Shown here in pieces: positions 1 to 64,000 of a stretch of 64,000 bases of DNA. How positions within the stretch are numbered: position 1 is the first letter of the stretch; every line of letters begins with the position of its first letter. Location of the stretch: NCBI RefSeq assembly GCF_900142325.1, contig NZ_FRAM01000001.1:62001-126000 (forward strand), written 5' to 3'. The translations under genes were made by a program, and so were the position numbers. The notes below the pieces were generated by a model. It did no database searches. It was not told the DNA's origin and saw only the letters and a program-made list of their open reading frames with translations. This stretch comes from Epilithonimonas mollis. GTDB lineage: Bacteria; Bacteroidota; Bacteroidia; Flavobacteriales; Weeksellaceae.

Positions 1-446
1 TTCTTAGCCTTCAGTGCATCATATTTTTTCTGCTGATCAGCATCCATGGCTGCCGGTAAAGTGTAGCCTACTGCTGCCGCCCACTTTTTGAGTTCATCAT
101 TCGCTTTGCTGTGATCCTTTACCATCATAGCCCCCAGAGCTTTGACAGCGGTACTGTTTGCATTGGCAGCAGCCAAACCGCCCATCATCACCTCCATCAT
201 ACCGCCTTTTGCCGCGGCATCTGCGAACTGCTTATCCTGCATGCTTAGATCTTTATCTGTTCTTCCCGCTTTTGCAGCAGCGGCCGAGTCTGCCGCAGGC
301 ATTCCGGCAGTATCATTCATTGTGGCTGAATCGTCCGGGACTGCCATGGTAGTGCTGTCCATGTCTGTGCTGAATGTTGTTTTTTCATTTTTGCTGCAGG
401 CCATCAAAGCCGCAGCAGCCAAGAGGCTTAAAACTGAATTTTTCAT
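1..446 (-). CDS. DUF4142-family lipoprotein, 3' end cut by window edge
   Basis: The reading frame starts at the ATG at 446 and runs off the left edge after 148 codons, so the C-terminus is missing. The first 17 residues form a lipoprotein signal (MKNSVLSLLAAAALMAC) with a lipobox ending in Cys17, so the protein should be anchored in the envelope. A low-complexity Ala/Asp/Ser/Met linker follows. Then comes a helical stretch with F/A-A-x-GGMMEVMMGGLAA and VKALGAMMVKDHSKANDEL, which is the pattern of DUF4142, a ferritin-like four-helix family of unknown biochemical role. It reads convergently with nothing visible here. The opposite-strand ORF covering the same bases has no family pattern and is a shadow. 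Confidence 0.8.
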   Translation of the reverse strand, partial: MKNSVLSLLAAAALMACSKNEKTTFSTDMDSTTMAVPDDSATMNDTAGMPAADSAAAAKAGRTDKDLSMQDKQFADAAAKGGMMEVMMGGLAAANANSTAVKALGAMMVKDHSKANDELKKWAAAVGYTLPAAMDADQQKKYDALKAK

Positions 447-685
447 AAGAGTAAGTATTTTGGTGTGTTGCCTACAGAGGTAACAATTTGTCTGCCAAAT
501 CATTAGGCCCTTCTGAAAGCCCCTGTACCAGCTAATCACCAACCCCTGATGCCATTCATATGATTTGCAATTAATATCACCTTTTCTTTCTTAAATCGCA
601 TTAGAAACGATTTATGGTCTTAAAATTGATATTGAATCTGAAATAACAATTACTATTTGATTCTAACTTAACACCCTTTCACACC

Positions 686-1054
686 ATGATATTTGATAAG
701 AACTTTTTGAAATCATCCGGCGAAGACGGCTTTTTTATCTTCCAGGAGGATCAAGGCAACAGCAGCTTCGTGAATCCTTATAATGACAATCCTTATATGA
801 TCAGCTCTCTGCAGAAGCTGAAGAACCGCATCAGCTGTAAGAAGAAACAATCTGTGATCGACTCGTGCCTGGATGATTACAAAGACCAGATCGTAGAGCA
901 CCCACAGATGAACCATGTTTTTGACAATGATTTGCAGCCTCAGCCCAACAGCTTTGCAGCTTATGCCAAATCCTCTTATCAAAAGGTCCTTAAAGATCTG
1001 GAGCATCTTCAGAACCTCATCGATCAACTTGGGGTTAACGAGGTGCGAATCTAA
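686..1054 (+). CDS. hypothetical protein, 122 aa
   Basis: An ATG-started frame of 122 codons. I do not recognise a family. It has no signal peptide or membrane segment and is rich in Asn, Asp, Gln and Lys. The C-terminal third (about residues 88-120) looks like an amphipathic helix, with KVLKDLEHLQNLIDQL, and could pair as a short coiled coil. Two Cys lie in the middle (NRISCKKK and IDSCLDD). A strong hairpin at 1137-1166 follows the stop, which supports it being a transcribed gene. The opposite-strand frame over the same span is longer-looking but lacks any family character. It is probably a cytoplasmic protein of unknown role. Confidence 0.55.
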   Translation: MIFDKNFLKSSGEDGFFIFQEDQGNSSFVNPYNDNPYMISSLQKLKNRISCKKKQSVIDSCLDDYKDQIVEHPQMNHVFDNDLQPQPNSFAAYAKSSYQKVLKDLEHLQNLIDQLGVNEVRI

Positions 1055-1136
1055 ATGAGTTGTTGATGGCGGCAATTTTTATAAAGAAAGCTCGCTGATT
1101 CTGCAGATTTATTTTATCATCTATTACAAAAATAAG

Positions 1137-1166
1137 AGAGACCTGAGTGATTCCACTCAGGTCTCT
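1137..1166. terminator. bidirectional rho-independent terminator
   Basis: A perfect 13-bp stem (AGAGACCTGAGTG / CACTCAGGTCTCT) encloses the 4-nt loop ATTC. It lies between two convergent genes ending at 1054 (+) and 1187 (-). The plus side is followed by a short T-rich run, and the minus side reads into CTTATTTTTG, so it can serve both. Confidence 0.85.
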
Positions 1167-1186
1167 TTCTGTTTGATCACTTGTAT

Positions 1187-1735
1187 TTAAAGGGTCTGCT
1201 CCTGGTGCCTGCCCTCTCTGATCTCTTCTACCAATTTGGCATTAAAGGCAGGGAGATCTTCCGGTGTACGGCTGGTGACCAATCCGTGGTCCACTACCAC
1301 CTCGCTGTCTTCCCAGTCGGCACCAGCATTTTTCAGGTCGATGCTGACAGACTGTACCGAAGTCATCTTCCTGCCCCTGACAGCACCGGCACTGATCAAA
1401 ACCTGCGGGCCGTGGCAAATGGCTGCTACCGGCTTATGCTGCTCAAAAAATTCCTGTACCAATGCAATTGCTTTCTTATTGGTTCTGAGCTGATCCGGGT
1501 TGATGACACCGCCCGGAAGCACCAGGGCATCATAATCCGATGCCGACACCTCGTCCAGGGTTCTGTCCACATCATATTCCTTTCCCCAGTCCTTTCCAGC
1601 CCATGCCCTGATGGTTCCAGCTTCCGGGCTTACGATATGGGCGGTCCAGCCCTGCTGTTCCAAATGCTGTTTCGGCGAACTTAATTCACTTTCCTCGAAT
1701 CCGTGGGTTGCCACTATGGCTACTTTCTTTGACAT
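1187..1735 (-). CDS. DJ-1/PfpI family protein (type 1 glutamine amidotransferase-like)
   Basis: This 182-residue protein has the full DJ-1/PfpI fold signature: VAIVATHGFEESEL at the N-terminus with the conserved Glu near residues 14-15, DALVLPGG around 69-75, and the nucleophile elbow AAICHGPQ with Cys107-His108. Length and motifs match the short cytoplasmic PfpI/YhbO group, whose members are described as cysteine peptidases or glyoxal-adduct deglycases in stress protection. Which activity applies cannot be read from sequence. There is no signal peptide. The gene is alone, converges on the gene at 686-1054 and ends just before the shared terminator at 1137-1166. Confidence 0.88.
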   Translation of the reverse strand: MSKKVAIVATHGFEESELSSPKQHLEQQGWTAHIVSPEAGTIRAWAGKDWGKEYDVDRTLDEVSASDYDALVLPGGVINPDQLRTNKKAIALVQEFFEQHKPVAAICHGPQVLISAGAVRGRKMTSVQSVSIDLKNAGADWEDSEVVVDHGLVTSRTPEDLPAFNAKLVEEIREGRHQEQTL

Positions 1736-1860
1736 AATATTTATTTTTTTGGTGTTAATATGGCTGTTTAAAAGAAAATATAATGCCGAGAGCGGCCCGG
1801 AAGGTTTTAAAGTTTGTTAAAATAGCGGGATCAAGATCTTAACAGGTTATAAAACGGCGG

Positions 1861-1891
1861 TTGCAGGTTCTGGCAATGATCTTTAAATTTG
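1861..1891 (+). promoter_or_regulatory. Bacteroidota-type promoter for the gene at 1931
   Basis: TTG at 1861-1863 is followed 20 nt later by TAAATTTG at 1884-1891. This matches the Bacteroidota sigma consensus of a -33 TTG element and a -7 TAnnTTTG element. It leaves a leader of about 30-40 nt to the ATG at 1931. Confidence 0.6.
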
Positions 1892-1921
1892 AGGTGTTAA
1901 AACCAATTCAAATCAATCTAA

Positions 1922-2284
<363 letters not shown>

Positions 2285-2687
2285 TCCAGATCAGTAATAC
2301 TTTAACCCAGCACCCATTAGCCACTGTTAATTAATAATACAGCAGTTACAATTCCTTCTCCGAATCATTGATTATATGCCTATTGAATACCTTCAATCGA
2401 TGTTCCGGACAGTACGGGCAATGAGGATCATAAAAGGATACGGAACACATTGTTCTAAATGATACAATGCGATAAAAAGGAAGCCCATGCATTATCATTT
2501 TACTGTAAACCCGATGTTATTACCGGTGAATCTTATAACAGTAAAAGCAAAAAACTTTCAACTGCGTCTGACAGCCATCTGAGGCATCATTTCCGTTTAT
2601 ATTTTATGCAACAAATAATAAAAACAATTATTATTTTATCCTGATTGTATTTTTTTATTACATTTACCTCAACAAAAACATAATAGT
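2285..2687. other. intergenic region, 403 bp
   Basis: No convincing gene. A 61-codon frame at 2459-2644 has no family pattern and is low complexity at its end. The last 80 bases before 2688 are very AT-rich with an inverted AATAATAAAAACAATTATTATT-like tract and presumably hold the promoter of the next gene. GATACGGAACA near 2433 resembles the 11-bp units of the array at 3156-3254. Confidence 0.4.
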
Positions 2688-2987
2688 ATGAAAAATATAT
2701 TTTCACTTTCAGAAGTGCAGATCAATGCGCTTAAACATGCCCTTCATCTCCTTAATCCTAATGCAGAACCTATTGAAATCAGAGATTACCTGGATCTGTT
2801 TATTCCCGATGAGGTGCTGCGGGCGCGCTTCGGATTCAGCCGAAAGAGCCTTTACAATTACCGCCAGGCCGGCTATCTCTCTTACATCGCTTTAGAAGGA
2901 CGCTATCTTACCTTTATCCCTTACCTGGTTGCCGACCTGCTGGCCCTCAACCGGAAACATGTGATGAAAAAGCGTAAGAAGCGGTAA
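2688..2987 (+). CDS. small DNA-binding-like protein, excisionase/MerR-type helix-turn-helix
   Basis: This is a 99-residue basic protein. Residues about 46-78 (EVLRARFGFSRKSLYNYRQ followed by AGYLSYIALEGRYLTF) have the layout of the winged HTH of excisionase/HTH_17 proteins: a helix, a recognition helix with SRKSLYNYR, a Gly turn and a beta wing with GRY. The tail is very basic (RKHVMKKRKKR), consistent with nucleic acid binding. Such short proteins often occur with mobile or phage-like segments in Bacteroidota, but no integrase is in this window. A terminator follows at 3021-3049. The HTH assignment is by eye. A role in recombination is inference only. Confidence 0.6.
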   Translation: MKNIFSLSEVQINALKHALHLLNPNAEPIEIRDYLDLFIPDEVLRARFGFSRKSLYNYRQAGYLSYIALEGRYLTFIPYLVADLLALNRKHVMKKRKKR

Positions 2988-3020
2988 AAGATCATGCGAA
3001 TATCGCATTGCGGATTACAA

Positions 3021-3049
3021 AAGACAGGCCCGGAGCCTGTCTTTTTTTT
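3021..3049 (+). terminator. rho-independent terminator
   Basis: A 9-bp stem AAGACAGGC / GCCTGTCTT with loop CCGGA is followed by a run of eight or more T. A second perfect palindrome, ATGCGA-ATA-TCGCAT, sits just upstream at 2994-3008. Confidence 0.9.
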
Positions 3050-3155
3050 GTGGCCTGCCTCAAATATTTTAAATCCCAGACCTCCAACCAATGAGCGGCA
3101 GCCTGTCGATACGGATGTTTTTCAGCCAGTGGGCATGATTCCGGGTCATCTGCCG

Positions 3156-3254
3156 TATACAGGAACGATACGGGAACCATAGCCAAGGGATACAGAACGG
3201 ATACAGGATGCATACAGCACTGATACACACCAGATACAGAACCGATACAGAAAA
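3156..3254. repeat. array of nine 11-bp units (GATACAGAACC-like)
   Basis: Nine consecutive 11-bp units can be read without gaps: TATACAGGAAC, GATACGGGAAC, CATAGCCAAGG, GATACAGAACG, GATACAGGATG, CATACAGCACT, GATACACACCA, GATACAGAACC, GATACAGAAAA. The GATACA core stays in phase throughout. A period of 11 is not a multiple of 3, so the array is not coding, and it is close to one helical turn. It lies immediately upstream of a second array (3263-3292) and of the DUF6266 gene. Confidence 0.85.
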
Positions 3255-3262
3255 TAAGGCCT

Positions 3263-3292
3263 TTGGGTAAAGTTGGGTAAAATTGGGTAAAG
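3263..3292. repeat. three 10-bp direct repeats (TTGGGTAAAG)
   Basis: TTGGGTAAAG, TTGGGTAAAA and TTGGGTAAAG follow each other without gaps, starting 8 bp after the 11-bp array. They end 59 bp before the ATG of the DUF6266 gene at 3352. One helical turn per unit suggests a protein-binding or structural role. The last unit contains a TTG that could be mistaken for a start of the downstream frame. Confidence 0.85.
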
Positions 3293-3351
3293 AAAAACGA
3301 GGCCATTCCTTTTTTATCCAACTTTACTTTCTAATCCTAAAAATAAATACC

Positions 3352-3996
3352 ATGGGAAAAGTTACAGACTCCATCCTGGGCGGAACCACAGGCCGTACCG
3401 GCCGTGTTGTGATCGCCAATGTTTTCGGAACCGAAATATCCAGGATCCGACCAAAGAAAAATGACAAGCCAGCCACGCCGAAGCAGGCCCTTGTGAAAGA
3501 ACGTATGAGACTTGCAGCACTGTTCATCTCAAGCTATAAGGCCTTTGCGAGCCAGTATTTCGGGGAGCGATCCGGACTCCGGTCCCGTTATAACCAGGCT
3601 ATGACCAACATTATGAATGCGTACCATATTGACTTTACGACATTCAGTATTGACCGTGCCAATGAGGAAATCATTTTCTCCAAAGGTGACCTGCCGGAGG
3701 TGACACTCAGCAGTCTTATCTCCACCACTGCCTCTACCTTCACGGTAACGTGGGAAGATAACAGCGACGGCACTGATGCGCTGGCGACCGATGAGGTGTA
3801 CATCCTCTATTGCGCAGAAGACGAGAACCGACCGAAACTGCTGCGGCATATTGCCACACGGACCGATGGTGCCACGACCGTCACCCTGCTCAATAAATAT
3901 ACGGGCAAGACCATACATGTCTGGCTTTGCCTGGTAAAGGCTGACGGGACGAAGGTGTCGATCTCTGATTATGCGGGGAATGTGGTGATCAGCTAG
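3352..3996 (+). CDS. DUF6266 family protein
   Basis: The frame can be extended to a TTG inside the 10-bp repeats. The ATG at 3352 gives a clean N-terminus (MGKVTDSILGGTTGRTGRVV), so I chose it: 214 residues. The opening G-K-x-x-x-S-I-L-G-G-x-x-G-x-x-G-x-V and the following RPKKNDKPATPKQALVKERM are the hallmark of DUF6266, a Bacteroidota family of unknown function. The second half (about 120-214) reads as a beta-rich fibronectin-like domain (TFTVTWEDNSDGTDAL...VYILYC...IHVWLCLVKADGTKVS). There is no signal peptide. A hairpin terminator follows at 4045-4075. Repeat arrays sit in its leader or promoter region. Confidence 0.8.
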   Translation: MGKVTDSILGGTTGRTGRVVIANVFGTEISRIRPKKNDKPATPKQALVKERMRLAALFISSYKAFASQYFGERSGLRSRYNQAMTNIMNAYHIDFTTFSIDRANEEIIFSKGDLPEVTLSSLISTTASTFTVTWEDNSDGTDALATDEVYILYCAEDENRPKLLRHIATRTDGATTVTLLNKYTGKTIHVWLCLVKADGTKVSISDYAGNVVIS

Positions 3997-4044
3997 GAAG
4001 GCGGATCTGTGTATGGACTGCTGAAATGTTTAATTTTGAAACTG

Positions 4045-4075
4045 AGCGCGATGTCTGGTGATATTGCGCTTTTTT
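4045..4075 (+). terminator. rho-independent terminator after DUF6266 gene
   Basis: An 11-bp stem with two G-U pairs (AGCGCGATGTC / GATATTGCGCT) encloses the tetraloop TGGT and is followed directly by TTTTT. Confidence 0.8.
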
Positions 4076-4077
4076 GT

Positions 4078-4116
4078 GCCACCCCGCCCTGCGGGCACCC
4101 CTCCGGAGGAGGGGAA
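4078..4116. repeat. GC-rich palindromic intergenic element
   Basis: A GC-rich block in an otherwise AT-rich spacer with two adjacent palindromes: GCCC-TGC-GGGC (4086-4096) and CCTCCGGAGG (4100-4109). To my memory, similar blocks recur between genes in Flavobacteriia. Only this copy is in the window. Confidence 0.5.
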
Positions 4117-4178
4117 TGTTTTGTGCAGAACAGTCAAATAAAATGTGCTTTTGTGGAATAAATTATGAGTGAACCATT

Positions 4179-4898
4179 TTATTTAAAATAACCTTTTTTA
4201 AATAAATCCAATAGGACTATACCAGAATTAAACATGGTAAGAAGCATATCTTTTTCAAAACTATTTTTTATCAGTTTTTTATGATGATTAGCCTTTGGAT
4301 TAAAACTCACGTTAATGATTCTGTAAATCCTAAAAATTTTTTCTACAGTTTCTAATGTCTCTATATATTTTTCTTCTGTAATGATTTCGGAAGACACCTG
4401 CAAATTTTTCCTGTAATCTGTATAAAGACCTTTGTTCTTATCATCATTAAAGTTTTCAAGAATCTCAGTCCTGTCCATGGAATTTATAAAAGGCTTTCCC
4501 GCTTCTTTAAAATCTAAAACGATATTCACAATTGCATTAATGTTTTCATCATCAGAAAACGACTTATTTGATTTTTCAATTTTTTCAAATTCAAGGAAAC
4601 TATCTGCTAAACCATATATAGCTTCAATTAGCTTTGCTATATTATGTCTCATCTTATGATCGCTAAATATTTTTTTTGAGTCTTCAAGTTTATAGATATG
4701 AAAACCCTCACTGTGCAAGAAGATCATTAACGCTTTGACCGCTTCTTCCGAGCTTAGAATCAGTATCGAATTTGCGGTACTAAATGATTTATTTTGTGCC
4801 AGTAAATTGGCATCTTTCTTTTTTCTAAGTGCATCCTTATAAATAGCAGGATGTATTTTTTTTGACTTTTCCGAGTCTAAGTTTAGAAATTGACTCAT
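4179..4898 (-). CDS. AbiV-like HEPN family protein (abortive infection type)
   Basis: A 239-residue soluble, helical, Lys- and Ile-rich protein. Residues about 30-100 hold the AbiV/HEPN pattern: a helix ending in NSILILSSEEAVKALMIFLHSEG, where the EE-xx-K is conserved, followed by a DHKMRH segment. In the AbiV family of Lactococcus this fold blocks phage protein synthesis. That activity is known for the family and only inferred here. The gene stands alone: a terminator at 5003-5042 separates it from the long operon upstream, and its ATG at 4898 has its own leader. Base composition is strongly AT-rich, like the neighbouring defence operon and unlike the DUF6266 gene on its other side. Confidence 0.65.
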   Translation of the reverse strand: MSQFLNLDSEKSKKIHPAIYKDALRKKKDANLLAQNKSFSTANSILILSSEEAVKALMIFLHSEGFHIYKLEDSKKIFSDHKMRHNIAKLIEAIYGLADSFLEFEKIEKSNKSFSDDENINAIVNIVLDFKEAGKPFINSMDRTEILENFNDDKNKGLYTDYRKNLQVSSEIITEEKYIETLETVEKIFRIYRIINVSFNPKANHHKKLIKNSFEKDMLLTMFNSGIVLLDLFKKGYFK

Positions 4899-5002
4899 AA
4901 TAATTAAATTGTTGTTTTTTAAAATTTTCCTACTCTATTTGCTTTTCGGATATCGCATTTAAAATTCGTCGACATTAATTATCCATCAAACTCAAATCCA
5001 AA

Positions 5003-5042
5003 AATCAAAAAAAATACGCTTCCGAAAACAACATCGGAAGCG
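5003..5042 (-). terminator. rho-independent terminator ending the defence operon
   Basis: A 9-bp perfect stem CGCTTCCGA / TCGGAAGCG (5017-5025 and 5034-5042) has an 8-nt loop. On the minus strand it is followed by TATTTTTTTTGATTTTT. It lies 36 bases past the LytTR stop codon and separates the operon from the AbiV-like gene. Confidence 0.9.
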
Positions 5043-5078
5043 CAGGAACAACAGCTATTTTTTGAGTAATGAAAGCGG

Positions 5079-5828
5079 TCAGCTAAAGGCTTTTCTAACG
5101 CCCGGCTGATAATTTTCGGATACTTTTATGTAGTCGGATTTAGTTTTACCCTGACCGTCAAAAATGCTTACTTCTATCTTTTCAGTTTTGGGATGGTAAC
5201 ATTTGATATGTTTCCTGTTCACCCGAAAAGATTTATGAACCGTGATAAACTGAGATTTCAATAAGCCACTCTCTTCCATTCTGGTAAATGAAAAATCTAC
5301 CAAACTGGCAGGCGCGGCGTTGATAAAATAGATTTTCTTGTTATTAGACTCGTTTTTGTTGGCACAGAGATAGACAATATCATCAATAAGAATTTTGTTC
5401 TTGTTTTTATTGAAATCCAAAGTCACATACTGCGGAGGCGAAAAGAAACTGACTTCCTGCAAAAAGCGTTTAAAACTTTTGACAAAATGCTCCTCACGGA
5501 AAGGTTTGGTAATATGATCCACACAGATTTCTTCATCTCGTTTCAGGTTTTCAATATCTTTTACATATTCTTTTGTATTAACACTGGCAAAAAACACAGG
5601 GATTTTCACTTCCTGAGCCACTTCCATTCCGGTCATGCTGTCATGTCCGAGATCAAGGTCTGCCACCAATATATCTGCATTAATGTTGGGAAGCTTTTGG
5701 AAAAAATGCTCAGAATCTCTGCTTTTCAGCACGATTTGTACATTCGGGATTTGACTTAGATAAGCTTCTAACTTATCCAGTTGCTTTTGGTTGTCTTCAA
5801 GGATGGCGATGCGGAAGGTGTGGGGCAT
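5079..5828 (-). CDS. LytTR-family response regulator (orphan)
   Basis: From the ATG at 5828 (a TTG three codons earlier is possible) this is 249 residues. The receiver domain spans about 1-120, with the acidic pair Glu11-Asp12, the likely phosphoacceptor Asp57 in ADILVADLDLG, and the conserved Lys in DHITKPF. The C-terminal half has a LytTR DNA-binding pattern: a beta strand set with KILIDDIVYLCANKNESN, then FITVHKSFRVNRKHI. The gene starts 14 nt after the stop of the DUF262 gene 5843-8035, so it is part of the same operon, and it is the last gene before the terminator. No histidine kinase is in the island. It may control the operon or answer an unlinked kinase; both are inference. Confidence 0.85.
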   Translation of the reverse strand: MPHTFRIAILEDNQKQLDKLEAYLSQIPNVQIVLKSRDSEHFFQKLPNINADILVADLDLGHDSMTGMEVAQEVKIPVFFASVNTKEYVKDIENLKRDEEICVDHITKPFREEHFVKSFKRFLQEVSFFSPPQYVTLDFNKNKNKILIDDIVYLCANKNESNNKKIYFINAAPASLVDFSFTRMEESGLLKSQFITVHKSFRVNRKHIKCYHPKTEKIEVSIFDGQGKTKSDYIKVSENYQPGVRKAFS

Positions 5829-5842
5829 GATGAGCAAATTTG

Positions 5843-8035
5843 TTAAATTCCTTTAAAAAATTCTTCTATAAAATTACCTCCAACAACTACTCTATCTTCT
5901 ATATCTAATCCATCGACATTTCTATTTATTAAAATCTCATAATTTTCGGTAAGCTTACCATCATTAATTAATTTTTCCAAATATTCATGAGTTTTCTTTG
6001 TCACTTTTTCTTCAATATAAAATCCTTGATTATTAGCTCTCAATTTTACTGAAATATTCTTTTTTGTTAATACCAATGAGTCTCCGTAAATACCCAAACT
6101 AACTTTAGTATTATATTTAGAACTTAAAGCATATAAAAATGGACTCCAATGAGACCCTCCTAAAGATGTTTTTTTCATTACATAGTAATTCAAATCTTCA
6201 TCAGAAACTGGCCAATATAAAAATCCATCCTGATTAATTTCAAACATATCATAGTTAATATAATAATAAATCCAATCTTTTGGATAATCTGGATTATTTT
6301 GAAAATTAACCTTATAATCATTAACTATTGACTCAATTGATTTACTATTATCTGCTAAAAGATTTTCTATTAAACTGTATACGGATTTCTGAGTTTTTTC
6401 AAAAAACTTCCTACTATTACTGGGAGTAAATAACTCACGCCAACTTGAATCATTTCTCGTGCCTAATCTCCATCTCCAGTTATAAAGTTGTGTATAATCA
6501 ATTGTAGCTAATAGTGCATATGACATCAACTTATAATCCACAACATCCGAAAAAAGATTTCTAAAGTTAGTAGTGTACTGATTAAAATTATTATCAAAAT
6601 CAAATAATGCTAAAGAACCACGCAGAAGTTTGTGATCCTCTGTTTTATAAATTTCATCTCTATTCTCAAAATGATTTTCAATAATCTGTTGCTTAAGCTT
6701 TTCTTCAATTATTTGTCTTGTATTGAATTTTGATTCCTGATTAATATTACCTGTTGTAATCAAAAGTTCGGTATCTGATAACAACAAGCTCAAATTATCA
6801 AAACGAACAGTATCTTCAGAATTTGCAACTAAATTTCGTAGCATCCTCAACCTTGCTGAAAAGTCTTCTGTATCATTTATCAAATGTATTAAATAAGCAA
6901 ACAGTAATATTTGCTCCCCTAAAGAAAATGGATTAACTCTTTCATCTGGACTATACAAAGTAGAGCATTTGTAAAATAAATTAACATCTGGCTTGTCAAA
7001 AAAGATTCTTACTTTCGAATCGTGATAATCTAATTCATCTACATAAAATAATGATTCAAATACTACTGGTTTATCACAAAGTACATCAAAAGATTTAAAA
7101 AGAAAAGAAACATTTTCTGAATTATTATATAAATCATCATATAAAAGTTTATCGACAACATTTGATTTTTCTACATTATTTTTTAAACAAAGAATATCCG
7201 ATATATAATAATAAAAACGAAGAAATGCTTTATCTGACAGGAGTGCTAAATCAGAACCTTCCAAATTTTTATGCATATCCCAAAATAAGTCAGACCATTT
7301 TTGATCAACATCATTCTTAAATTTACCCACAAATGTTGTTGGAATAATTTCTGAAAATTGAGATTTAAAATATTCAAAAGTATTTAATTCTTTTCCCCTA
7401 GAATTCATTTTTATATAGAGATCATCAGGAAGACCTAATTTATCCATCGGCAACAAATGAAAAACAATTCGTGAATTATGTCCAATTAATGTATCAATGG
7501 AAATTTGAGAATCTTTAAAAATGCATTCCAAAGCATCAAGTACTGTAAGTATTGAAAAAATAGTAGGATCATTATTCCATGATGTAAAAAACCAAGGCTG
7601 ATCAGTAATATTTTTAGCAATATTAGAAAAATGCTTACCTGGATCAAATTCAACCAATTTTTCACAAAAAACATTCGAGGAATGTCTAGTTTCATATGAA
7701 AATTGCCTAAACAATGGTTTAAGCTCTTCTAATCTTCCCTCTTTTACTGCCAAAATATAATGCAGAAGAAATAGAGTTGTTAAGCGCTGTTGACCATCAA
7801 GCGGAATAAAGTGCTCCACATCAACACTTTCTTTGCTATACGTTTTAACGTATCCATAAATAAAATCTAATTCTAAATTTCCATTCTCATCTTGCAAAGC
7901 AGATTTTATGGAGTTTAAAAATTTAGTTCGTATGGCAGTAATCTTTTCTGATTTTCTACCTTGAGCATAATCCCTTTGAATTAATGGAATTACAATTTTA
8001 TATCTGGATATTAAATTCCAAAAACTTGTTGTCAT
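5843..8035 (-). CDS. DUF262 (GmrSD-type) protein without visible HNH domain
   Basis: A 730-residue protein with the DUF262 signature in its first 100 residues: IPLIQRDYAQGR (about 16-27) and PLDGQQRLTTLFLLHYIL (about 78-95). DUF262 has a ParB-like fold that in GmrS and BrxU-type proteins binds and hydrolyses nucleotides to drive cutting of modified phage DNA. I find no C-terminal DUF1524 HNH motif (no HxxP/HIxxQ plus N...KR set). The long C-terminal part is of unknown class, with WRWRLGTRNDSSWRELF and a hydrophilic end. It lies 19 nt after a second DUF262 gene that does have an HNH-like end, so the two may act as a pair. AT-rich. Confidence 0.8.
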   Translation of the reverse strand: MTTSFWNLISRYKIVIPLIQRDYAQGRKSEKITAIRTKFLNSIKSALQDENGNLELDFIYGYVKTYSKESVDVEHFIPLDGQQRLTTLFLLHYILAVKEGRLEELKPLFRQFSYETRHSSNVFCEKLVEFDPGKHFSNIAKNITDQPWFFTSWNNDPTIFSILTVLDALECIFKDSQISIDTLIGHNSRIVFHLLPMDKLGLPDDLYIKMNSRGKELNTFEYFKSQFSEIIPTTFVGKFKNDVDQKWSDLFWDMHKNLEGSDLALLSDKAFLRFYYYISDILCLKNNVEKSNVVDKLLYDDLYNNSENVSFLFKSFDVLCDKPVVFESLFYVDELDYHDSKVRIFFDKPDVNLFYKCSTLYSPDERVNPFSLGEQILLFAYLIHLINDTEDFSARLRMLRNLVANSEDTVRFDNLSLLLSDTELLITTGNINQESKFNTRQIIEEKLKQQIIENHFENRDEIYKTEDHKLLRGSLALFDFDNNFNQYTTNFRNLFSDVVDYKLMSYALLATIDYTQLYNWRWRLGTRNDSSWRELFTPSNSRKFFEKTQKSVYSLIENLLADNSKSIESIVNDYKVNFQNNPDYPKDWIYYYINYDMFEINQDGFLYWPVSDEDLNYYVMKKTSLGGSHWSPFLYALSSKYNTKVSLGIYGDSLVLTKKNISVKLRANNQGFYIEEKVTKKTHEYLEKLINDGKLTENYEILINRNVDGLDIEDRVVVGGNFIEEFFKGI

Positions 8036-8054
8036 TAATTATATCTTATAGTTA

Positions 8055-9848
8055 TTAGTTTATATATGGAAGCAACACTTTTTTTATTTCCTCTAAATAA
8101 GCTTCTCGGTCATTTTGTCCCCAAAAATAATATTGTTGCGATGTATTTTTTTTGTCATAATACTTCAGAAAAACTCTCTTTGTACAGACAGGAATATAAC
8201 TTCCAATTTTATCTAAATTAATTATTTCACGTCGTTTAACTTCAAATACAGAATTACTTAATACTGCATTTTCATTATGACCTAATAAAGCTAAATTTGA
8301 AATATTATGAGAATCAGTATTAATATCTTGATTTTCTTCAGAAAATTTACGAATTACATTTTGTGCTAATTTTTCAAAAATTTCCCAAGTAATTTTATCA
8401 TCGCTAAGTGACTCAACCTCATTTAAAAGTTTTTGTAAATCAGATTTTTCATTCTCTTCAGGCGTATCGTCGAGAATATCTTTGATTAGTTTTTTATGAT
8501 AATCTAACCATTTCAACCATTGTTCACGCTTATTTTTATCCAAAAATTCTGAATTTTGTGCATGTATATGTTCTAAACTCCATTTTTGATTTTTATGAAA
8601 TTTAAATGGATAAAATTCGGTTATTTTCTCATTTGTCCTTATGGCTTCGATATTAAACAACATCAATATCCTCTCAATTTTTTTATAATCGCCACTCTGA
8701 TTATAGTTTAAAGAATCAATATCTTTCTCCAAACTATCAGAAATCATTGAATTAAGTTGTTCCTCAAAATAGGATTTGTTGACGGTTACAGACAATTCTA
8801 CTAGTTCATTTAAATCTTTATTAATCGCAATCAAATATCCTATCTTGTGATACAAGTTTTTACTTTTATACCACTCCAATAATGTATAATAATATTTTTC
8901 AACTGTTAACCACAAATCCCATAAACTATAATTTTCTTTTTTAGAATCCTTAATAAAGTATAAAAAGGTAAAAAGAGGGTCGATATCACTTTTTTGTTTT
9001 TTAGAAATTATGTCAAAAAGCAATTCTATTTTAGTATCATATTTTTCTTTTCTAATATTTGTAATAAATGACCAAAAATCATCATCATTAAGTTGTTGCT
9101 CTATAATATCCCAAAGTTGAGATATGACAATTTTTTTTCTATTTGCAACTTCTAAAAAATCATCTTTAAAACTTGATGAAGATAAAAAAATTGCTTTTAT
9201 CAATTCTGCGTTTGTCAATGGAATTTTACCCATGTTTAGACGATTAAATAGCTCAACGCTATCAAGATCCTTGTCAGCAGTATACCAAATTACTTGAACA
9301 GATTTATTATCATCTTTTCGCCCTAATAAAGTATCTAAAAAGTCATTCTTATCTTTTCTATTCAATTGTTTTTTATCATTTTCGAACCATTCTTTAACTG
9401 TTTTGTATGCTTGCGAGATATGAAAAAAATCAATATTGGATTTATCATCTTTTATTTCTTTTAAAAAATCATGACTCTTTATACGTGTCTCATACTGAAT
9501 CGTATATATCTCCTTTGAATATTCTTCTTCTAGCGAGTCAACTTTTAGGAATTCGCGCATTAAATATTGTAAAATAATGTAGATTGTCGTTAACCGTTGT
9601 TGCCCATCAACGATCTCATAAGACTGTGATGCCCCAGTAGAATCTAAATTGATATTTTTAACCACAATTGGTTGTAGACAGTAGAAGTCTTTTTCATTAA
9701 TATTTTGCGCTTTAGAAAAACTGAAAATATCTTCAAGTAAATCTTCTACATGATGTTCTGTCCATCTGTAACCTCTTTGATAGTAAGGTATAAAATATTG
9801 TTTACCTAGCAAATCATTGATTGTCATCAGAGTAATTTGGTTATCCAT
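8055..9848 (-). CDS. DUF262 + DUF1524-like HNH protein (GmrSD-type)
   Basis: A 597-residue protein. N-terminal DUF262: FIPYYQRGYRWTEHHVEDLLEDI (about 18-40) and YEIVDGQQRLTTIYIILQYL (about 77-96). The C-terminal domain has SLEHIHAQN followed, about 90 residues later, by HNISNLALLGHNENAVLSNS and FEVKRREI. This matches the DUF1524 HNH nuclease pattern of GmrSD, where NTP-dependent cutting of modified (glucosylated) phage DNA has been shown. It is therefore the more complete of the two DUF262 proteins here. It has no signal or membrane segment. It follows the GIY-YIG gene after a 93-bp AT-rich gap, the widest gap inside the operon, which could hold an internal promoter. Confidence 0.85.
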   Translation of the reverse strand: MDNQITLMTINDLLGKQYFIPYYQRGYRWTEHHVEDLLEDIFSFSKAQNINEKDFYCLQPIVVKNINLDSTGASQSYEIVDGQQRLTTIYIILQYLMREFLKVDSLEEEYSKEIYTIQYETRIKSHDFLKEIKDDKSNIDFFHISQAYKTVKEWFENDKKQLNRKDKNDFLDTLLGRKDDNKSVQVIWYTADKDLDSVELFNRLNMGKIPLTNAELIKAIFLSSSSFKDDFLEVANRKKIVISQLWDIIEQQLNDDDFWSFITNIRKEKYDTKIELLFDIISKKQKSDIDPLFTFLYFIKDSKKENYSLWDLWLTVEKYYYTLLEWYKSKNLYHKIGYLIAINKDLNELVELSVTVNKSYFEEQLNSMISDSLEKDIDSLNYNQSGDYKKIERILMLFNIEAIRTNEKITEFYPFKFHKNQKWSLEHIHAQNSEFLDKNKREQWLKWLDYHKKLIKDILDDTPEENEKSDLQKLLNEVESLSDDKITWEIFEKLAQNVIRKFSEENQDINTDSHNISNLALLGHNENAVLSNSVFEVKRREIINLDKIGSYIPVCTKRVFLKYYDKKNTSQQYYFWGQNDREAYLEEIKKVLLPYIN

Positions 9849-9941
9849 TAATATAGTTTTTTTTAATTAGTATAATTTTATTTCATAAGTAACATTCATT
9901 TGTTGTTATTATCCATAAATAACTCCCATTGAAAACATTTG

Positions 9942-10889
9942 TTAAATTTTTGTAATGGTTAAAACAAAGTCTTTTCTAAGCTTAATTATGACGGTCTTCG
10001 TCTCTATTTTGCTCCTAGTTAGAAAGTAATCTAAATCACGCGCAACTGCACTTCCCCCAATATTGTTAGAGACTTTACCTTCACTATATTGAAGTCGAAA
10101 GCTATAGCTTTTCCTATTTCCTACTTTTTCAAATAGACCTCTATCTAACTGAATCGTATTCTGAATAATATTACTTTTAAGAGCTTTATGAATTTCATCT
10201 GAATATTGTTGCCAAATGTGAACATACTTACCAACTGAAATACTGTCGGGAGTTATTTCTTTTTTGGACGGTAATACTTCATTTGTTAATCTCACTCCTA
10301 AAGTTAAATGCTCTCTCATATAGTTAGTATGAGCAGTTAAACCTAACTGTTTTCTTAATTTTCGAATAAAAGATTTATAGGGATTATCTATACTTTTAGA
10401 ATCAATATTCAAAACTGGATTTAAATATTGAATCAACTCTGTTTCCAAATTACAAATTGCTTCTTTTCCTTCTGGATATTCGTAAAAAGCTACGGCCAAA
10501 TTTTTAAACATCCAATCTGTAATTCTTTCTTCAGAAACCTCATCAAATTTAAAATGACTTGTTCTTCCTTTGATAAAGTCAGAAGTACTTCTGACGACTG
10601 GAATTATCTTTTCTGATTGAGATAACAATGCTCCGATACTTTTCCTAGCTGTAGAACTTCCTGTCTTACCTGTTTTAAAATGAGTATTGGCATCTCTCGA
10701 TTGCTGACTGCTTTCTGTTTTTCCGATATAAATCAATTTATTATCTGGCAGGGAAAAGCCTTTGATAGGAAATTCTTTACCAATAAAGAAAATCGCATAA
10801 ATTCCTGGTAGTTTTGAATATTTTTCAATTCTATCGACAGCAATCTGAGTTTTGATAAAATGATTTATTATAGCTACAGTCTTGTTCAT
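9942..10889 (-). CDS. GIY-YIG nuclease-family protein
   Basis: The 315 residues include the GIY-YIG module near the N-terminus: LPGIYAIFFIG (about 28-38) and NKLIYIGKTES (about 50-60). Next come a conserved RDANTHF and a TGKTGSSTARKSIGALL stretch with the Arg expected on the catalytic helix. A downstream acidic residue in CNLETELIQYLNP completes the usual metal site. The C-terminal part (about 170-315) is not recognised. In related proteins this domain nicks or cuts DNA. The gene starts 4 nt after the XRE-like HTH gene, so the two are probably translationally linked. A nuclease role in the defence operon is inferred. Confidence 0.75.
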   Translation of the reverse strand: MNKTVAIINHFIKTQIAVDRIEKYSKLPGIYAIFFIGKEFPIKGFSLPDNKLIYIGKTESSQQSRDANTHFKTGKTGSSTARKSIGALLSQSEKIIPVVRSTSDFIKGRTSHFKFDEVSEERITDWMFKNLAVAFYEYPEGKEAICNLETELIQYLNPVLNIDSKSIDNPYKSFIRKLRKQLGLTAHTNYMREHLTLGVRLTNEVLPSKKEITPDSISVGKYVHIWQQYSDEIHKALKSNIIQNTIQLDRGLFEKVGNRKSYSFRLQYSEGKVSNNIGGSAVARDLDYFLTRSKIETKTVIIKLRKDFVLTITKI

Positions 10890-10893
10890 TTTA

Positions 10894-11082
10894 TTATAGG
10901 TTCTTTTGCGTTTTTATATTCAGTATAAAATCTTTATCAAGTCCTCTTTTTATATATGTACTAATATCACTTACTTTAGATAAAAATCCGTAATCCTCAA
11001 TTTGAGTAATTTTATTAAAGCTAAGTCCTGTTTTTTCTGAAAATTTCTTCTTAGAAAGATTGCGAATTGCTTTTAACTGCAA
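10894..11082 (-). CDS. short XRE-like helix-turn-helix protein, uncertain start
   Basis: From a TTG at 11082 this gives 62 residues with a compact HTH: QLKAIRNLSKKKFSEKTGL, then SFNKITQIEDYG, then a KVSDISTYIKRGL helix, as in HigA/XRE regulators. In the same frame the homologous-looking region continues upstream (DYESFKFG just before the TTG) as far as the TAA that ends the 95-residue gene. No ATG or GTG lies between. Either it starts at TTG with a complete HTH but a clipped N-terminus, uses a rare ATT start, or is reached by readthrough. It lies 4 nt before the GIY-YIG gene. It may repress the operon; that is inference. Confidence 0.5.
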   Translation of the reverse strand: MQLKAIRNLSKKKFSEKTGLSFNKITQIEDYGFLSKVSDISTYIKRGLDKDFILNIKTQKNL

Positions 11083-11154
11083 ACCAAATTTGAAAGATTC
11101 ATAGTCTGAAGTAAAAATATCAGAATCAATTTGTAAATCTTTTAAAATTGACTT

Positions 11155-11442
11155 TTAAAATGATTCCCATTTTTTAAGTTCATTTTGTCTAGGAAACAGC
11201 AGTTTATTGAGTAAATGAAAATAAAGCCTGAAATAATGCTTATAAAAAGGGTTTCTAATCATCTTATCAAAAATCAAATTATTATAATCCACATAAGTTC
11301 CAAAGTTGGTATCGTATTCTGGATCATTGTACAGCGTTAAGCTTGCCTCAATCATAAAAAGCATTCTTTTCTGTTTACTTACATCTAATGTTTTTAGATA
11401 AGTGATAAACAATTCTCTAGAAAAAGAAAGATTAGAATCCAT
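11155..11442 (-). CDS. hypothetical protein, 95 aa, in defence operon
   Basis: An ATG-started small protein, rich in Phe, Tyr, Leu and Lys, with no recognised family. The middle (RMLFMIEASLTLYNDPEYDTNFGTYV) and the end (HYFRLYFHLLNKLLFP) look helical, and the second could be amphipathic. It begins 10 nt after the Res stop codon and so is almost certainly co-translated in the operon. Its stop TAA (11155-11157) is in the same frame as the XRE-like HTH that follows. That raises the question whether the two once formed one protein of about 180 residues. Confidence 0.55.
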   Translation of the reverse strand: MDSNLSFSRELFITYLKTLDVSKQKRMLFMIEASLTLYNDPEYDTNFGTYVDYNNLIFDKMIRNPFYKHYFRLYFHLLNKLLFPRQNELKKWESF

Positions 11443-11452
11443 AGCTTAAACT

Positions 11453-14449
11453 TTACACCTGATTATTAACATCATCCATATTATGCGCAACAATCATTCT
11501 GCTTCCAATGGCTTCGAAGTGGGCTTTACCACATTTTATTTTTCCACTTTCTATAGGTTTTAGACCTGCATCGAAAATAGTTCCTTTTGATTCTGTAACA
11601 AAATAAAGCTTTTCTCCTTCTCCCTTATTGTACAAGATTGCCCAGTCTGGATTATATGAACCCAAAGGTGTTGCAATCTTAAACCAGCCGGGAAGCTTGG
11701 TATATAAACTTACATTTTCACTACTCTCAAACTCTCTTGCAAGATTAAGCTCAATATCCGAATCACACAATGTGTAATCAAATGCTGATTTGGAGGCTTC
11801 TACCATATATTTGCTAAGATAACCGATGGCATCTGTTTCTTCAAGTCTTTTCTGTTCGTAGAAATCGTGGTCACCAATCTTCTGATATTTGATACCCTCT
11901 ACTATGAAAAGTCTTTTCTGTAGATTAATGACCTCTATGCAACTTTCTATAAATGCTTGCGGATTGGTTTTGAAATATTTTAAAATTCTTGGTTCCAGAC
12001 CTTTCAAGATAAAAACAATTGTTTTGCGGGTAAGATCTGTTTCATTTTGCAAATAAGTGATAATATCTGGCAGGCTTCTGACTTCCACATCCAGATGTTC
12101 AACATAAGTTTTCAAATCTCCATCAGTTGCGATACCGCCTTTACCCACTGCCAGTTTTCCTTTTACAAACTCTATTTTGGATTGCTGATTTAGTACGTTG
12201 GCATTGATTGATTTGATACAGTTTTCAATTAATTTTTCTGAGTCAAACTCTACCTGATAAACCGTTTTATACTTGATAGTATCCCAAAGGTTTTTAAAAT
12301 CTTCTGACAGATAAACCTCTTTGTTAACCTTGATATCTACTTTGTTATCACTATTTTTTATTTCCAGTGATCCTGCAACTTGTTTTAGGATATTATAGAT
12401 TTGCTTCGACACGGTTTCATCAAATTCTTGTCCAAGGTCAACTCTTTCTTCTTTGATATGAGTCTTCAAATTATCAAGAATTTTTCCTGTTTTATTGATG
12501 TAGCCTAATTCTATAAAAGTCTGATAAATCTGATTGGAAACTTCCTGACCTAAATAAACAGGCTCATCATTTTCATCCAAAGATGTTACAACAGTATTAA
12601 ATGATTCTATCGCTAAATGTCCGAATTTAATTCCTGTATCTTCTGTTAATTCCTTTTGATAGCCTTCTACAAAATCTTTAAAACTTTCATTGACTACTGT
12701 TGTTAGTATATTTACATTTTCATCATAAACCCTGTTTCCAGATTGATCTACAGGAATTCTCAAACCACGACCGATTTCTTGTCTTCGATTAATTTCGGAA
12801 TTACCCATCTCTTTCAACAAACAAATTTGGAAAACATTAGGATTATCCCAACCCTCTTTCAAGGCAGTATGTGAAAATATGAAGCGTACAGAAGATTCAA
12901 AACTCAAAAGCTTTTCCTTATCTTTCATAATCAGGTGATAGGTATCTTCATCAGCCTTTACTGATCCACTAGTATCTTTGAAGTATTCAAACTTATCTTT
13001 TGAATTGGATTTTTTTGCTTTTTTATCACTGGAAAAGTAACCTTTGTGTACATCAGAAACGTTTATCTCTAAGTCTTTAACCTCTTTGAACAAGGATAAT
13101 TTGTATTTCGGCGACTGAATAATCCTGTTATATTCTTCTTCAAAGATTTGCGCATACTCTCCATTGATTGGGTTTCCTTCTTCATCATATTCTCTATATC
13201 TGGAAACTCTATCTATGAAAAACAGACTTAAAACCTTGATACCCTTTGGGTTTAGTTTCACTTCTTTATCAAGGTGTTCCTGAATGGTTTTTGCAATTAG
13301 TTTTCTTTTGATATCACTATCATTGATGCCTCCTAGAGTTTGACCCACTTGTAAAAACTGTCCGTTAGAAAACTCTACAAAAGCTGGCTCAACACTTATC
13401 TCACTTACGTTGAAACCGTAATATTGATCTAGCTTGGTAATCTGATAAAGGTCATCACCCAATTTCACTTCTTTTGAAGATCTTGTTACTTTTCCATTTT
13501 TTCCTTTAACATCAATATTTAGTTTGGCTTTAAATCCATTTTTATTACTTACGCTCAAAACCTGAATGTACGCCCCATCACTCACTTGATCTTTTGCAGT
13601 TACAGATGCCACCTCAATCTTTTTGACTTTACCATCATTGTATGCATCTATGGAATCAAATTTATAAAGTAAGTTTATTTTGTCTCTGTGTGTTGCTGAG
13701 AATCGAAATATAGCCAATGGATTTAGATTTTGAATTGACTTTTTCCTTAATTCAGACTCTATTGTCGTTTGTGGTTCATCTACAATCACAATGGGATTGG
13801 TATCTTGTAGTAAACTGATTGGTTTTGCGCCTAACTTATCATTATAATCCAGCAAAATACGTTTTGTTCCTTTTGAAGCATCGATATCCTGAGAAAACGC
13901 CTGAATATTGATAATCATAATTCTCACCTGATCAGAAGTGGCAAAATCCCTAACTTGACCTAGATTTGAACTATTATAAACAAAATGTATATATGGCGTA
14001 TTTTCAAAAACAGTTTTGAAATGCTCATCCGTCAACTTCAGTGAACTATCGATCCCTTCACGGATAGAAACTGATGGCACTACAATAATAAACTTCTTAA
14101 AACCATACTTACGATTCATCTCCATAATAGAACGTGTGAAAACGTAGGTTTTACCTGTTCCTGTTTCCATCTCAATGGAAAATTGCAAATCGTTTTTGTC
14201 TATTTTATTGGGGTCTGATATGCGCAAACCATTTTTCATTTGAATGGTTTGTACATTTTCTATCAATTGTTTGGGTAACAAATTGACTTTATTACCATAG
14301 CCCAAATCTGCATCATAATCAATAGACTGGTCTTTGGGTGCAAGAACTGTAAAATTGGATTGTAGCTTTTCCTGTCCTTTAAAAACATCTACCACCGCTT
14401 CTATGGCATCTTGCTGATAAGCCAGATTACCTTCAAATTGTATTTTCAT
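11453..14449 (-). CDS. res: type III restriction enzyme, Res subunit (DEAD/DEAH helicase + nuclease)
   Basis: A 998-residue protein with SF2 helicase motifs: Walker A IEMETGTGKTY (about 92-102), motif II VIVDEPQ (222-227; DEPQ is typical of Res), motif III FSATH, and motif VI RRQEIGRGLRIP. The C-terminus carries a PD-(D/E)XK nuclease motif, NPDWAIL (about 933-939) then YFVTESKG (about 949-956), giving Asp935...Glu953-x-Lys955. In type III systems Res uses ATP to track along DNA and cuts with Mod after recognising head-to-head unmethylated sites. It lies 10 nt after mod. Length and motif set are those of an intact enzyme. Confidence 0.93.
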   Translation of the reverse strand: MKIQFEGNLAYQQDAIEAVVDVFKGQEKLQSNFTVLAPKDQSIDYDADLGYGNKVNLLPKQLIENVQTIQMKNGLRISDPNKIDKNDLQFSIEMETGTGKTYVFTRSIMEMNRKYGFKKFIIVVPSVSIREGIDSSLKLTDEHFKTVFENTPYIHFVYNSSNLGQVRDFATSDQVRIMIINIQAFSQDIDASKGTKRILLDYNDKLGAKPISLLQDTNPIVIVDEPQTTIESELRKKSIQNLNPLAIFRFSATHRDKINLLYKFDSIDAYNDGKVKKIEVASVTAKDQVSDGAYIQVLSVSNKNGFKAKLNIDVKGKNGKVTRSSKEVKLGDDLYQITKLDQYYGFNVSEISVEPAFVEFSNGQFLQVGQTLGGINDSDIKRKLIAKTIQEHLDKEVKLNPKGIKVLSLFFIDRVSRYREYDEEGNPINGEYAQIFEEEYNRIIQSPKYKLSLFKEVKDLEINVSDVHKGYFSSDKKAKKSNSKDKFEYFKDTSGSVKADEDTYHLIMKDKEKLLSFESSVRFIFSHTALKEGWDNPNVFQICLLKEMGNSEINRRQEIGRGLRIPVDQSGNRVYDENVNILTTVVNESFKDFVEGYQKELTEDTGIKFGHLAIESFNTVVTSLDENDEPVYLGQEVSNQIYQTFIELGYINKTGKILDNLKTHIKEERVDLGQEFDETVSKQIYNILKQVAGSLEIKNSDNKVDIKVNKEVYLSEDFKNLWDTIKYKTVYQVEFDSEKLIENCIKSINANVLNQQSKIEFVKGKLAVGKGGIATDGDLKTYVEHLDVEVRSLPDIITYLQNETDLTRKTIVFILKGLEPRILKYFKTNPQAFIESCIEVINLQKRLFIVEGIKYQKIGDHDFYEQKRLEETDAIGYLSKYMVEASKSAFDYTLCDSDIELNLAREFESSENVSLYTKLPGWFKIATPLGSYNPDWAILYNKGEGEKLYFVTESKGTIFDAGLKPIESGKIKCGKAHFEAIGSRMIVAHNMDDVNNQV

Positions 14450-14459
14450 AGAAACAATG

Positions 14460-16340
14460 TTATATAGATTTCACATTTTCGATACCAACTTGTCTCAGCG
14501 TCTGGATGGTATTGGTTTTATCTGCATCAGATGCAAAACCTGAATCTTTGAAAATCACGGCTGGGTTAGCATCAGCCGATTCTTTGTGCCACTCGCCAAT
14601 AGTTTTAGCAACTTCTATTGTAATATGATCACTTAAGCAGATATACATAGACCCAAAACCAATGTTATAGATTGTGTTATCACCAATCTGTTTTTCCTGT
14701 ATTGGCAAAGTCAGCTCTAGACCATATTTTAAAAGAATCTCAAACAACACATCTTCTTCTGTTCTATTGGTTTTGATGTGATCACCATTGTTTTCTGCAT
14801 ATAAATCTAATTGCCCTTCAAACTCATCTACTGAGGTATCCCAAGCATTGATATTGGAAGAATCTAATTTGAAAACACGGAAACCAGTATCTAGATTTTC
14901 GATACCTTCTTTATCTTTATTTTCTTTTTTTATAAGTTCTCCTGCTCTGCGTATGCGTTCTTTTGTAATTTCTGCAATGGTTTTATATCCCGCTTTGTAG
15001 GCTTCAGATCTTTCATCAGTTGGTTCTGGCAATTGCACTGAGATACATTTTCTATTGCCTTCATCTTCCGCATTGAGAGCCATAACTGCGTGTGCAGTGG
15101 TTCCTGAACCAGAGAAAAAATCTAATATTATGTCATTCTTACTCCGCTCTGCAATTTTTATTATTTGCTTTAATAACTTAGTTGGTTTAGGTGTATCAAA
15201 AGGAACAGTCGTTTCCTTGAACAAATCTCTAATTTCCGATTTAGCACCAATGTTATGTCCGAAATCATTGTAATTCCATATAGTAATTGGAACTATTCCA
15301 TTTTGAACTTCACTTAAAAATGTTTTAGAATAGGGTCTAGAATTTCCATCTTTTCCAAATGTTATTCTATTATCGCGTAGAAGTTCAGAGTATTTTTCCT
15401 GCGAAACAACCCAAGCTCTTGAAGGTGGCGGAGTGTATTTTTGGCCATTAGGTCCAGTGATTATATAATCATTATTCTTTGAATAAGTTTTAACTGACAA
15501 ATTAGTTGCAATCCAAGGTCCTCTTGAATCATTATCAGGATTTTTATATTTAGCATTTAACTCATCTGGTCTTTCCATTAAATTTGGTTTCCAAAAAGTT
15601 TTATTTTTGCAGTAAACCAAAATAAAATCGTGAACATCAGAGAAATATTGTGCATCATTAGCAGCACCATATTTTTTATGCCAAATCACATTAGTTATAA
15701 AATTTTCGTCACCAAAAATTTCGTCACATAATTTCTTTAAATTAGACTGTTCATTATCATCAATAGAAAGAAAAATTACACCATCATCTGCCATTAGATT
15801 TCTAGCCAATTTTAAACGAGGATACATCATATTCAGCCAATTGCTATGGTATCTACCATCGCTATCAGTATTTGTACTCAGCTTTTTACCTTCTTCATCG
15901 GTTTGACCAGTCAGCTCAAGATAATTGGAAAGGTTGTCTTTGTAATTATCTTTATAAACAAAATCTTTTCCCGTATTGTATGGCGGATCTATATAGATCA
16001 TCTTGATTTTGTTGCTGTAAGATTTTTGCAACAGTTTCAATACCTCCAGATTATCGCCTTCTATAAAAATATTTCCAGTAGTATCCCAATCTTTGCTTTC
16101 CTCTTTGCTCGGGCGCAAAGTTCCGGTAGAGACTTTGTTGGCTTCTTTTTGGGCTTCGGTTTTCCCTGCCCAAGTCATTTGATAGAATTCTTTGTCTTTT
16201 TGGATGTATTCTCCTACCAAAGCCTCCAACTCATCTACCACCAATTTACCTTCACTAAAAGCTGTTGGAAAGATCTCTTTCAGTCTTTCAATATTTTGTG
16301 TTACGATATCTTCAGAAGTTAGCTCAGTGATCTTTTCCAT
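14460..16340 (-). CDS. mod: type III DNA adenine methyltransferase, Mod subunit
   Basis: 626 residues with the beta-class N6-adenine methylase order: catalytic motif IV MIYIDPPYNTGKDFVY (DPPY at about 118-121) before the AdoMet-binding motif I DIILDFFSGSGTTAHAVMALN near residue 400. The central part between them is the variable target-recognition region. Mod methylates one strand of a 5-6 bp asymmetric site and gives the Mod-Res complex its specificity. The start overlaps the end of the DUF4391 gene by 17 nt. No simple-sequence repeat is visible in the coding region, so phase variation of the kind seen in some mod genes is not indicated. Confidence 0.93.
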   Translation of the reverse strand: MEKITELTSEDIVTQNIERLKEIFPTAFSEGKLVVDELEALVGEYIQKDKEFYQMTWAGKTEAQKEANKVSTGTLRPSKEESKDWDTTGNIFIEGDNLEVLKLLQKSYSNKIKMIYIDPPYNTGKDFVYKDNYKDNLSNYLELTGQTDEEGKKLSTNTDSDGRYHSNWLNMMYPRLKLARNLMADDGVIFLSIDDNEQSNLKKLCDEIFGDENFITNVIWHKKYGAANDAQYFSDVHDFILVYCKNKTFWKPNLMERPDELNAKYKNPDNDSRGPWIATNLSVKTYSKNNDYIITGPNGQKYTPPPSRAWVVSQEKYSELLRDNRITFGKDGNSRPYSKTFLSEVQNGIVPITIWNYNDFGHNIGAKSEIRDLFKETTVPFDTPKPTKLLKQIIKIAERSKNDIILDFFSGSGTTAHAVMALNAEDEGNRKCISVQLPEPTDERSEAYKAGYKTIAEITKERIRRAGELIKKENKDKEGIENLDTGFRVFKLDSSNINAWDTSVDEFEGQLDLYAENNGDHIKTNRTEEDVLFEILLKYGLELTLPIQEKQIGDNTIYNIGFGSMYICLSDHITIEVAKTIGEWHKESADANPAVIFKDSGFASDADKTNTIQTLRQVGIENVKSI

Positions 16341-17094
16341 ATTGGTCTATCTTGTATTTTAGTTCTTGTATTTTTTCTTTGAGGTCGTGAATATCGGAAT
16401 TTATCCTGACTTTTTCACTCATTTGGGTAGCATCCTGTAGTTGCTTTTGATAATAATCTATGTTGCTCTGATAGTTAGCGACTGATTCACTGATTCCTAA
16501 TAACTCGTCCGTCACTTCGTAAGTCCTTATTTTGAATTCTTTAGTCAAATCAATCAAGTTATAGTTCTTTACAATTTGGAGGTAGTAATCGTAAAATGCT
16601 TTTAGATTTAAAGTATTGGCGTTAGAGAAAGATAATGCTTCTAAAAATTCTTTGTACCGATCACTCAAAGAAACAGAAAACAGTTCTTCTGATAAAACCC
16701 GTAGTCTGACATCGTTCTTATTAATATTTTTAGAACTGAGGCTAATGTTCTCGCTGAGCTCGTCATCCGATTGTGTGATAATGAGACAATGGTGCGGAAT
16801 CAATTTGTGAATCAAACGAGAAATGGGTTTGTAATACTTCTCATAAACCTCACTCCTGATATTCACCTGGATAAAATAAACCTCTACGAATGAGATTTGT
16901 TCCTCTATAAACTCTGAAATATTGGCGTTACCTTTGCTGACTATTCCGAATAGTCTGATGCTCTGGATGTCGCTCCCGTCTAGTAGCTTTGCTTCACTCA
17001 AAGTGATGTGATCCTGAGATTTTAGCGACGCTTTGGTGATTGGAACATTCATCTGGCAAGCAGATGGTAAGTTAAAAATCTCTTTCCAATCCAT
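16324..17094 (-). CDS. DUF4391 protein
   Basis: 256 residues. The N-terminal part (WKEIFNLPSACQMNVPITKASL... and VEVYFIQVNIRS...YYKPISRLIHKLIPHHCLIITQ) fits DUF4391, a family found next to helicases and site-specific methylases in restriction-like operons. The last 60 residues (ISESVANYQSNIDYYQKQLQDATQM... DLKEKIQELKYKIDQYG) form a predicted coiled coil, probably for assembly with a partner. It starts 2 nt after the helicase stop and overlaps mod by 17 nt, so helicase, DUF4391 and Mod are tightly coupled. Its biochemical role is unknown. The position suggests a bridge between the helicase and the Mod-Res complex, which is inference. Confidence 0.75.
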   Translation of the reverse strand: MDWKEIFNLPSACQMNVPITKASLKSQDHITLSEAKLLDGSDIQSIRLFGIVSKGNANISEFIEEQISFVEVYFIQVNIRSEVYEKYYKPISRLIHKLIPHHCLIITQSDDELSENISLSSKNINKNDVRLRVLSEELFSVSLSDRYKEFLEALSFSNANTLNLKAFYDYYLQIVKNYNLIDLTKEFKIRTYEVTDELLGISESVANYQSNIDYYQKQLQDATQMSEKVRINSDIHDLKEKIQELKYKIDQYGKDH

Positions 17095-17096
17095 AG

Positions 17097-20000
17097 CTAT
17101 GAAACAATTAGATAACTGATGACCTCATATTCAGACTTTCTAGAAGTTTTACCCATCAGTGATCCATTTGGATTAAAGATAGAATTGAGCTCCATTGTTT
17201 TTTCTTCACCAGATAAATGATTTCTGACGATATCTAATAAATCAACATATTGATTCATATGTTTGCCAGATTTGGTTTTGACATTAAATTGCTTTAGCAA
17301 TTCTTCCTTAATTGATAATTTGCCGTAGGACAATTTCTTAAATAAATCTAAAGCCCGTTTTCCCATTTTCATTGGAACTTGTATCTCTCCATCATAAGTA
17401 ACATACACTAGAGAGTAAGGATGCAGTAAATTGGATTTCAGTTTATCATCAAAGTTATTGTTGTCTAAATCTTTTAAACAGAACAAAACACCAGTAGGAT
17501 GATCTATCAGATTATTTTCTACTAAAGAAAATATTCCGCTTGCAAACAATTCGTATTGTTTCAAATCTTCTTCCTTTACTCTTTCCGCATCTACTTTAAA
17601 ATCATTAAATGTAAGATCAGAAATCGAAATACCACCTTCCAGATCTTCCAGATCCACAACAGAATCTTTCATCTTCTCAAGTTGCTTTTTGCGATAATCC
17701 AGTTCTTTAGATTGTCCTTCACGATCATCTATCACATTATCATCTCCGGTAGCAGAAATATCAAGAATTTGCATTCTTCCCTTTACCCTCTTAATCAGAT
17801 CAATGTATTGGTCTAACTCAATATCAGGATAAAAATTAACCAGTTGAATCTGGTCATTTTTTGAACCGATACGATCTATACGCCCAAACCGCTGGATAAT
17901 CCTAACGGGATTCCAGTGGATATCGTAGTTTACGAGATAATCACAATCTTGCAGATTCTGACCTTCAGATATACAATCAGTACAGAAAAGCAGATCAATC
18001 TCTTCTTTCTGATCAGGAAAAACACTTTCTCTGGATTTAGAAATAGGAGAAAAATTGATTAGGATATTCTGCAGATTAGTTTTACAGTCTTTCAAATTGG
18101 TTTTGTTGGTATCACTTCCGGAAACCAAAGCTGATTTAATATTGTATTTATCATCAAATTCTGCTGAGCAATGTTCATAAAGATACTTGACCGTATCTGC
18201 AAAAGCAGAAAAAATTATGACTTTTTTATTGGCTTTATTAATTGGGTTCTCAATTTTTTCTATAATCAGATTTTTAAGATCTTTTAATTTCTGATCTCTT
18301 TCCACATTGATAACTCTACATTTTGTAAGTAAATCAGAAAGAATCTCTCTGTCAGCATTCAGATATTCTTTAAATTTAATCAAATCCATATCCTGTAGCA
18401 GAACTTTTACTTTCCCACCTATAAAGAGATCAGACAGCTGGTCATCTTCAAAATCAAATTCTCGAATATCTATATCGTTCAGAAACTCACGGTGGTTGGT
18501 AATTTTTTCCAGTAAGATATCAGTGTGATTCAACAGTTTTTCTAAGGTCAAGCAAAATGAATGGATGGAAGACTCTAATCGTTTCAAAAGATTGACACGC
18601 ATCAATGTAATGATGCTTTCCTCTCGATCCAACTGACTAAATACTGCTCCTGTCCTTGTCTTCGTGTCATAAACATCAGCATAAGCTTCTCTTTTATGAT
18701 CAAAAACAAAATACATAGGAGAATAAAACTTCAGATTTAGTGATTGTAAAAAATCATTGATGTGTGTAATGGAGAAAGTTTTATTCTCGGTATCAAAGTC
18801 GCTAAACATTGATATTGGTTTTAATCTTGTGGGAAATTTACCTATATCCGCTACATCATAATATTTCTCAATATGTTTTCTAGAGCGTGAAATTGTAAAA
18901 ATGTCTAGTAATTTAAAATAATCACCATCTAATTTATCAACTAGATCTTCACGAGTTGGATTTGGCTGTTTCATCCAATTATTAAACTTTCTCTGCGCCT
19001 GAGTCAAGGTAAGATCAATACTTGTTATACCTTCACCAGCGAGAGCGTGGTCATTAGTTTCAGTTATAAAAGACAATTGATTTTTTAAATCATTTAAACG
19101 TGTGTTTACAGGCGTTGCGGATAATAGTAGAACTTTTGTTCGCACTCCTGATTTTATAACATCACGCATCAATTTCTCATATCGAGAAATGGTAGTATTT
19201 GATGGGTTATTATTTCTGAAATTATGAGATTCATCAATCACAATTAAATCATAATTTCCCCAATGCACAGTTTCAAGATTCACATCTCCTGACAGTCCTT
19301 TTTCACGAGAAAGATCGGTATGATTTAGTACATCAAAGTTTAGTCTATCTCCTACCAAAATATTACGCTTATCATTTAATCGGTACGTTACCCAGTTATC
19401 CCGTAATTTTTTAGGTGCTAAAACTAAAACCCTATCATTGCGAAGTTCATAATATTTGATAATAGCCAACGCTTCAAAAGTCTTTCCCAATCCAACAGAA
19501 TCAGCAATAATACAACCGTTGAATTTCTCAATCTTATCAATTGCTCCTAACACAGCATCCTTTTGAAAATTGAAAAGCTTATTCCAAACAACAGAACTTT
19601 TAAATCCTGTCTTAACAAGTCTTTCTTCGTTGATATCTTCAGTTGTCTTGTCCGCGAAAATCTTTGAAATGCTAAATTTATAGTTGAGTTCGGGAAATTT
19701 CAGAACATTGGCGTTTTTGTACAGATTGATAAGTTCATCTTTACAATCTTTAGCTCCATTCCAAATATAGTCAAACGCCTGTTGTAAAGACTTTGAAGTG
19801 TCATCAATTTCAAAAATCATATAAGGTTTACCATCCTTTATGATTCCTAATGTAGTTTCATTAAAATTATTAGGTGCAAATTGAAATGCCTTATCATCAA
19901 TAATTATAAAACTATTACCTCCAGTAATTCCTTTTCTGATTGATACAGAATCATCAACAAAATTTAGAACTTGCTGAAGTCGATAATATGTTTGGAGTTT

Positions 20001-20228
20001 TGAATTAGTTTCATTCTCAGTAACATCATTAACAAAAAATGGTTTCTGAAAATCTAAATCAGTTTGCTGAATAATTATCTGAATTGATTCGACTTCTCGC
20101 AACTTCTCAAGCAAATCAAATATTGAATTATAAGTAAAGTTATTAACACATAACTTTATTCTCGAATTCGAATCAATATTTTGAATTAGTTCGTTTAAAA
20201 ATATTTTATCTTGGTTATTAATAATCAT
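17097..20228 (-). CDS. SNF2-like helicase with degenerate PLD-like N-terminus
   Basis: A 1043-residue protein, first gene of the operon. The helicase core is clear: Walker A IIADSVGLGKTFEAL (about 240-254), motif II VIDESHNFRN (about 330-339), motif III LLLSATPVN (about 367-375), and a C-terminal lobe with VIIFSAFADTVKYL, LLFCTDCISEGQNLQ and motif VI RIIQRFGRIDRIGS. The first 140 residues include NSFIIIDDKAFQFAPNNFNE, which resembles a phospholipase-D HKD segment that has lost its His and Lys. Related phage-defence helicases often carry an N-terminal PLD domain. The protein lacks a signal peptide. It should translocate on DNA and act with Mod, Res and DUF4391 encoded downstream. Confidence 0.9.
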   Translation of the reverse strand: MIINNQDKIFLNELIQNIDSNSRIKLCVNNFTYNSIFDLLEKLREVESIQIIIQQTDLDFQKPFFVNDVTENETNSKLQTYYRLQQVLNFVDDSVSIRKGITGGNSFIIIDDKAFQFAPNNFNETTLGIIKDGKPYMIFEIDDTSKSLQQAFDYIWNGAKDCKDELINLYKNANVLKFPELNYKFSISKIFADKTTEDINEERLVKTGFKSSVVWNKLFNFQKDAVLGAIDKIEKFNGCIIADSVGLGKTFEALAIIKYYELRNDRVLVLAPKKLRDNWVTYRLNDKRNILVGDRLNFDVLNHTDLSREKGLSGDVNLETVHWGNYDLIVIDESHNFRNNNPSNTTISRYEKLMRDVIKSGVRTKVLLLSATPVNTRLNDLKNQLSFITETNDHALAGEGITSIDLTLTQAQRKFNNWMKQPNPTREDLVDKLDGDYFKLLDIFTISRSRKHIEKYYDVADIGKFPTRLKPISMFSDFDTENKTFSITHINDFLQSLNLKFYSPMYFVFDHKREAYADVYDTKTRTGAVFSQLDREESIITLMRVNLLKRLESSIHSFCLTLEKLLNHTDILLEKITNHREFLNDIDIREFDFEDDQLSDLFIGGKVKVLLQDMDLIKFKEYLNADREILSDLLTKCRVINVERDQKLKDLKNLIIEKIENPINKANKKVIIFSAFADTVKYLYEHCSAEFDDKYNIKSALVSGSDTNKTNLKDCKTNLQNILINFSPISKSRESVFPDQKEEIDLLFCTDCISEGQNLQDCDYLVNYDIHWNPVRIIQRFGRIDRIGSKNDQIQLVNFYPDIELDQYIDLIKRVKGRMQILDISATGDDNVIDDREGQSKELDYRKKQLEKMKDSVVDLEDLEGGISISDLTFNDFKVDAERVKEEDLKQYELFASGIFSLVENNLIDHPTGVLFCLKDLDNNNFDDKLKSNLLHPYSLVYVTYDGEIQVPMKMGKRALDLFKKLSYGKLSIKEELLKQFNVKTKSGKHMNQYVDLLDIVRNHLSGEEKTMELNSIFNPNGSLMGKTSRKSEYEVISYLIVS

Positions 20229-20247
20229 TAGTTAAAGTTTTCAAAGT

Positions 20248-20255
20248 CAAATATA
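20248..20255 (-). promoter_or_regulatory. candidate -7 element for the defence operon
   Basis: On the minus strand TATATTTG matches TAnnTTTG exactly, 19 nt before the helicase ATG. No clear -33 TTG is visible at the expected distance, so strength is uncertain. Confidence 0.4.
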
Positions 20256-20310
20256 ACCAAAAAACCACATTGTTAACTACTTGAACTGACGAGCGAAATT
20301 AAACTGTGTT

Positions 20311-21267
20311 TTATATCCCGAAGTTGATGAATAGGCTGAACCTGGATCCGGCCTCGATATCTCCGCCTGCCAAACGGGTATAAGCAGGCAACATCAGTTC
20401 ACTTCCGAGGCTGAACTTTTTGTAAGACACTTCGAATCCAAGTTTACTATACAATGCACTGCCCGCAGTTCTGGGCATCACTTCACCAAACTGCCTGTTC
20501 GCATCATACACCTCTCCCTGAAGCCCGAGCTTCCCGGAAACGGTGCTGTTGCTGCTACGCCAAAGGGTATAAAAGCCTGTCGCCGAATAGTTCCACTGGT
20601 TACCGAACCGGTAATTCTTTTTGTTTTCTGTTTTGATGGTGTAATCTGTGTTCAGCATCAAGGCGAAAAGGTTTTTCTGGAATTTGTAGCTCAGTGCCAG
20701 CTGGTAATCCCAGCTTCCCGTCCCCAATTGGAAACTCGGATTGACACCTGTGATCCCTTTTTCATCAAACCTGCCTAACGGAATCTTAACGCCTGCGCCG
20801 CCATTGAGCTGATGGTATTCGTTTTTGGATCTGAGGATCTCGTAGATGCCCATCACGGCAGCATCCCCTATTCCGCTGATCTTAATGTCGCCCTGCAAGG
20901 TTTTCTTATCATGAAACTGAAACGGAATGCTTCCGTAGATACTCAGCTTGCGGGTGACCGGGATCTTGCCCCATATCTGAATGGTATTGAAATACTGATC
21001 CTGTGTCAGATCCTGTGTGAAGAGATTCTCTCTGGCTTTGTAATCCTGTGCAAAATATTTGACGCCGATGAATTGGGGATTAAGCAAGGATTCGAAGCCT
21101 GATGAGCCATTACCTGCCGCACAACCGCAGGCATCGCAGAAGAATTCTTCGTATCCTGACAAATGCTTTAGCCGGTTTTCATATTGAGGAATATAGAGAC
21201 TGTCCCGGTTGGCTTTTATTTGCTGAGACAGAATGAACAGTAGTAGAACTATGACTGATTTTTTCAT
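20311..21267 (-). CDS. exported outer-membrane beta-barrel protein with CDACGC motif
   Basis: I start at the ATG at 21267, where a good signal peptide begins (MKKSVIVLLLFILSQQIKA), giving 318 residues; the upstream in-frame ATG at 21306 only adds a basic leader. After the signal comes a cysteine cluster, EEFFCDACGCAAGNGSSG, then alternating beta strands typical of a porin-like barrel (GVKYFAQDYKARENLF, KLSIYGSIPFQF, YHQLNGGAGVKIPLGRF, WDYQLALSYKFQ) and a terminal strand SRFSLFINFGI ending in Ile. The Cys cluster could bind a metal. It lies downstream of the MauG/MbnH-like and MbnP-like genes on the same strand, so a role in metal uptake or efflux across the outer membrane is plausible. Confidence 0.75.
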   Translation of the reverse strand: MKKSVIVLLLFILSQQIKANRDSLYIPQYENRLKHLSGYEEFFCDACGCAAGNGSSGFESLLNPQFIGVKYFAQDYKARENLFTQDLTQDQYFNTIQIWGKIPVTRKLSIYGSIPFQFHDKKTLQGDIKISGIGDAAVMGIYEILRSKNEYHQLNGGAGVKIPLGRFDEKGITGVNPSFQLGTGSWDYQLALSYKFQKNLFALMLNTDYTIKTENKKNYRFGNQWNYSATGFYTLWRSSNSTVSGKLGLQGEVYDANRQFGEVMPRTAGSALYSKLGFEVSYKKFSLGSELMLPAYTRLAGGDIEAGSRFSLFINFGI

Positions 21268-21615
21268 TTTTGATTTTATTTTAAACACAAAGGTTTTTGA
21301 ACACAAAGTTCACAAGGATCTTTATTTGTCAGAAGCACAAAGGCGCTTAATTGGATAAGGTCGATCTTATTTCCCGCAGATCGTTTGGATCTTGCAGATC
21401 ATTAAATCCGTCTGATCTGCTAAATCTGCGAGATGAATTGTTTTATTTGAACACAAAGCGCACAAGGATTTTTTTATTATACTTATTAAGGCTCACAAAG
21501 GTGCTTCGCTCAGATGGGTCTGTGTTATGAAAACTTATTATTTATTTCCTTTTGTATCTTTTGACTTCGTAGAATCTGCGATTTGTGATTAATCATTATT
21601 TAAGTGGTTTTATAA
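21268..21615. repeat. intergenic region with degenerate CACAAAG and CAGATC repeats
   Basis: No gene seen. The 348 bases hold several copies of ACACAAAG/GCACAAAGG-like words (at about 21289, 21300, 21331, 21450 and 21495) and a block of GCAGATC/CTGATCTGC words at 21378-21430. The same ACAAAG/GCGCAAAG vocabulary returns at 23540-23720 and 26040-26150. Confidence 0.6.
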
Positions 21616-22692
21616 TTATTCCGCAAACTGTTTGTTGGTAATAAACTGAGGATCACTGAGGGTTTTCAGGAAAGCGATGATGTACTGTTTTTCCAAAGCG
21701 CTCATCGGGATACCGATGTGTCCGTTCTGTTTCAGCAGCGGATCCAGATTGGCCTGATCCTCTACATTATCCGAATAGAAACCGAGCACCGCCTCCAGGG
21801 AAGAAAAGCGCCCGTCGTGCATATACGGGGCGGTATATTCTACATTCCGGAGACTTGGTACACGGAATTTCATATTATCCTTCCAGTCCAATGTCACGCG
21901 ATACCTTCCCCTGTCGTCATACGAGGCATTGTAATACATCCCGGTATTCCGGTAACTTTCATCGGTAAATAACTCTCCTGAATGACAGCTGGCACACCTG
22001 GTTTGAAATAATGCCATTCCTTGAGATTCTTCATTGGTGAAAGAGGCTTTTCCTTTTTTCATCTTATCATATTTGGAATCAGATGAAATCATTGTGACCA
22101 TAAACTGAGATAAAGCTTTTAATATTCTCTCTCCTGTAATGTTATCATCGCCATAAGCCGCTTTGAATAACTTTTTATAATTCGCATCTTTACTAAGTTT
22201 TGAAACGACTTCGGGCAAAGAACTGTCCATCTCGAAATCTGTGGTGATGGGAACCAAAGAGCGCTCATCGAGATTGTGGCTCACACCATCCCAGGTGTAG
22301 TTTCTGAGGAATGCCATATTCTGGATCGGCGGTGCATTGCGGATGCCCAACTTGTCATCAATCCCATGGCTCACCGGGTGCCCGTGGTGTGTGAACGCAT
22401 ACTCCTGGATATGGCAGAATCCGCAGGAAATGGTATTGTTGCGGGATAACCTGCCTTCGTAAAACAGTTTTTTGCCCAATGCTACTCCATTCACAGTTAC
22501 GGGATTTTTATCTCTATCAAATGCCAACGCAGGAAAATTAGCAGGAACTTCCAGATTGTACGCTTTGTCTTCTTCGAAAACCTCTCCTTCATATTCGTTG
22601 GAACAAGAGATCAATATCCCAGAAAGTGCAATGAAGAAAATCCAAAGAGAACGCAATCGCTCTCTTTGGAAATGTTTAATCAAACTAATCAT
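21616..22692 (-). CDS. MauG/MbnH-like di-haem cytochrome c peroxidase lipoprotein
   Basis: From the ATG at 22692 (another lies at 22701) the protein has 358 residues. The lipoprotein signal ends at Cys30 in SGILISC. Two c-type haem sites are present: CGFCH at about 90-94 and CASCH at about 233-237. GVALGKKLFYEGRLSRNNTISC before the first and APYMHDGRFSSLEAVLGFYS near the end are typical of the di-haem peroxidase/MauG superfamily. Its start overlaps the end of the MbnP-like gene. In methanobactin operons a di-haem MbnH modifies a Trp of its partner MbnP to build a copper site, so the pairing points to this branch. An ordinary peroxidase remains possible. Confidence 0.85.
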   Translation of the reverse strand: MISLIKHFQRERLRSLWIFFIALSGILISCSNEYEGEVFEEDKAYNLEVPANFPALAFDRDKNPVTVNGVALGKKLFYEGRLSRNNTISCGFCHIQEYAFTHHGHPVSHGIDDKLGIRNAPPIQNMAFLRNYTWDGVSHNLDERSLVPITTDFEMDSSLPEVVSKLSKDANYKKLFKAAYGDDNITGERILKALSQFMVTMISSDSKYDKMKKGKASFTNEESQGMALFQTRCASCHSGELFTDESYRNTGMYYNASYDDRGRYRVTLDWKDNMKFRVPSLRNVEYTAPYMHDGRFSSLEAVLGFYSDNVEDQANLDPLLKQNGHIGIPMSALEKQYIIAFLKTLSDPQFITNKQFAE

Positions 22693-23506
22693 TATGAACA
22701 TGGTCTACTCTGAACATATTGATAAGGTTGCTGCTGACATCCACCAGATGCTGGCTGCTGCCCATCGCCATGTTGTTATTGGCATCCAAAGTCAGGGCTT
22801 TTTTCCCGCTCAGGTACTGGTTGAAATCTGCCAGGATGTGGACAGAAGGTGTAATATCCTTACTGACTCTAGCCATAGTGGGCAAATCCAAAACGACTTC
22901 CCTGTACAAATCCGGCGTGCCGTTCGCTGTTGTATCGCCCATATTGCCACAATGGTTCATAAACTCCGTGTCCGGTGCTGAAGTCCCGTATTTGCCTTCC
23001 AGCTTGGTGAAGATGTACCCGGCAGCCCATGACCAGGCCATGCCCTGCTGTTTGGCTTTTTCCCAGAACAGGCCTTGTCCATCCTGACCAATGAGGTAAG
23101 CCGTGGGACTGATGCCTAAGCCTAATTTGATCTTCCTGTAGTTCCCTTTCGGAATCTCAGTAAGGTTGATATACACGATGCCCCCTTTGGCCTCTGACTG
23201 GCTGATGATGAAAGCACCTTTGTCCGGATTGTTGTAATTATACTTGAATTCAGTTCCGTTCTCATCAATCAATGCAATATTACTGACGATGTATTTCAGT
23301 GTAGAAAACTGATGTTTCTGCCCGTTTGCTGAGGTCTGGGTGGTCTGATCCAAAACGATATCGCCCAGGTTTCCGAAACCGTTCTCGAACTTGACCTGGA
23401 GATTTCCCGGTGTAGTATCCTGGATATCGTCATCATCGTTGTTACTGCACGATGAAAGAGTTAGTATTGTGATGAATAATAATGATAAAAGTTTATAAAT
23501 TTTCAT
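22685..23506 (-). CDS. MbnP-family lipoprotein (copper-binding type)
   Basis: 273 residues, with a lipoprotein signal ending at Cys20 (LTLSSCSNNDDDD). MbnP-like features include QHK/QKHQFSTLKYIVSNIALID (about 63-81), GNYRKIKLGLGISP (about 121-134) and the aromatic block GLFWEKAKQQGMAWSWAAGY (Trp148, Trp158, Trp160), followed by NHCGNMG and HILADFNQYL. In characterised MbnP a Trp is oxidised to kynurenine by the MbnH di-haem enzyme and forms part of a copper site. The neighbouring MauG-like gene overlaps this one, so the same chemistry may occur here. Family assignment is from motif memory; metal and modification are inferred. Confidence 0.75.
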   Translation of the reverse strand: MKIYKLLSLLFITILTLSSCSNNDDDDIQDTTPGNLQVKFENGFGNLGDIVLDQTTQTSANGQKHQFSTLKYIVSNIALIDENGTEFKYNYNNPDKGAFIISQSEAKGGIVYINLTEIPKGNYRKIKLGLGISPTAYLIGQDGQGLFWEKAKQQGMAWSWAAGYIFTKLEGKYGTSAPDTEFMNHCGNMGDTTANGTPDLYREVVLDLPTMARVSKDITPSVHILADFNQYLSGKKALTLDANNNMAMGSSQHLVDVSSNLINMFRVDHVHND

Positions 23507-23947
23507 TTGTTCAGATATTATGTTTGATAATTTTAAAGTTTCTGAAACACAAAGTCACAAAGTATTTTGAGCAATTCTTCATTTCTAAGGCGCAACGTTT
23601 AACTTCGTCAATATTTTGTTTTGAGCTAGTCTTTGTGTTTATAAATTTTGTTAACGCAAAGGCACAAAAGTTTTTTGAGCAATTCTTTGTTTTTAAGGCG
23701 CAAAGTCTGACTTCGCCAAAATTGATAAAAACTGTTATTTTTTGCTGAAATATGAGTTTTGTGCTCCGCTGCGATAAGGATGGTAACGGTTATCCTTTTT
23801 GTCCTGACTGAAACGTTCGTGATGAAGTCTAATCATCATAAGACAAAAAGATACGAGCCCCTCGACAAGCTCAGGATAAATTCCACAGCCCGGGCCGAGT
23901 TACTGCTTCAGCGTCGGAGAGGGAATCGCCCTAATTACCAGTATTAT
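23507..23947. repeat. intergenic region with an imperfect ~120-bp duplication
   Basis: No gene is supported. Two diverged copies of one block lie in tandem, about 23530-23640 and 23645-23740. Each has ACAAAG words, TTTTGAGCAATTCTT, then AAGGCGCAA and TGACTTCG or TAACTTCG. A further dispersed-type word, CCCTCGACAAGCTCAGG, lies near 23857. A plus-strand frame through 23759-24283 runs antisense to the small protein at 23948-24304 and is treated as a shadow. Confidence 0.6.
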
Positions 23948-24304
23948 CTAGACAATAGGAGGTCTGAAAATGTGTTTGAGATACAGATAGGAATAATCTG
24001 TGGTGTGTGTGAAAGTAAGGCCGGACAAGAGTCTTTGCCCCACTGTTTTGACGACAGAGATCTCAACGGGAATGTAACAGTCGATAATCTTCTGTGCCGG
24101 ATTTTTGGATTTGGAATCTTCCGAGCTGCTTTTAGCGAGCTCTTTTCCAAGGTAACATTTGCCGTTGCAATGCAGCTCCGGTTTTTTCTTGTTGATACAC
24201 AAAACATCCGAAATATAATCATAGTTAACCACATACTCTACCAATGGCATCACAGGTCTGAGCACCAAATAAAAGACGAGTAAAAGGTTAATGATTAATT
24301 TCAA
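23948..24304 (-). CDS. small CxGKCYL membrane-associated protein (paralogue 1)
   Basis: The frame is open further upstream. The TTG at 24304 gives a 118-residue protein that aligns residue for residue at the N-terminus with the ATG-started paralogue at 26213-26578. It has a hydrophobic start (MKLIINLLLVFYLVLRPVMPL), then YVVNYDYISDVLCINKKKP, then CNGKCYLGKELAKSSS, and ends FRPPIV. Family-like features shared with the paralogue are LRPVMPL, the VNY.YI segment, Cys-(x)2-Asn, C-x-G-K-C-Y-L and the C-terminal FRPP. The three Cys could form a metal or redox site outside the membrane. I do not recognise a named family. It sits just after the superoxide dismutase gene, separated by a hairpin. Confidence 0.65.
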   Translation of the reverse strand: MKLIINLLLVFYLVLRPVMPLVEYVVNYDYISDVLCINKKKPELHCNGKCYLGKELAKSSSEDSKSKNPAQKIIDCYIPVEISVVKTVGQRLLSGLTFTHTTDYSYLYLKHIFRPPIV

Positions 24305-24324
24305 GAATCTGTTTTGAGGGTTTA

Positions 24325-24349
24325 AAAAGCACAGACAAGCTGTGCTTTT
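24325..24349 (-). terminator. hairpin after superoxide dismutase gene
   Basis: A 10-bp perfect stem AAAAGCACAG / CTGTGCTTTT with loop ACAAG lies 17 nt past the dismutase stop. The T tract is only what the stem supplies plus one base, so it may be a weak terminator or an mRNA-protecting hairpin before the next gene. Confidence 0.55.
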
Positions 24350-24366
24350 CTGATGTATTGAGGTTG

Positions 24367-25035
24367 TTATTTGATAGTTTCCCCGTATCTTCTGCTGATC
24401 TCTTTCCAGTTGGTCACATTCCAAAGTGCAGCCAGATAATCCGCTCTTTTGTTCTGATATTTAAGATAATAAGCGTGCTCCCAAACATCAATTCCAAAGA
24501 TCGGCGTCCCTTTCACCTCAGCAATATCCATCAGAGGATTGTCCTGATTAGCGGTAGAAGTGACCGCCAGTTTTTTGTCTGCCGTCACGACCAGCCAGGC
24601 CCAACCCGAACCGAAACGGTCGGCACCGGCTTTGCTGAGTTTCTCCTTCAAAGCATCCAGACTCCCGAAAGAATCGTTGATCGCCTTTGCTAATCCGGGA
24701 GAAGGCTGCGTGTTCTTCTCTGGCGTCAACACCGTCCAGAACAACTCGTGGTTATAATGTCCACCGGCATTGTTTCTGACAGCCGGACTTTCTTTGGAAA
24801 TGTGGGAAAGAATCTTTTCCAGGCTTTCTTTTTCCAATGGTGTCCCTGCAATAGCTTTGTTCAAATTAGCCACATAAGCTGCAGCGTGTTTGGTATAATG
24901 GATCTCCATTGTCTGCGCATCTACAGAACCTTCCAAAGCATTGTAAGCATAAGGAAGCGGCGTCTGCCTGAACTGTGCTGCTGCAAAAGTCGCTGCAGAT
25001 ATAGCACCTGCCAGAAATATTTTCTTGATTTTCAT
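24367..25035 (-). CDS. exported Fe/Mn superoxide dismutase
   Basis: 222 residues. A signal peptide ([21 protein letters not shown]) is followed by a complete Fe/Mn-[57 protein letters not shown] and [30 protein letters not shown]. The expected metal ligands are His46, His96, Asp183 and His187. It converts superoxide to peroxide, here outside the cytoplasm because of the signal. It follows the SCO gene after 28 nt on the same strand, so envelope copper handling and superoxide defence are probably co-expressed. Iron versus manganese use cannot be decided by eye. Confidence 0.93.
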
Positions 25036-25063
25036 AATAACTTTTTTAATAATTAGACATTTA

Positions 25064-25741
25064 TTATTTTAATAATTTCCTGATATCTTCTATCAATTTT
25101 TCCCTGTCCGGATGGTACTTTCCTCTCAGATTGGCTTTGGTTCCCGCTTCATCTTCGTAATTCAGTCCAGAATAATAAAGAACCGGCCTATTGTTCTCAT
25201 CAAATCGGCAACGCAGGTTTCCTTCCTTATCTACCAAAGCAATCATCCCGCTGTGGTTGAGACTCTCCGAATCATCTTCCTTATCCCCCACATAGATATC
25301 GAACCTGTCCGCAAGATTACCAATATAATCCCTGTCGCCCGACAGAAAATGCCAATCCGGTGAGGTGGCACCGATCATCCGGGCATGGTTCTTCAGCACC
25401 TGTGGCGTATCATTGGCCGGGTCTATGCTGATGGAGATAATCCCGAAATCCGGATCACTGATCTGCTCATCGATGTATTTCATATTCGAATTCATCACAG
25501 GGCAAATTGTAGGACAGCGGCTGTAAAAGAACTCCACGAGATAAACTTTTCCCAGCATATCCTTATTGGTAATCGTTTTGGAATTCTGGTCTGTCAGCTC
25601 AAAATCCGGGACTTTCATTACCGTGTAAAGGCTTTTTTTGAAGTAGCCCATCCCAATTCCTATCACCAAAAACAGTACCGCAAAAATAATCAGAGGCAGG
25701 ATCAGCCTGCTTTTGCTGAAAGGCTGCTTTTTCTTCTTCAT
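25064..25741 (-). CDS. SCO family protein (copper chaperone / thioredoxin fold)
   Basis: 225 residues. One N-terminal membrane anchor lies at about 13-34 ([22 protein letters not shown]) after a basic start. The domain outside has the SCO signature: [41 protein letters not shown], giving Cys-x3-Cys, and [14 protein letters not shown] with the distal His. SCO proteins deliver copper to cytochrome oxidase CuA or act as envelope thiol-disulfide proteins. The ATG directly abuts the stop of the YHS lipoprotein gene, so the two are one transcript. Context with YHS, SOD and MbnP-like genes supports a copper role. Confidence 0.92.
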
Positions 25742-26011
25742 CTATTTCAGCGCATATTTGACAGGATTCTTTCTGAACTCTTTTTTGCAGAGGTCGCTGC
25801 AGAAGCCATAGGTTTTCCCTTTATACACCGCTGTATCCTTAAGGTACTGTGCTGTGCTCATGTGGCATACCGGATCGTCTGTATTTACCACTTTTATACC
25901 TTTGAGGCCGGTCTTGGGTTTCATTTTGGAAACCTGCTTTACCTGGGGAGTTTCCTGTGCACAAGACAATGCAGATACCGAAAGCAGTATCATTAATATA
26001 TTGGATTTCAT
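25742..26011 (-). CDS. YHS-domain lipoprotein
   Basis: 89 residues. The lipoprotein signal is MKSNILMILLSVSALSC with Cys17. After a basic linker comes a YHS-type domain: VNTDDPVCHMSTAQYLKDTAVYKGKTYGFCSDLCKKEFRKNPVKYALK, quoted in parts as DPVCHM, YGFCSDLCKKEF and KNPVKY. The Cys and His residues make a likely transition-metal site, as in copper-related YHS proteins. Its stop touches the start of the SCO gene with no gap, a strong sign of joint function. It is anchored in the periplasm-facing envelope. Confidence 0.85.
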   Translation of the reverse strand: MKSNILMILLSVSALSCAQETPQVKQVSKMKPKTGLKGIKVVNTDDPVCHMSTAQYLKDTAVYKGKTYGFCSDLCKKEFRKNPVKYALK

Positions 26012-26212
26012 TTTTTTTTAAAGTTGAATTAATAATAAATTTTAACGCAAAGGCGCAAAGATTTTCTAGCTATTAACTGTTGCAAAGGCGCAAATAGTAA
26101 CCACTCAGTTAATTCTGGTCATTTTCTTAATCAAACACAAAGCGCACAATGTTATTCTTTACTAAATGTTTTAAGGCACGGTGGGAGCTTTGCTCAATTA
26201 AAGACTATTTTT
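26012..26212. repeat. intergenic stretch with GCAAAGGCGCAAA repeats
   Basis: ACGCAAAGGCGCAAAG near 26043 and GCAAAGGCGCAAAT near 26082 are direct repeats. AACACAAAGCGCACAA follows near 26134. These are the same words as in the spacers at 21.3-21.6 and 23.5-23.7 kb. No gene. Confidence 0.6.
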
Positions 26213-26578
26213 TTAAACCAGCGGCGGACGGAATATTCTGGAGGTTAATGAGAATGTATAGAACTGAGATAGAAAAGAATCCTGTTTTAGATTTTTCAGA
26301 TTAAAATTAATATTATTTAAAACAATAAAAACATCTCCAACAGTAAACAATTCTGAGAATACGGAAAGCTTCAACTGGTCTTGTTTTGCAGAGTTTTGTG
26401 AGGATTTGGAAAGTTCTTTGGCCAAGTAACATTTGCCTTTACAATCCATTTCCTTTTTTGCCCTGTTTTCGCAAAGATTTTTGGTGATATAATTGTAATT
26501 CACGGCATAATCTATCAGTGGCATTACCGGGCGCAACGCTATCATGAAGATGATGAATATAAAAACAGATGCTTTCAA
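26213..26578 (-). CDS. small CxGKCYL membrane-associated protein (paralogue 2)
   Basis: 121 residues from an ATG. A hydrophobic segment at 1-21 (MKASVFIFIIFMIALRPVMPL) is followed by YAVNYNYITKNLCENRAKK, CKGKCYLAKELSKSS and a C-terminal RIFRPPLV. It matches the 118-residue protein at 23948-24304 in all these blocks while the middle of the C-terminal half differs. The conserved Cys set (LCxN and CxGKC) suggests a metal or disulfide function at the membrane. It is the first gene of the SCO/YHS/SOD run on this strand, 201 bp before the YHS gene. No named family is recognised. Confidence 0.7.
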   Translation of the reverse strand: MKASVFIFIIFMIALRPVMPLIDYAVNYNYITKNLCENRAKKEMDCKGKCYLAKELSKSSQNSAKQDQLKLSVFSELFTVGDVFIVLNNINFNLKNLKQDSFLSQFYTFSLTSRIFRPPLV

Positions 26579-26611
26579 CCCTACAAAAGTAAAGCATTAG
26601 TTTCAAATATC

Positions 26612-27211
26612 CAATGATATTTGACAGCAGAATATCAGATATGACCTATTTTAAGCTCGTACCTACGGCACTTTTGTTTATCTTTAATCTTCTTTGCTAT
26701 TAACTGGTCGCTCGTACCGAGCTTCTGGCACTCCACAATGATTTGACAACAGAAGTTCAGATATGACCTATTTTAAGGTCGTACCTACGGCACTTTTGTT
26801 TATCTTTAATCTTCTTTGCTATTAACAGTTCGCCCGTACCGAGCTTCTGGCACTCCACAATGATTTGACAACAGAAGTTCAGATATGACCTATTTTAACT
26901 AGGGCATTTTGATTATTAATCTTCTTTGCTATTAACAGGTCGCCCGTACCGAGCTTCTGACACTCCACAATGATTTTACAACAGAAGATCAGATATGACC
27001 TATTTTAAGGTCGTACCTACGGCATTTTTGTTTATCATTAATCTTCTTTGCTATTAACAGGTCGCCCGTACCCAGCTTCTGGCACTCCACAATGATTTGA
27101 CAACAGAATATCAGATATGACCTATTTTAAGGTCGTACCTACTGCACTATTGTTTATCTTTAATCTTCTCTGCTATTAACAGGTCGCCCGTACCCAGCTT
27201 CTGGCATTCCA
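26612..27211. repeat. five tandem ~122-bp repeats
   Basis: Units begin at CAATGAT: 26612-26735 (124 bp), 26736-26857 (122), 26858-26967 (110, with a 12-bp deletion), 26968-27089 (122) and 27090-27211 (122). Every unit has TCAGATATGACCTATTTTAA, AATCTTCT and TGCTATTAACAG, then GTCGCCCGTACC and GAGCTTCTGGCA or CAGCTTCTGGCA; full units also carry GGTCGTACCTACGGCA. Copies differ by only a few bases. The array fills the 695-bp gap between the paralogue at 26213 and the endonuclease gene. No open frame is shared by the units. Confidence 0.9.
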
Positions 27212-27216
27212 GATTA

Positions 27217-27252
27217 AAAAACAAAAAGGCCAGAAGAAAACCCCTGACCTTT
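27217..27252 (-). terminator. terminator after secreted endonuclease gene
   Basis: On the minus strand a 9-bp stem with one mismatch (AAAGGTCAG / CTGGCCTTT) is followed by TTTTGTTTTTT. It lies 22 nt past the stop at 27274. Confidence 0.65.
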
Positions 27253-27273
27253 ATTGTTATTATCTGAAACTGA

Positions 27274-29022
27274 TTAATCAACAATCACTTTCGTGCTGCT
27301 AGATTTTGTTTTCACAAAATAAACACCTTTAGACAATTTTTTCAAGTTAATCTTCTCGTTGTTGTTAACGTTATTGATTGTTTGAACCAATTGACCGTTA
27401 GCGCTGTAAATCTGAACTGTTTCGTTCTTAGAAATTCCGCTGATGAATAATTCGCTGTTTCTAACTGGATTAGGATAGACAGTCAATTTTTGACTTTTAG
27501 CTCCAGATTCTACAACAGCTAATTTAGTGTAGCAAGTCCACGAAAGGTCGTCAATAGAAACTCTCTTATCGTTTTCTTCTACCAACTCTATCACCACGTC
27601 TCCTTCTACATCAATATTAGAAACCGTGAATGTTCCCGCTGTTTTAGAATAAGGAATTTGTCCTTTCGCAACACCATTCACTTTTAAAGTCAAGTTACCT
27701 GCAGAATCACTGAAAGGTAAATATGTTTTAACCGTTAATGAACCGATACCTCCTGCAATTGTAGAAGATTTCAATGAACCTTGTCTGATACAAATTGCTT
27801 TATTAGTATCTCCACCAATGTAAACCGCCTTATCAGCTCTACCTTTGGTTACATTCCAAAGAATATTTTGATTAGACCATTCAAAATTTGTATAAGAAGA
27901 ACCGCTTGCTCCAACATTTTCAAAATCTTCTGTTCCACAAGATGTTCCAGTTCCCGGAGTCGTTCCGCTTTCTGTTGTACCCTCTACAGATGTACTATTC
28001 GCAGATTTGTTTCCTGCATAATCTTTAGCCACTACATAGAAAGAATATGTTGTAGCAGGCGCTAAACCTGTAACAGTTCCACTATTTGTAGAAACAGACA
28101 TCTTATAGGTATTGTTCATATAGATATCATAGCTGTTTACACCAACATTATCCATTGACGCTGTCCAAGATAAAGCAATGCTTGAAGAAGTTTTTCCAGA
28201 AACGGTTACGTTTGTTGGCACAGTTGGCGCTTCTGTATCGACAGTTGTTCCTCCATTGAAAGTATCTGGCCAAGTATTTTGCGCAGCAGGTCCTCCCCAA
28301 ATTACAGTCGCCAAATATGGATTATCAATAAATGGGTTTCTGTTCTTTTGTGTGTTAGCTACCACATTGTTTCTTTGTCTTTCGAAGTCAGAAACAGGAT
28401 CTTCCACATTCCACTTCAAAAGGATATCCGGGAAATCAGAAGAATAAGTTGCCGGATTCATGGTGATGTTCAGAGGAAGACATCTTGTGTTGTATCTGAC
28501 ATACATGTACATCAGGATCCTGGCCACATCTCCCCGCCATTCCTCACCCGGAAACCATCCGCCTCGGCTTGTCTTGTAAGCTGTAGCACCCGTTCCGTCA
28601 TCAAACAGGAGACTTCCCCTTGTGCTGTTCAGAGTATTGTCTGCAGGACGAAGGTGGTGACCATCCGCACCGGGGCCAGAAGTTCCCAGGTTGGGTGTTC
28701 CTTTTGACTTTGCATACACGTGCTCACGGTTCCAAGAGCCGCCTATCGGCCTGCTTCTCTGGTGTGTCCCGGAACTCTGTGATCCGTAAATCAGCAACAG
28801 ATTTGACGGGTTCTGAGGATCCACATCACTGCTCTTCATCAGCGTTTGCAACTCGCTGTAAGAAATCACTTTGGTGTGTGTTGTTGTAATCAACGTAGCA
28901 AGCTCACTCTTCAGTTCGTTCTTAGTTTTGCTGAAATTGACACCCGAATAATAAGCCGGTGCCGACTGTGCAAAACCCATAAACGAAATCATACCTGCTA
29001 AAAAAGAAATTTTTAACTTCAT
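27274..29022 (-). CDS. secreted endonuclease I with FN3 domain and T9SS sorting domain
   Basis: 582 residues. Signal peptide MKLKISFLAGMISFMGFAQS. The nuclease I domain (about 20-240) shows RPIGGSWNREHVYAKSKG and GADGHHLRPADNTLNSTRG, the beta-beta-alpha metal site of the endonuclease I family. A fibronectin type III domain follows (PTVPTNVTVSGKTSSSIALSW ... TTYSFYVVAKDYAGN). Then come a beta-rich region and a C-terminal type A sorting domain (LTVYPNPVRNSELFISG ... GVYFVKTKSSSTKVIVD). It should be exported by type IX secretion and degrade DNA outside the cell. It starts 11 nt after the preceding gene, so it is probably co-transcribed with it. Confidence 0.92.
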   Translation of the reverse strand: MKLKISFLAGMISFMGFAQSAPAYYSGVNFSKTKNELKSELATLITTTHTKVISYSELQTLMKSSDVDPQNPSNLLLIYGSQSSGTHQRSRPIGGSWNREHVYAKSKGTPNLGTSGPGADGHHLRPADNTLNSTRGSLLFDDGTGATAYKTSRGGWFPGEEWRGDVARILMYMYVRYNTRCLPLNITMNPATYSSDFPDILLKWNVEDPVSDFERQRNNVVANTQKNRNPFIDNPYLATVIWGGPAAQNTWPDTFNGGTTVDTEAPTVPTNVTVSGKTSSSIALSWTASMDNVGVNSYDIYMNNTYKMSVSTNSGTVTGLAPATTYSFYVVAKDYAGNKSANSTSVEGTTESGTTPGTGTSCGTEDFENVGASGSSYTNFEWSNQNILWNVTKGRADKAVYIGGDTNKAICIRQGSLKSSTIAGGIGSLTVKTYLPFSDSAGNLTLKVNGVAKGQIPYSKTAGTFTVSNIDVEGDVVIELVEENDKRVSIDDLSWTCYTKLAVVESGAKSQKLTVYPNPVRNSELFISGISKNETVQIYSANGQLVQTINNVNNNEKINLKKLSKGVYFVKTKSSSTKVIVD

Positions 29023-29033
29023 TTCGAAAATAT

Positions 29034-29576
29034 TTAATTTTTTGTAATGTTCATAATCATTTTATCCTGATACATAAGGCCGAATGTAGCGCCCACAGCA
29101 GTTAGCGGCATCTTATTCTTAAATTCCAGAAAAAAGCTTCCCTCAAATCCATAAAGCTTAGCCGGAATGTTATGCCCCCCAGACTGCGTCACTATCTCCA
29201 CATCCACACCTTTCTCCAGTTTCTCTCCGGAGAAACTCAGCCCAGTATGCCATTCAGCATCTCCGAGGCTGACAGCCTCTTCCCAAAGCCCTGGATGTGC
29301 CTCACCTGCACCAACAAAAAGCCTGTTTTCCTTTTCATCCATACCAATGACGTACAGAGGCTCTTTTTTTCCGCCGACACTGATGCCTTTTCTCTGCCCC
29401 AGCCTGAAATTTTCCAGTCCCTGATGTTCGCCAACCAAAAAGCCATCAAACAGCGAATACTGCTTTTTCCCTGATTTCCAGATGAGTTCATCCCTCTTCG
29501 AGTGAAAAACAGGCAATTCTCTGCTGTAAACAGCAGCACTTGCAGGTATTTCAACTATCTGGCCTTTTCTGATCAT
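29034..29576 (-). CDS. stand-alone MnmA C-terminal-like beta-barrel protein
   Basis: 180 residues. The middle (FLVGEHQGLENFRLGQRKGI, then SVGGKKEPLYVIGMDEKENRLFVG) follows the central and C-terminal domains of the tRNA 2-thiouridylase MnmA (GKHxGLxxYTIGQRKGL...YVxxKDxxxNxVxVG). The MnmA ATP-binding and catalytic domain with its two Cys is absent. The N-terminus (MIRKGQIVEIPASAAVYSRE) is not MnmA-like. It may bind RNA or another ligand through the barrel, but catalysis of thiolation is excluded on this sequence. The gene lies 11 nt upstream of the secreted endonuclease gene on the same strand. Confidence 0.6.
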   Translation of the reverse strand: MIRKGQIVEIPASAAVYSRELPVFHSKRDELIWKSGKKQYSLFDGFLVGEHQGLENFRLGQRKGISVGGKKEPLYVIGMDEKENRLFVGAGEAHPGLWEEAVSLGDAEWHTGLSFSGEKLEKGVDVEIVTQSGGHNIPAKLYGFEGSFFLEFKNKMPLTAVGATFGLMYQDKMIMNITKN

Positions 29577-29778
29577 TATTATTGTTTATAAAGCCCCCAT
29601 ATCAACAAGGGGGCGCAATTTAATTATTTTAAATTAAATACAATCCTTTTTTAAAATATTTATTCAACTATTAATAAAAACTTATTCTTAATACAATTGT
29701 AATACATTATTATAATTAATTTGAAATCTATTTTTCCTGTCATCATTATTTCAAAAACTAACGCAGTCAAATCTTTCA

Positions 29779-30058
29779 TCAATAATGATAAACTGCTAAG
29801 AATCCACGGCTTTTCGGGTTAATTGTTACCAAAGCCATTAACATAACCACAACGCCGGTCCACCGGACTGGGTCCAGCGTTTTTTTCAGGATAAAAATTG
29901 CGGAGAGAATGGGAACAGGAATCTCCAGTCTGGCTATAATGTGTGCCAGTCCGTTCCGGCTCCGGAATGCCTTTTGTTAAAAGCAGTAGCAGAATAAGAA
30001 TGGTTCCGAAAACGGCAATCAGAATGCCCGGGTAAAGCGGGTGTGATAATGTCCCTTA
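29779..30058 (-). pseudogene. remnant of an EamA/DMT-type transporter
   Basis: In the 492-bp gap 29577-30068 the minus strand carries the end of an EamA-like permease broken by at least one frameshift. One frame gives HPLYPGILIAVFGTILILLL. Another, further down, gives IARLEIPVPILSAIFILKK and RWTGVVVMLMALVTIN before a stop at 29779. These are the last two membrane helices of drug/metabolite transporters. The N-terminal part is gone. The remaining gap (29577-29778) is AT-rich with no signal that I can name. Confidence 0.5.
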
Positions 30059-30068
30059 TGATCATATA

Positions 30069-30746
30069 TCAATCGGGATACTCCACCCTGAATCCGATTC
30101 CGCGGATGGCATCAAAGCGTATTCTTTCGTCATTATGAAAATACTTTCTCAGCCTGGTCATAAAAACATCCAGACTCCTGCCAAAGAAATAATCGTTCCC
30201 GCCCCAAAGCGATTCCAGAATGTCTTTCCTGCTGACAATCTTCCGGTTATTCCTGGAAAGCAGAAGCAACAGCTCCGCCTCTTTCTCAGTCAGCTGGATC
30301 GTCTCATTCTGAAAGAGCAACTGAAACTGTGAAGGTATGAAACAATAAAGCCCCATCTTAATCACAGTATCCACAGCGGCCTGGTGCCTCCTGAGAATAT
30401 TTTTGATCCGCAGTATCAATTCTTCCGGTTCGCAGGGTTTTGTGATGTAATCATCCGCACCCAGTTTCAGCCCCAGAATACGGTCGATGCTCTGACCTTT
30501 TGCCGTCAGAAATAAAAACGGGATACCAGATGTTTTCCTGATCACCCTGGACAGCTCGAAACCATCCATCACCGGCAGCATGACATCCAGAATCGCCAGC
30601 TGGTAACGGTCTATTATAGTCTTATCGGTAAGGATATCCTGGGGATCTGAGAACCAACCAACCTCAAAATCAGCAAATTCCAGATATTGTTTCAGAACCA
30701 TCCCCAGATCCCGATCATCTTCCACCAGCAGAATCCTAGGCTTCAT
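30069..30746 (-). CDS. OmpR-family response regulator
   Basis: 225 residues. Receiver domain about 1-118: acidic pair Glu9-Asp10-Asp11, phosphoacceptor Asp54 in LAILDVMLPVMDGFEL, Thr81, Lys103 in ADDYITKPCEP. The C-terminal winged helix (about 130-222) shows IQLTEKEAELLLLLSRNNRKIVSRKDILESLWG and RSLDVFMTRLRKYFHND, the OmpR/PhoB type. It overlaps the 3' end of the kinase gene by 11 nt. A likely target is the triple direct repeat at 32176-32204, whose 11-bp spacing is that expected for this fold. Confidence 0.93.
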   Translation of the reverse strand: MKPRILLVEDDRDLGMVLKQYLEFADFEVGWFSDPQDILTDKTIIDRYQLAILDVMLPVMDGFELSRVIRKTSGIPFLFLTAKGQSIDRILGLKLGADDYITKPCEPEELILRIKNILRRHQAAVDTVIKMGLYCFIPSQFQLLFQNETIQLTEKEAELLLLLSRNNRKIVSRKDILESLWGGNDYFFGRSLDVFMTRLRKYFHNDERIRFDAIRGIGFRVEYPD

Positions 30747-32040
30747 CCGGAATCGTTATTTTAAATGAAACCCCCTTACTTTTTGTAATCACTTCGATAT
30801 CGCCTTTGTATTTGTCAACTATTTTCTTCACCAGAAAAAGACCGACCCCTAATCCATTGATATGGAGATTGTTTTCTCTCGTGATGCGGTAATACTTCTC
30901 AAAAATATTTTTCTTTTCCATTATCGGGATACCCATGCCATCATCAGAGACTTCTATGACGACAGATCCCTTCACGCTTATCAGCAAACCAATTTCACCC
31001 GCACCATATTTTGAAGCGTTGTCGATCAGGTTGTCCATGATCTGCCTAAAATCATTCAGGTACAAAACCTTGTTGGCATCAAAACGGATACTGATCTTAA
31101 AACCGATTTTATCAAAAGACCTCTTAATATCGGCACAGTAGCTTTCCACATCATTTTTAGTCACCAAAATCCCGGCATCATGATGGGCATGGATGGATGA
31201 CACAATATTTTCCAGACGCCTTATCTGGCGGTCCAGCAAAGCTTTAGACTCTGTATCGGACGACCGGGCAATGGAGAATTTCAAAGTTGTGATCGGCGTA
31301 TTCAGTTCGTGTGCGATAGAATCGATAGTCGTGTGGAGCTGTGAGATTTTCTTTTCCTGACGGTTCAGATTTCGGATGCTGTTCCGGAACAGAATGACAA
31401 TCAGAATAACGATGAGCAAGCTGATTATAACCAGCGGTATCATTTTCTTCACTACCAGCAGCTGAATATTCAGCAGCTGAAAAGTCGATTTTGACTTTAC
31501 TAGGTAATAGTCCTTCTCATTCATCTTCAGATCTGTGTTTTCCCTGGATTGCCGGCTGGACCATTTGCCCTCGTTGATAACCAAGGGCTTGGTCATCTGT
31601 CTTACACTCTGGTACAAAACCAGAGAACGATTGACCGGCAAAAGCTCTTTTTTCTGAACTTCATCCACTATCGAATAGATCTCGCTTTTCATCGCTATCT
31701 CAAAACCCGATTCCCCTATATTTTCTTTGAGAATCCTTTCCAGTTTTTTGTTATAATAAGGTTCCGATGAATACAGAAGTTCGGGATGTATTATTTTTTC
31801 TTTCTGAATGGTTATTCCTTTTTTCAGTCTTTCGAAATCGCCTACAAGCTTTTCCTCGCTCGTATCATTTTCATACTTCTCCATTGTCTCAAGCGTTTTG
31901 TCTGCAATGGTTCTGGCCTGCCTGATCAGCTCTTTTTCCTCCAGGCGGTAAGAATTATAAATGTAATAGCCCTGCAGAACAAGCAACACAATGAGGCTGA
32001 AGGTGAACAAAATAATCGTGGTCTTTCTCTTCCGATTCAT
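30736..32040 (-). CDS. sensor histidine kinase
   Basis: 434 residues. Two membrane helices (about 8-27 and 197-219) flank a ~170-residue outside sensor region with no recognised fold. The cytoplasmic part has the HisKA phospho-acceptor His244 in IDSIAHELNTPITTLKF and the ATPase boxes NLIDNASKYG (N), SDDGMGIP (G1) and GLGVGLFLVKKIVDKY (G2). It phosphorylates the response regulator that overlaps its 3' end. The pair is divergent from the outer-membrane receptor gene at 32249, suggesting that the signal relates to that receptor's substrate or to envelope stress. Confidence 0.93.
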   Translation of the reverse strand: MNRKRKTTIILFTFSLIVLLVLQGYYIYNSYRLEEKELIRQARTIADKTLETMEKYENDTSEEKLVGDFERLKKGITIQKEKIIHPELLYSSEPYYNKKLERILKENIGESGFEIAMKSEIYSIVDEVQKKELLPVNRSLVLYQSVRQMTKPLVINEGKWSSRQSRENTDLKMNEKDYYLVKSKSTFQLLNIQLLVVKKMIPLVIISLLIVILIVILFRNSIRNLNRQEKKISQLHTTIDSIAHELNTPITTLKFSIARSSDTESKALLDRQIRRLENIVSSIHAHHDAGILVTKNDVESYCADIKRSFDKIGFKISIRFDANKVLYLNDFRQIMDNLIDNASKYGAGEIGLLISVKGSVVIEVSDDGMGIPIMEKKNIFEKYYRITRENNLHINGLGVGLFLVKKIVDKYKGDIEVITKSKGVSFKITIPDEA

Positions 32041-32175
32041 ACAGATTTTACAGATGTAAAGTTCCAGTTTGCTTAAAAACCCTTGACTCTGCTCAGTATG
32101 ATATTGTCACCCTGAACGGAATCGAAGCCTTTATTTATTGTTTCAAAAATACAATCAATTTTCTTTCAAAACAGA

Positions 32176-32204
32176 CATTAACCTTCCATTAACCGTTCAT
32201 TAAC
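32176..32204 (+). promoter_or_regulatory. triple CATTAAC direct repeat, candidate response-regulator box
   Basis: CATTAAC occurs three times at 32176, 32187 and 32198, each separated by 4 bp, so the period is exactly 11 bp. This is the geometry of PhoB/OmpR boxes. It lies between the divergent two-component system and the receptor gene, 22 bp before a -7-like CAACTTTG (32227-32234, one mismatch to TAnnTTTG). Confidence 0.7.
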
Positions 32205-32248
32205 AAAACTATCCAGTGTTCCGTCCCAACTTTGTCAAAATTATTGAA

Positions 32249-34600
32249 ATGAAATTTTACATTGCAATCGCATTTCTGCTTCCGGTTTTTATCTGGAGCC
32301 AGACGATCAACGGACACATCGAGAATGAAAAGCAGGAACCTCTATCCGAATCCAGTATTGAAATTAATAACAATACAACCCTGTTCTATTCTGATAAAGA
32401 AGGTAACTTCAGCCTTGATGATGTTGCAAAATTCCCCGTATCAATTGTCATCAAAAAACAAGATTACAAGGATTATGAGATCATTCTGGAAAATAACGAG
32501 CCGCTGAATATCATCCTGAAAAGAGACACCGTAAAATCCATAGAAACCGTACGTCTAAAAGCGAACAAACCTTTGCTAAAAAGGAAAATTGACCGTCTGG
32601 AATTCAATATCGACAAAACACCGCTCCAGAATCTGAATGCCTGGGACATCCTGAAAAGTACGCCCAACATTCTGGTTAAAAATGAAGAACTGAGCGTCCG
32701 CGGCAACTCACAGATCATTGTGACCATCAATGATAAAAAAACACTCATGACACAGGAGCAACTGAAGCAGCTTCTTGAGAATACCGACGGAAACAATGTC
32801 TCTTCCGTGGAGGTCATCACCAATCCGCCGGCAAAATATGAAGCACAGGGAAGCGCTATTATCAATATAAAAATGAAGCAGAACGTACTGTCCGGCTACA
32901 AAGGCAGGATCTCGACAAGATATACCCAGGCCACCTATGCCAAAGGCCTGATCGGGACATCACAGTCCTACAACACAGACCAATGGCAGCTGACGGGCAA
33001 CTATAATTTCGTAACCGGGGATTATGTGCGGTACAACTTCGACGTCGTCACCTTTGATAAAGACAAAACACGGTGGGAAAGCGATATGGTGCGGAAAACG
33101 CATGCCCATGAGCAGCATGTTTACAATTTTTCTGCACAATATGCCGTGGACAGCTTATCGACAGTACAGTTTGGGTTTGATGGCTATAATGCACCAAACA
33201 ATAACGGTCATTATCGCATCCCGACCAGCATTTTCAATACAGATAACGGCCTGCTGCAGTCTTATTACCACACCTCCAACCAAAGAAGACTGTATGACAA
33301 CAGCTTCAATGCTTATCTGGTTTATGATAAAAAATCCGGGAACCATAATCTGACCTGGACCAATAACTCCAGCCTGAAGAGATTCAAGGATAACCAGGAA
33401 GTGGAAACCCTTCTCAATTTTGAAGGTCAGCCTGAGAGCAGAAACCGGTTTGCCAACAAAAGCATTCAGGATATTTCGCTCATTGCCACACAGCTGGATT
33501 ACCGTTACTCGGATGACAAGCTGACCGTGGAAAGCGGCCTGAAATACAGCTTCGTGAAAAACCGGAATGATCTTGACTTCTTTGACGGAACCAGCGGAAG
33601 CCTTATAGCCGATGTAAGCAAAAGCAATTTATTCAATTATAAAGAGAATATCTTCGCAGCCTACATATCCTCCGAATATAAATGGAACAAATGGGAAATG
33701 AAAGCCGGCCTGAGATCCGAAACCACTTTAATCAAAACCGATTCCGATAATCCGACGGTGGAAAACAAGACGACCAAAACAGGCCTGTTCCCTACTTTTT
33801 ACCTGATGTATAACCTGAAAGATGACCAGCAACTTGGATTCTCCTACGGAAAGAGAATTGACCGTCCGAATTATGATTTCCTGAACCCTTCCAAATCCTA
33901 TTACAATCTATATTCTTATTTCCAGGGCGATGCCTATCTGAAATCGACCATTATCCATAACCTGAGTCTTACCTACACTGTCAAAGACTGGAATTTTGAA
34001 ACCTACTTCAGCTATATCAAAGATCCTTCTATGGAAATATCCGTTCAGAATCCACAGACTTTTGAAACGGTTTACAACTACACCAATATCGACCATGGAA
34101 AAAATATTGGAGCTAACGTTTCAAAAAGTTTCTCCATAAATCCATCCTGGAAAGTTAACCTTTTTGCTATGGGCGAATATCAGGAAAACTATTTCTTCGG
34201 GACCGACAAGACCCTTTATAAAAATGACGTCTTTTTCTATAATAGCAACTTATCAACCCAGATCACACTGGACAAAGCCAAAACATGGGATCTGAACTTA
34301 TCATATGTCTATAATTCCAAAACGATCCAGGGTTCCTTTGATATCAGCTCTTCTCAAAAGACCAGCGTTATCATCAACAAAAAAATGTTAACCAAACGCC
34401 TGGAAGCGGGATTGGTCTTCAATGATATTTTCCGGACCGACAAAAATGTGATCTCAACAAGATATGCTGACCAGAATCAGTATTTCAAGGACTACAGAGA
34501 CACGCAGTATGTTATGATCAATCTGAAATATAATTTTGGAAATCAGAAAGTAAAAGATGCCAAAGCCGGAAACAAAACCGATGAACAGAACAGACTGTAA
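32249..34600 (+). CDS. outer-membrane beta-barrel family protein (TonB-receptor-like)
   Basis: I use the ATG at 32249, which opens a signal peptide (MKFYIAIAFLLPVFIWSQ); the upstream ATG-like start at 32216 adds 11 residues before it. The protein has 783 residues. An N-terminal carboxypeptidase-regulatory-like domain (INGHIENEKQEPLSESSIEI...) is followed by a plug-like part (LKSTPNILVKNEELSVRGNSQIIVTIND, VEVITNPPAKYEAQGSAIINI) and a long barrel with repeated aromatic strands, ending VMINLKYNFGNQ. This is the 'outer membrane beta-barrel family' (OMP_b-brl_3) of Bacteroidota, related to TonB receptors, though no TonB box is evident. It is probably controlled by the divergent two-component system. 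Confidence 0.88.
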   Translation: MKFYIAIAFLLPVFIWSQTINGHIENEKQEPLSESSIEINNNTTLFYSDKEGNFSLDDVAKFPVSIVIKKQDYKDYEIILENNEPLNIILKRDTVKSIETVRLKANKPLLKRKIDRLEFNIDKTPLQNLNAWDILKSTPNILVKNEELSVRGNSQIIVTINDKKTLMTQEQLKQLLENTDGNNVSSVEVITNPPAKYEAQGSAIINIKMKQNVLSGYKGRISTRYTQATYAKGLIGTSQSYNTDQWQLTGNYNFVTGDYVRYNFDVVTFDKDKTRWESDMVRKTHAHEQHVYNFSAQYAVDSLSTVQFGFDGYNAPNNNGHYRIPTSIFNTDNGLLQSYYHTSNQRRLYDNSFNAYLVYDKKSGNHNLTWTNNSSLKRFKDNQEVETLLNFEGQPESRNRFANKSIQDISLIATQLDYRYSDDKLTVESGLKYSFVKNRNDLDFFDGTSGSLIADVSKSNLFNYKENIFAAYISSEYKWNKWEMKAGLRSETTLIKTDSDNPTVENKTTKTGLFPTFYLMYNLKDDQQLGFSYGKRIDRPNYDFLNPSKSYYNLYSYFQGDAYLKSTIIHNLSLTYTVKDWNFETYFSYIKDPSMEISVQNPQTFETVYNYTNIDHGKNIGANVSKSFSINPSWKVNLFAMGEYQENYFFGTDKTLYKNDVFFYNSNLSTQITLDKAKTWDLNLSYVYNSKTIQGSFDISSSQKTSVIINKKMLTKRLEAGLVFNDIFRTDKNVISTRYADQNQYFKDYRDTQYVMINLKYNFGNQKVKDAKAGNKTDEQNRL

Positions 34601-34623
34601 TTTTATTAACACTTTTTTGAAAG

Positions 34624-34650
34624 GGAGAGCTCATTTTGCTCTCCTTTTTT
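34624..34650 (+). terminator. rho-independent terminator
   Basis: A 7-bp stem GGAGAGC / GCTCTCC with loop TCATTTT is followed by TTTTTT, 24 nt past the receptor stop. Confidence 0.8.
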
Positions 34651-34775
34651 CAGTCTAAAATCCACAACGATCAATTATGTTTTTGATAATTAATCGTTCC
34701 AAAGCGACAGGCAAAATTATTACCAGAACGCTTTTAGCACAATCTTTGAATTACTCCGTCAAATCAGATACAGCT

Positions 34776-37667
34776 ATGGAAAAGGTAAAAACAACGATAT
34801 TGAAAATATTAAAATGGGCAGGAATTGTGATCGCTTCTATCCTGTTTCTCATGTTTATTATTCCTATTTTGTTTCCCGGAACTATTTCTCAGCAGGTGAA
34901 GATTTTTGCGAATAAACATCTTGCGGGAGAACTGAATTACAAAAAGACGCACCTCACATTTTTCCGTCACTTCCCTTCACTCACGGTGTCCGTGGACGAT
35001 TTTGTATTGAAAGGCTCCAGACCATTTGAACAGGATACACTCCTTGCGGCACGGGAAGTCGCAGCCGGGATCAATCTGAAAAATCTGATTTTTGACAGAG
35101 AGATCAAAATTGACGAGATCTATGTAAATGACGCCACAGCCAATGTTTTTGTTAACTCCAAAGGAGAAGCAAACTATAATGTCTATGTTTCCAAACCCTC
35201 TGAGAAACCAAAAGATACCACCAAAGCCGGCGCATCCATAAAGCTGGATCTGATCAAGCTTAAAAACTGGAATATCAAGTATAATGACCATGCTGCCAAT
35301 ATCCTGGTGAAAGCAAAAGGTCTGAACTATACCGGAAAAGGCGGCCTGAGCGAAGATATTTTCGATCTGGAAACCGACCTGGATATTGACCAACTGGATT
35401 TTGCACTGAACAGAATCTGGTATGCACAGCAAAAGACTTTGCACGCCGATCTGATCACCAGAATCAATACGAATGCCCTGACATTTGTCTTAAGAAAAAA
35501 TGAGTTGCGGATCAATGAGCTGCCTTTGAAATTCACAGGGTTTGTGAGCATCCTGAAAGATGGTTACCATCTGAATATCAACGCAGCATCTGAAAAAACG
35601 ACTATCCGGGATATGATTTCGGTTTTGCCGCCGCAATATCTGGAATGGGCCAAGGACACAAAGATCGAAGGTAACAGCGATCTGTTCTTCAGCCTGAAAG
35701 GACGTTTCAGCGAACCGAAAAATCTGAAGCCAAACCTGAGTGCAAAACTGAAAGTCAATAACGGTTTCGTTTCCAACAGCGGCGCACCTGTACCAATGAA
35801 TAATCTGAATATGGATCTTAGTGTTGATTTACCTTCGCTGGATACTGAGAAACTTCTGCTCGATCTGAAAACACTCAGCTTCGATCTCGGAAAAAATAAC
35901 CAGTTCCGTGCAAAGGTCAGAACTCAGGGTCAGAACGAAATGAAAGTCAATGCCAATATCAAAGGTGCGGTCGATCTCGCAACGCTGGATGCTGCACTGG
36001 GACTAAAAGATATCGAACTGAAAGGACTGATGAACACGGATATCCAGTCCAACGGTATCTTCAGTCTGGACAAAAAATTATTCCCGAAAACGGACGGCTA
36101 TTTCAATCTGAAAAACGGCTGGCTGAAAACAAAATATTATCCCAACCCTATCCTGGATATCAATATCCTGGCGAAGATCCATAATACGGACGGGACTTTT
36201 AAAAGTTTGGGTGTCAAGCTTGACCCCTTCAAATTTGATTTTGAAGGCAACCCTGTCTTTGTCAATGCCGATCTGCAGGATTTTGAAGACCTGCTGTATA
36301 AAGTGCGCGCCAAAGGTGTTCTGAATGTCGGCAGAATCTACAAAGTATTCAGGAAAGAAGGCATGGATATCAGCGGACTGATCATGGCTGACCTATCTCT
36401 GAACGGCCGACAGAGTTATGCGACAACAGGCCAGTATGCCAAGCTTGACAACAGGGGCAATCTGATCCTCAAAAATATCAAAGCCACCACCGAATTTCTT
36501 CCGAAATCATTTTATATCAAAGAAGGAAACTTCAAGTTCGAAAATGAGAAAATGTGGTTTCAGAAATTCTATGGCAACTACGGAAAATCCGATTATACGC
36601 TTAATGGCTACCTGCTGAATACCATCAATTATTTCATCGAGAGAAAAGGAACACTTCACGGGAAATTCGTGCTGAGATCCAATTATATTTTGGTGGATGA
36701 ATTTATGGCTCTGAAAGAGGGCGACAACCGCGATAAATCCCTCGCCGTGGAGTATGCCAAAGAAGAACACCCTAAAAGCAGCGGCGTAGTCATCGTCCCG
36801 AAAAACCTGGATGTCGCACTGGAAGCCCATGCCAAAAAGGTTAACTTCAAAGGCCTGGTGTTAAACAATCTGGCCAGCACTGCCTCTGTCAACACGGGGC
36901 AGGTGTACCTGAAAAATACAACCTTCGACATCATCGGCAGCCGGATGCAAATCGATGCCAGGTACCAGGACGAATCGCCTGTTACAGCCAACTACGATGT
37001 AGCATTGAAAGTCGATAACTTCAATGTCCAGAGGGCTTATAAGGAAATAGATATGGTCCGGGAAATGGCCACGGCAGCGAAAAATGTGAAAGGCATTGTC
37101 TCTCTGGATTATAAGCTGAAAGGCGATTTTGACAACAATATGAAGCCTATCTATCCGTCACTGGAAGGCGGCGGGAATGTCAACTTAAAAGATGTAGAAG
37201 TCAAAAACCTGAAAATGCTTTCTGCAGTTGGCGATAATATTGGTGCGAATGCCTTTGATAATCCTGATATGAAAGGTGTGGATATCAAGACGAGCATCAA
37301 CAATAATCTGATTCATGTAGAACCGTTTACCTTCAAAGTTTCTGTTCTGCGGCCAACGATCAGCGGAACAACTAGCTTTAATGGTTTACTCGACTTTAGA
37401 GTTAGAGTCGGGTTGCCGCCAGGCGGCTGGATCGGATTCCCGATTGTGGTAACAGGAACGCATGAAAAACCGAAAATCAAGATCTTCAGCAAAACCGGAC
37501 AGGGCATCATCGAAGCGTTATATAATACCAAATCCAACAAAGTCATCCGGGAAGAAAAACGGGCTGAAAAAAAATCGCGGGTACAACAGCGGGAAGATCA
37601 ACGTGCCCAAGAAAAGAAAGCCGAGAATGCCGAAAAGCAGGTTGATAAAGATTTGAAGAAGAAATAA
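34776..37667 (+). CDS. AsmA-family protein (large inner-membrane/periplasmic)
   Basis: The frame opens at 34677. The ATG at 34776 begins a standard anchor, MEKVKTTILKILKWAGIVIASILFLMFIIPILF, giving 963 residues. Past the single N-terminal helix the AsmA features follow: FANKHLAGELNYKKTHLTFFRHFPSLTVSVDDFVLKG and ...EVAAGINLKNLIFDREIKIDEIYV near the start, and near the end SAVGDNIGANAFDNPDMKGVDIKTSI with RVGLPPGGWIGFPIVVTGTHEKPKIKI. The family is thought to span the periplasm as a beta-groove bridge moving phospholipids to the outer membrane. The tail is highly charged (Lys/Glu). A strong terminator follows at 37674. Confidence 0.88.
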   Translation: MEKVKTTILKILKWAGIVIASILFLMFIIPILFPGTISQQVKIFANKHLAGELNYKKTHLTFFRHFPSLTVSVDDFVLKGSRPFEQDTLLAAREVAAGINLKNLIFDREIKIDEIYVNDATANVFVNSKGEANYNVYVSKPSEKPKDTTKAGASIKLDLIKLKNWNIKYNDHAANILVKAKGLNYTGKGGLSEDIFDLETDLDIDQLDFALNRIWYAQQKTLHADLITRINTNALTFVLRKNELRINELPLKFTGFVSILKDGYHLNINAASEKTTIRDMISVLPPQYLEWAKDTKIEGNSDLFFSLKGRFSEPKNLKPNLSAKLKVNNGFVSNSGAPVPMNNLNMDLSVDLPSLDTEKLLLDLKTLSFDLGKNNQFRAKVRTQGQNEMKVNANIKGAVDLATLDAALGLKDIELKGLMNTDIQSNGIFSLDKKLFPKTDGYFNLKNGWLKTKYYPNPILDINILAKIHNTDGTFKSLGVKLDPFKFDFEGNPVFVNADLQDFEDLLYKVRAKGVLNVGRIYKVFRKEGMDISGLIMADLSLNGRQSYATTGQYAKLDNRGNLILKNIKATTEFLPKSFYIKEGNFKFENEKMWFQKFYGNYGKSDYTLNGYLLNTINYFIERKGTLHGKFVLRSNYILVDEFMALKEGDNRDKSLAVEYAKEEHPKSSGVVIVPKNLDVALEAHAKKVNFKGLVLNNLASTASVNTGQVYLKNTTFDIIGSRMQIDARYQDESPVTANYDVALKVDNFNVQRAYKEIDMVREMATAAKNVKGIVSLDYKLKGDFDNNMKPIYPSLEGGGNVNLKDVEVKNLKMLSAVGDNIGANAFDNPDMKGVDIKTSINNNLIHVEPFTFKVSVLRPTISGTTSFNGLLDFRVRVGLPPGGWIGFPIVVTGTHEKPKIKIFSKTGQGIIEALYNTKSNKVIREEKRAEKKSRVQQREDQRAQEKKAENAEKQVDKDLKKK

Positions 37668-37673
37668 AAGTAG

Positions 37674-37699
37674 AGCTCCAATTGATTGGAGCTTTTTTT
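37674..37699 (+). terminator. rho-independent terminator
   Basis: An 8-bp stem AGCTCCAA / TTGGAGCT with loop TTGA is followed by seven T, 7 nt past the AsmA-like stop. Confidence 0.9.
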
Positions 37700-37759
37700 G
37701 TTTTGGATTGCTGGTGTCTTTTTTGGGATACAAGTAAAATGCTTACGCCAGCGTGGAGA

Positions 37760-38683
37760 TTAAATACAGTCTTTTTCTTTTACAGATATTTCTTTAGACC
37801 AAAATTCGTACGTACTCCTTTCTATATATCTCTTTGCTATAAGTTCATTCAATTTATTTTTAATTTGTTGTAACAAACAAAAATCTATCTTTTGATTTTC
37901 AAAAAAGTAAAACATATCATCTAACAATAATACCGATTTTTGAGTAGGTAATATCACAAATAAAAAGCCATAAAAATAATTATCATCTATTAAATTTCCA
38001 TTTATATCGCCTCTTGAAAAGACTTTTGCCAATATTTCCAATTCGTTATCATTCCATAATAGCAATTCGATTTTTAACTGCTCAAAATCTTCATCATCAA
38101 AATCCATCAATATCTTAATTGAAGCATCTTGAATTCCATCAATTTCATCAAAAGCTTGCATTGATTTAGTCAACGAAAGAATCTCCTTTCGTAACTCATT
38201 TATTTTCTGTTTTATTAAGTTATTTCTTATAGCGATTTTTTTAGCTTCATAAATCCTTAAACAATGCAAATTATAATATGGAGTTTTATCATACCCTTTA
38301 TTTTCAAACCATTCTATAATCAAATCTAAAAGTTCAATTGATTTATACGCTCCTTTTAATATTACATCGGAAGCGTTTTCAAGAATATCTAACTTCTCAG
38401 ATTCATCTTCTAGATTAGCTAATAAAAAAGTGAGAATTTTACTTTGATTATTAAATGTACTTTCATTTGTAAAACCATATATCAAACATTCACTTAATAT
38501 TTGAATTTTATCAAGTTGCCAGCTTAAAATTTGTGATTCTAATTCAATCATATCATTATCATCGAAATCTTTTAAAATATTTATCACATAAGTTTTACCG
38601 GTACAATACCAATAGTCACTATCCTCAAATTCTTTATTTAAGATTAAGTTATAAAGACGTTTTATTTTATAATTTTCTGACAT
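37760..38683 (-). CDS. hypothetical protein with an internal duplication
   Basis: 307 residues, acidic and helical, with no signal peptide. I recognise no family. Two segments repeat: about residues 33-69 (INILKDFDDNDMIELESQIL, then SWQLDKIQILSECLIYG) and about 189-226 (IKILMDFDDEDFEQLKIELL, then LWNDNELEILAKVFSRG), each starting I-x-I-L-x-D-F-D-D. The modules look like HEAT-type or immunity-protein helical repeats. The gene is much richer in A and T than its neighbours, like the defence island, which suggests separate acquisition. It stands alone beside the periodic array at 38780-39010. An immunity role is possible but unsupported. Confidence 0.7.
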   Translation of the reverse strand: MSENYKIKRLYNLILNKEFEDSDYWYCTGKTYVINILKDFDDNDMIELESQILSWQLDKIQILSECLIYGFTNESTFNNQSKILTFLLANLEDESEKLDILENASDVILKGAYKSIELLDLIIEWFENKGYDKTPYYNLHCLRIYEAKKIAIRNNLIKQKINELRKEILSLTKSMQAFDEIDGIQDASIKILMDFDDEDFEQLKIELLLWNDNELEILAKVFSRGDINGNLIDDNYFYGFLFVILPTQKSVLLLDDMFYFFENQKIDFCLLQQIKNKLNELIAKRYIERSTYEFWSKEISVKEKDCI

Positions 38684-38779
38684 ATAGTGCTGATATCTTT
38701 ATTAATCCAGAGATTTCTACTGATAAAAATAACATTAATTCCAATACCATCCCACAAAAACCACCCACCCCCCCTTACG

Positions 38780-39010
38780 AAGTGGTAAAAGCTGGTTGGT
38801 CAAGTAGTCGCAACCGTTTCAGAACCGCCTATGACCACTTCAGTAACTGGTCGCAGGCGGTCACCTAAATGGTATCGGGCGGTTGAGGACCACCTAAAAG
38901 CGGTTGGTAAAATGGTCTTGACCACTTATGCAACTGGTCGCAAGCACTTCAAGACCGGTTGCGACCATTTCATAACCAGGCTAAGGGTGGTTCGGAACCA
39001 GGGGTACCCC
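38780..39010. repeat. degenerate 22-bp (two-turn) periodic array
   Basis: The 508-bp gap 38684-39191 contains a GC-richer block readable as about eleven units of 20-22 bp, most beginning AA or AC, such as AACTGGTCGCAGGCGGTCAC, AAATGGTATCGGGCGGTTGA, AATGGTCTTGACCACTTATG and AACTGGTCGCAAGCACTTCA. GGT or ACC words recur about every 10-12 bp. GACCACTT occurs twice (38833, 38920) and ACTGGTCGCA twice (38846, 38933), each pair 87 bp apart. A C7 run precedes the block and a C5/C6-rich tract follows. No frame is conserved. Confidence 0.7.
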
Positions 39011-39191
39011 CTCCTGCACCCCCCTGTATAAAATTTAGTCTTGTAAGCAATATAAGTATTGATGGGCATTGCAGCAGCTTACGGTTATCTTTTCCCTGAG
39101 AAAAAAAGTAAAAAATCACAAAATGAATTATTTGTTAATATTATTTTTCGCCAATTCAGGAAAAGCTTTATTTTTAGGCAAAACAAAAATA

Positions 39192-40373
39192 ATGTCATAT
39201 TACCCGTTAACAAGCATACCAGATTATTATTCAATAGACGCTCTTTTGACCGAAGAACACAAGCTTATCCGCGATTCTGTAAGAAGCTGGGTGGAGAGTT
39301 TTGTAATGCCACAGATCGATGAAGCGGCACAAAATCACACCGATATTCCGGGATTGATGAAGGAATTGGGAAATATCGGCGCGTTGGGTCCGTACATTCC
39401 GGAAGAATACGGCGGTCCCGGACTGGATCAGATTTCTTATGGATTGATCATGCAGGAACTGGAAAGAGGCGATTCGGCGGTTCGTTCGGCGGCGTCTGTA
39501 CAGTCTTCCCTGGTGATGTTCCCGATTTTTGAATACGGTTCTGAGGATCAGAAAAGAAAATATTTACCCCAATTGGCTTCCGGCGATATGATCGGATGTT
39601 TTGGCCTTACAGAGCCTAACCATGGCTCCGACCCTTCTTCTATGGAATCCAGATTCACGGATCAGGGCGACCATTATCTTCTGAATGGTGCCAAGATGTG
39701 GATCACCAACGCCCCTGTGGCAGATATTGCCGTAGTGTGGGCAAAAGGCGAAGACGGAAAAGTGCGCGGCATGATCCTGGAACGAGGCATGGAAGGTTTT
39801 ACCACGCCAACTACGCATAACAAATGGAGCCTGAGAGCTTCCAAAACCGGCGAACTGGTTTTCAATAATGTGAAAGTTCCGAAAGAGAATTTACTCCCTG
39901 GTGTTGAAGGATTGAAAGGACCGTTGTCTTGTCTTAACTCGGCACGATATGGTATTTCGTGGGGCGTAATTGGTGCGGCGATGGACTGCTATTGCACCGC
40001 TGTCCAATATACCAAGGAGCGGAAACAATTCGGGAAACCGATTGCTTCTTTCCAGCTTCAGCAAAAGAAATTAGCAGAATTTTTGACAGAGATCACCAAA
40101 GCGCAACTGCTTTGCCTGCAGTTAGGTAATCTTAAAAATGTACATAAAGCTACGCCGGCACAAATCTCTATGGCGAAAAGAAACAATGTGAAAATGGCCA
40201 TCGATATCGCCAGAGAATCCCGACAGATGCTGGGCGGAATGGGAATCATGGGCGAGTTCCCGATGATGCGTCACGCTGCCAACCTGGAGTCTGTGATTAC
40301 TTATGAAGGAACGCATGACATCCATCTTTTGATTACCGGGATGGACATTACCGGCATCAATGCCTTCGGATAA
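39192..40373 (+). CDS. glutaryl-CoA dehydrogenase-like acyl-CoA dehydrogenase
   Basis: I use the ATG at 39192 (MSYYPLTSIPDYYSIDALLTEEHKLIRDSVRSW), giving 393 residues; an upstream TTG extension looks like leader. Acyl-CoA dehydrogenase motifs are CFGLTEPNHGSDPSSMESR and HYLLNGAKMWITNAPVAD for FAD and substrate binding, RKQFGKPIASFQ, and RQMLGGMGIMGEFPMMRH. The catalytic Glu is in ITYEGTHDIHLLITG (about Glu372). The TYEGTHDIH context is that of glutaryl-CoA dehydrogenase, which oxidises and decarboxylates glutaryl-CoA to crotonyl-CoA in Lys/Trp breakdown. Substrate choice within the family is a strong guess, not proof. Followed by a terminator at 40401. Confidence 0.9.
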   Translation: MSYYPLTSIPDYYSIDALLTEEHKLIRDSVRSWVESFVMPQIDEAAQNHTDIPGLMKELGNIGALGPYIPEEYGGPGLDQISYGLIMQELERGDSAVRSAASVQSSLVMFPIFEYGSEDQKRKYLPQLASGDMIGCFGLTEPNHGSDPSSMESRFTDQGDHYLLNGAKMWITNAPVADIAVVWAKGEDGKVRGMILERGMEGFTTPTTHNKWSLRASKTGELVFNNVKVPKENLLPGVEGLKGPLSCLNSARYGISWGVIGAAMDCYCTAVQYTKERKQFGKPIASFQLQQKKLAEFLTEITKAQLLCLQLGNLKNVHKATPAQISMAKRNNVKMAIDIARESRQMLGGMGIMGEFPMMRHAANLESVITYEGTHDIHLLITGMDITGINAFG

Positions 40374-40400
40374 GTCAAATCGATCTTATATATTTTAACA

Positions 40401-40432
40401 AAAACCTGCGGAATAATTCCGCAGGTTTTTTC
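40401..40432 (+). terminator. rho-independent terminator
   Basis: A 13-bp stem AAAACCTGCGGAA / TTCCGCAGGTTTT with a 3-nt loop is followed by further T, 28 nt past the dehydrogenase stop. Confidence 0.9.
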
Positions 40433-40433
40433 G

Positions 40434-40847
40434 TTTTAAACATAAACCAATTTCGTTCATTAAAAAAATGTAATCAACAGGTCGCTCCTACGGAGCAAGA
40501 ATCTAAGCCCTTAGAGATTTACTTTTAATATAAAAAAATTGAGTTAAATATTAGTAATCCTAATCATTCAGAAACCGATTGATAATTCTAAAGAAAGACT
40601 TAATGAAGCCGGGCATGGATTATATGAGAGATCGTCACGACCTGATCCAGAAAACCCCGACTATCACGATGAAAATCATTGTCCTTCATTTTAAGGACTG
40701 AATCTAATTTTAAGTATTTCAATAATCTGTATATGGAAAACTACAGAGAGATACTTCGACTCCGCTCAGTGCGATAATTTTAATACTAACATAGTGTATT
40801 TACAGTATGTCAGGCTGTGCGAAGTTAAAGCCTTTAGAGTCATATTC
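40434..40847. repeat. intergenic region with a dispersed palindromic element
   Basis: No gene seen. At 40476-40496 lies AACAGGTC followed by the palindrome GCTCC-TAC-GGAGC; a diverged form of the same word (AACAGGTCGCCCGTACC) is in each 122-bp repeat at 26.6-27.2 kb. Near 40755 ACTTCGACTCCGCTCAG and near 40815 GCTGTGCGAAGT are further words of the dispersed type. The rest is AT-rich and looks degraded. Confidence 0.55.
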
Positions 40848-43541
40848 TTACCAACTCACTTTTTCTTTTTCCTCAAACGGAATCTCAGGATTCAGGATTT
40901 CAAAAATCAGGTTTCTGACAGCGTCTTCCACTTCCGGATCTTCAATATCCATGAAATTCAGCGTTTGCGGACCATTATTGACTTCTGCAAAAGACCAGAT
41001 CGCAGTTTGTACATTTTCCGGTTTTATATTTAATGAATTGGTGATGCAGAATTTATAAATTGATAATTGTAACGCTTGTTTATAATCATCCCGAAAGAAT
41101 AATTCCGGTAATTTTTCTTCTTTGTTTTTTCCTAGATTGATGGTCAGGTTTTTCGGCTTTGCCGTTTTATAGTCGATAACCCTGGTAATCCCGTCCAGTC
41201 TGTCGATCCTGTCTATGAAACCATAAAAACTGATTTTGTCGGTTTGGGCTTCATCCAGAAAAAAATCGCAATTGATCTCTTTTTCCAGATCCAGAATCTG
41301 TAGAGCAGCACCATTCTTCACCATTTCCAGATCATATTCTACAATATTGCGCACTACTCTTTTGGCAATTTCTTTGTGGATGTAATTCATTCCCCGTTGG
41401 TAGAACTCCTGCTGGTGTTTCAGCTTCTCAATAGCAAAGTCGATCGCTGGATCTGTCTGTTGAAGTAAATTTTCTAAATCACTAACCGTTAATACCTTAC
41501 CTGTAATGGGATCATGTAGAAACTGCAAAGCATAATGTACCAAATTACCATAATTTCTTTGTGATAATTCTTCCTCGATCTCGCTGGTTTCCCTGGTTTT
41601 GAGAATATGATTAAGATAGAAATCGATCGGATTATAAAGATAAGTCACGAGATGCGAAGGCGAAACACGTTTTTTCCATTCGTTCAGTAGGCGCATGACC
41701 TCCTCATTTTTTTCGATTTTCATCAGTTCCTGAGCAATCGGTTCTGAGGAATTTTCGATAATGATATGTTCGATATCGTGCGGGCTTTCCATTTCCAGTT
41801 GTGTAATGAAACGGCTTTTTTCGCCTGTATTGACACCGGAACTCAACGCATTGTAAAGCAAATGCACGTTCTCCGAATTCTGGATTAATCTGTAAAAATG
41901 ATAAGCATAAATACTGTCATTTTCCAAGAAGGTATTCAGTCCAAAATTCTTGCGGACATCAAACGGAATATAGGTATTCTGGGTATTTCCTAACGGTAAT
42001 TTCCCTTCGTTAACAGATAACAGAATGATATTTTTGAAGTTTGAAAGCCGAGTTTCCAACAGTCCCATAATCTGGAAACCGGCCAGCGGTTCACCCACAA
42101 AATCAATAGTTTCCGAATTGACCAGCTGATTGATGAGAATCTCGAGTGTTTCTATTTTCACATCAATCTGATAAGGCTGCAACTGGTTTCTGATAACTTT
42201 GAAAACATTCTCAAACAAAGCAATATTTTCATACTGAATATCATCCAGCTCTTTGAACTTAAGTTCGTAACAGAACCTAATCAGCAGTTCTAAAAATGTC
42301 TGATAGTTTTCAGGTTTTTGCAGAAGCTGGAAATAACTCAGGTTTCCAAGTAATTCCTGTAACAAGGATTTAGATATATAAACAATGTTTCGTTCTTCTA
42401 TTGCTAAGATAAAATTCCGGATAATTTCAGAATCATTTTCATCATTCGGCAATTCTTCCAGAATTGGCAGAACGTCCGCGTAATAGTAACTGGATGATTT
42501 TTTTTCCTGTTGTTTCTGAAGATAGAAAAGCTTTTTAACCGCATTGCTGAAAGATAGATTCTTCAATGGAAATCCCATAGTGATGTTCACGCTGTCAACA
42601 ACATTTAAACTGTCTAAAACCGCAGGTAAAAGATTCTCATCCAACAGTACCAAAGCGGTTTGTGAGAGTTCTGTTTTGGGGATTTTTTTCAGGATTTGAG
42701 GAAGGAATTTTGCCTGAACGATGTTCCCGGAAACTTCGTAGGTTTTGATATTTTTGGACTGAGAAAACTGATTTTCAATCCATCTGAAATTCCGGCTGTC
42801 ATTGAACTCTTTCCATTTCAAAGTTTCGCGCAGGAACTTTCCGGCTTCCTGTCTTTCGTCATCAATGTAATATCGATCGGCCTGGAAATAAGTCTCAGCT
42901 TTATTCCACTGCAGGAGCTGTCTTACCAACTGTTCCTCTACTCTTGACAGAGCATTGAATCCGCAGAAAATAAATTGACGATTGGTTTCTTTGGCGAAGT
43001 TTTCAATTTTTGAAAATGCTTCCTGGTAGATCATTCCTGAAGTGGCGAGGTTTTCTATCTGCAATTCCGATTTCAATAGTGGCAGGAACTCGTTCATTTT
43101 CCGCCAGAAGTTCAGGTTTCTTTTCCTGGGGTTGTCATCGTCACCGAGATTTTCGCCCCAGTTTTTGATGCGTTCTTCATCCAGCATCCAAAGCAGGATT
43201 TTCTGATCATCATCGGAGAATTTCATCATATCGTCCCAGTCTTTCTGCAGAGTCGGAAACCATTTGAGAAAACCGGAGAAATCTTCAGAAGGATCTATCT
43301 TATTATAAATCCGAAAAGCGAATAACCATAGTGCAATACCTTTTATTTCTATATTTTCTGAAAGTTCTGCAATGAGTTCGTCTATGGTGACAAAATTGGG
43401 TAAAAGTCCTTCGTATTGTTTCTCTTTGAGGATTCTTTTGATGAAGACCATTGGTCTTTTTCCCGGCAAAACGATGTCCAGCCCGGAAATATCCTGATGA
43501 TTTTCTAATAATTCCGAAATAATCTTATGAAGAAACTGCAT
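40848..43541 (-). CDS. PD-(D/E)XK nuclease family protein, AddB/RecB-nuclease-like
   Basis: 897 residues, no signal peptide. The C-terminal 280 residues form a RecB-type nuclease domain: VSPSHLVTYLYNPIDFYLNHIL, then YGNLVHYALQFLHDP with the conserved His, then FYGFIDRIDRLDGITRVIDYKTAKP, where Asp...Asp-Tyr-Lys make the metal site. The N-terminal part begins like AddB/helicase-fold proteins (LDIVLPGKRPMVFIKRILKE) but I see no intact Walker A or DEAD box, as in AddB-like subunits. It probably works with a RecB/AddA-type helicase in double-strand break processing; none is in the window. The ATG directly follows the T tract of the terminator at 43541-43568. Confidence 0.85.
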   Translation of the reverse strand: MQFLHKIISELLENHQDISGLDIVLPGKRPMVFIKRILKEKQYEGLLPNFVTIDELIAELSENIEIKGIALWLFAFRIYNKIDPSEDFSGFLKWFPTLQKDWDDMMKFSDDDQKILLWMLDEERIKNWGENLGDDDNPRKRNLNFWRKMNEFLPLLKSELQIENLATSGMIYQEAFSKIENFAKETNRQFIFCGFNALSRVEEQLVRQLLQWNKAETYFQADRYYIDDERQEAGKFLRETLKWKEFNDSRNFRWIENQFSQSKNIKTYEVSGNIVQAKFLPQILKKIPKTELSQTALVLLDENLLPAVLDSLNVVDSVNITMGFPLKNLSFSNAVKKLFYLQKQQEKKSSSYYYADVLPILEELPNDENDSEIIRNFILAIEERNIVYISKSLLQELLGNLSYFQLLQKPENYQTFLELLIRFCYELKFKELDDIQYENIALFENVFKVIRNQLQPYQIDVKIETLEILINQLVNSETIDFVGEPLAGFQIMGLLETRLSNFKNIILLSVNEGKLPLGNTQNTYIPFDVRKNFGLNTFLENDSIYAYHFYRLIQNSENVHLLYNALSSGVNTGEKSRFITQLEMESPHDIEHIIIENSSEPIAQELMKIEKNEEVMRLLNEWKKRVSPSHLVTYLYNPIDFYLNHILKTRETSEIEEELSQRNYGNLVHYALQFLHDPITGKVLTVSDLENLLQQTDPAIDFAIEKLKHQQEFYQRGMNYIHKEIAKRVVRNIVEYDLEMVKNGAALQILDLEKEINCDFFLDEAQTDKISFYGFIDRIDRLDGITRVIDYKTAKPKNLTINLGKNKEEKLPELFFRDDYKQALQLSIYKFCITNSLNIKPENVQTAIWSFAEVNNGPQTLNFMDIEDPEVEDAVRNLIFEILNPEIPFEEKEKVSW

Positions 43542-43568
43542 AAAAAAAGCCTTTAAAACTTAAAGGCT
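43541..43568 (-). terminator. terminator hairpin abutting the start of the AddB-like gene
   Basis: On the minus strand AGCCTTTA / TAAAGGCT (8 bp, 5-nt loop) is followed by TTTTTTT and then at once by the ATG at 43541. It would end a transcript from upstream, or act as an attenuator in the leader of the AddB-like gene. Confidence 0.7.
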
Positions 43569-43572
43569 CAAT

Positions 43573-43698
43573 TTAATTATTTTTGTTGAATTTAATTACG
43601 GTTTCAATTTTATTTTGTCTCAGAATATTTTCCATATTCTGAGGAATGACAAAATGTGTATTGATCTCTCTGATGATTGTAAAGATAACAAAATCCAT
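43573..43698 (-). CDS. possible small ORF, 41 aa
   Basis: An ATG at 43698 opens MDFVIFTIIREINTHFVIPQ, and the frame stops at 43573, just before the terminator hairpin. The frame stays open upstream to about 43803 without a start codon, giving CDHCSSIEIERK, so it could also be the end of a decayed gene. The upstream part contains TTTCCCGCTATCCGCTATAT, which I remember as a dispersed intergenic sequence in Flavobacteriia. I do not recognise a family and give it low weight. Confidence 0.25.
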   Translation of the reverse strand: MDFVIFTIIREINTHFVIPQNMENILRQNKIETVIKFNKNN

Positions 43699-43809
43699 AG
43701 CCCCGATAGCAGCGGCATCCTTTTTTGTTTTTCTTTCAATTTCTATTGATGAACAATGGTCGCAAACAAAAAAGATATAGCGGATAGCGGGAAATAGCTT
43801 CTAAAAATT

Positions 43810-44223
43810 TTACTCTACAACCACTTTTTTCTGGAGGAAGGTGTTGGTTCCTGCTGAATCTTTTCCTGTGAAAAATTTGAAAATGTAGGTTCCTTTTTTC
43901 TCCGGTTTGAAGTTTACACGGCTTCCGTCTACGTATGTCCCATCCAGACAGGCATCGTTTGTTTTGTATGCAAAATTGGCAACAGTTCTGACAGAATCGT
44001 TGGTGTACTGATAATCGTAGCTGTAGATGCCTTCGCATGCCCGGGTGAATGTGGAATAGAGCTTCATCTCCTGGGTCACGCCCAGCGCCATTGTATCCAT
44101 CGGGATATGAACGCTGTCGATCTTGGCGGCATAGACGCTTGTAATTTCTGAATAGTCATCATTGTCCTTACAAGAGATGGCCAATAATGCTGTTAAAACG
44201 GATAAAATAAAAACATTCTTCAT
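43810..44223 (-). CDS. hypothetical lipoprotein, 137 aa
   Basis: The lipoprotein signal MKNVFILSVLTALLAISC ends at Cys18 and is followed by an acidic linker (KDNDDYSE). The rest is beta-rich, with two further Cys (RACEGIYSYDYQYT and NDACLDGTYVDG) that may form a disulfide. GTYIFKFFTGKDSAGTNTFLQKKVVVE closes the protein in the manner of a small Ig-like fold. No named family is recognised. It lies 12 nt downstream of rsmG on the same strand, so it is probably co-transcribed, although no functional link is evident. Confidence 0.7.
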   Translation of the reverse strand: MKNVFILSVLTALLAISCKDNDDYSEITSVYAAKIDSVHIPMDTMALGVTQEMKLYSTFTRACEGIYSYDYQYTNDSVRTVANFAYKTNDACLDGTYVDGSRVNFKPEKKGTYIFKFFTGKDSAGTNTFLQKKVVVE

Positions 44224-44235
44224 AATCGTTTCTTT

Positions 44236-44871
44236 TTAGTTGTTAAAATTACCTTTTGACAAATAGACTATTTTTTTTGTATCAAAAAATTCGCCATCGA
44301 AGTAGTTTTTGAGGTTGAAAATTTCGCATTTCAATCCAGCCAGTTCTTCTGCCAGCTCGCCGCCTTTGAGATATAGAACGCCGTTATGTTTCGGGTTGAA
44401 CTGTTCTTTTTCAAATTTCCCTCTCAGCCAGGTCAGGAATACCGGCATCTGTGTGACGGCTCTGCTGACTACGAAATGGAATTTTTCTTTTAACTGTTCA
44501 GCTCTCATATGGTGTGCGGTGACATTCTGCAGGCCAAGGCTTTCCGTTACGCCTTTTACTACTGTGATTTTTTTGCCGATGCTGTCGACAAGGGTGAACT
44601 GAACCTGTGGAAATAAAATCGCTAACGGAATCCCGGGAAATCCACCGCCGGTTCCAATGTCTAGGACTTTGGTACCATCTGCGAAATCCATCACTTTTGC
44701 AATTCCTAAAGAATGCAGAATATGCTTCTCATAAAGGCTGTCTGTATCTTTTCTGGAAATGACATTGATTTTCTCATTCCAGTCTTTATACAAAGTTTCC
44801 AGTTCTTCGAATTGTTTTTGCTGTCCGCTGGTAATATCCGGAAAATATTTTAAAATTAAATCTAAAGACAT
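44236..44871 (-). CDS. rsmG: 16S rRNA (guanine-527-N7)-methyltransferase RsmG
   Basis: 211 residues, the usual length. The AdoMet motif I is TKVLDIGTGGGFPGIPLAI (about 67-85). The family motifs NEKINVISRKDTDSLYEKHILHSLG and VVSRAVTQMPVFLTWL, with the Arg-Ala-x(3)-P pattern, are in place. RsmG methylates N7 of G527 in 16S rRNA and affects streptomycin sensitivity. There is no signal peptide. The gene leads a short minus-strand unit with the lipoprotein at 43810. The terminator at 44918-44947 separates it from the large surface-protein gene upstream. Confidence 0.95.
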   Translation of the reverse strand: MSLDLILKYFPDITSGQQKQFEELETLYKDWNEKINVISRKDTDSLYEKHILHSLGIAKVMDFADGTKVLDIGTGGGFPGIPLAILFPQVQFTLVDSIGKKITVVKGVTESLGLQNVTAHHMRAEQLKEKFHFVVSRAVTQMPVFLTWLRGKFEKEQFNPKHNGVLYLKGGELAEELAGLKCEIFNLKNYFDGEFFDTKKIVYLSKGNFNN

Positions 44872-44917
44872 AAGGCGAAATTATGAAAAAGATTTCTGAA
44901 TCGTTCACTATCAGGCA

Positions 44918-44947
44918 CAAAAAAACCATCAAAATAATTTGATGGTT
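44918..44947 (-). terminator. terminator after the large T9SS gene
   Basis: A 10-bp stem AACCATCAAA / TTTGATGGTT with a 4-nt loop is followed on the minus strand by TTTTTTGTG, 23 nt past the stop at 44971. Confidence 0.85.
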
Positions 44948-44970
44948 AAAAATAGTTTTTCAAATTTGTG

Positions 44971-47900
44971 CTATTTTAAAACTTTTTTTGTCATCGTTGT
45001 ATTCTTAGAAATCACTTTTATAATGTACATACCTTCTGCAAGGTTTACTTTGTTAATATTTAATTCTTTCTTAGCATTTTTTGTGTTGAATAATAATCTT
45101 CCTACTGAATCGTAAAGACTCACCTCATCCAGGTTATCTTCTGACTTCACTATGAAGTTCTCGGTATCTTTTGTGATAATGATTCCTTTTTTGACATTGT
45201 TGTCTACACCTAATGTTCCTGAAGATTTGTAAACCACTTCGAATCTATCATCATACTGTCCCGCATTAGTACTGAATACATAAGGGTTATCTGTAATATT
45301 GACCGTTTTGTCCAGATACTTGTCCTTCAGATAAACCGCCTGATTTGAATCAAAAATCCCGTTTCTGTCAGTCATAGTAATTGTATAGTTACCGGAAACC
45401 GACGCTTTGAAACCTAGTTTAGAAATATCTTCAATACTAAACTGAGGCTGTTTTGCCTGTATAGCCAGTTTATGATTATCAAGAATACTCCAGAATGAAT
45501 CGCTTCCGATGGCTAAAAGATCCGCATCATAATCCGCATCAAACCCATCAGTTGCATTGGCTACATAGCCGATAAGGATTTCGTTATTCACATCTGTCGG
45601 CGACTTGAACTCCAGCCAGAATCTGTTTTTCTGAGCGCCTTTATTGTAATAATTTGCAATATCAGGTGTTCTCATATCGTTGGTAAAATTCAGAGGCTGG
45701 TTTTTCCCTTGTTGTTTTGCCTGTATTAAAAATCCTTGTCCAACCGAGATGTTACCGTTCGGCTTTTTGTTATTGTATCCGAAATATGTTGCAGAAGCAC
45801 CACCAACCGATGTTAAGATAGCATAATTGTTACCACTATAGTTACTACCTTGCTGAGTAGTTATGCTTGAGTCATTATTTGTCCAGAAATAGGCAATACC
45901 AAACATTTTTGATTTATTATACTCATAAAAATCGTCAAAACTCAGATTGGAAGGATATGGATTACCAACCATATTGTACCCTTTCTGTGCGTTGGTCCAC
46001 TTCAAGTTATAAGAATTGATATCACCATTTTGTGGTGTTCCTACAAACTGGAATGATGCCGGCGGCGTAGAAACTGTAACATTCTCCGGGAAGCTATTTT
46101 TCCCACGGATTGCATATCCTCTTGCAGGTTCGAAAACAGAAGCTGAGTTCAATGTAATTTCATTAGCAATGGATGACACAAACGTATCCTTAGCCTCATT
46201 GTAAACATAGAATAAATTCCAAGGAGTACCGGTACCTGTTCCTCCATTAGCTGGGTTGTATCCATCAGAGAATTGATAAAGATTCTGTCCTGTAACCGGA
46301 GATGACCAGTAATTGAAGCCCTTCTTAGGGATAATTGCCAATTTCTTTACCGTCAGGCTTCCTGTATTCTGTGCAGATCCTTTTTGCAAGAGGTTTGCAT
46401 TGTGATCTACTACAAAAGAAGACGCCGTCGTATTGTTATTAGCTATCTGACCATTAACCGTGATATAACCACCTGTATTTACGGTCAAAGTTCCGCCAGC
46501 TTTTATTGTTAGGTTCTGACTTTCGAAATTCCCGTACGATGTAGTATTATATGCGGTTTCAATAATTGCATTTTTAGTTGCAGTAGGCGTCCCATTACTC
46601 CAGTGCGGGCTTGCAGGATTCGTCCATATTGTATCATTGCTTGCATACACATAGTTATAGAATATTCCGTCGATTTCTGGGCCTAAACCACCCGGAAGAT
46701 ATTGGAAAACATATTGTACATAATCTGTATTGTAAAGGTATAACCTTACATAGACCTTTTCGCCCGGTTCTACTTTCAGTGTATTATCAAAGTTGAAAGT
46801 TTTCAGCGTATATGTATCGGTCACTGTTCCGGTTGCCATTACTGTATATGCAGAGAAATCAGCATTTTTGGAATAACGTAACTCGTATGTTGCTCCGTTG
46901 GTACCTTTTGCGATATAGCTGAATGTTTTCGGCTCTATTGTTTTATTTGTACTGATGTTATCCAGTATAAACTGTGTATATTTTGCAGTATTAATAGGAC
47001 TTCCTGTTCCGTTATTCTGGCTTACGATGTAATAGGCTTTGGGATTTGTTTCTCCCCCAACATTCACTGTTACGCCACCGGCAGTTGTCATCTGCGTGCT
47101 ATTGATGAATGACTCGAAAGGAGTGGCATTAAAGTTATTCAGATCCCAACGGATAAGTGGTGTTGTAGCATTTGGATTATTGGAAATACTAACAGTTGCG
47201 GAATTTGACACACCATATTCATTGGTTATATAATATGAAAAAGAATCAGAACCAACATAATCTTTTGAAGGGATATAGTTGATGGTTTTATCAGCATTCA
47301 GACTTGTGAAGCCATGCGATGGCTGTGTGAACGTCAATGAGTTAACCTTGTTACTGTAGTCATCATTAATCAACACATTGATATCAATATCATTGTTAAC
47401 GATATTAGTAACTGTATCATTATATGCAATCGGCGCAGCAGAGCTGTATTCGGTATTACCGCTGAAAGCAGGGCCAACGCTGCCTCCATCGTTGAGAAGG
47501 ATTTCAAAAGCATTCCATGTATTATATACATAGATTCTCAGATATACAACCTGTCCGTCAGTTGCTATAGGTCTGGAAAAATTCGTTACCGGAATTGTTG
47601 ATACAGCATTTGTTACTGTTGTTTCCGGCAGCACATTGAAAGCTGTGGCAAAATTGTCCAGAGAGTAATCAATTTTGATTCTAGCATCGCCTCCGTCTGT
47701 TCTGCAAAGAAATTTGAAATCGGATAAATATAATTTATATCCATTTTTCGGGCTGATTGTAAACTGGATATATTTTGACTTATCAATAGTTTCAACATTC
47801 TTATCCGGCCATCCGGTTGTATGGAAAGCATTGTAACCTGGTATATTAAGATACTGAGCATAAGAAAGATCAGCCGTAGAAGTCATCTTTTCAACGGTAA

Positions 47901-49086
47901 CCTTATTGTTATATTTTGTCGGTATATAGTTGGAATTATTCCATCGTGCTATCACCGATGTCACATTCTCAATCACATCAATGCTGACAGTAGCTTCATT
48001 GGATAAACCTGTAGAATTAGCGGCTTTGTATTTGAAAGAATCTGTACCCAGATATCCTATTTCTGGCTTATAAGTTACATCTGTAGTTCCATTTACAGTA
48101 ACAGTACCGTGAGCCGGTTGTTGAGTGACAGTCACCCCACTTATAGCCAAAACGGAAGTATCATTACTCAGGACATTGAAATTTGCCTCATTATTTTTAT
48201 AAACAGTATAAGAATCATTATTGGCAACTGGTACAGCTGTATTCGGGTCTTCAATGATATTTATGCTAACAGTGGCCTCATTAGATAATCCTGTGCTGTT
48301 CCCCGCTTTGTATTTGAAAGAATCTGTACCTGTATATCCGGTTGCAGGTTTGTAAGTAACATTCGTAGCACCGTTTACAACCAATGTTCCGTGAACTGGC
48401 TGCTGAGTTATCGAGATACTGCTGATAGTGGTTCCGGATACATCATTACTTAGAATATTGAAGTTAGTATCCGTATTTTTATAGATTGTATAGCTGTCAT
48501 TATTAGCTACCGGTGCAACTGCCTGCGCTTCCGTCAGCTTCAAAGTATTGGCTTTGATTTTCCATCCTGCGCTCCAGTTATTACCAGAAGAAAAGAAACG
48601 CACAACTAATGTCTGGGTTCCTGTTAATGTTATGTTTAAAGGAATATTCTTAACCGGATTTGAACTAATGGATTCATTATCAATAAGCGTAACAGTATTA
48701 GGATTACTAAAAAAATCAAATGTACCAATGCTATTTGCATTCGGAGCGATGTAATATTTTATTGTATAGTTAGTAGGACCCGGATTGAGTTTTTCCTGTT
48801 CGAAGGCAAGGTTTGAAATTTTCAGTGCGCCACCATTGGAAGATCCTACTGAAAATCCGAAAAACCGGTAATGCTCTATATTTCCATTATTCCAACCCGT
48901 TACAGTCATTCCCTGCGCTGCATAAGAAATCGGATTCTGGTCGGTTGTGATGGCGCTTGCATTTACTCGGCTATCATTATAAGCTACGTTTCCGCTGGAA
49001 GTCAAACCCCATCTCACTAATTCCGTCTGTGCAAATAACATGTTTGCAAAAAGAATTACAACTAGTAAAAAGTAGTGTTTTCTCAT
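44971..49086 (-). CDS. large T9SS-exported surface protein with Ig/cadherin-like repeats
   Basis: I start at the ATG at 49086, which opens a signal peptide (MRKHYFLLVVILFANMLFAQ): 1371 residues. Three tandem beta modules of the bacterial Ig/cadherin-like type follow, each with x-A-x-N-D-(S/T)...N-(I/V)-L-x-N-D and G-(T/S)-D-S-F-x-Y: VANNDSYTIYKN, VANNDSYTVYKN and IAYNDTVTNIVN. Between and after them are beta-rich adhesin-like regions (WSSPVTGQNLYQFSDGYNP, YNMVGNPYPSNLSFDDFY) and a C-terminal sorting domain (VSLYDSVGRLLFNTKN ... AEGMYIIKVISKNTTMTKKVLK). It is expected at the cell surface, probably in adhesion. The upstream palindrome and the neighbouring LuxR-type gene suggest regulation. Confidence 0.88.
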   Translation of the reverse strand: MRKHYFLLVVILFANMLFAQTELVRWGLTSSGNVAYNDSRVNASAITTDQNPISYAAQGMTVTGWNNGNIEHYRFFGFSVGSSNGGALKISNLAFEQEKLNPGPTNYTIKYYIAPNANSIGTFDFFSNPNTVTLIDNESISSNPVKNIPLNITLTGTQTLVVRFFSSGNNWSAGWKIKANTLKLTEAQAVAPVANNDSYTIYKNTDTNFNILSNDVSGTTISSISITQQPVHGTLVVNGATNVTYKPATGYTGTDSFKYKAGNSTGLSNEATVSINIIEDPNTAVPVANNDSYTVYKNNEANFNVLSNDTSVLAISGVTVTQQPAHGTVTVNGTTDVTYKPEIGYLGTDSFKYKAANSTGLSNEATVSIDVIENVTSVIARWNNSNYIPTKYNNKVTVEKMTSTADLSYAQYLNIPGYNAFHTTGWPDKNVETIDKSKYIQFTISPKNGYKLYLSDFKFLCRTDGGDARIKIDYSLDNFATAFNVLPETTVTNAVSTIPVTNFSRPIATDGQVVYLRIYVYNTWNAFEILLNDGGSVGPAFSGNTEYSSAAPIAYNDTVTNIVNNDIDINVLINDDYSNKVNSLTFTQPSHGFTSLNADKTINYIPSKDYVGSDSFSYYITNEYGVSNSATVSISNNPNATTPLIRWDLNNFNATPFESFINSTQMTTAGGVTVNVGGETNPKAYYIVSQNNGTGSPINTAKYTQFILDNISTNKTIEPKTFSYIAKGTNGATYELRYSKNADFSAYTVMATGTVTDTYTLKTFNFDNTLKVEPGEKVYVRLYLYNTDYVQYVFQYLPGGLGPEIDGIFYNYVYASNDTIWTNPASPHWSNGTPTATKNAIIETAYNTTSYGNFESQNLTIKAGGTLTVNTGGYITVNGQIANNNTTASSFVVDHNANLLQKGSAQNTGSLTVKKLAIIPKKGFNYWSSPVTGQNLYQFSDGYNPANGGTGTGTPWNLFYVYNEAKDTFVSSIANEITLNSASVFEPARGYAIRGKNSFPENVTVSTPPASFQFVGTPQNGDINSYNLKWTNAQKGYNMVGNPYPSNLSFDDFYEYNKSKMFGIAYFWTNNDSSITTQQGSNYSGNNYAILTSVGGASATYFGYNNKKPNGNISVGQGFLIQAKQQGKNQPLNFTNDMRTPDIANYYNKGAQKNRFWLEFKSPTDVNNEILIGYVANATDGFDADYDADLLAIGSDSFWSILDNHKLAIQAKQPQFSIEDISKLGFKASVSGNYTITMTDRNGIFDSNQAVYLKDKYLDKTVNITDNPYVFSTNAGQYDDRFEVVYKSSGTLGVDNNVKKGIIITKDTENFIVKSEDNLDEVSLYDSVGRLLFNTKNAKKELNINKVNLAEGMYIIKVISKNTTMTKKVLK

Positions 49087-49327
49087 CGTCTTAAATTTGT
49101 TTTTTTGAGCGTGCAAAATTATATTATTATTAAAACTTTATAGTTAACTTATGCTAAGAACAGTTTTGATTTTTTAAATATTAGAACATTAATTGTTCTG
49201 ACATTTACATGATTTCCTTATCGTTTTTTTGTCTGAAACTATTTGTTCGTTTTTGACAATGCAAAATTATTAATTATCTCATGAAAAATAAAATTAATGC
49301 AGCTAAACACCTGTGTTTAAAGCAAAA

Positions 49328-49345
49328 ACTACCCCTTGGGGTAGT
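49328..49345. promoter_or_regulatory. 18-bp perfect palindrome, candidate operator
   Basis: ACTACCCC-TT-GGGGTAGT is an uninterrupted palindrome about 240 bp upstream of the T9SS gene start and 64 bp past the stop of the LuxR-type regulator. It is not followed by a T tract on either strand, so it is unlikely to be a terminator. Dyad sites of this size suit LuxR/NarL-type dimers. Confidence 0.55.
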
Positions 49346-49407
49346 CTCTGTATGGGCGATGTAGTAGGTAGTTTTACGGAGTTGTATGGGAAATGTAGTA
49401 GGTAATT
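49346..49407. repeat. two 34-bp direct repeats
   Basis: TGTATGGGCGATGTAGTAGG and TGTATGGGAAATGTAGTAGG are followed by TAGTTTT and TAATTTT respectively. They lie in direct repeat 34 bp apart between the palindrome and the 3' end of the LuxR-type gene. Confidence 0.65.
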
Positions 49408-49408
49408 T

Positions 49409-50659
49409 TCAGATTTTTTCTGTCAGTTTTTTAAAAAAATCTTTCCTGTCACTGATATTTAAAATAGCATAAATATTTTTGATATGATATTTTACGGTAC
49501 TTTCACTTATGAAAAGTTTGTCTGCAATTTCTTTATTAGAAAGACCATCCGCCATGTGGATCAAAAGTTCTTTTTGACGGTCCGTAAGATTCTCTGAATC
49601 CAGGAAAAAATATCGATTTGAATTGAAATAATTATTTTCGGAAATATTATTAGCGGAACCTATTTCATATTTCATCTGATCCATCGCTTCCTGTATTTTC
49701 AGCTTGTCATTCTTTATACGTTTTGATTTTTTGTAGAAATAAAATGCAATCAGAATGCTAAGAAAAATAACCATAACAAGCAATATTGTTCTCCTCAGAA
49801 TATCGGACTCCTCTTTTTTCACCTGCCCTTTTTCTGTATAAACTTTATCAACAATATGCATTTCGGAAACTGTTGTGTTCAGATTCTCCAGCCTTCTTAG
49901 CGAATCTAATGCAGAACTGATAAGGTAAGCTTTACCAAACAGTTTGTTTTCTTTATAGATCCGTTCCATTTCCGACGCTGCAAAAATTTTATACTTAAGA
50001 ATATTACAGCTGTCAGAGATCTGCATGCTTTTACGATAGACCTCTTCAGCCTTCTGTATGTTTTTCTTTTTGCTGTAAAGGGTCATCATCTTGACATAGA
50101 CCGTCGGAAGATTGCAATGACTTACGGATTTCATAATGTCCAGAGCGAGCTTATACTTTATCTCTGCAGCTTCGAATTTGTTTTGCAGCAGCAAAAGATA
50201 ACCTTCCTGCATCAGAATATAAGACTGATCCTCGGGAATAGGACTTTTATATTTCTGGGATGCAATACGTTCCATCACCTGCTTGGATTTTTGGAAATCA
50301 TTATTGTCAAAATAAACAAAAGCAAGTTCATACTCGATTCTCATTCTCAGAACGTTATCATCAGGAAATCCTTTTAAAAGCGCCCTGGACTTATTCAGAT
50401 TATCAATGCACATCATATAATCTCCAACACTGCGATATGTGCCTGCAAGGAAAAATAGTATATACGCTTTTTCTTGTTTTGTTAATTTTCCAGCCAACAG
50501 AATATCAGAAAGCTTTTTTTGGGAAAGCCTGTAATTACCTGCACGGTTATTCTGAATAACTTCCTCCTCCACAGAATCCATATTCAGGTTTTGAGCACTG
50601 AAAAAAACAGAAATAAAGAGCGAAAAAACAATTAAGGACTTAATAAAGCTATCATTCAT
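49409..50659 (-). CDS. membrane-bound TPR regulator with LuxR-type HTH
   Basis: 416 residues. A signal or N-terminal anchor (FIKSLIVFSLFISVFFSAQN) precedes a TPR-rich region (about 25-270; YILFFLAGTYRSVGDYMMCIDNLNKS, YILMQEGYLLLLQNKFEAAEIKYKLALDI, YSKKKNIQKAEEVYRKSM). A membrane helix lies at about 290-307 (ILLVMVIFLSILIAFYFY), then a short linker and a LuxR HTH (LTDRQKELLIHMADGLSNKEIADKLFISESTVKYHIKNIYAIL). The layout puts the TPRs outside and the DNA-binding domain inside, a one-component membrane regulator common in Bacteroidota. It ends 323 bp before the T9SS surface-protein gene on the same strand, which may be its target. Confidence 0.85.
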   Translation of the reverse strand: MNDSFIKSLIVFSLFISVFFSAQNLNMDSVEEEVIQNNRAGNYRLSQKKLSDILLAGKLTKQEKAYILFFLAGTYRSVGDYMMCIDNLNKSRALLKGFPDDNVLRMRIEYELAFVYFDNNDFQKSKQVMERIASQKYKSPIPEDQSYILMQEGYLLLLQNKFEAAEIKYKLALDIMKSVSHCNLPTVYVKMMTLYSKKKNIQKAEEVYRKSMQISDSCNILKYKIFAASEMERIYKENKLFGKAYLISSALDSLRRLENLNTTVSEMHIVDKVYTEKGQVKKEESDILRRTILLVMVIFLSILIAFYFYKKSKRIKNDKLKIQEAMDQMKYEIGSANNISENNYFNSNRYFFLDSENLTDRQKELLIHMADGLSNKEIADKLFISESTVKYHIKNIYAILNISDRKDFFKKLTEKI

Positions 50660-50900
50660 CTGTGTATCTCATATTGTGATTTATACTTCGAAAAACTCAA
50701 TTAAACTTCAAGAAGCGACTGCAAAAATAATTAAATATTTATATAATATATAATTACATGAATATTTTTTTAACTTTTATGATATTATTCCTGACGATAT
50801 TTGTTTGAATTGTTAAATTTATTATTAAAATAATAAAGGATGATATTTATCTGTTAAACCAAATTCTCTGAAAAGCCTTTCTGCATATCGATATAAAAAT

Positions 50901-50908
50901 TATATTTG
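50901..50908 (+). promoter_or_regulatory. -7 element (TATATTTG) for the aminotransferase gene
   Basis: An exact TAnnTTTG match 24 nt before the ATG at 50933. The -33 element is not obvious. Confidence 0.5.
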
Positions 50909-50932
50909 TCATTGAATCAATTAAATTTAATA

Positions 50933-52123
50933 ATGAGTAAAATTTCTGACAGACTGAACAGACTGAGTTATTCTCAGACTTTTGTAATGAGCAACAAAGC
51001 ACGCGAGATGAAGGCCGCAGGAATAGATGTCATAAGCCTGACACTAGGAGAACCGGATTTTGATGTGCCTCAAAAAATAAAACAAGCCGCTTTCGACGCC
51101 ATTAATGAAAATTACAGTCACTACTCTCCTGTTCCTGGATTTCCGGAACTGAGACAAGCTATATCAGACAAACTCAAAAGAGACAATCATCTCAATTACA
51201 AACCGACCCAGATCTGCGTTTCCAACGGCGCAAAACAATCCATTATCAATGTTTTATCCGCGATCATCAATGATGGAGACGAGGTGATTCTTCCTGCTCC
51301 GTACTGGGTAAGCTACGACGAAATGGTAAAACTGGTTGGCGGAACATCTGTTTTCATTGAAACATCTATCGATACAGAATTTAAAATCACGGCTGAACAA
51401 CTGGAAAAAACCATTACACCGAAAACCAAAGCGTTGCTTTACAGCTCACCTTGCAACCCGTCGGGAAGCTTCTATACCGTTGAAGAACTGGAAGCCATCG
51501 CCAACGTTATTGCAAAATATCCCGAAATTACCATCATCTCGGACGAGATCTACGAATTCATAAACTATGAAGGCAAGCACGTTTCTATTGCAAGCTTCCC
51601 ACAGGTTTATGAGCAAACAGCAGTAATCAACGGAATGAGTAAGGCTTATGCTATGACAGGCTGGAGAATCGGTTATTCTGCATGCCCTGACTGGTTGGCT
51701 AAAGCTTGTGACAAGGTTCAGGGTCAGATGACAAGCGGCGCTAATACAGTAGCGCAGAGAGCTTCTATTACTGCTTTGGAGATGGATCCTTCAGAATTGA
51801 AGTTTATGATTGATGAGTTTCATAAAAGACGTGATATTGTCTTCGATCTGATGAAAGATATCAAAGGCTTTAAATGTAACCTTCCGAAAAGTGCTTTTTA
51901 TTTCTTCCCTGACATTTCATATTTTATAGGAAAAAACCTGAACGGAACAGAAATCAAAGATTCTGATGATTTTGCTATGTTTCTTTTAGAGAATGCAAAG
52001 GTCGCCTGTGTTGGCGGCGTCAGCTTTGGCAGCCCAGAATGTATCCGTTTTTCATATGCTGCTTCGGAAGCAGAACTGAGAGAAGCCATGAAAAGGATGA
52101 AAGACTGTCTGGGACAGTTTTAA
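50933..52123 (+). CDS. PLP-dependent class I/II aminotransferase (aspartate-type)
   Basis: I use the ATG at 50933 (MSKISDRLNRLSYSQTFVMSNKAREMKAAG), giving 396 residues. Fold type I motifs are LTLGEPDFDVP, NYSHYSPVPGFPELRQAI, VSNGAKQSIINVL, ILPAPYWVSY, SPCNPSGSFY, ISDEIYEF and the PLP Lys237 in GMSKAYAMTGWRIGY. Arg388-region SFGSPECIRFSYAAS binds the substrate carboxylate. This pattern fits the I-gamma aspartate/aromatic aminotransferases, so aspartate-2-oxoglutarate transamination is the likely main activity. Alone on the plus strand, with a TATATTTG promoter and a shared terminator downstream. Confidence 0.92.
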   Translation: MSKISDRLNRLSYSQTFVMSNKAREMKAAGIDVISLTLGEPDFDVPQKIKQAAFDAINENYSHYSPVPGFPELRQAISDKLKRDNHLNYKPTQICVSNGAKQSIINVLSAIINDGDEVILPAPYWVSYDEMVKLVGGTSVFIETSIDTEFKITAEQLEKTITPKTKALLYSSPCNPSGSFYTVEELEAIANVIAKYPEITIISDEIYEFINYEGKHVSIASFPQVYEQTAVINGMSKAYAMTGWRIGYSACPDWLAKACDKVQGQMTSGANTVAQRASITALEMDPSELKFMIDEFHKRRDIVFDLMKDIKGFKCNLPKSAFYFFPDISYFIGKNLNGTEIKDSDDFAMFLLENAKVACVGGVSFGSPECIRFSYAASEAELREAMKRMKDCLGQF

Positions 52124-52131
52124 AATAAATC

Positions 52132-52169
52132 AAAAAAAACGGCTACCTGTAAAAGATAGCCGTTTTTTT
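52132..52169. terminator. bidirectional terminator
   Basis: An AACGGCTA...TAGCCGTT stem has A-rich flanks on the left and seven T on the right, so it can work for both the aminotransferase (+) and the surface-protein gene ending at 52187 (-). Confidence 0.85.
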
Positions 52170-52186
52170 GTATAATAAATACAATT

Positions 52187-53641
52187 TTATTGTACTATAA
52201 CTTTTGCAGTCTCATTAATCTTGTTATCATCTGACTTGATTCTTAAGATGTAATTTCCAGAATTTACATTCGTTGAAACTTTACCATCAGTTATCTTTCC
52301 GTCTTCTACCTTTCTGCCTGAGAAATCATACATTTCAAATGTCCCTTTTTTCACATTATTGATTAAAAATGTTCCTTTGGAAGGATTTGGATATATCTTA
52401 ACGCCAGAATTTGAAACGTCCGAAACGGCCAGATTAGCATCATCCAAATTTACCTTATATAGCTCAGAACCAATTACATCACTATTACTGACTCTTCCTG
52501 CAAAGTATAGATTATCATTATAAACAACCAGTGCATTAACTGAAGAAACGGTATAAAGAATTTTTGTACCTGCGTCTGTTCCGTCGCTTTCCCAAAGTTG
52601 CTTAATGCTGCCATTTGTAATAATGAAATATAATTTGTCTTTATAAACCACCATTTTTTCAGGGAAAGAACCAGGAGTATCCGGTACAATGTCTTTTACT
52701 ATCATCGTGCCTGACTCTGTTCCATCAGTCACCCAAAGTTCTGTTCCGTATTCAAGACCGCTGGACGCAGAAAAATAAACTTTTCCTTTATACTCCATAA
52801 AATTCTGAGGTCCGGAACCGGCTGAAGGACCAGATACGTTAATATCCTTTACTATAGATGTTCCCGCTTCGGTGCCGTCGGTCATCCAGGGCTCCGCTCC
52901 GTTTCCGCCATTAGCATTGAAAAAAGTTTTCCCAAGAGCCGGGCTGTAATAGAAGTTCGTTGGATAAGAAGATGTGGAAGGATTGATATTTTTGATCAAA
53001 TCGGTAGATGTTCCGTCAAATCCGAAAAGCTGTGTCAAGAATGGATTTGGAGCAGTTGCCAGTTGTGCATTAGCAAGCACTTTACTTCCTATTGATCCGA
53101 TTACGTTCACATTAAGATTATCATCTGTCAGGGTTACCTGATCATTAGAATCTACTGAAAACAATCTGTTGGTATTCGGAGTAACAGCTGTGTTGCTGGC
53201 TTTTAAATATAATTTGTTACCAACCGTTGTGAGATTTGCACCAAATTTCACTGTTGTTGATATTGTTTTCACGCCGTTGGTTGCATCATAAGAAAGCAAT
53301 AATCCCGCTGTACTGCTACCGTTGACCATATTGCTTGCTGTAAAATAGATCTTATCATTAAAGACTGTCAGGTTGGATGGTGACGACGACGATTGACCCG
53401 GAATAATGTCAGAAACAAGTTTTGTTCCGGCTTCTGTTCCGTCACTTTCCCACAACTCGTTTCCGATAGAAGTTCCGTTGACGGTAGAGCTTGCCGCAAA
53501 ATATAGTTTGCCGTTATACACAGTAAAGTTGACAGGATTGGAACCTACAGCACCAGGATAGATGTCTTTGACGATAGTAAAAGTAGTTTGGGCAGACAAA
53601 AAACCGCCAAGCAAAACAGCCAAAAAGTTGATTTTTTTCAT
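52187..53641 (-). CDS. T9SS-exported ELWxxDGT-repeat protein
   Basis: 484 residues with signal peptide MKKINFLAVLLGGFLSAQ. At least four repeats of the ELWxxDGTxxGT type are visible: ELWESDGTEAGTKLVSDI, EPWMTDGTEAGTSIVKDI, ELWVTDGTESGTMIVKDI and QLWESDGTDAGTKILY, each followed by a x-L-Y-F-x-A strand, in a propeller-like arrangement. The C-terminus is a type A sorting domain (VKIYPNPSKGTFLINNVKKG ... NINSGNYILRIKSD-like), so it should be secreted or surface-bound by type IX secretion. Function unknown. It converges with the aminotransferase gene on a shared terminator. Confidence 0.88.
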   Translation of the reverse strand: MKKINFLAVLLGGFLSAQTTFTIVKDIYPGAVGSNPVNFTVYNGKLYFAASSTVNGTSIGNELWESDGTEAGTKLVSDIIPGQSSSSPSNLTVFNDKIYFTASNMVNGSSTAGLLLSYDATNGVKTISTTVKFGANLTTVGNKLYLKASNTAVTPNTNRLFSVDSNDQVTLTDDNLNVNVIGSIGSKVLANAQLATAPNPFLTQLFGFDGTSTDLIKNINPSTSSYPTNFYYSPALGKTFFNANGGNGAEPWMTDGTEAGTSIVKDINVSGPSAGSGPQNFMEYKGKVYFSASSGLEYGTELWVTDGTESGTMIVKDIVPDTPGSFPEKMVVYKDKLYFIITNGSIKQLWESDGTDAGTKILYTVSSVNALVVYNDNLYFAGRVSNSDVIGSELYKVNLDDANLAVSDVSNSGVKIYPNPSKGTFLINNVKKGTFEMYDFSGRKVEDGKITDGKVSTNVNSGNYILRIKSDDNKINETAKVIVQ

Positions 53642-54162
53642 AGAGTAATTATTGATTAATTTTAATTTGTTTTTTCTTTAGAACTAAATAAAATATCTGG
53701 CAAACAAATCTTCGCTGGATTTTTTATCCTTTTTCCGAATCTAAAATTAGGAACATGAAGAATCATATTATAATGAAGCAATAACATAATTAATGAATAT
53801 TACAAGATTCTGACAGTTCAAATACAGACTTAACTAATTACTTTATAAGGATTTAAATGATCTAAACATAATTTCTTAAATTCCATCATACTGAAGTGTT
53901 TTTTTTATAAAATCAATTACAAATTTGTGATTTTGCTCATTGTTTTTGTTAATTAAATGTTTGAAATTTGAAGGATAATTATAGGATTATTCAAAACATT
54001 GCATTAATAATTTATCAATTGTTCTTAATTATTAGCGTAGATAGAAGGAAATACTTATCATTTATATTAATAGATTTTATAAATCATAAATTAATATTCA
54101 ATTCACAAAATCTTTATATTTTTGTATCTGTAATTTTTAAAACAATTTAAACTTATAATATT
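53642..54162. other. AT-rich intergenic region between divergent genes, with promoter
   Basis: 521 bases between two divergent genes, very AT-rich. A 60-codon frame at 53968-54150 is low complexity (Ile, Leu, Asn, Tyr) and unlikely to be real. TATTTTTG at 54117-54124 matches TAnnTTTG and lies 38 nt before the peroxiredoxin ATG. No repeats or RNA structure stand out. Confidence 0.45.
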
Positions 54163-54795
54163 ATGTCATTAGTAGGTAAATTATTCCCAAGTGTAGCAAT
54201 CGATGCAATGAGCGAAATGGGTGATGATCTTAAGATCAATGTTTTTGAAGAAGCTTTAAACAATCAGCAAAAAGTAATTTTGTTCTGGTATCCAAAAGAT
54301 TTCACTTTTGTCTGCCCCACAGAACTGCATGCTTTCCAGGAAGCTTTACCCGAATTTCAAAAGAGAAACACTGTAGTAATCGGTGCTTCTTGTGATACCA
54401 ACGAAGTTCACTTTGCATGGCTCAACACACCAAAAGAGAACGGCGGAATCGAGGGTGTTACTTATCCGATTCTTGCAGATACACACAGACAGCTGGCAAA
54501 CATCCTCGGGATCGTAGACCAGGATCTGGAATATGATGAAGAAGGCAACGAGGTTTACACAGGTTCTAACGTAACATACAGAGCAACTTATCTGATCGAC
54601 GAAACAGGAAAAATATTCCATGAGTCTGTCAACGATATGCCGCTTGGAAGAAATGTTAAAGAATATCTTCGTCTGATCGATGCTTATGCGCATGTTCAGA
54701 AACACGGAGAAGTTTGTCCTGCCAACTGGGAAGAAGGCAAAGAAGCGATGAATGCGAACAGAACTGGTGTAGCAGAATATTTCAGCAAAAACTAA
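54163..54795 (+). CDS. typical 2-Cys peroxiredoxin (AhpC/Prx1 type)
   Basis: 210 residues. Peroxidatic Cys51 lies in FTFVCPTELHAF, with FWYPKDFTF before it. The resolving Cys (about 185) is in HGEVCPANWEEGKEAMN near the C-terminus, and the protein ends in VAEYFSKN. It reduces H2O2 and organic peroxides, with electrons from thioredoxin. The next gene, 52 nt downstream, encodes a thioredoxin-like protein that probably recharges it. Promoter TATTTTTG lies at 54117-54124. The YF near the end may make it sensitive to overoxidation. Cytoplasmic. Confidence 0.95.
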   Translation: MSLVGKLFPSVAIDAMSEMGDDLKINVFEEALNNQQKVILFWYPKDFTFVCPTELHAFQEALPEFQKRNTVVIGASCDTNEVHFAWLNTPKENGGIEGVTYPILADTHRQLANILGIVDQDLEYDEEGNEVYTGSNVTYRATYLIDETGKIFHESVNDMPLGRNVKEYLRLIDAYAHVQKHGEVCPANWEEGKEAMNANRTGVAEYFSKN

Positions 54796-54847
54796 TTGAT
54801 TATAATAATCGATTGTTATTTATAATTAATCATTAATAATTGTAAAA

Positions 54848-55159
54848 ATGTACATAGAACTAACAGAAGATAACTTACAAAAGATTGTAAGTGAGAATGA
54901 CAAGGTCATGGTTCAGTATGGTGCAACATGGTGCGGAAACTGCCGGATTATGAAACCAAAATTCAAAAAACTGGCTTCAGAAAATGATGAGATTCCTTTC
55001 TATTATGTGGATGCAGAGAAATTACCCGAAAGTCGAAAACTTGCAACTGTTGATAATTTGCCAACATTTGCAGCGTTCGAGGGCGGAGCTTTGAAAAACC
55101 AAGTTCAAACAAACCAGGCAGAAAGTCTGAACAATTTATTTTCAGAAATTAAGAATTAA
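54848..55159 (+). CDS. thioredoxin family protein
   Basis: 103 residues, ATG-started. The active site is YGATWCGNCRIMKPKF with Cys29-Gly-Asn-Cys32, where the usual CGPC is changed to CGNC. The cis-Pro region is VDNLPTFAAFEGG. There is no signal peptide, so it acts in the cytoplasm. Position between the peroxiredoxin and the DUF6952 gene indicates a dedicated electron donor to the peroxiredoxin. The CGNC site should shift the redox potential compared with classical TrxA. Confidence 0.9.
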   Translation: MYIELTEDNLQKIVSENDKVMVQYGATWCGNCRIMKPKFKKLASENDEIPFYYVDAEKLPESRKLATVDNLPTFAAFEGGALKNQVQTNQAESLNNLFSEIKN

Positions 55160-55213
55160 TTTATCATTCATTGATTTTTATTGAACTAATTCTTAATCTT
55201 TAAATTCAAAATA

Positions 55214-55462
55214 ATGAAATTACCAATTATAAGACAGTTCTATCAGAACCAAACTCCTGAAAATCTGGAAGCAACTTTGGAAGTTTTGGAAAGTTTTTCA
55301 GAATTCCGAAATATTTCTGAAGAAGAACTGAACGTTGCAGGAGAACTGATAACAAATATCTGTGGTGCTTTGGAAGTTCACGCCAATGTCCGTAACGGAA
55401 TGAGCGAAAAAGACGCACTCAACTCATTTGCTCAAAAAGTAATGGGATCCATCGACAAATAA
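55214..55462 (+). CDS. DUF6952-type small protein of the peroxiredoxin operon
   Basis: 82 residues: MKLPIIRQFYQNQTPENLEA, a helical ESFSEFRNISEEELNVAGEL and ITNICGALEVHANVRNGM with one Cys. I associate this with DUF6952, which is found after peroxiredoxin-thioredoxin pairs in Flavobacteriia. That association is from memory. It is soluble and acidic. It lies 54 nt after the thioredoxin gene and before the operon terminator at 55485. A role in peroxide stress is inferred only from position. Confidence 0.65.
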   Translation: MKLPIIRQFYQNQTPENLEATLEVLESFSEFRNISEEELNVAGELITNICGALEVHANVRNGMSEKDALNSFAQKVMGSIDK

Positions 55463-55484
55463 AAGTCATCTTTTATACAATATC

Positions 55485-55517
55485 AAGGCTTTAGAATCAT
55501 TTTCTAAAGCCTTTTTA
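55485..55517 (+). terminator. terminator of the peroxiredoxin operon
   Basis: A 12-bp stem AAGGCTTTAGAA / TTCTAAAGCCTT with loop TCATT is followed by TTTAATT. Confidence 0.9.
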
Positions 55518-55519
55518 AT

Positions 55520-55527
55520 TATATTTG
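55520..55527 (+). promoter_or_regulatory. -7 element (TATATTTG) for adenosine deaminase gene
   Basis: An exact TAnnTTTG match that starts 3 nt after the preceding terminator and ends 18 nt before the ATG at 55546. Transcription should start about 10 nt upstream of the ATG, giving a very short leader. Confidence 0.55.
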
Positions 55528-55545
55528 AACAAATCAAAAAAAACT

Positions 55546-56556
55546 ATGCAAGATTTTATCGCTGCACTTCCAAAAGCAGAATTACATTTACATATCGAAG
55601 GAAGTTTCGAACCGGAACTGATGTTCGAAATTGCTCAACGAAATAAAATTGAGATTCCTTACAAAACAATTGAAGAAGTTAAAAAAGCTTATCAGTTTTC
55701 ATGTCTTCAGGATTTCTTAGACATCTATTATGCCGGTGCCGGTGTCTTGATTCATGAGAATGATTTTTACGATCTGGCAATGGCTTATTATCAGAAATGT
55801 TATGAGAATAATGTAATCCATACCGAAATCATGTTCGACCCTCAAACACATACACAACGAGGAATTGCATTTGAAATCGTCATCAATGGATTGCAAAAAG
55901 CAAGATTGGACGCCAAAGAAAAATGGGGAATCAATTCCTTATTCATTATGAGTTATCTCCGTCATCTTTCCGAGGAATCTGCGTTTGAAACGTTGAAACA
56001 ATCACTTCCTTATAAAGATCTGATCACCTCTGTTGGCCTGGATTCTTCCGAGATGGGAAATCCTCCGGCTAAATTTAAAAATGTATTCGAAGCATCTGTA
56101 AAAGAGGGTTACATACCGGTTGCCCACGCTGGGGAAGAAGGCCCGGCTGATTATATCCGGGAAGCTATTGATATTCTCAAAGTTGCAAGAATAGATCATG
56201 GAAACAGATGCCTGGAAGATGAAAATCTGGTTCAGGAAATTGTAAAAAGAGATCTGGCACTAACGGTTTGTCCACTTTCCAATCTCGAATTGAGAAATAC
56301 GGATGTGATGACCAACCATCCATTGAAAAAACTTTTGGACAAGGGTATCAAAGCAACGGTCAATTCTGATGATCCCGCTTATTTCGGCGGCTATATGAAT
56401 GCGAATTTTGAAGCGGTTCAGGAAGCCTTAAATCTTTCAAAAGAAGATATCATTACATTAGTTAAAAATTCCTTCAATTATTCTTTTGCGACTGATGAGC
56501 AAAAGAAAACTTATCTGGAAAAAGTAGATGAAGTTGTGAATGAGTTTGCCAAATAA
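55546..56556 (+). CDS. add: adenosine deaminase (or adenine deaminase)
   Basis: I use the ATG at 55546 (MQDFIAALPKAELHLHIEGS); a TTG seven codons earlier overlaps the promoter. 336 residues. Zinc and catalytic motifs of the AMP/adenosine deaminase family: HLHIEG (His14, His16), VAHAGEEGP with the His ligand and catalytic Glu, RIDHGNRC, and VNSDDPAYFGGY with the Asp pair. The enzyme hydrolyses adenosine to inosine in purine salvage. Some short bacterial members act on adenine; the choice cannot be made by eye. Cytoplasmic. Confidence 0.88.
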   Translation: MQDFIAALPKAELHLHIEGSFEPELMFEIAQRNKIEIPYKTIEEVKKAYQFSCLQDFLDIYYAGAGVLIHENDFYDLAMAYYQKCYENNVIHTEIMFDPQTHTQRGIAFEIVINGLQKARLDAKEKWGINSLFIMSYLRHLSEESAFETLKQSLPYKDLITSVGLDSSEMGNPPAKFKNVFEASVKEGYIPVAHAGEEGPADYIREAIDILKVARIDHGNRCLEDENLVQEIVKRDLALTVCPLSNLELRNTDVMTNHPLKKLLDKGIKATVNSDDPAYFGGYMNANFEAVQEALNLSKEDIITLVKNSFNYSFATDEQKKTYLEKVDEVVNEFAK

Positions 56557-56565
56557 AACGGCAAA

Positions 56566-57012
56566 TCAATTCTTAAGAATCATCAGACTCCTTTTATGAT
56601 TTTGGAAACCATAATGTTCATAGAGTTTTTTAGCTTTATCATTATGGTTTTCTATTTCCAGAAGTACGACTTTGAATTGATTTTCAACAGAATAATTCTT
56701 CACAAATTCCAAAGCTTTTTTGCCTAGAGATTTTCCTTGAAATTCTGGCTTAATAAACAATTCATCTAAAAACAAAATCTCACCTCCGAATTCGAAACTG
56801 AAATATTTCGCAAGAATGATGTAACCGGCGGTCTTCCCTTCAGATGCAATCTTGAAACATTGTCCGTAATTGTCATTATTGATGAATTTTACAAAATTCT
56901 CCTGTGTCACTTGTTCATCAAAAGGATAAAGGTCAATCGTATAAAAATCCTCCATCATCTCGCACAGGTCAGGAATATCGGAGATTTCGGCTTTTAAAAT
57001 TTCGTGATTCAT
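56566..57012 (-). CDS. GNAT-family N-acetyltransferase
   Basis: I start at the ATG at 57012 (MNHEILKAEISDIPDLCEMMEDFY), giving 148 residues; a further in-frame ATG at 57048 lies deep in the preceding gene. The acetyl-CoA-binding motif A is ILFLDELFIKPEFQGKSLGKKALEFVKNY, followed by VVLLEIENHNDKAKKLYEHYGFQ, the C-terminal GNAT pattern. Substrate unknown. Its start overlaps the SNase-like gene by 44 nt, so the two are translated in tandem. It converges on the deaminase gene with a 9-nt gap. Confidence 0.85.
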   Translation of the reverse strand: MNHEILKAEISDIPDLCEMMEDFYTIDLYPFDEQVTQENFVKFINNDNYGQCFKIASEGKTAGYIILAKYFSFEFGGEILFLDELFIKPEFQGKSLGKKALEFVKNYSVENQFKVVLLEIENHNDKAKKLYEHYGFQNHKRSLMILKN

Positions 57013-57523
57013 TTTTCTTTTTATTTTCTCTCCATAGCCAGGGTGCAATTGGATTTTTACCTTGCCAGAGTCCTACTCTGTTTTTCCTGGCTTCGGATTC
57101 TAAATTTGAGTAAACAGGATCGCCGGAATATTTTTTATAATGCCAGGCCATTCCTAGCATGATCATCTGATGATTAACATTTTCGCCTTTATCATTAAAA
57201 ATAACAGCAATCAACCGTTTGTAACGGTCATATTTCTCTGCTTTCTCTGTAACAATTTTTCCAAAACAAAGATCAGACAAAATCATTTTAGCATTATTAC
57301 CAAAGGGTTGTTTTCCTCTTTTTTCAGGGGCATCTATGTGAGCAAGACGAATTTTGAAAGGTGTTTTTTTGTAAAGAACTTCCATAGTATCACCGTCAGA
57401 AATCCCGATGACTTTCGCAGAAAACGTTTTGTAGCTAAGATTTTCCTTAAACTGATTTTGAGCAGAAGCAAAGACCGAAAAAAGAAAGAATATTAAGAAT
57501 TTATTCAAAATACTAAATCTCAA
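56969..57523 (-). CDS. exported thermonuclease (SNase) family protein
   Basis: 184 residues. Signal peptide MRFSILNKFLIFFLFSVFASAQ. SNase motifs: VIGISDGDTMEVLY, IRLAHIDAPEKRGKQPFG with the Arg and Asp of the active site, KYDRYKRLIAVIF with the second Arg, and SGDPVYSNLESEARKNRVGLW. It should cleave DNA or RNA outside the cytoplasm using Ca2+. The gene is inserted between a Crp-type regulator (11-nt overlap) and a GNAT gene (44-nt overlap), a compact operon with no obvious common pathway. Confidence 0.9.
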   Translation of the reverse strand: MRFSILNKFLIFFLFSVFASAQNQFKENLSYKTFSAKVIGISDGDTMEVLYKKTPFKIRLAHIDAPEKRGKQPFGNNAKMILSDLCFGKIVTEKAEKYDRYKRLIAVIFNDKGENVNHQMIMLGMAWHYKKYSGDPVYSNLESEARKNRVGLWQGKNPIAPWLWRENKKKNESRNFKSRNLRYS

Positions 57524-58106
57524 ATTTCTTTTTAGCCAATTCTTTTCTCACGCGGCTAAGACTTTCCGGGGTGATTCCCAGATAAGAGGCAACCATCCAT
57601 TGCGGGACTCTCAGCATCAGGTTTGGATATTTTTTCAGAAACTCCAGATAACGTTCTTCAGCCGTTGTGCTTATTAAAGCATTCACCCTGTTTTGGAGAT
57701 TTTTGATATGATTGAACATGAGTTTCTGATTTTTTTCTGCGACAGCAGGGTACACTTTAGACAGATTTTCAAAGAAACCTTCCCTTGTCACAACAATAAT
57801 ACTCTCCTCAATAGCTTCGATATAGAATCTTGATTTTTCATTCAGCAACTGGCTGGTAGTATCGGAAATGATCCAGTTTTCCGGTGCGAATTGTATCACA
57901 TGCTCTTTACCCGCTTTGTCAATGGAATACATTCTCAGCAAGCCTTTCTCCACAAAAAAAGTAGAATCGGAGATCTCGCCTTCCCTTAAGATGATTTCAT
58001 TTTTCTTGGCGTGCTTTACCTCATAATAAGGTGAACAAAATTCCAAACTTTCGACAGGAACGCCTAATATCTTAGAAAGGTGATTCCGAAAATTCTGATA
58101 TTCCAT
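57513..58106 (-). CDS. Crp/Fnr family transcriptional regulator
   Basis: 197 residues. A cyclic-nucleotide-binding-like jelly roll (about 28-120; EIILREGEISDSTFFVEKGLLRMYSIDKAGKEHVIQF) is joined by a helix to a winged HTH (about 150-190; ERYLEFLKKYPNLMLRVPQWMVASYLGITPESLSRVRKEL). No Cys cluster for an iron-sulfur site is present, so it is not a classical Fnr. The ligand is unknown. It lies 23 nt after ytxJ and overlaps the SNase gene by 11 nt. It may regulate its own operon. Confidence 0.9.
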   Translation of the reverse strand: MEYQNFRNHLSKILGVPVESLEFCSPYYEVKHAKKNEIILREGEISDSTFFVEKGLLRMYSIDKAGKEHVIQFAPENWIISDTTSQLLNEKSRFYIEAIEESIIVVTREGFFENLSKVYPAVAEKNQKLMFNHIKNLQNRVNALISTTAEERYLEFLKKYPNLMLRVPQWMVASYLGITPESLSRVRKELAKKKFEI

Positions 58107-58129
58107 TGGTATTATTAAGTTTTCTGAGA

Positions 58130-58507
58130 TTAATTAATTTTATCCAGATCAATATTCTGATGAGAAGCATTGTATATTGCTTTGCCGCTATCCAGGACAA
58201 TCAGCTGCGGACTCTGGTGTACAATGTCAAAACGGGTTTCAATATCGTTTGATAAATTCCTGTGAGCCAGCAAATCAAGAAAATAGTAAGTATAGTTTTT
58301 CTCTGAATTCTGCATCTGTCTTTCGAAAGACTTCAGAATAGTTTTGCTGATAAAGCATCTGGTAGAATGCTTGAAGATCAGAACTTTTCCCTGAGAAGAC
58401 TTTTCGATTGCCGACTGAAGATCTTTCTCAGATTCCAGCTTATTCCAAAGACTTACGCTCTCATCCTGCTCTTCCTTTTTTCCAAAAAATTGGTCTAAAA
58501 ATCCCAT
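58130..58507 (-). CDS. ytxJ: bacillithiol-system redox protein YtxJ
   Basis: 125 residues with a monothiol thioredoxin-like site: VLIFKHSTRCFISKTILKSF, Cys51 single, and cis-Pro HQSPQLIVLDSGKAIYNASHQNI. This is the YtxJ family, thought to take part in bacillithiol-linked protein reduction. It has no signal peptide. It is the first gene of the ytxJ-crp-SNase-GNAT run. The upstream spacer contains a TATAGTATAGCTATAATATTATAA-like AT-rich inverted tract, possibly the promoter. Confidence 0.88.
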   Translation of the reverse strand: MGFLDQFFGKKEEQDESVSLWNKLESEKDLQSAIEKSSQGKVLIFKHSTRCFISKTILKSFERQMQNSEKNYTYYFLDLLAHRNLSNDIETRFDIVHQSPQLIVLDSGKAIYNASHQNIDLDKIN

Positions 58508-58596
58508 AAGATTAATTTGAGTAAAATTATAATATTATAGCTATACTATAAAAGGATTTTGATAAAAAATTACGAACTGTAATAAAGTATAATTTC

Positions 58597-58625
58597 AAAA
58601 ATAAAATGCACCTGTTGAAGGTGCA
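58597..58625 (-). terminator. terminator after the secreted protein gene
   Basis: A 7-bp stem TGCACCT / AGGTGCA with loop GTTGA is followed on the minus strand by TTTTATTTTTG, 24 nt past the stop at 58649. Confidence 0.8.
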
Positions 58626-58648
58626 ATTTTGTTTATTCAGAAGGTTTA

Positions 58649-59176
58649 TTAATAAGAATAAGCCAAACCTCTCCGTATCGCTTGTACAGCTCCAAAACTA
58701 GGCCCGCTTGCTCCTGACTGATTGATATCTTTCTCAGCAGTTAGCAACACAAATGGACATTTCAATTTAGCAGCTTCCATTTTAAGCTTCTTATTGGCCT
58801 TGTTATCCGCAGAATTACCTGTATGAAGACTCACAAAACCTGTTTTTCCTTTGATCTCTCCTTTTTTAGTAAGTCCTGAAATATAGGATTTATCTTCCAG
58901 TATCACCACATTATCCCAGTCATCTTCTCCGTTAACTGTAATTTTTTCTGTAACATCCTGTGTTCTTCCGGATTTCCCGTATATGATTTTTTCTACAGCA
59001 TACTTTCCGATTGTATTTTCAGCATCTTCATTTTCATATGTGAAAACCACGGAATAGTCCTCAAGTTTTTTCACAGTTCCCTTTATTATTTCCCCGTTAT
59101 GTTTATAGATCTGATCCACTTGAGCAAGAAACATTGTGGACAACATAAGTAAAAAGAATAATGTTAGTTTTTTCAT
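58649..59176 (-). CDS. exported hypothetical protein, 175 aa
   Basis: Signal peptide MKKLTLFFLLMLSTMFLAQ. The mature part opens with a small beta domain (VDQIYKHNGEIIKGTVKKLE, YSVVFTYENEDAENTIGKYA, VEKIIYGKSGRTQDVTEKIT). This resembles the Lsm/SH3-like fold of secreted Bacteroidota proteins that begin with an I/L-G-x-V pattern. The second half has one Cys (KLKCPFVLLTAEKDINQS) and ends GLAYSY. No catalytic motif. It is a single-gene unit with its own terminator. Function unknown. Confidence 0.75.
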   Translation of the reverse strand: MKKLTLFFLLMLSTMFLAQVDQIYKHNGEIIKGTVKKLEDYSVVFTYENEDAENTIGKYAVEKIIYGKSGRTQDVTEKITVNGEDDWDNVVILEDKSYISGLTKKGEIKGKTGFVSLHTGNSADNKANKKLKMEAAKLKCPFVLLTAEKDINQSGASGPSFGAVQAIRRGLAYSY

Positions 59177-59259
59177 AGTATTGTTTTATTTGAATTTAAT
59201 CGGCAAATATATTCTATTTATGATAATAAATATATTTTTTTAAAAAATAACTCAAAAAA

Positions 59260-59952
59260 TTAATGACTGTGAAAAAAATGACCAACTAAAGCAAGAGCTA
59301 TACCACAGATCACAAGCACAATCTTTTGCCAGTCCATCTTATGATTCTTGTTACTCTCAAAAATAATAACTGATGAGATATGCAGGAATATACCCCCGAC
59401 AACAGCAAGAAAATAAATTTTAAGATTTTCATTGAAGTATTTACCGAGAAGCATTCCTAAAGGTGAAGCCAGGGCAAAGATCAAGACAATGAGCCAGAAT
59501 TTTGTGGAAAAATTTTTGCTGTGAGCCAAGAAGCTTCCTAATACAAAAGAAATAGGAATATTATGAAACAAAATCCCTAATAAATAAGGAGAAATTGTTT
59601 CCTTTTCGTGAGACAAAGGAATTCCTTCTATAAAGGCGTGTACAAAAAGTCCAACAATTAACGCAAACGGAATAATAGAATGATCATCTGAATGATGGTG
59701 CAAATGGCCGTGCTCAAAGCCTTTCGTAAGATTTTCCAAAAGCATCTGAATAAGGACGCCAATAATCACAAAAATCCCGATGTTATGATCTTCAGAATGA
59801 TAAACTTCCGGAAAAACCTCATTCAGGCAAATAGTAATAAGAAAACCGGCGCTGAGAATCAAAAGATTTTTGGCAAATTGTTGTTTACTTCCGAAATATT
59901 TTCCGAGAAAAACACCAACCAAAACGCTTAAAATCAATAGAACTATAATCAT
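59260..59952 (-). CDS. ZIP-family divalent metal transporter
   Basis: 230 residues, about eight predicted membrane helices. ZIP features: a His-rich cytoplasmic loop (FEHGHLHHHSDDHS, about 79-92), then LIVGLFVHAFIEGIPLSHEKE with the H-x-F-x-E-G metal-site helix, and GILFHNIPISFVLGSFL with H-N-x-P. ZIP proteins bring zinc, iron or manganese into the cytoplasm. The ATG overlaps the stop of the methyltransferase gene by 4 nt, so the two are translationally coupled. Confidence 0.9.
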   Translation of the reverse strand: MIIVLLILSVLVGVFLGKYFGSKQQFAKNLLILSAGFLITICLNEVFPEVYHSEDHNIGIFVIIGVLIQMLLENLTKGFEHGHLHHHSDDHSIIPFALIVGLFVHAFIEGIPLSHEKETISPYLLGILFHNIPISFVLGSFLAHSKNFSTKFWLIVLIFALASPLGMLLGKYFNENLKIYFLAVVGGIFLHISSVIIFESNKNHKMDWQKIVLVICGIALALVGHFFHSH

Positions 59953-60677
59953 TTTCTGACTCTGAATAAGTTAATGCAACGCGGTGAACAATTTTCCTCA
60001 AAATCGCTAAGCTGATAATCACCCCAACGTTTAATCAGTTCGAAACCAAATTCATCAGCAAATTTCAGAATTTTTTCGGCAGATGTGAGCTTCACACGTT
60101 CAAAAAAGTGAAATTGCTTTCCCTGATCTTCAAAATCGATTTCCTTTATGATAAAATCATCCTCAATATGCTTTTTGATATTGAAAACAATATTTTCCTT
60201 TTCCACAGAAGATTGCGGTACGATAATATTCTTCACATAGTCCGCATTCAGAAAATCCAAAACGAAATAACCTTCATTTTTGAGAACCCCGGCCACTGAC
60301 CGGAAAACACTTTTATCCTCTTCTTCTGTCTCGAAGTAACCAAAGCTTGTAAACAGGTTGAAAACAGCATCTACTGGTCCACTTTCTATTTCATCCCGCA
60401 TATCATGAACACGGAATTTCAATGATTCATTCTCAAATTGTTTATCATAATTGATACTTTGCTCAGAAAGATCAAGACCTAAAACTTTATAACCCAATTT
60501 ATTGAGATAAACAGAATGTCTTCCTTTTCCGCAAGCCAGATCGATTATTTTTGATTTTTCTTCAAGATTCAGAAAATCAGTCAGAAGATTCAGAAAATTT
60601 TCTGCTTCCTTATAATCCCGATTGCTGTATAAAATATGATAATATGGTGTATCAAACCACTCTTCGAACCATTGCAT
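59949..60677 (-). CDS. class I SAM-dependent methyltransferase
   Basis: 242 residues. AdoMet motif I is SKIIDLACGKGRHSVYLNKLGYKVLGLDLSEQSI (about 42-75); GPVDAVFNLFTSFGYFETEEED is motif II-like, and GYFVLDFLNADYV motif III-like. There is no signal. The substrate is unknown; the fold is that of small-molecule methyltransferases. It overlaps the ZIP gene downstream by 4 nt, suggesting co-expression, but I see no biochemical link. Confidence 0.88.
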   Translation of the reverse strand: MQWFEEWFDTPYYHILYSNRDYKEAENFLNLLTDFLNLEEKSKIIDLACGKGRHSVYLNKLGYKVLGLDLSEQSINYDKQFENESLKFRVHDMRDEIESGPVDAVFNLFTSFGYFETEEEDKSVFRSVAGVLKNEGYFVLDFLNADYVKNIIVPQSSVEKENIVFNIKKHIEDDFIIKEIDFEDQGKQFHFFERVKLTSAEKILKFADEFGFELIKRWGDYQLSDFEENCSPRCINLFRVRK

Positions 60678-60775
60678 CCTGCAAAAATAAGGAAAATAGA
60701 CTTGAGATCAGCATAATGGAGACAACAGATTTTCCATAAGTTTTAAAGTCTATTATCTATCATCTAAATATCTAT

Positions 60776-60783
60776 TATCTTTG
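60776..60783 (+). promoter_or_regulatory. -7 element (TATCTTTG) directly before a start codon
   Basis: An exact TAnnTTTG match that ends 4 nt before the ATG at 60788. With a start site 4-7 nt downstream of the element, the mRNA would begin at or next to the ATG. Confidence 0.5.
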
Positions 60784-60787
60784 TGGG

Positions 60788-61954
60788 ATGAATACAGACA
60801 ATCTGCAAATACAGATCAAAACTTTTTTCGGATTAGAACAGGTTTTGGCGGAAGAAGTAAAAAAACTGGGTGGTAAAAAAGTTGAAGTTAAAAACCGTGC
60901 TGTCACCTGCGAAGGCGACCTGGGTTTTCTTTATAAACTTAATTATTCCTGCAGAACCGCTCTCAAGATCATCATTCCGGTTTTGGAATTCAAGGCATTT
61001 AATGAAGGAAAATATTATGATAAATTGTTTAAGTTCGAGTGGGATCAGTTTCTGGAAAAACACCAGTCATTTGCCATTGATGCGACAGTAAATTCTGAAA
61101 GATTCAGTCATTCCCAGTTCATGACTCTGAAAATGAAAGACGCTATTGTGGATTATTTCCAGGAAAAACATAACATAAGACCAAGTGTTAATAAAGATAA
61201 TCCTGACATCAAATTCCACCTACATATTGACAGAGAGTTGGTAACCATCTCTTTGGACAGTTCCGGCGAGCCGCTTTTCAAACGTGGTTACAGGAAAGAA
61301 CAGACTGTTGCGCCCATCAATGAAGTTTTGGCCAGCGGAATGCTGCAGCTTGCAGGCTGGGACGGAAAAGGTAATTTTTTGGATCCAATGTGTGGTTCAG
61401 GAACATTACTTATCGAAGCGGCAATGATTGCAATGGATCTTCCGGCTCAGATTTTCAGGAAAGAATTCGCATTCCAGAACTGGAAAAACTATGACGAAGA
61501 ATTATTCCTGAAAATCAAGGAATTCCGGATCAACAGAGTAAGAGAGTTCACGGGAAAAATTGTCGGTTATGATATGGATCCCAGAGCGCTGAATGCTGCG
61601 AGAAACAATATTGAAGCTGCAGAAATGGAAGATGTCATCGAAGTAAGAAAGCAGGATTTCTTTGAGTCTGAAAAAGATATGTTCCCGTTATTAATGGTTT
61701 TTAACCCGCCTTATGACGAAAGAATCTCTATTAATGATGATGACTTTTATAAAAAAATCGGAGATACTTTCAAACAACATTATCCAAATACTTTGGCCTG
61801 GCTGATCTCTGCAGACCTGGATGCGCCGAAGAAAATCGGACTTAGACCTTCAAGAAAAATAAAGTTATTCAACGGAAAATTGGAAACGAGATTTTTGCAG
61901 TATGAAATGTATGATGGTTCTAAGAAAGGGAAATATATAGATAAAGAATTATAG
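60788..61954 (+). CDS. THUMP-domain class I SAM rRNA methyltransferase (RlmL-N/TrmN-like)
   Basis: 388 residues. N-terminal THUMP region (about 1-160; QIKTFFGLEQVLAEEVKKLGG, FAIDATVNSERFSHSQFMTLKMKDAIVDYF), then the Rossmann methylase: NFLDPMCGSGTLLIEAAMIAMD (about 197-218), IVGYDMDPRALNAARNNIEAA and the catalytic LLMVFNPPYDERI with Asn-Pro-Pro-Tyr. This is the class that makes N2-methylguanine in 23S rRNA (G2445, RlmL N-terminal half) or tRNA. Target not decidable by eye. It converges with the next gene, overlapping it by 6 nt at the stops. Confidence 0.9.
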   Translation: MNTDNLQIQIKTFFGLEQVLAEEVKKLGGKKVEVKNRAVTCEGDLGFLYKLNYSCRTALKIIIPVLEFKAFNEGKYYDKLFKFEWDQFLEKHQSFAIDATVNSERFSHSQFMTLKMKDAIVDYFQEKHNIRPSVNKDNPDIKFHLHIDRELVTISLDSSGEPLFKRGYRKEQTVAPINEVLASGMLQLAGWDGKGNFLDPMCGSGTLLIEAAMIAMDLPAQIFRKEFAFQNWKNYDEELFLKIKEFRINRVREFTGKIVGYDMDPRALNAARNNIEAAEMEDVIEVRKQDFFESEKDMFPLLMVFNPPYDERISINDDDFYKKIGDTFKQHYPNTLAWLISADLDAPKKIGLRPSRKIKLFNGKLETRFLQYEMYDGSKKGKYIDKEL

Positions 61955-62236
61955 CTCAGTTAATATTTTAAAAATATAAAATAGGCCTAAAAGTATTATA
62001 AAAACTGACAATAAGACAACTCCATAAATTTTATAAATCTTTCGGGATTGTTGCAAATCAGAAACGCCATAATTTTCATTCATAGGAATTATGGCGTTTT
62101 CCTTTAGTATCAGATTAATCTGCTCACGATTCTCCTGGAGAAAATAATATCTTCGATCATCTGAAATATTCGTATTACTTATTTCTTCCACAAAAAAAGG
62201 AATTCTGTTTACCGAAAGAAGATTTTCAAACTGCAA
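61949..62236 (-). CDS. small membrane protein with DUF2007-like N-terminus
   Basis: 95 residues. The N-terminal part (MQFENLLSVNRIPFFVEEIS, DDRRYYFLQENREQINLIL) is compatible with the ferredoxin-like DUF2007 signal-transducing fold. One membrane helix lies near the C-terminus (IYGVVLLSVFIILLGLFYIFKIL, about 70-92). The stop overlaps that of the rRNA methyltransferase by 6 nt (tail-to-tail). The role is unknown and the DUF2007 link is a weak call. Confidence 0.6.
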   Translation of the reverse strand: MQFENLLSVNRIPFFVEEISNTNISDDRRYYFLQENREQINLILKENAIIPMNENYGVSDLQQSRKIYKIYGVVLLSVFIILLGLFYIFKILTEL

Positions 62237-62360
62237 AATAATCTTTGAATTGAATCAAAGTCTTGAAATGTTCTTTTTCGAAAATATTTAAATCCATGGT
62301 CACTTTTTTTCAAATTTAAAAGCTTTTTCAATATTTTTGGAAATAATTTCATAATTCACA

Positions 62361-63356
62361 TTGGCAACCATCTCCATCATCATAGCAATCTTCAACAGGA
62401 AAGACGAATTATTCGAGCTTCTTAATTCTCTTTCTCATCAGACAGATAAAAATTTCGAAGTAATCATTGTCGATGACGGTTCCAAAATCGCACTGCTCCC
62501 GACGGTACAATTATTTGAAGAACAACTGGACATTCAGTTTTTCAGGAAAGATAATTCAGGACCAGGACTAAGCCGGAATTACGGCGCAAAACGTGCGAAA
62601 AATGACTGGCTGGTTTTTGTAGATTCTGACGTGATCGTCGAAAAAGATTACATTGAAAATATCAAAAAAAACCTGACACAAAATCCTTGTGATGCTTTCG
62701 GTGGCGCAGATAAAGCACACAAAGGATTTAATCTGATGCAAAAAGCAATCTCCTACTCGATGACTTCGGTTTTCACAACCGGCGGAATCCGCGGAAATAA
62801 AAATGCCGTCACCAAATTCCAACCCAGAAGTTTCAATATGGGCGTCAATAAAAAGATTTTTCTGGAAGTCAACGGTTTTTCTGAAATGAGAATCGGTGAA
62901 GATCCAGATTTGTCAATGACACTTTGGGAAAATGGCTTTACAACTAGATTTTACGATAATATTGGTGTTTACCACAAACGAAGAACCGACTTTGGAAAAT
63001 TCTCAAAACAAGTGTATCAGTTCGGCTGCGCAAGACCGATTCTGAATCAAAGACATCCTGATTACGTAAAACCGACATTCTGGTTTCCAAGCCTATTTTT
63101 AATCGGATATCTGATGGGAATAATTCATTATTTCGTTTGGGAAAATGGTTTAATTCTAGCGTTATACGGACTTTATACATTTCTCGTTTTCTTCCACGCT
63201 TTGATAGTGACGAAAAATATCAGCATTGCCGGGATGGCCATTATTTCCACTTATATCCAAATGTTTTCTTACGGTTACGGCTTCCTGAAATCCTGGTTTC
63301 TTCTTAATATTATGAAGCAAAGTCCGAAAGAAGCTTTTCCGAAACATTTTCATTGA
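62361..63356 (+). CDS. family 2 glycosyltransferase
   Basis: 331 residues from a TTG start. An in-frame stop at 62352 excludes a longer protein, and no ATG occurs before the conserved strand, so TTG is needed. GT-A motifs: ISIIIAIFNRKDELFELLNS, FEVIIVDDGSK, SGPGLSRNYGAKRAKNDWLVFVDSD with the Asp-x-Asp, and NMGVNKKIFLEVNGFSEMRIGEDPDLSMTLW. The C-terminal 90 residues have two or three membrane helices (FWFPSLFLIGYLMGIIHYFVW, LILALYGLYTFLVFFHALIV). It transfers a sugar to a lipid or polysaccharide acceptor at the inner membrane. Substrate unknown. Confidence 0.9.
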   Translation: MATISIIIAIFNRKDELFELLNSLSHQTDKNFEVIIVDDGSKIALLPTVQLFEEQLDIQFFRKDNSGPGLSRNYGAKRAKNDWLVFVDSDVIVEKDYIENIKKNLTQNPCDAFGGADKAHKGFNLMQKAISYSMTSVFTTGGIRGNKNAVTKFQPRSFNMGVNKKIFLEVNGFSEMRIGEDPDLSMTLWENGFTTRFYDNIGVYHKRRTDFGKFSKQVYQFGCARPILNQRHPDYVKPTFWFPSLFLIGYLMGIIHYFVWENGLILALYGLYTFLVFFHALIVTKNISIAGMAIISTYIQMFSYGYGFLKSWFLLNIMKQSPKEAFPKHFH

Positions 63357-63442
63357 TTTTATTTAACAAATATTTATAGTTGAAAATTTAATTTTAAAAC
63401 ATTTTTTTACGAATTTTAAGTCAATCTAAAATCGTAAGAACT

Positions 63443-64000
63443 ATGTCAAAAAATATTGCAGACCAATTCGTTGAGATATTGGTACAAGCAGGAGTTAAAC
63501 GTTTGTATGCTGTCACGGGTGACAGTCTTAATTTTCTCAACGATGCCATAAAACGGGAAGGTTCTATTCGGTGGATTCATGTACGGCACGAAGAAGTTGG
63601 TGCCTTTGCTGCGGCTGCCGAAGCTGAGTTGGAAGGTCTGGCCGTTTGTGCAGGAAGTTCCGGTCCTGGTCATGTGCATCTCATCAACGGACTTTACGAA
63701 GCCAATCGCGGCAATGTTCCCGTTTTGGCAATTGCCTCAACTTGTGAAAGCACGGAGTTTGGAACTTCTTATTTTCAGGAAACGAATACGATTAAATTAT
63801 TTGATGACTGCTCTATTTATAACCAAATCGCCACAACGCCAGAACAAGCACCCAGAATGTTGCAAGCCGCTTTACAACACGCAATTTCTGAAAGAGGCGT
63901 TTCGGTATTGGGAATGCCTGGCGATCTTTTCGAGGCTAAAGCTGTAAAAAATATAAGCTCCGACCTTATCTTCAAAACCAATCCAAGAATTATCCCATCA
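63443..64000 (+). CDS. poxB: pyruvate oxidase/dehydrogenase (PoxB-like TPP enzyme), 3' end cut
   Basis: 186 codons are present before the window ends. The start is MSKNIADQFVEILVQAGVKR. TPP-enzyme N-terminal domain: RLYAVTGDSLNFLNDAIKRE, RHEEVGAFAAAAEAELEGLAVCAGSSGPGHVHLINGLYEA with the TPP Glu50 in HEEVG, and VPVLAIASTCESTEFGTSYFQETN, which fits pyruvate:quinone oxidoreductase PoxB. It oxidises pyruvate to acetate and CO2, feeding electrons to the quinone pool. The FAD and C-terminal domains lie beyond the window, so the exact subgroup (PoxB, Pox5 or acetolactate synthase-like) is a strong guess. Confidence 0.85.
   Translation, partial: MSKNIADQFVEILVQAGVKRLYAVTGDSLNFLNDAIKREGSIRWIHVRHEEVGAFAAAAEAELEGLAVCAGSSGPGHVHLINGLYEANRGNVPVLAIASTCESTEFGTSYFQETNTIKLFDDCSIYNQIATTPEQAPRMLQAALQHAISERGVSVLGMPGDLFEAKAVKNISSDLIFKTNPRIIPS

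Follow-up and report, generated by a model that had tools for sequence, protein, structure and literature searches.

Gene content and layout of the probable operon

The window, a stretch of 64,000 nucleotides from Epilithonimonas mollis (contig NZ_FRAM01000001.1, positions 62,001 to 126,000), carries ten called open reading frames (ORFs) on the minus strand at 5079-20228. From the helicase gene onwards the intergenic gaps are 2, -17, 10, 10, 72, 4, 93, 19 and 5 nt, and the last ORF is followed by a strong terminator (5015..5044, minus strand) with an 11-pair stem and a T8 tail. A promoter-like -7 box, TATATTTG (20248..20255, minus strand), starts 27 nt before the ATG of the helicase gene. The motif TANNTTTG, which we take to be a promoter -7 motif, occurs ten times on the minus strand between 5000 and 20500, and this box is its only intergenic occurrence. 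The close spacing, the one terminator and the one promoter-like box suggest that the ten ORFs form a single operon that is probably read as one transcript. An earlier note on this DNA had described ten closely spaced minus-strand ORFs ending at a strong terminator, which the ORF calls and the measurement of gaps and terminator confirm; Pfam likewise bears out the domains (SNF2-rel/Helicase_C, DUF4391, N6_N4_Mtase, ResIII with RE_endonuc, GIY_YIG_2, GmrSD_N twice, and response regulator with LytTR). Its ten ORFs stand as ORFs but not as ten genes, since its "small" and "HTH" genes are two pieces of one broken gene, leaving nine.

The first gene (17097..20228, minus strand) encodes an SNF2-like helicase/ATPase of 1043 aa with the Pfam domains SNF2-rel_dom and Helicase_C. 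Its motifs VGLGKT (245-250), DESH (332-335) and QRFGR (779-783) are at least 90% conserved among 90 sequences, and the protein is 83% identical to its counterpart in Chryseobacterium taichungense (locus L161). It is followed by a gene for a 256 aa DUF4391 protein (16324..17094, minus strand; PF14335, E 8.8e-28), which is predicted by AlphaFold (pLDDT 95.7) to consist of an alpha/beta domain and a C-terminal helical hairpin. Foldseek searches against the PDB at E<=0.001 gave no match for the whole protein or for residues 1-166.

The third gene (14460..16340, minus strand) encodes a type III Mod, a beta-class amino-methyltransferase of 626 aa that contains a DPPYNTG motif and scores 767 bits with the PADLOC MTase_III model and 254 bits against EcoP15I Mod. 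It is assigned to Pfam N6_N4_Mtase, a family that does not distinguish m4C from m6A methylation. The fourth gene (11453..14449, minus strand) encodes the type III Res, a helicase-nuclease of 998 aa with ResIII and RE_endonuc domains that scores 950 bits with the PADLOC REase_III model and 205 bits against EcoP15I Res; its METGxGKT motif and D935, E953 and K955 are at least 95% conserved among 78 sequences. Type III restriction-modification (R-M) systems use ATP to cut unmethylated DNA at inverted sites, and the two proteins have the features of that type, namely a beta-class Mod with DPPY and AdoMet motifs and an adjacent Res with Walker motifs and a PD-(D/E)XK nuclease.

The fifth gene (10894..11442, minus strand) is a broken XRE-type regulator gene comprising a 95-aa ORF (11155-11442) and a 62-aa HTH piece (10894-11082), which lie in one reading frame and are split by a single in-frame TAA. 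Pfam matches neither piece, and the XRE identity is our reading of the sequence. In C. taichungense the same gene is disrupted by a frameshift instead. Next to it lies the gene for a GIY-YIG nuclease of 315 aa (9942..10889, minus strand; PF20815, GIY_YIG_2) with a C-terminal region of about 100 aa that also stands alone elsewhere. Relatives were found in five of 394 other genomes of the phylum, four of them matching within residues 214-312 only.

D262a (8055..9848, minus strand) and D262b (5843..8035, minus strand) are proteins of 597 and 730 aa, each with a DUF262 domain (Pfam GmrSD_N). D262a is GrwA-like and has a C-terminal His-Me type motif; its DGQQR motif with R85 and residues E426-H427, N518 and N527 are conserved among 13 sequences. 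A GmrSD_C/DUF1524 domain in this protein is not called by Pfam (PF07510) at 0.001, although the conserved E-H...N...N set is present. D262b is GrwB-like and has a DGQQR motif with R84 and a C-terminal half without domain assignment. The last gene (5079..5837, minus strand) encodes a LytTR-type response regulator of 252 aa with the Pfam domains LytTR and Response_reg.

Conservation of the four-gene core

Of the loci fetched, 158 (the window included) have a helicase relative scoring more than 250 bits, and in 88 of these helicase, DUF4391, Mod and Res are complete and in this order (longest ORFs called by a simple script, labelled ORFs taken first), a frequency that is not a population frequency, as the helicase scan of genome contigs kept the best 80 of at least 593 stretches. 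The other 70 comprise 50 loci in which under 7 kb of sequence follows the helicase, three weak helicase relatives and 17 that are long enough and in which the full ordered set was not called. In about 11 of these 17, Mod and Res follow the helicase with no DUF4391 recognised, so that DUF4391 was either missed by profile or ORF calls or is dispensable. A DUF4391 gene lies within four genes after the helicase in 93 of 112 loci. Eight helicase plasmid regions were opened out of 492 matching plasmid records; all four core genes are annotated in six of them and in two E. coli regions, and the remaining two plasmid regions have no annotated intact Res. The core is distributed over several bacterial phyla, archaea and E. 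coli.

Within the phylum, based on 30 helicase rows and the best 40 Res rows, a close Res relative is present in 15 of 15 genomes with a strong helicase compared with 19 of 380 others, counts in which extra copies may be missed because few candidates were scored per genome (for helicase, D262b and Res, two in the majority of rows). The comparison shows that recurrence of the core exceeds chance and that, as far as gene content and order tell, the four genes form one conserved system. The 15 of 15 also speaks against the possible but rather improbable alternative that helicase and DUF4391 are a defence system of their own merely travelling with type III R-M. This alternative draws on the 29 of the best 40 Res rows that have no strong helicase match nearby, although 13 of these start within 5 kb of the contig start, where the helicase could be missed. 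It is also favoured by a comparable helicase-like ATPase which, according to the available text, methylation does not require and which an active preparation of Eco86II lacked, making a role inside the restriction complex doubtful (Murray et al. 2021, PMC8259958).

Accessory slots and DUF262 cargo

Accessory genes are present in 70 of 87 full-core loci, a count that contains some false or missed small genes owing to the simple ORF script; by Pfam they belong to diverse families, and many match known defence families. The core thus resembles a chassis with exchangeable genes in fixed slots, which appear to lie after DUF4391, after Mod and after Res. In E. mollis the slot after Res would hold the broken XRE-type regulator, the GIY-YIG nuclease and the GrwAB-like DUF262 pair.

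DUF262 genes, detected with a profile extended once with its own first-round matches, occur downstream of the helicase in 15 loci and upstream in one (826 and 830 kb, respectively), a control in which the upstream side is not an operon and any operon-borne defence gene would give some excess. The same DUF262 pair is found inside the core of locus L171 at a different slot, and in one plasmid region (L108) a DUF262 gene stands alone between Mod and Res. In C. taichungense, holder of the closest core, a single-chain GmrSD directly follows the broken regulator with no GIY gene ahead of it in the fetched stretch, which ends there; the genome yields no D262b relative at E<=1e-10. That DUF262 follows the same broken regulator in both species may point to a closer association than chance cargo would show. 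Elsewhere D262a and D262b are paired in eight of eight Bacteroidota loci that lack a helicase, Mod or Res of this kind, four of which sit with type I R-M genes, and in all four plasmid regions opened out of 17 matching records. The two therefore appear to be a separate pair that is independent of the four-gene core.

The chromosomal site

Orthologues of the LytTR gene (69-80%) are present in four of the genus's 14 other species compared, and each of them lies close to the same DJ-1 gene. Ten other sites of the genus were read; the far flank was covered in full for G005 alone and in part for G004 and G010. Four of the ten (G003, G004, G005 and G014) have recognisable R-M genes, while the queries matched no R-M gene in the stretches of G006, G007, G008 and G012; LytTR is likewise present at four (G005, G010, G011 and G014). 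In two sister species (G005 and G014) type I R-M and McrBC genes occupy the site and are followed by LytTR. Because it follows other R-M cargo there, the LytTR gene seems to belong to the chromosomal site and not to the cargo, and it may regulate whatever R-M cargo occupies the site.

These different R-M operons in sister species, like the diverse accessory families, fit a reading in which defence genes simply cluster at a hotspot and type III and type IV restriction are not functionally paired. This is a minority possibility, as the genes of the operon lie on one strand, tightly spaced and with a single terminator, DUF262 genes favour the downstream side of the helicase, and a type IV gene lies alongside in four of the five genomes with R-M recognised at the site, the window included.

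A probable composite restriction operon

The reading that we consider quite probable is a composite restriction operon, in which a conserved type III core is joined to accessory-slot cargo that includes the GrwAB-like pair. By analogy with the named families, Mod would methylate host sites and the Mod-Res complex would cut unmethylated incoming DNA as EcoP15I does. The least certain step concerns the SNF2 ATPase and its DUF4391 partner, which might act as an auxiliary motor, remodelling or removing protein on Mod-Res-bound DNA, or, alternatively, secure restriction once the Mod-Res pathway is blocked. Judging from the homology of architecture, the DUF262 pair may sense hypermodified phage DNA via its DUF262 NTPase domains and use the His-Me domain of D262a to cleave it; phages evading Mod-Res through DNA modification would then meet the pair as a second system. 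The combination of restriction of unmodified and modified DNA put forward by the earlier note is plausible in the light of the 15 loci against one and of precedents in the available texts, TgvAB, which sits within an R-M operon of type I (PMC11411939), and BrxU beside BREX (PMC10952713).

A bolder proposal, which we regard as unlikely, is that helicase and DUF4391 form a dedicated auxiliary module that makes type III R-M a general platform, coupling Mod recognition to the slot effectors through the ATPase and the coiled hairpin of DUF4391. If true, a single operon would attack both unmodified and hypermodified phage DNA, for example via GrwAB-type nucleases. Least probable is an integrated system of nine or ten genes whose products act together under LytTR or XRE control: close spacing, one terminator, a single upstream promoter-like box and the recurrence in C. 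taichungense of a DUF262 gene behind the broken regulator speak for it, but the full set is found in no other fetched locus, C. taichungense has the single-chain GmrSD without a preceding GIY gene and no D262b relative, and core, DUF262 pair and LytTR are each found apart. What stands of the earlier proposal is a type III core linked to a putative modification-dependent DUF262 system, with one promoter probably serving both. The single ten-gene system is not supported, as the gene set beyond the core is not conserved in the loci examined, the full downstream set being absent from the eight helicase plasmid regions and two E. coli regions opened; this is the pattern, downstream genes that come and go independently, which the earlier note had named as refuting its proposal.

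The conserved four-gene form of type III R-M includes a DUF4391 protein whose fold is unmatched in the PDB searches made. New anti-phage genes may be sought in the slots of the operon, and because DUF262 cargo recurs there, one can test directly whether selection combines restriction of unmodified and modified DNA.

Comparison with known systems

The locus is not assigned to DISARM, as the helicase is related to DrmD at 143.8 bits, far under the NCBIfam cut-off of 610. HMA, which had been suggested as the nearest system, resembles the locus in having helicase and methyltransferase genes in the same operon, but its HmaB and HmaC are described in the available text as an m5C methyltransferase and an ATPase, respectively (PMC8565338), whereas here a type III Mod-Res is combined with DUF4391. 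The suggestion does not hold, since in PADLOC the helicase scores 84 bits to HmaA compared with 384 bits to C3a139, and the PADLOC matches listed (25 of 35 for Mod) include neither an HmaB nor an HmaC model.

Of the descriptions found, the one that comes closest is that of a type III subgroup carrying an additional helicase-like ATPase. It includes BspHIV and Eco86II, and in more than 500 genomes its ATPase gene is reported to lie near a type III system (Murray et al. 2021, PMC8259958). As far as the available text goes, the likeness to the window helicase is one of gene description and order: the subgroup has a gene for an ATP-dependent SF2 helicase-like protein immediately 5' of mod, followed by res, whereas here DUF4391 intervenes. 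The accessible part of that paper contains no word beginning with DUF, and the only paper with the word DUF4391 in a search of the open-access literature is unrelated. The subgroup is characterised by m4C methylation; the Pfam family of the Mod here covers m4C as well as m6A. Loci related to this core exist in E. coli.

TgvAB shares with this locus a two-protein DUF262 system within an R-M operon, for which the available text proposes complementary targeting (PMC11411939). Its host operon is type I and the DUF262-only protein precedes the nuclease-bearing TgvB, whereas here the nuclease-type protein comes first, and the pair is not assigned to TgvAB. The type IV restriction system GrwAB, found in WASA strains of V. 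cholerae, is described in the part of the source at hand as restricting hypermodified phages and requiring both proteins (PMC12137116). D262a and D262b are likewise an adjacent pair in the same order, DUF262 with His-Me first and DUF262 with unknown domains second, with DGQQR in both; the His-Me part is recognised here by motif, and its H-to-N spacings are 91 and 100 in D262a compared with 90 and 99 in GrwA. The likeness is thus one of architecture and motif spacing, with the difference that the pair here rides in a type III R-M operon. The parts of the operon are of known kinds, and it is the way of combining them, together with the conserved DUF4391 partner gene, that is of interest.

Layout of the operon

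The minus strand between 5079 and 20228 is filled by ten ORFs, separated by intergenic gaps of 2, -17, 10, 10, 72, 4, 93, 19 and 5 nt and closed by a strong terminator at 5044-5015, just as the earlier note had described; its domain assignments are likewise borne out by Pfam. TANNTTTG, which we take to be the Bacteroidota -7 motif, occurs ten times on the minus strand between 5000 and 20500, and its sole intergenic copy starts 27 nt 5' of the helicase start. The ORFs formerly named as a '95 aa' gene and an 'HTH' gene are both present, but they are not two separate genes: they form a single reading frame interrupted by TAA, and the operon thus comprises nine genes, one of which is broken. In the nearest relative, locus L161 of Chryseobacterium taichungense, the same regulator gene is broken by a frameshift. 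The operon is real and well defined. Upstream of the helicase the window has a 331-aa gene, unrelated to the small HTH-like genes found there in other loci. Immediately past the terminator, on the stretch that separates LytTR from the DJ-1 flank, lies one more defence gene, for a HEPN_AbiV protein (PF18728; 4179-4898, minus strand).

The four-gene core

Helicase relatives were drawn from the own genus and order, the phylum (395 genomes), plasmids, viral contigs and a set with one genome per species (the best 80 of at least 583). Among 158 loci whose helicase scores above 250 bits, 88 (the window included) have helicase, DUF4391, Mod and Res in this order on one strand. The other 70 comprise 50 with less than 7 kb downstream of the helicase, three weak relatives and 17 with enough sequence, about 11 of which have Mod and Res called and no DUF4391, the rest being without called Mod, Res or both. 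DUF4391 is among the next four genes after the helicase in 93/112 loci (L128-L240), and Res is found at E<=3e-154 in all 15 phylum genomes whose helicase scores at least 740 bits versus 19 of the 380 others. The catalytic motifs of helicase, Mod and Res are intact and conserved. Of the core proteins, Mod shows the lowest conservation between L161 and the window (64% vs 70-87% identity), suggesting that it changes faster than the others.

Judged by record titles, helicase loci occur in Flavobacteriales and other Bacteroidota, Pseudomonadota, Bacillota, Deltaproteobacteria, Cloacimonadota, Verrucomicrobia, Planctomycetes and archaea, and full cores include those of Methanosarcina (L179), Methanocorpusculum (L238), Cloacimonadota (L176) and Clostridium (L182). 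A distant search matched the helicase query in 88 of 5426 E. coli genomes, with coverage of less than half of the query; all four core genes are annotated in both regions examined, and for a 6.1-kb E. coli segment spanning helicase, DUF4391 and Mod, 80% or more is present in 23 of the 5426 genomes.

Mod and Res follow the helicase with DUF4391 unrecognised in L066, L140, L153, L154, L192, L209, L212, L215, L218, L225 and L237. In such loci DUF4391 was either overlooked by profile or ORF calls, or the core exists in a form lacking it. Five further loci (L077, L079, L080, L083, L148) have a helicase relative followed by an ORF of 805-1560 aa that scores to the DUF4391 profile and could represent a DUF4391 fusion or a separate branch lacking type III Mod-Res; ORFs after the helicase in L082, L084 and L087 score to the profile in one of two scans. 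A small ORF lies just 5' of the helicase in 59 of the 81 full-core loci with enough sequence. HTH-like proteins upstream of the helicase recur as two groups (7 and 5 members), one related to the RefSeq 'MAD1' (examples of small or HTH-like ORFs: L106, L128, L142, L147, L149, L167, L168, L173, L203, L214; L273:9252-9416).

AlphaFold confidently models the DUF4391 protein (pLDDT 95.7) as an alpha/beta domain followed by a long helical hairpin. It has no PDB match at E<=0.001, either as the whole protein or as residues 1-166, and the matches listed by whole-protein VIA-align all fall on the hairpin (190-256). P10, K21 and P100 are near-invariant in the family, which is absent from the open-access literature searched save for one paper that names it in an unrelated list.

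Accessory slots

Counting genes of at least 90 aa in the 87 full-core loci besides the window, the helicase/DUF4391 slot is occupied in five, the DUF4391/Mod and Mod/Res slots in 38 each and the position directly 3' of Res in 40, while 17 loci are free of accessory genes. Pfam assigns the 112 inner and 71 trailing proteins to AlbA_2, DUF1016/YhcG nuclease, GmrSD, AAA_15 (OLD-like), Fic, PemK, DarT, TIR, SIR2, McrBC and other families (the 25 commonest of 68 inner and of 59 trailing families). An AlbA_2/HATPase_c_4 protein sits in the Mod/Res slot of L161 (15888-17780). The C-terminal ~100 residues of the GIY-YIG protein (9942-10889) match proteins of 113-136 aa in four genomes of one genus (L124-L127) and may therefore be a separable domain.

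Of 112 loci, 15 have DUF262 proteins 3' of the helicase (17 proteins in 826 kb) and one has DUF262 5' of it (830 kb; two-sided binomial p = 5e-4). Since the upstream side is not operon sequence, this excess is better evidence of membership in the operon than of any particular preference for DUF262. Among the 15, the window's pair recurs only in Winogradskyella L171, and the other 14 carry single DUF262 genes.

The DUF262 pair

The earlier note had proposed one ten-gene system, a reading that is not supported, as pair, core and LytTR are each found apart in other loci. D262b (5843-8035) has relatives in eight other genomes of the 395 in the phylum, and in all eight D262a (8055-9848 in the window) lies directly 5' on the same strand. 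No helicase, Mod or Res of the core kind is near the pair in any of these (16 to 20 kb fetched each), and the 53 phylum genomes that match the helicase at E<=1e-30 include none of the eight. Type I R-M genes surround or adjoin the pair in four of the eight loci, Pfam confirming HsdR of L103 and HsdM of L104. The pair is also present in all four plasmid records examined of 17 matching (Actinomycetota, Bacillota, Pseudomonadota, Bacteroidota). L171 has the same pair within the core, but in the DUF4391/Mod slot and with D262b in two pieces. D262b has no relative at E<=1e-10 in the C. taichungense genome, whose core is the closest; in L161 a single-chain GmrSD follows the broken regulator.

An exchange site

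Four of 14 other species searched in the genus have a LytTR orthologue (69-80% identity), and each of these lies close to the same DJ-1/PfpI gene (1187-1735 in the window). Genome G005 keeps both flanks of the window's island, DJ-1 on one side and the genes at 20311-29022 on the other, around HsdR, GIY_YIG_2, HsdM, HsdS, McrB, McrC and then LytTR. At this site G014 carries HsdM, HsdS, an AAA_15 ATPase, GmrSD, HsdR, McrB, McrC and LytTR; G003 (HsdR, HsdS, GmrSD, HsdM) and G004 (HsdM, HsdS, AAA_15, HsdR) are without LytTR (HsdM of G014, G003 and G004 and HsdR of G004 were assigned by phmmer). LytTR is preceded in G010 (L252) by a resolvase-like gene, from reading of the sequence, and several small genes, and in G011 it follows the contig end; where present, it is at the DJ-1-proximal end of the cargo. 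The differing R-M cargo of G005, G014, G003 and G004 at one site makes the window operon one allele of an R-M exchange site. Counting the window, R-M genes were recognised in five alleles, and in four of these a type IV restriction gene stands beside them.

Relation to known systems

An extra helicase-like ATPase 5' of mod is reported from more than 500 genomes, and is described as dispensable for methylation and missing from the active Eco86II preparation (Murray et al. 2021, PMC8259958). ResIII, Helicase_C and type I R-M domains are reported as enriched near GmrSD (Machnicka et al. 2015, PMC4619093), and GmrSD-like genes embedded in R-M and HMA operons are already on record, as is TgvAB, a related pair within a type I R-M operon with the nuclease on the second protein (PMC11411939). 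The literature searched holds no description of DUF4391 as a constant fourth gene, of this core's slot pattern or of a type III operon carrying a GrwAB-like pair.

GrwAB has the same domain order as D262a-D262b, the His-Me part of D262a being recognised by its motif. R81, H431, N521 and N530 of GrwA have counterparts in R85, H427, N518 and N527 of D262a, and R86 of GrwB in R84 of D262b; GrwAB is described as restricting phages with 7-deazaguanine or sugar-modified cytosine, both genes being required (PMC12137116). The earlier note's idea that the operon combines restriction of unmodified DNA by Mod-Res with that of modified DNA by the DUF262 proteins is plausible. Overall, the operon is best read as R-M of a known kind, type III with helicase, whose core is extended to four genes, carrying a distinct GrwAB-like type IV pair alongside other cargo and occupying a chromosomal site of exchange.
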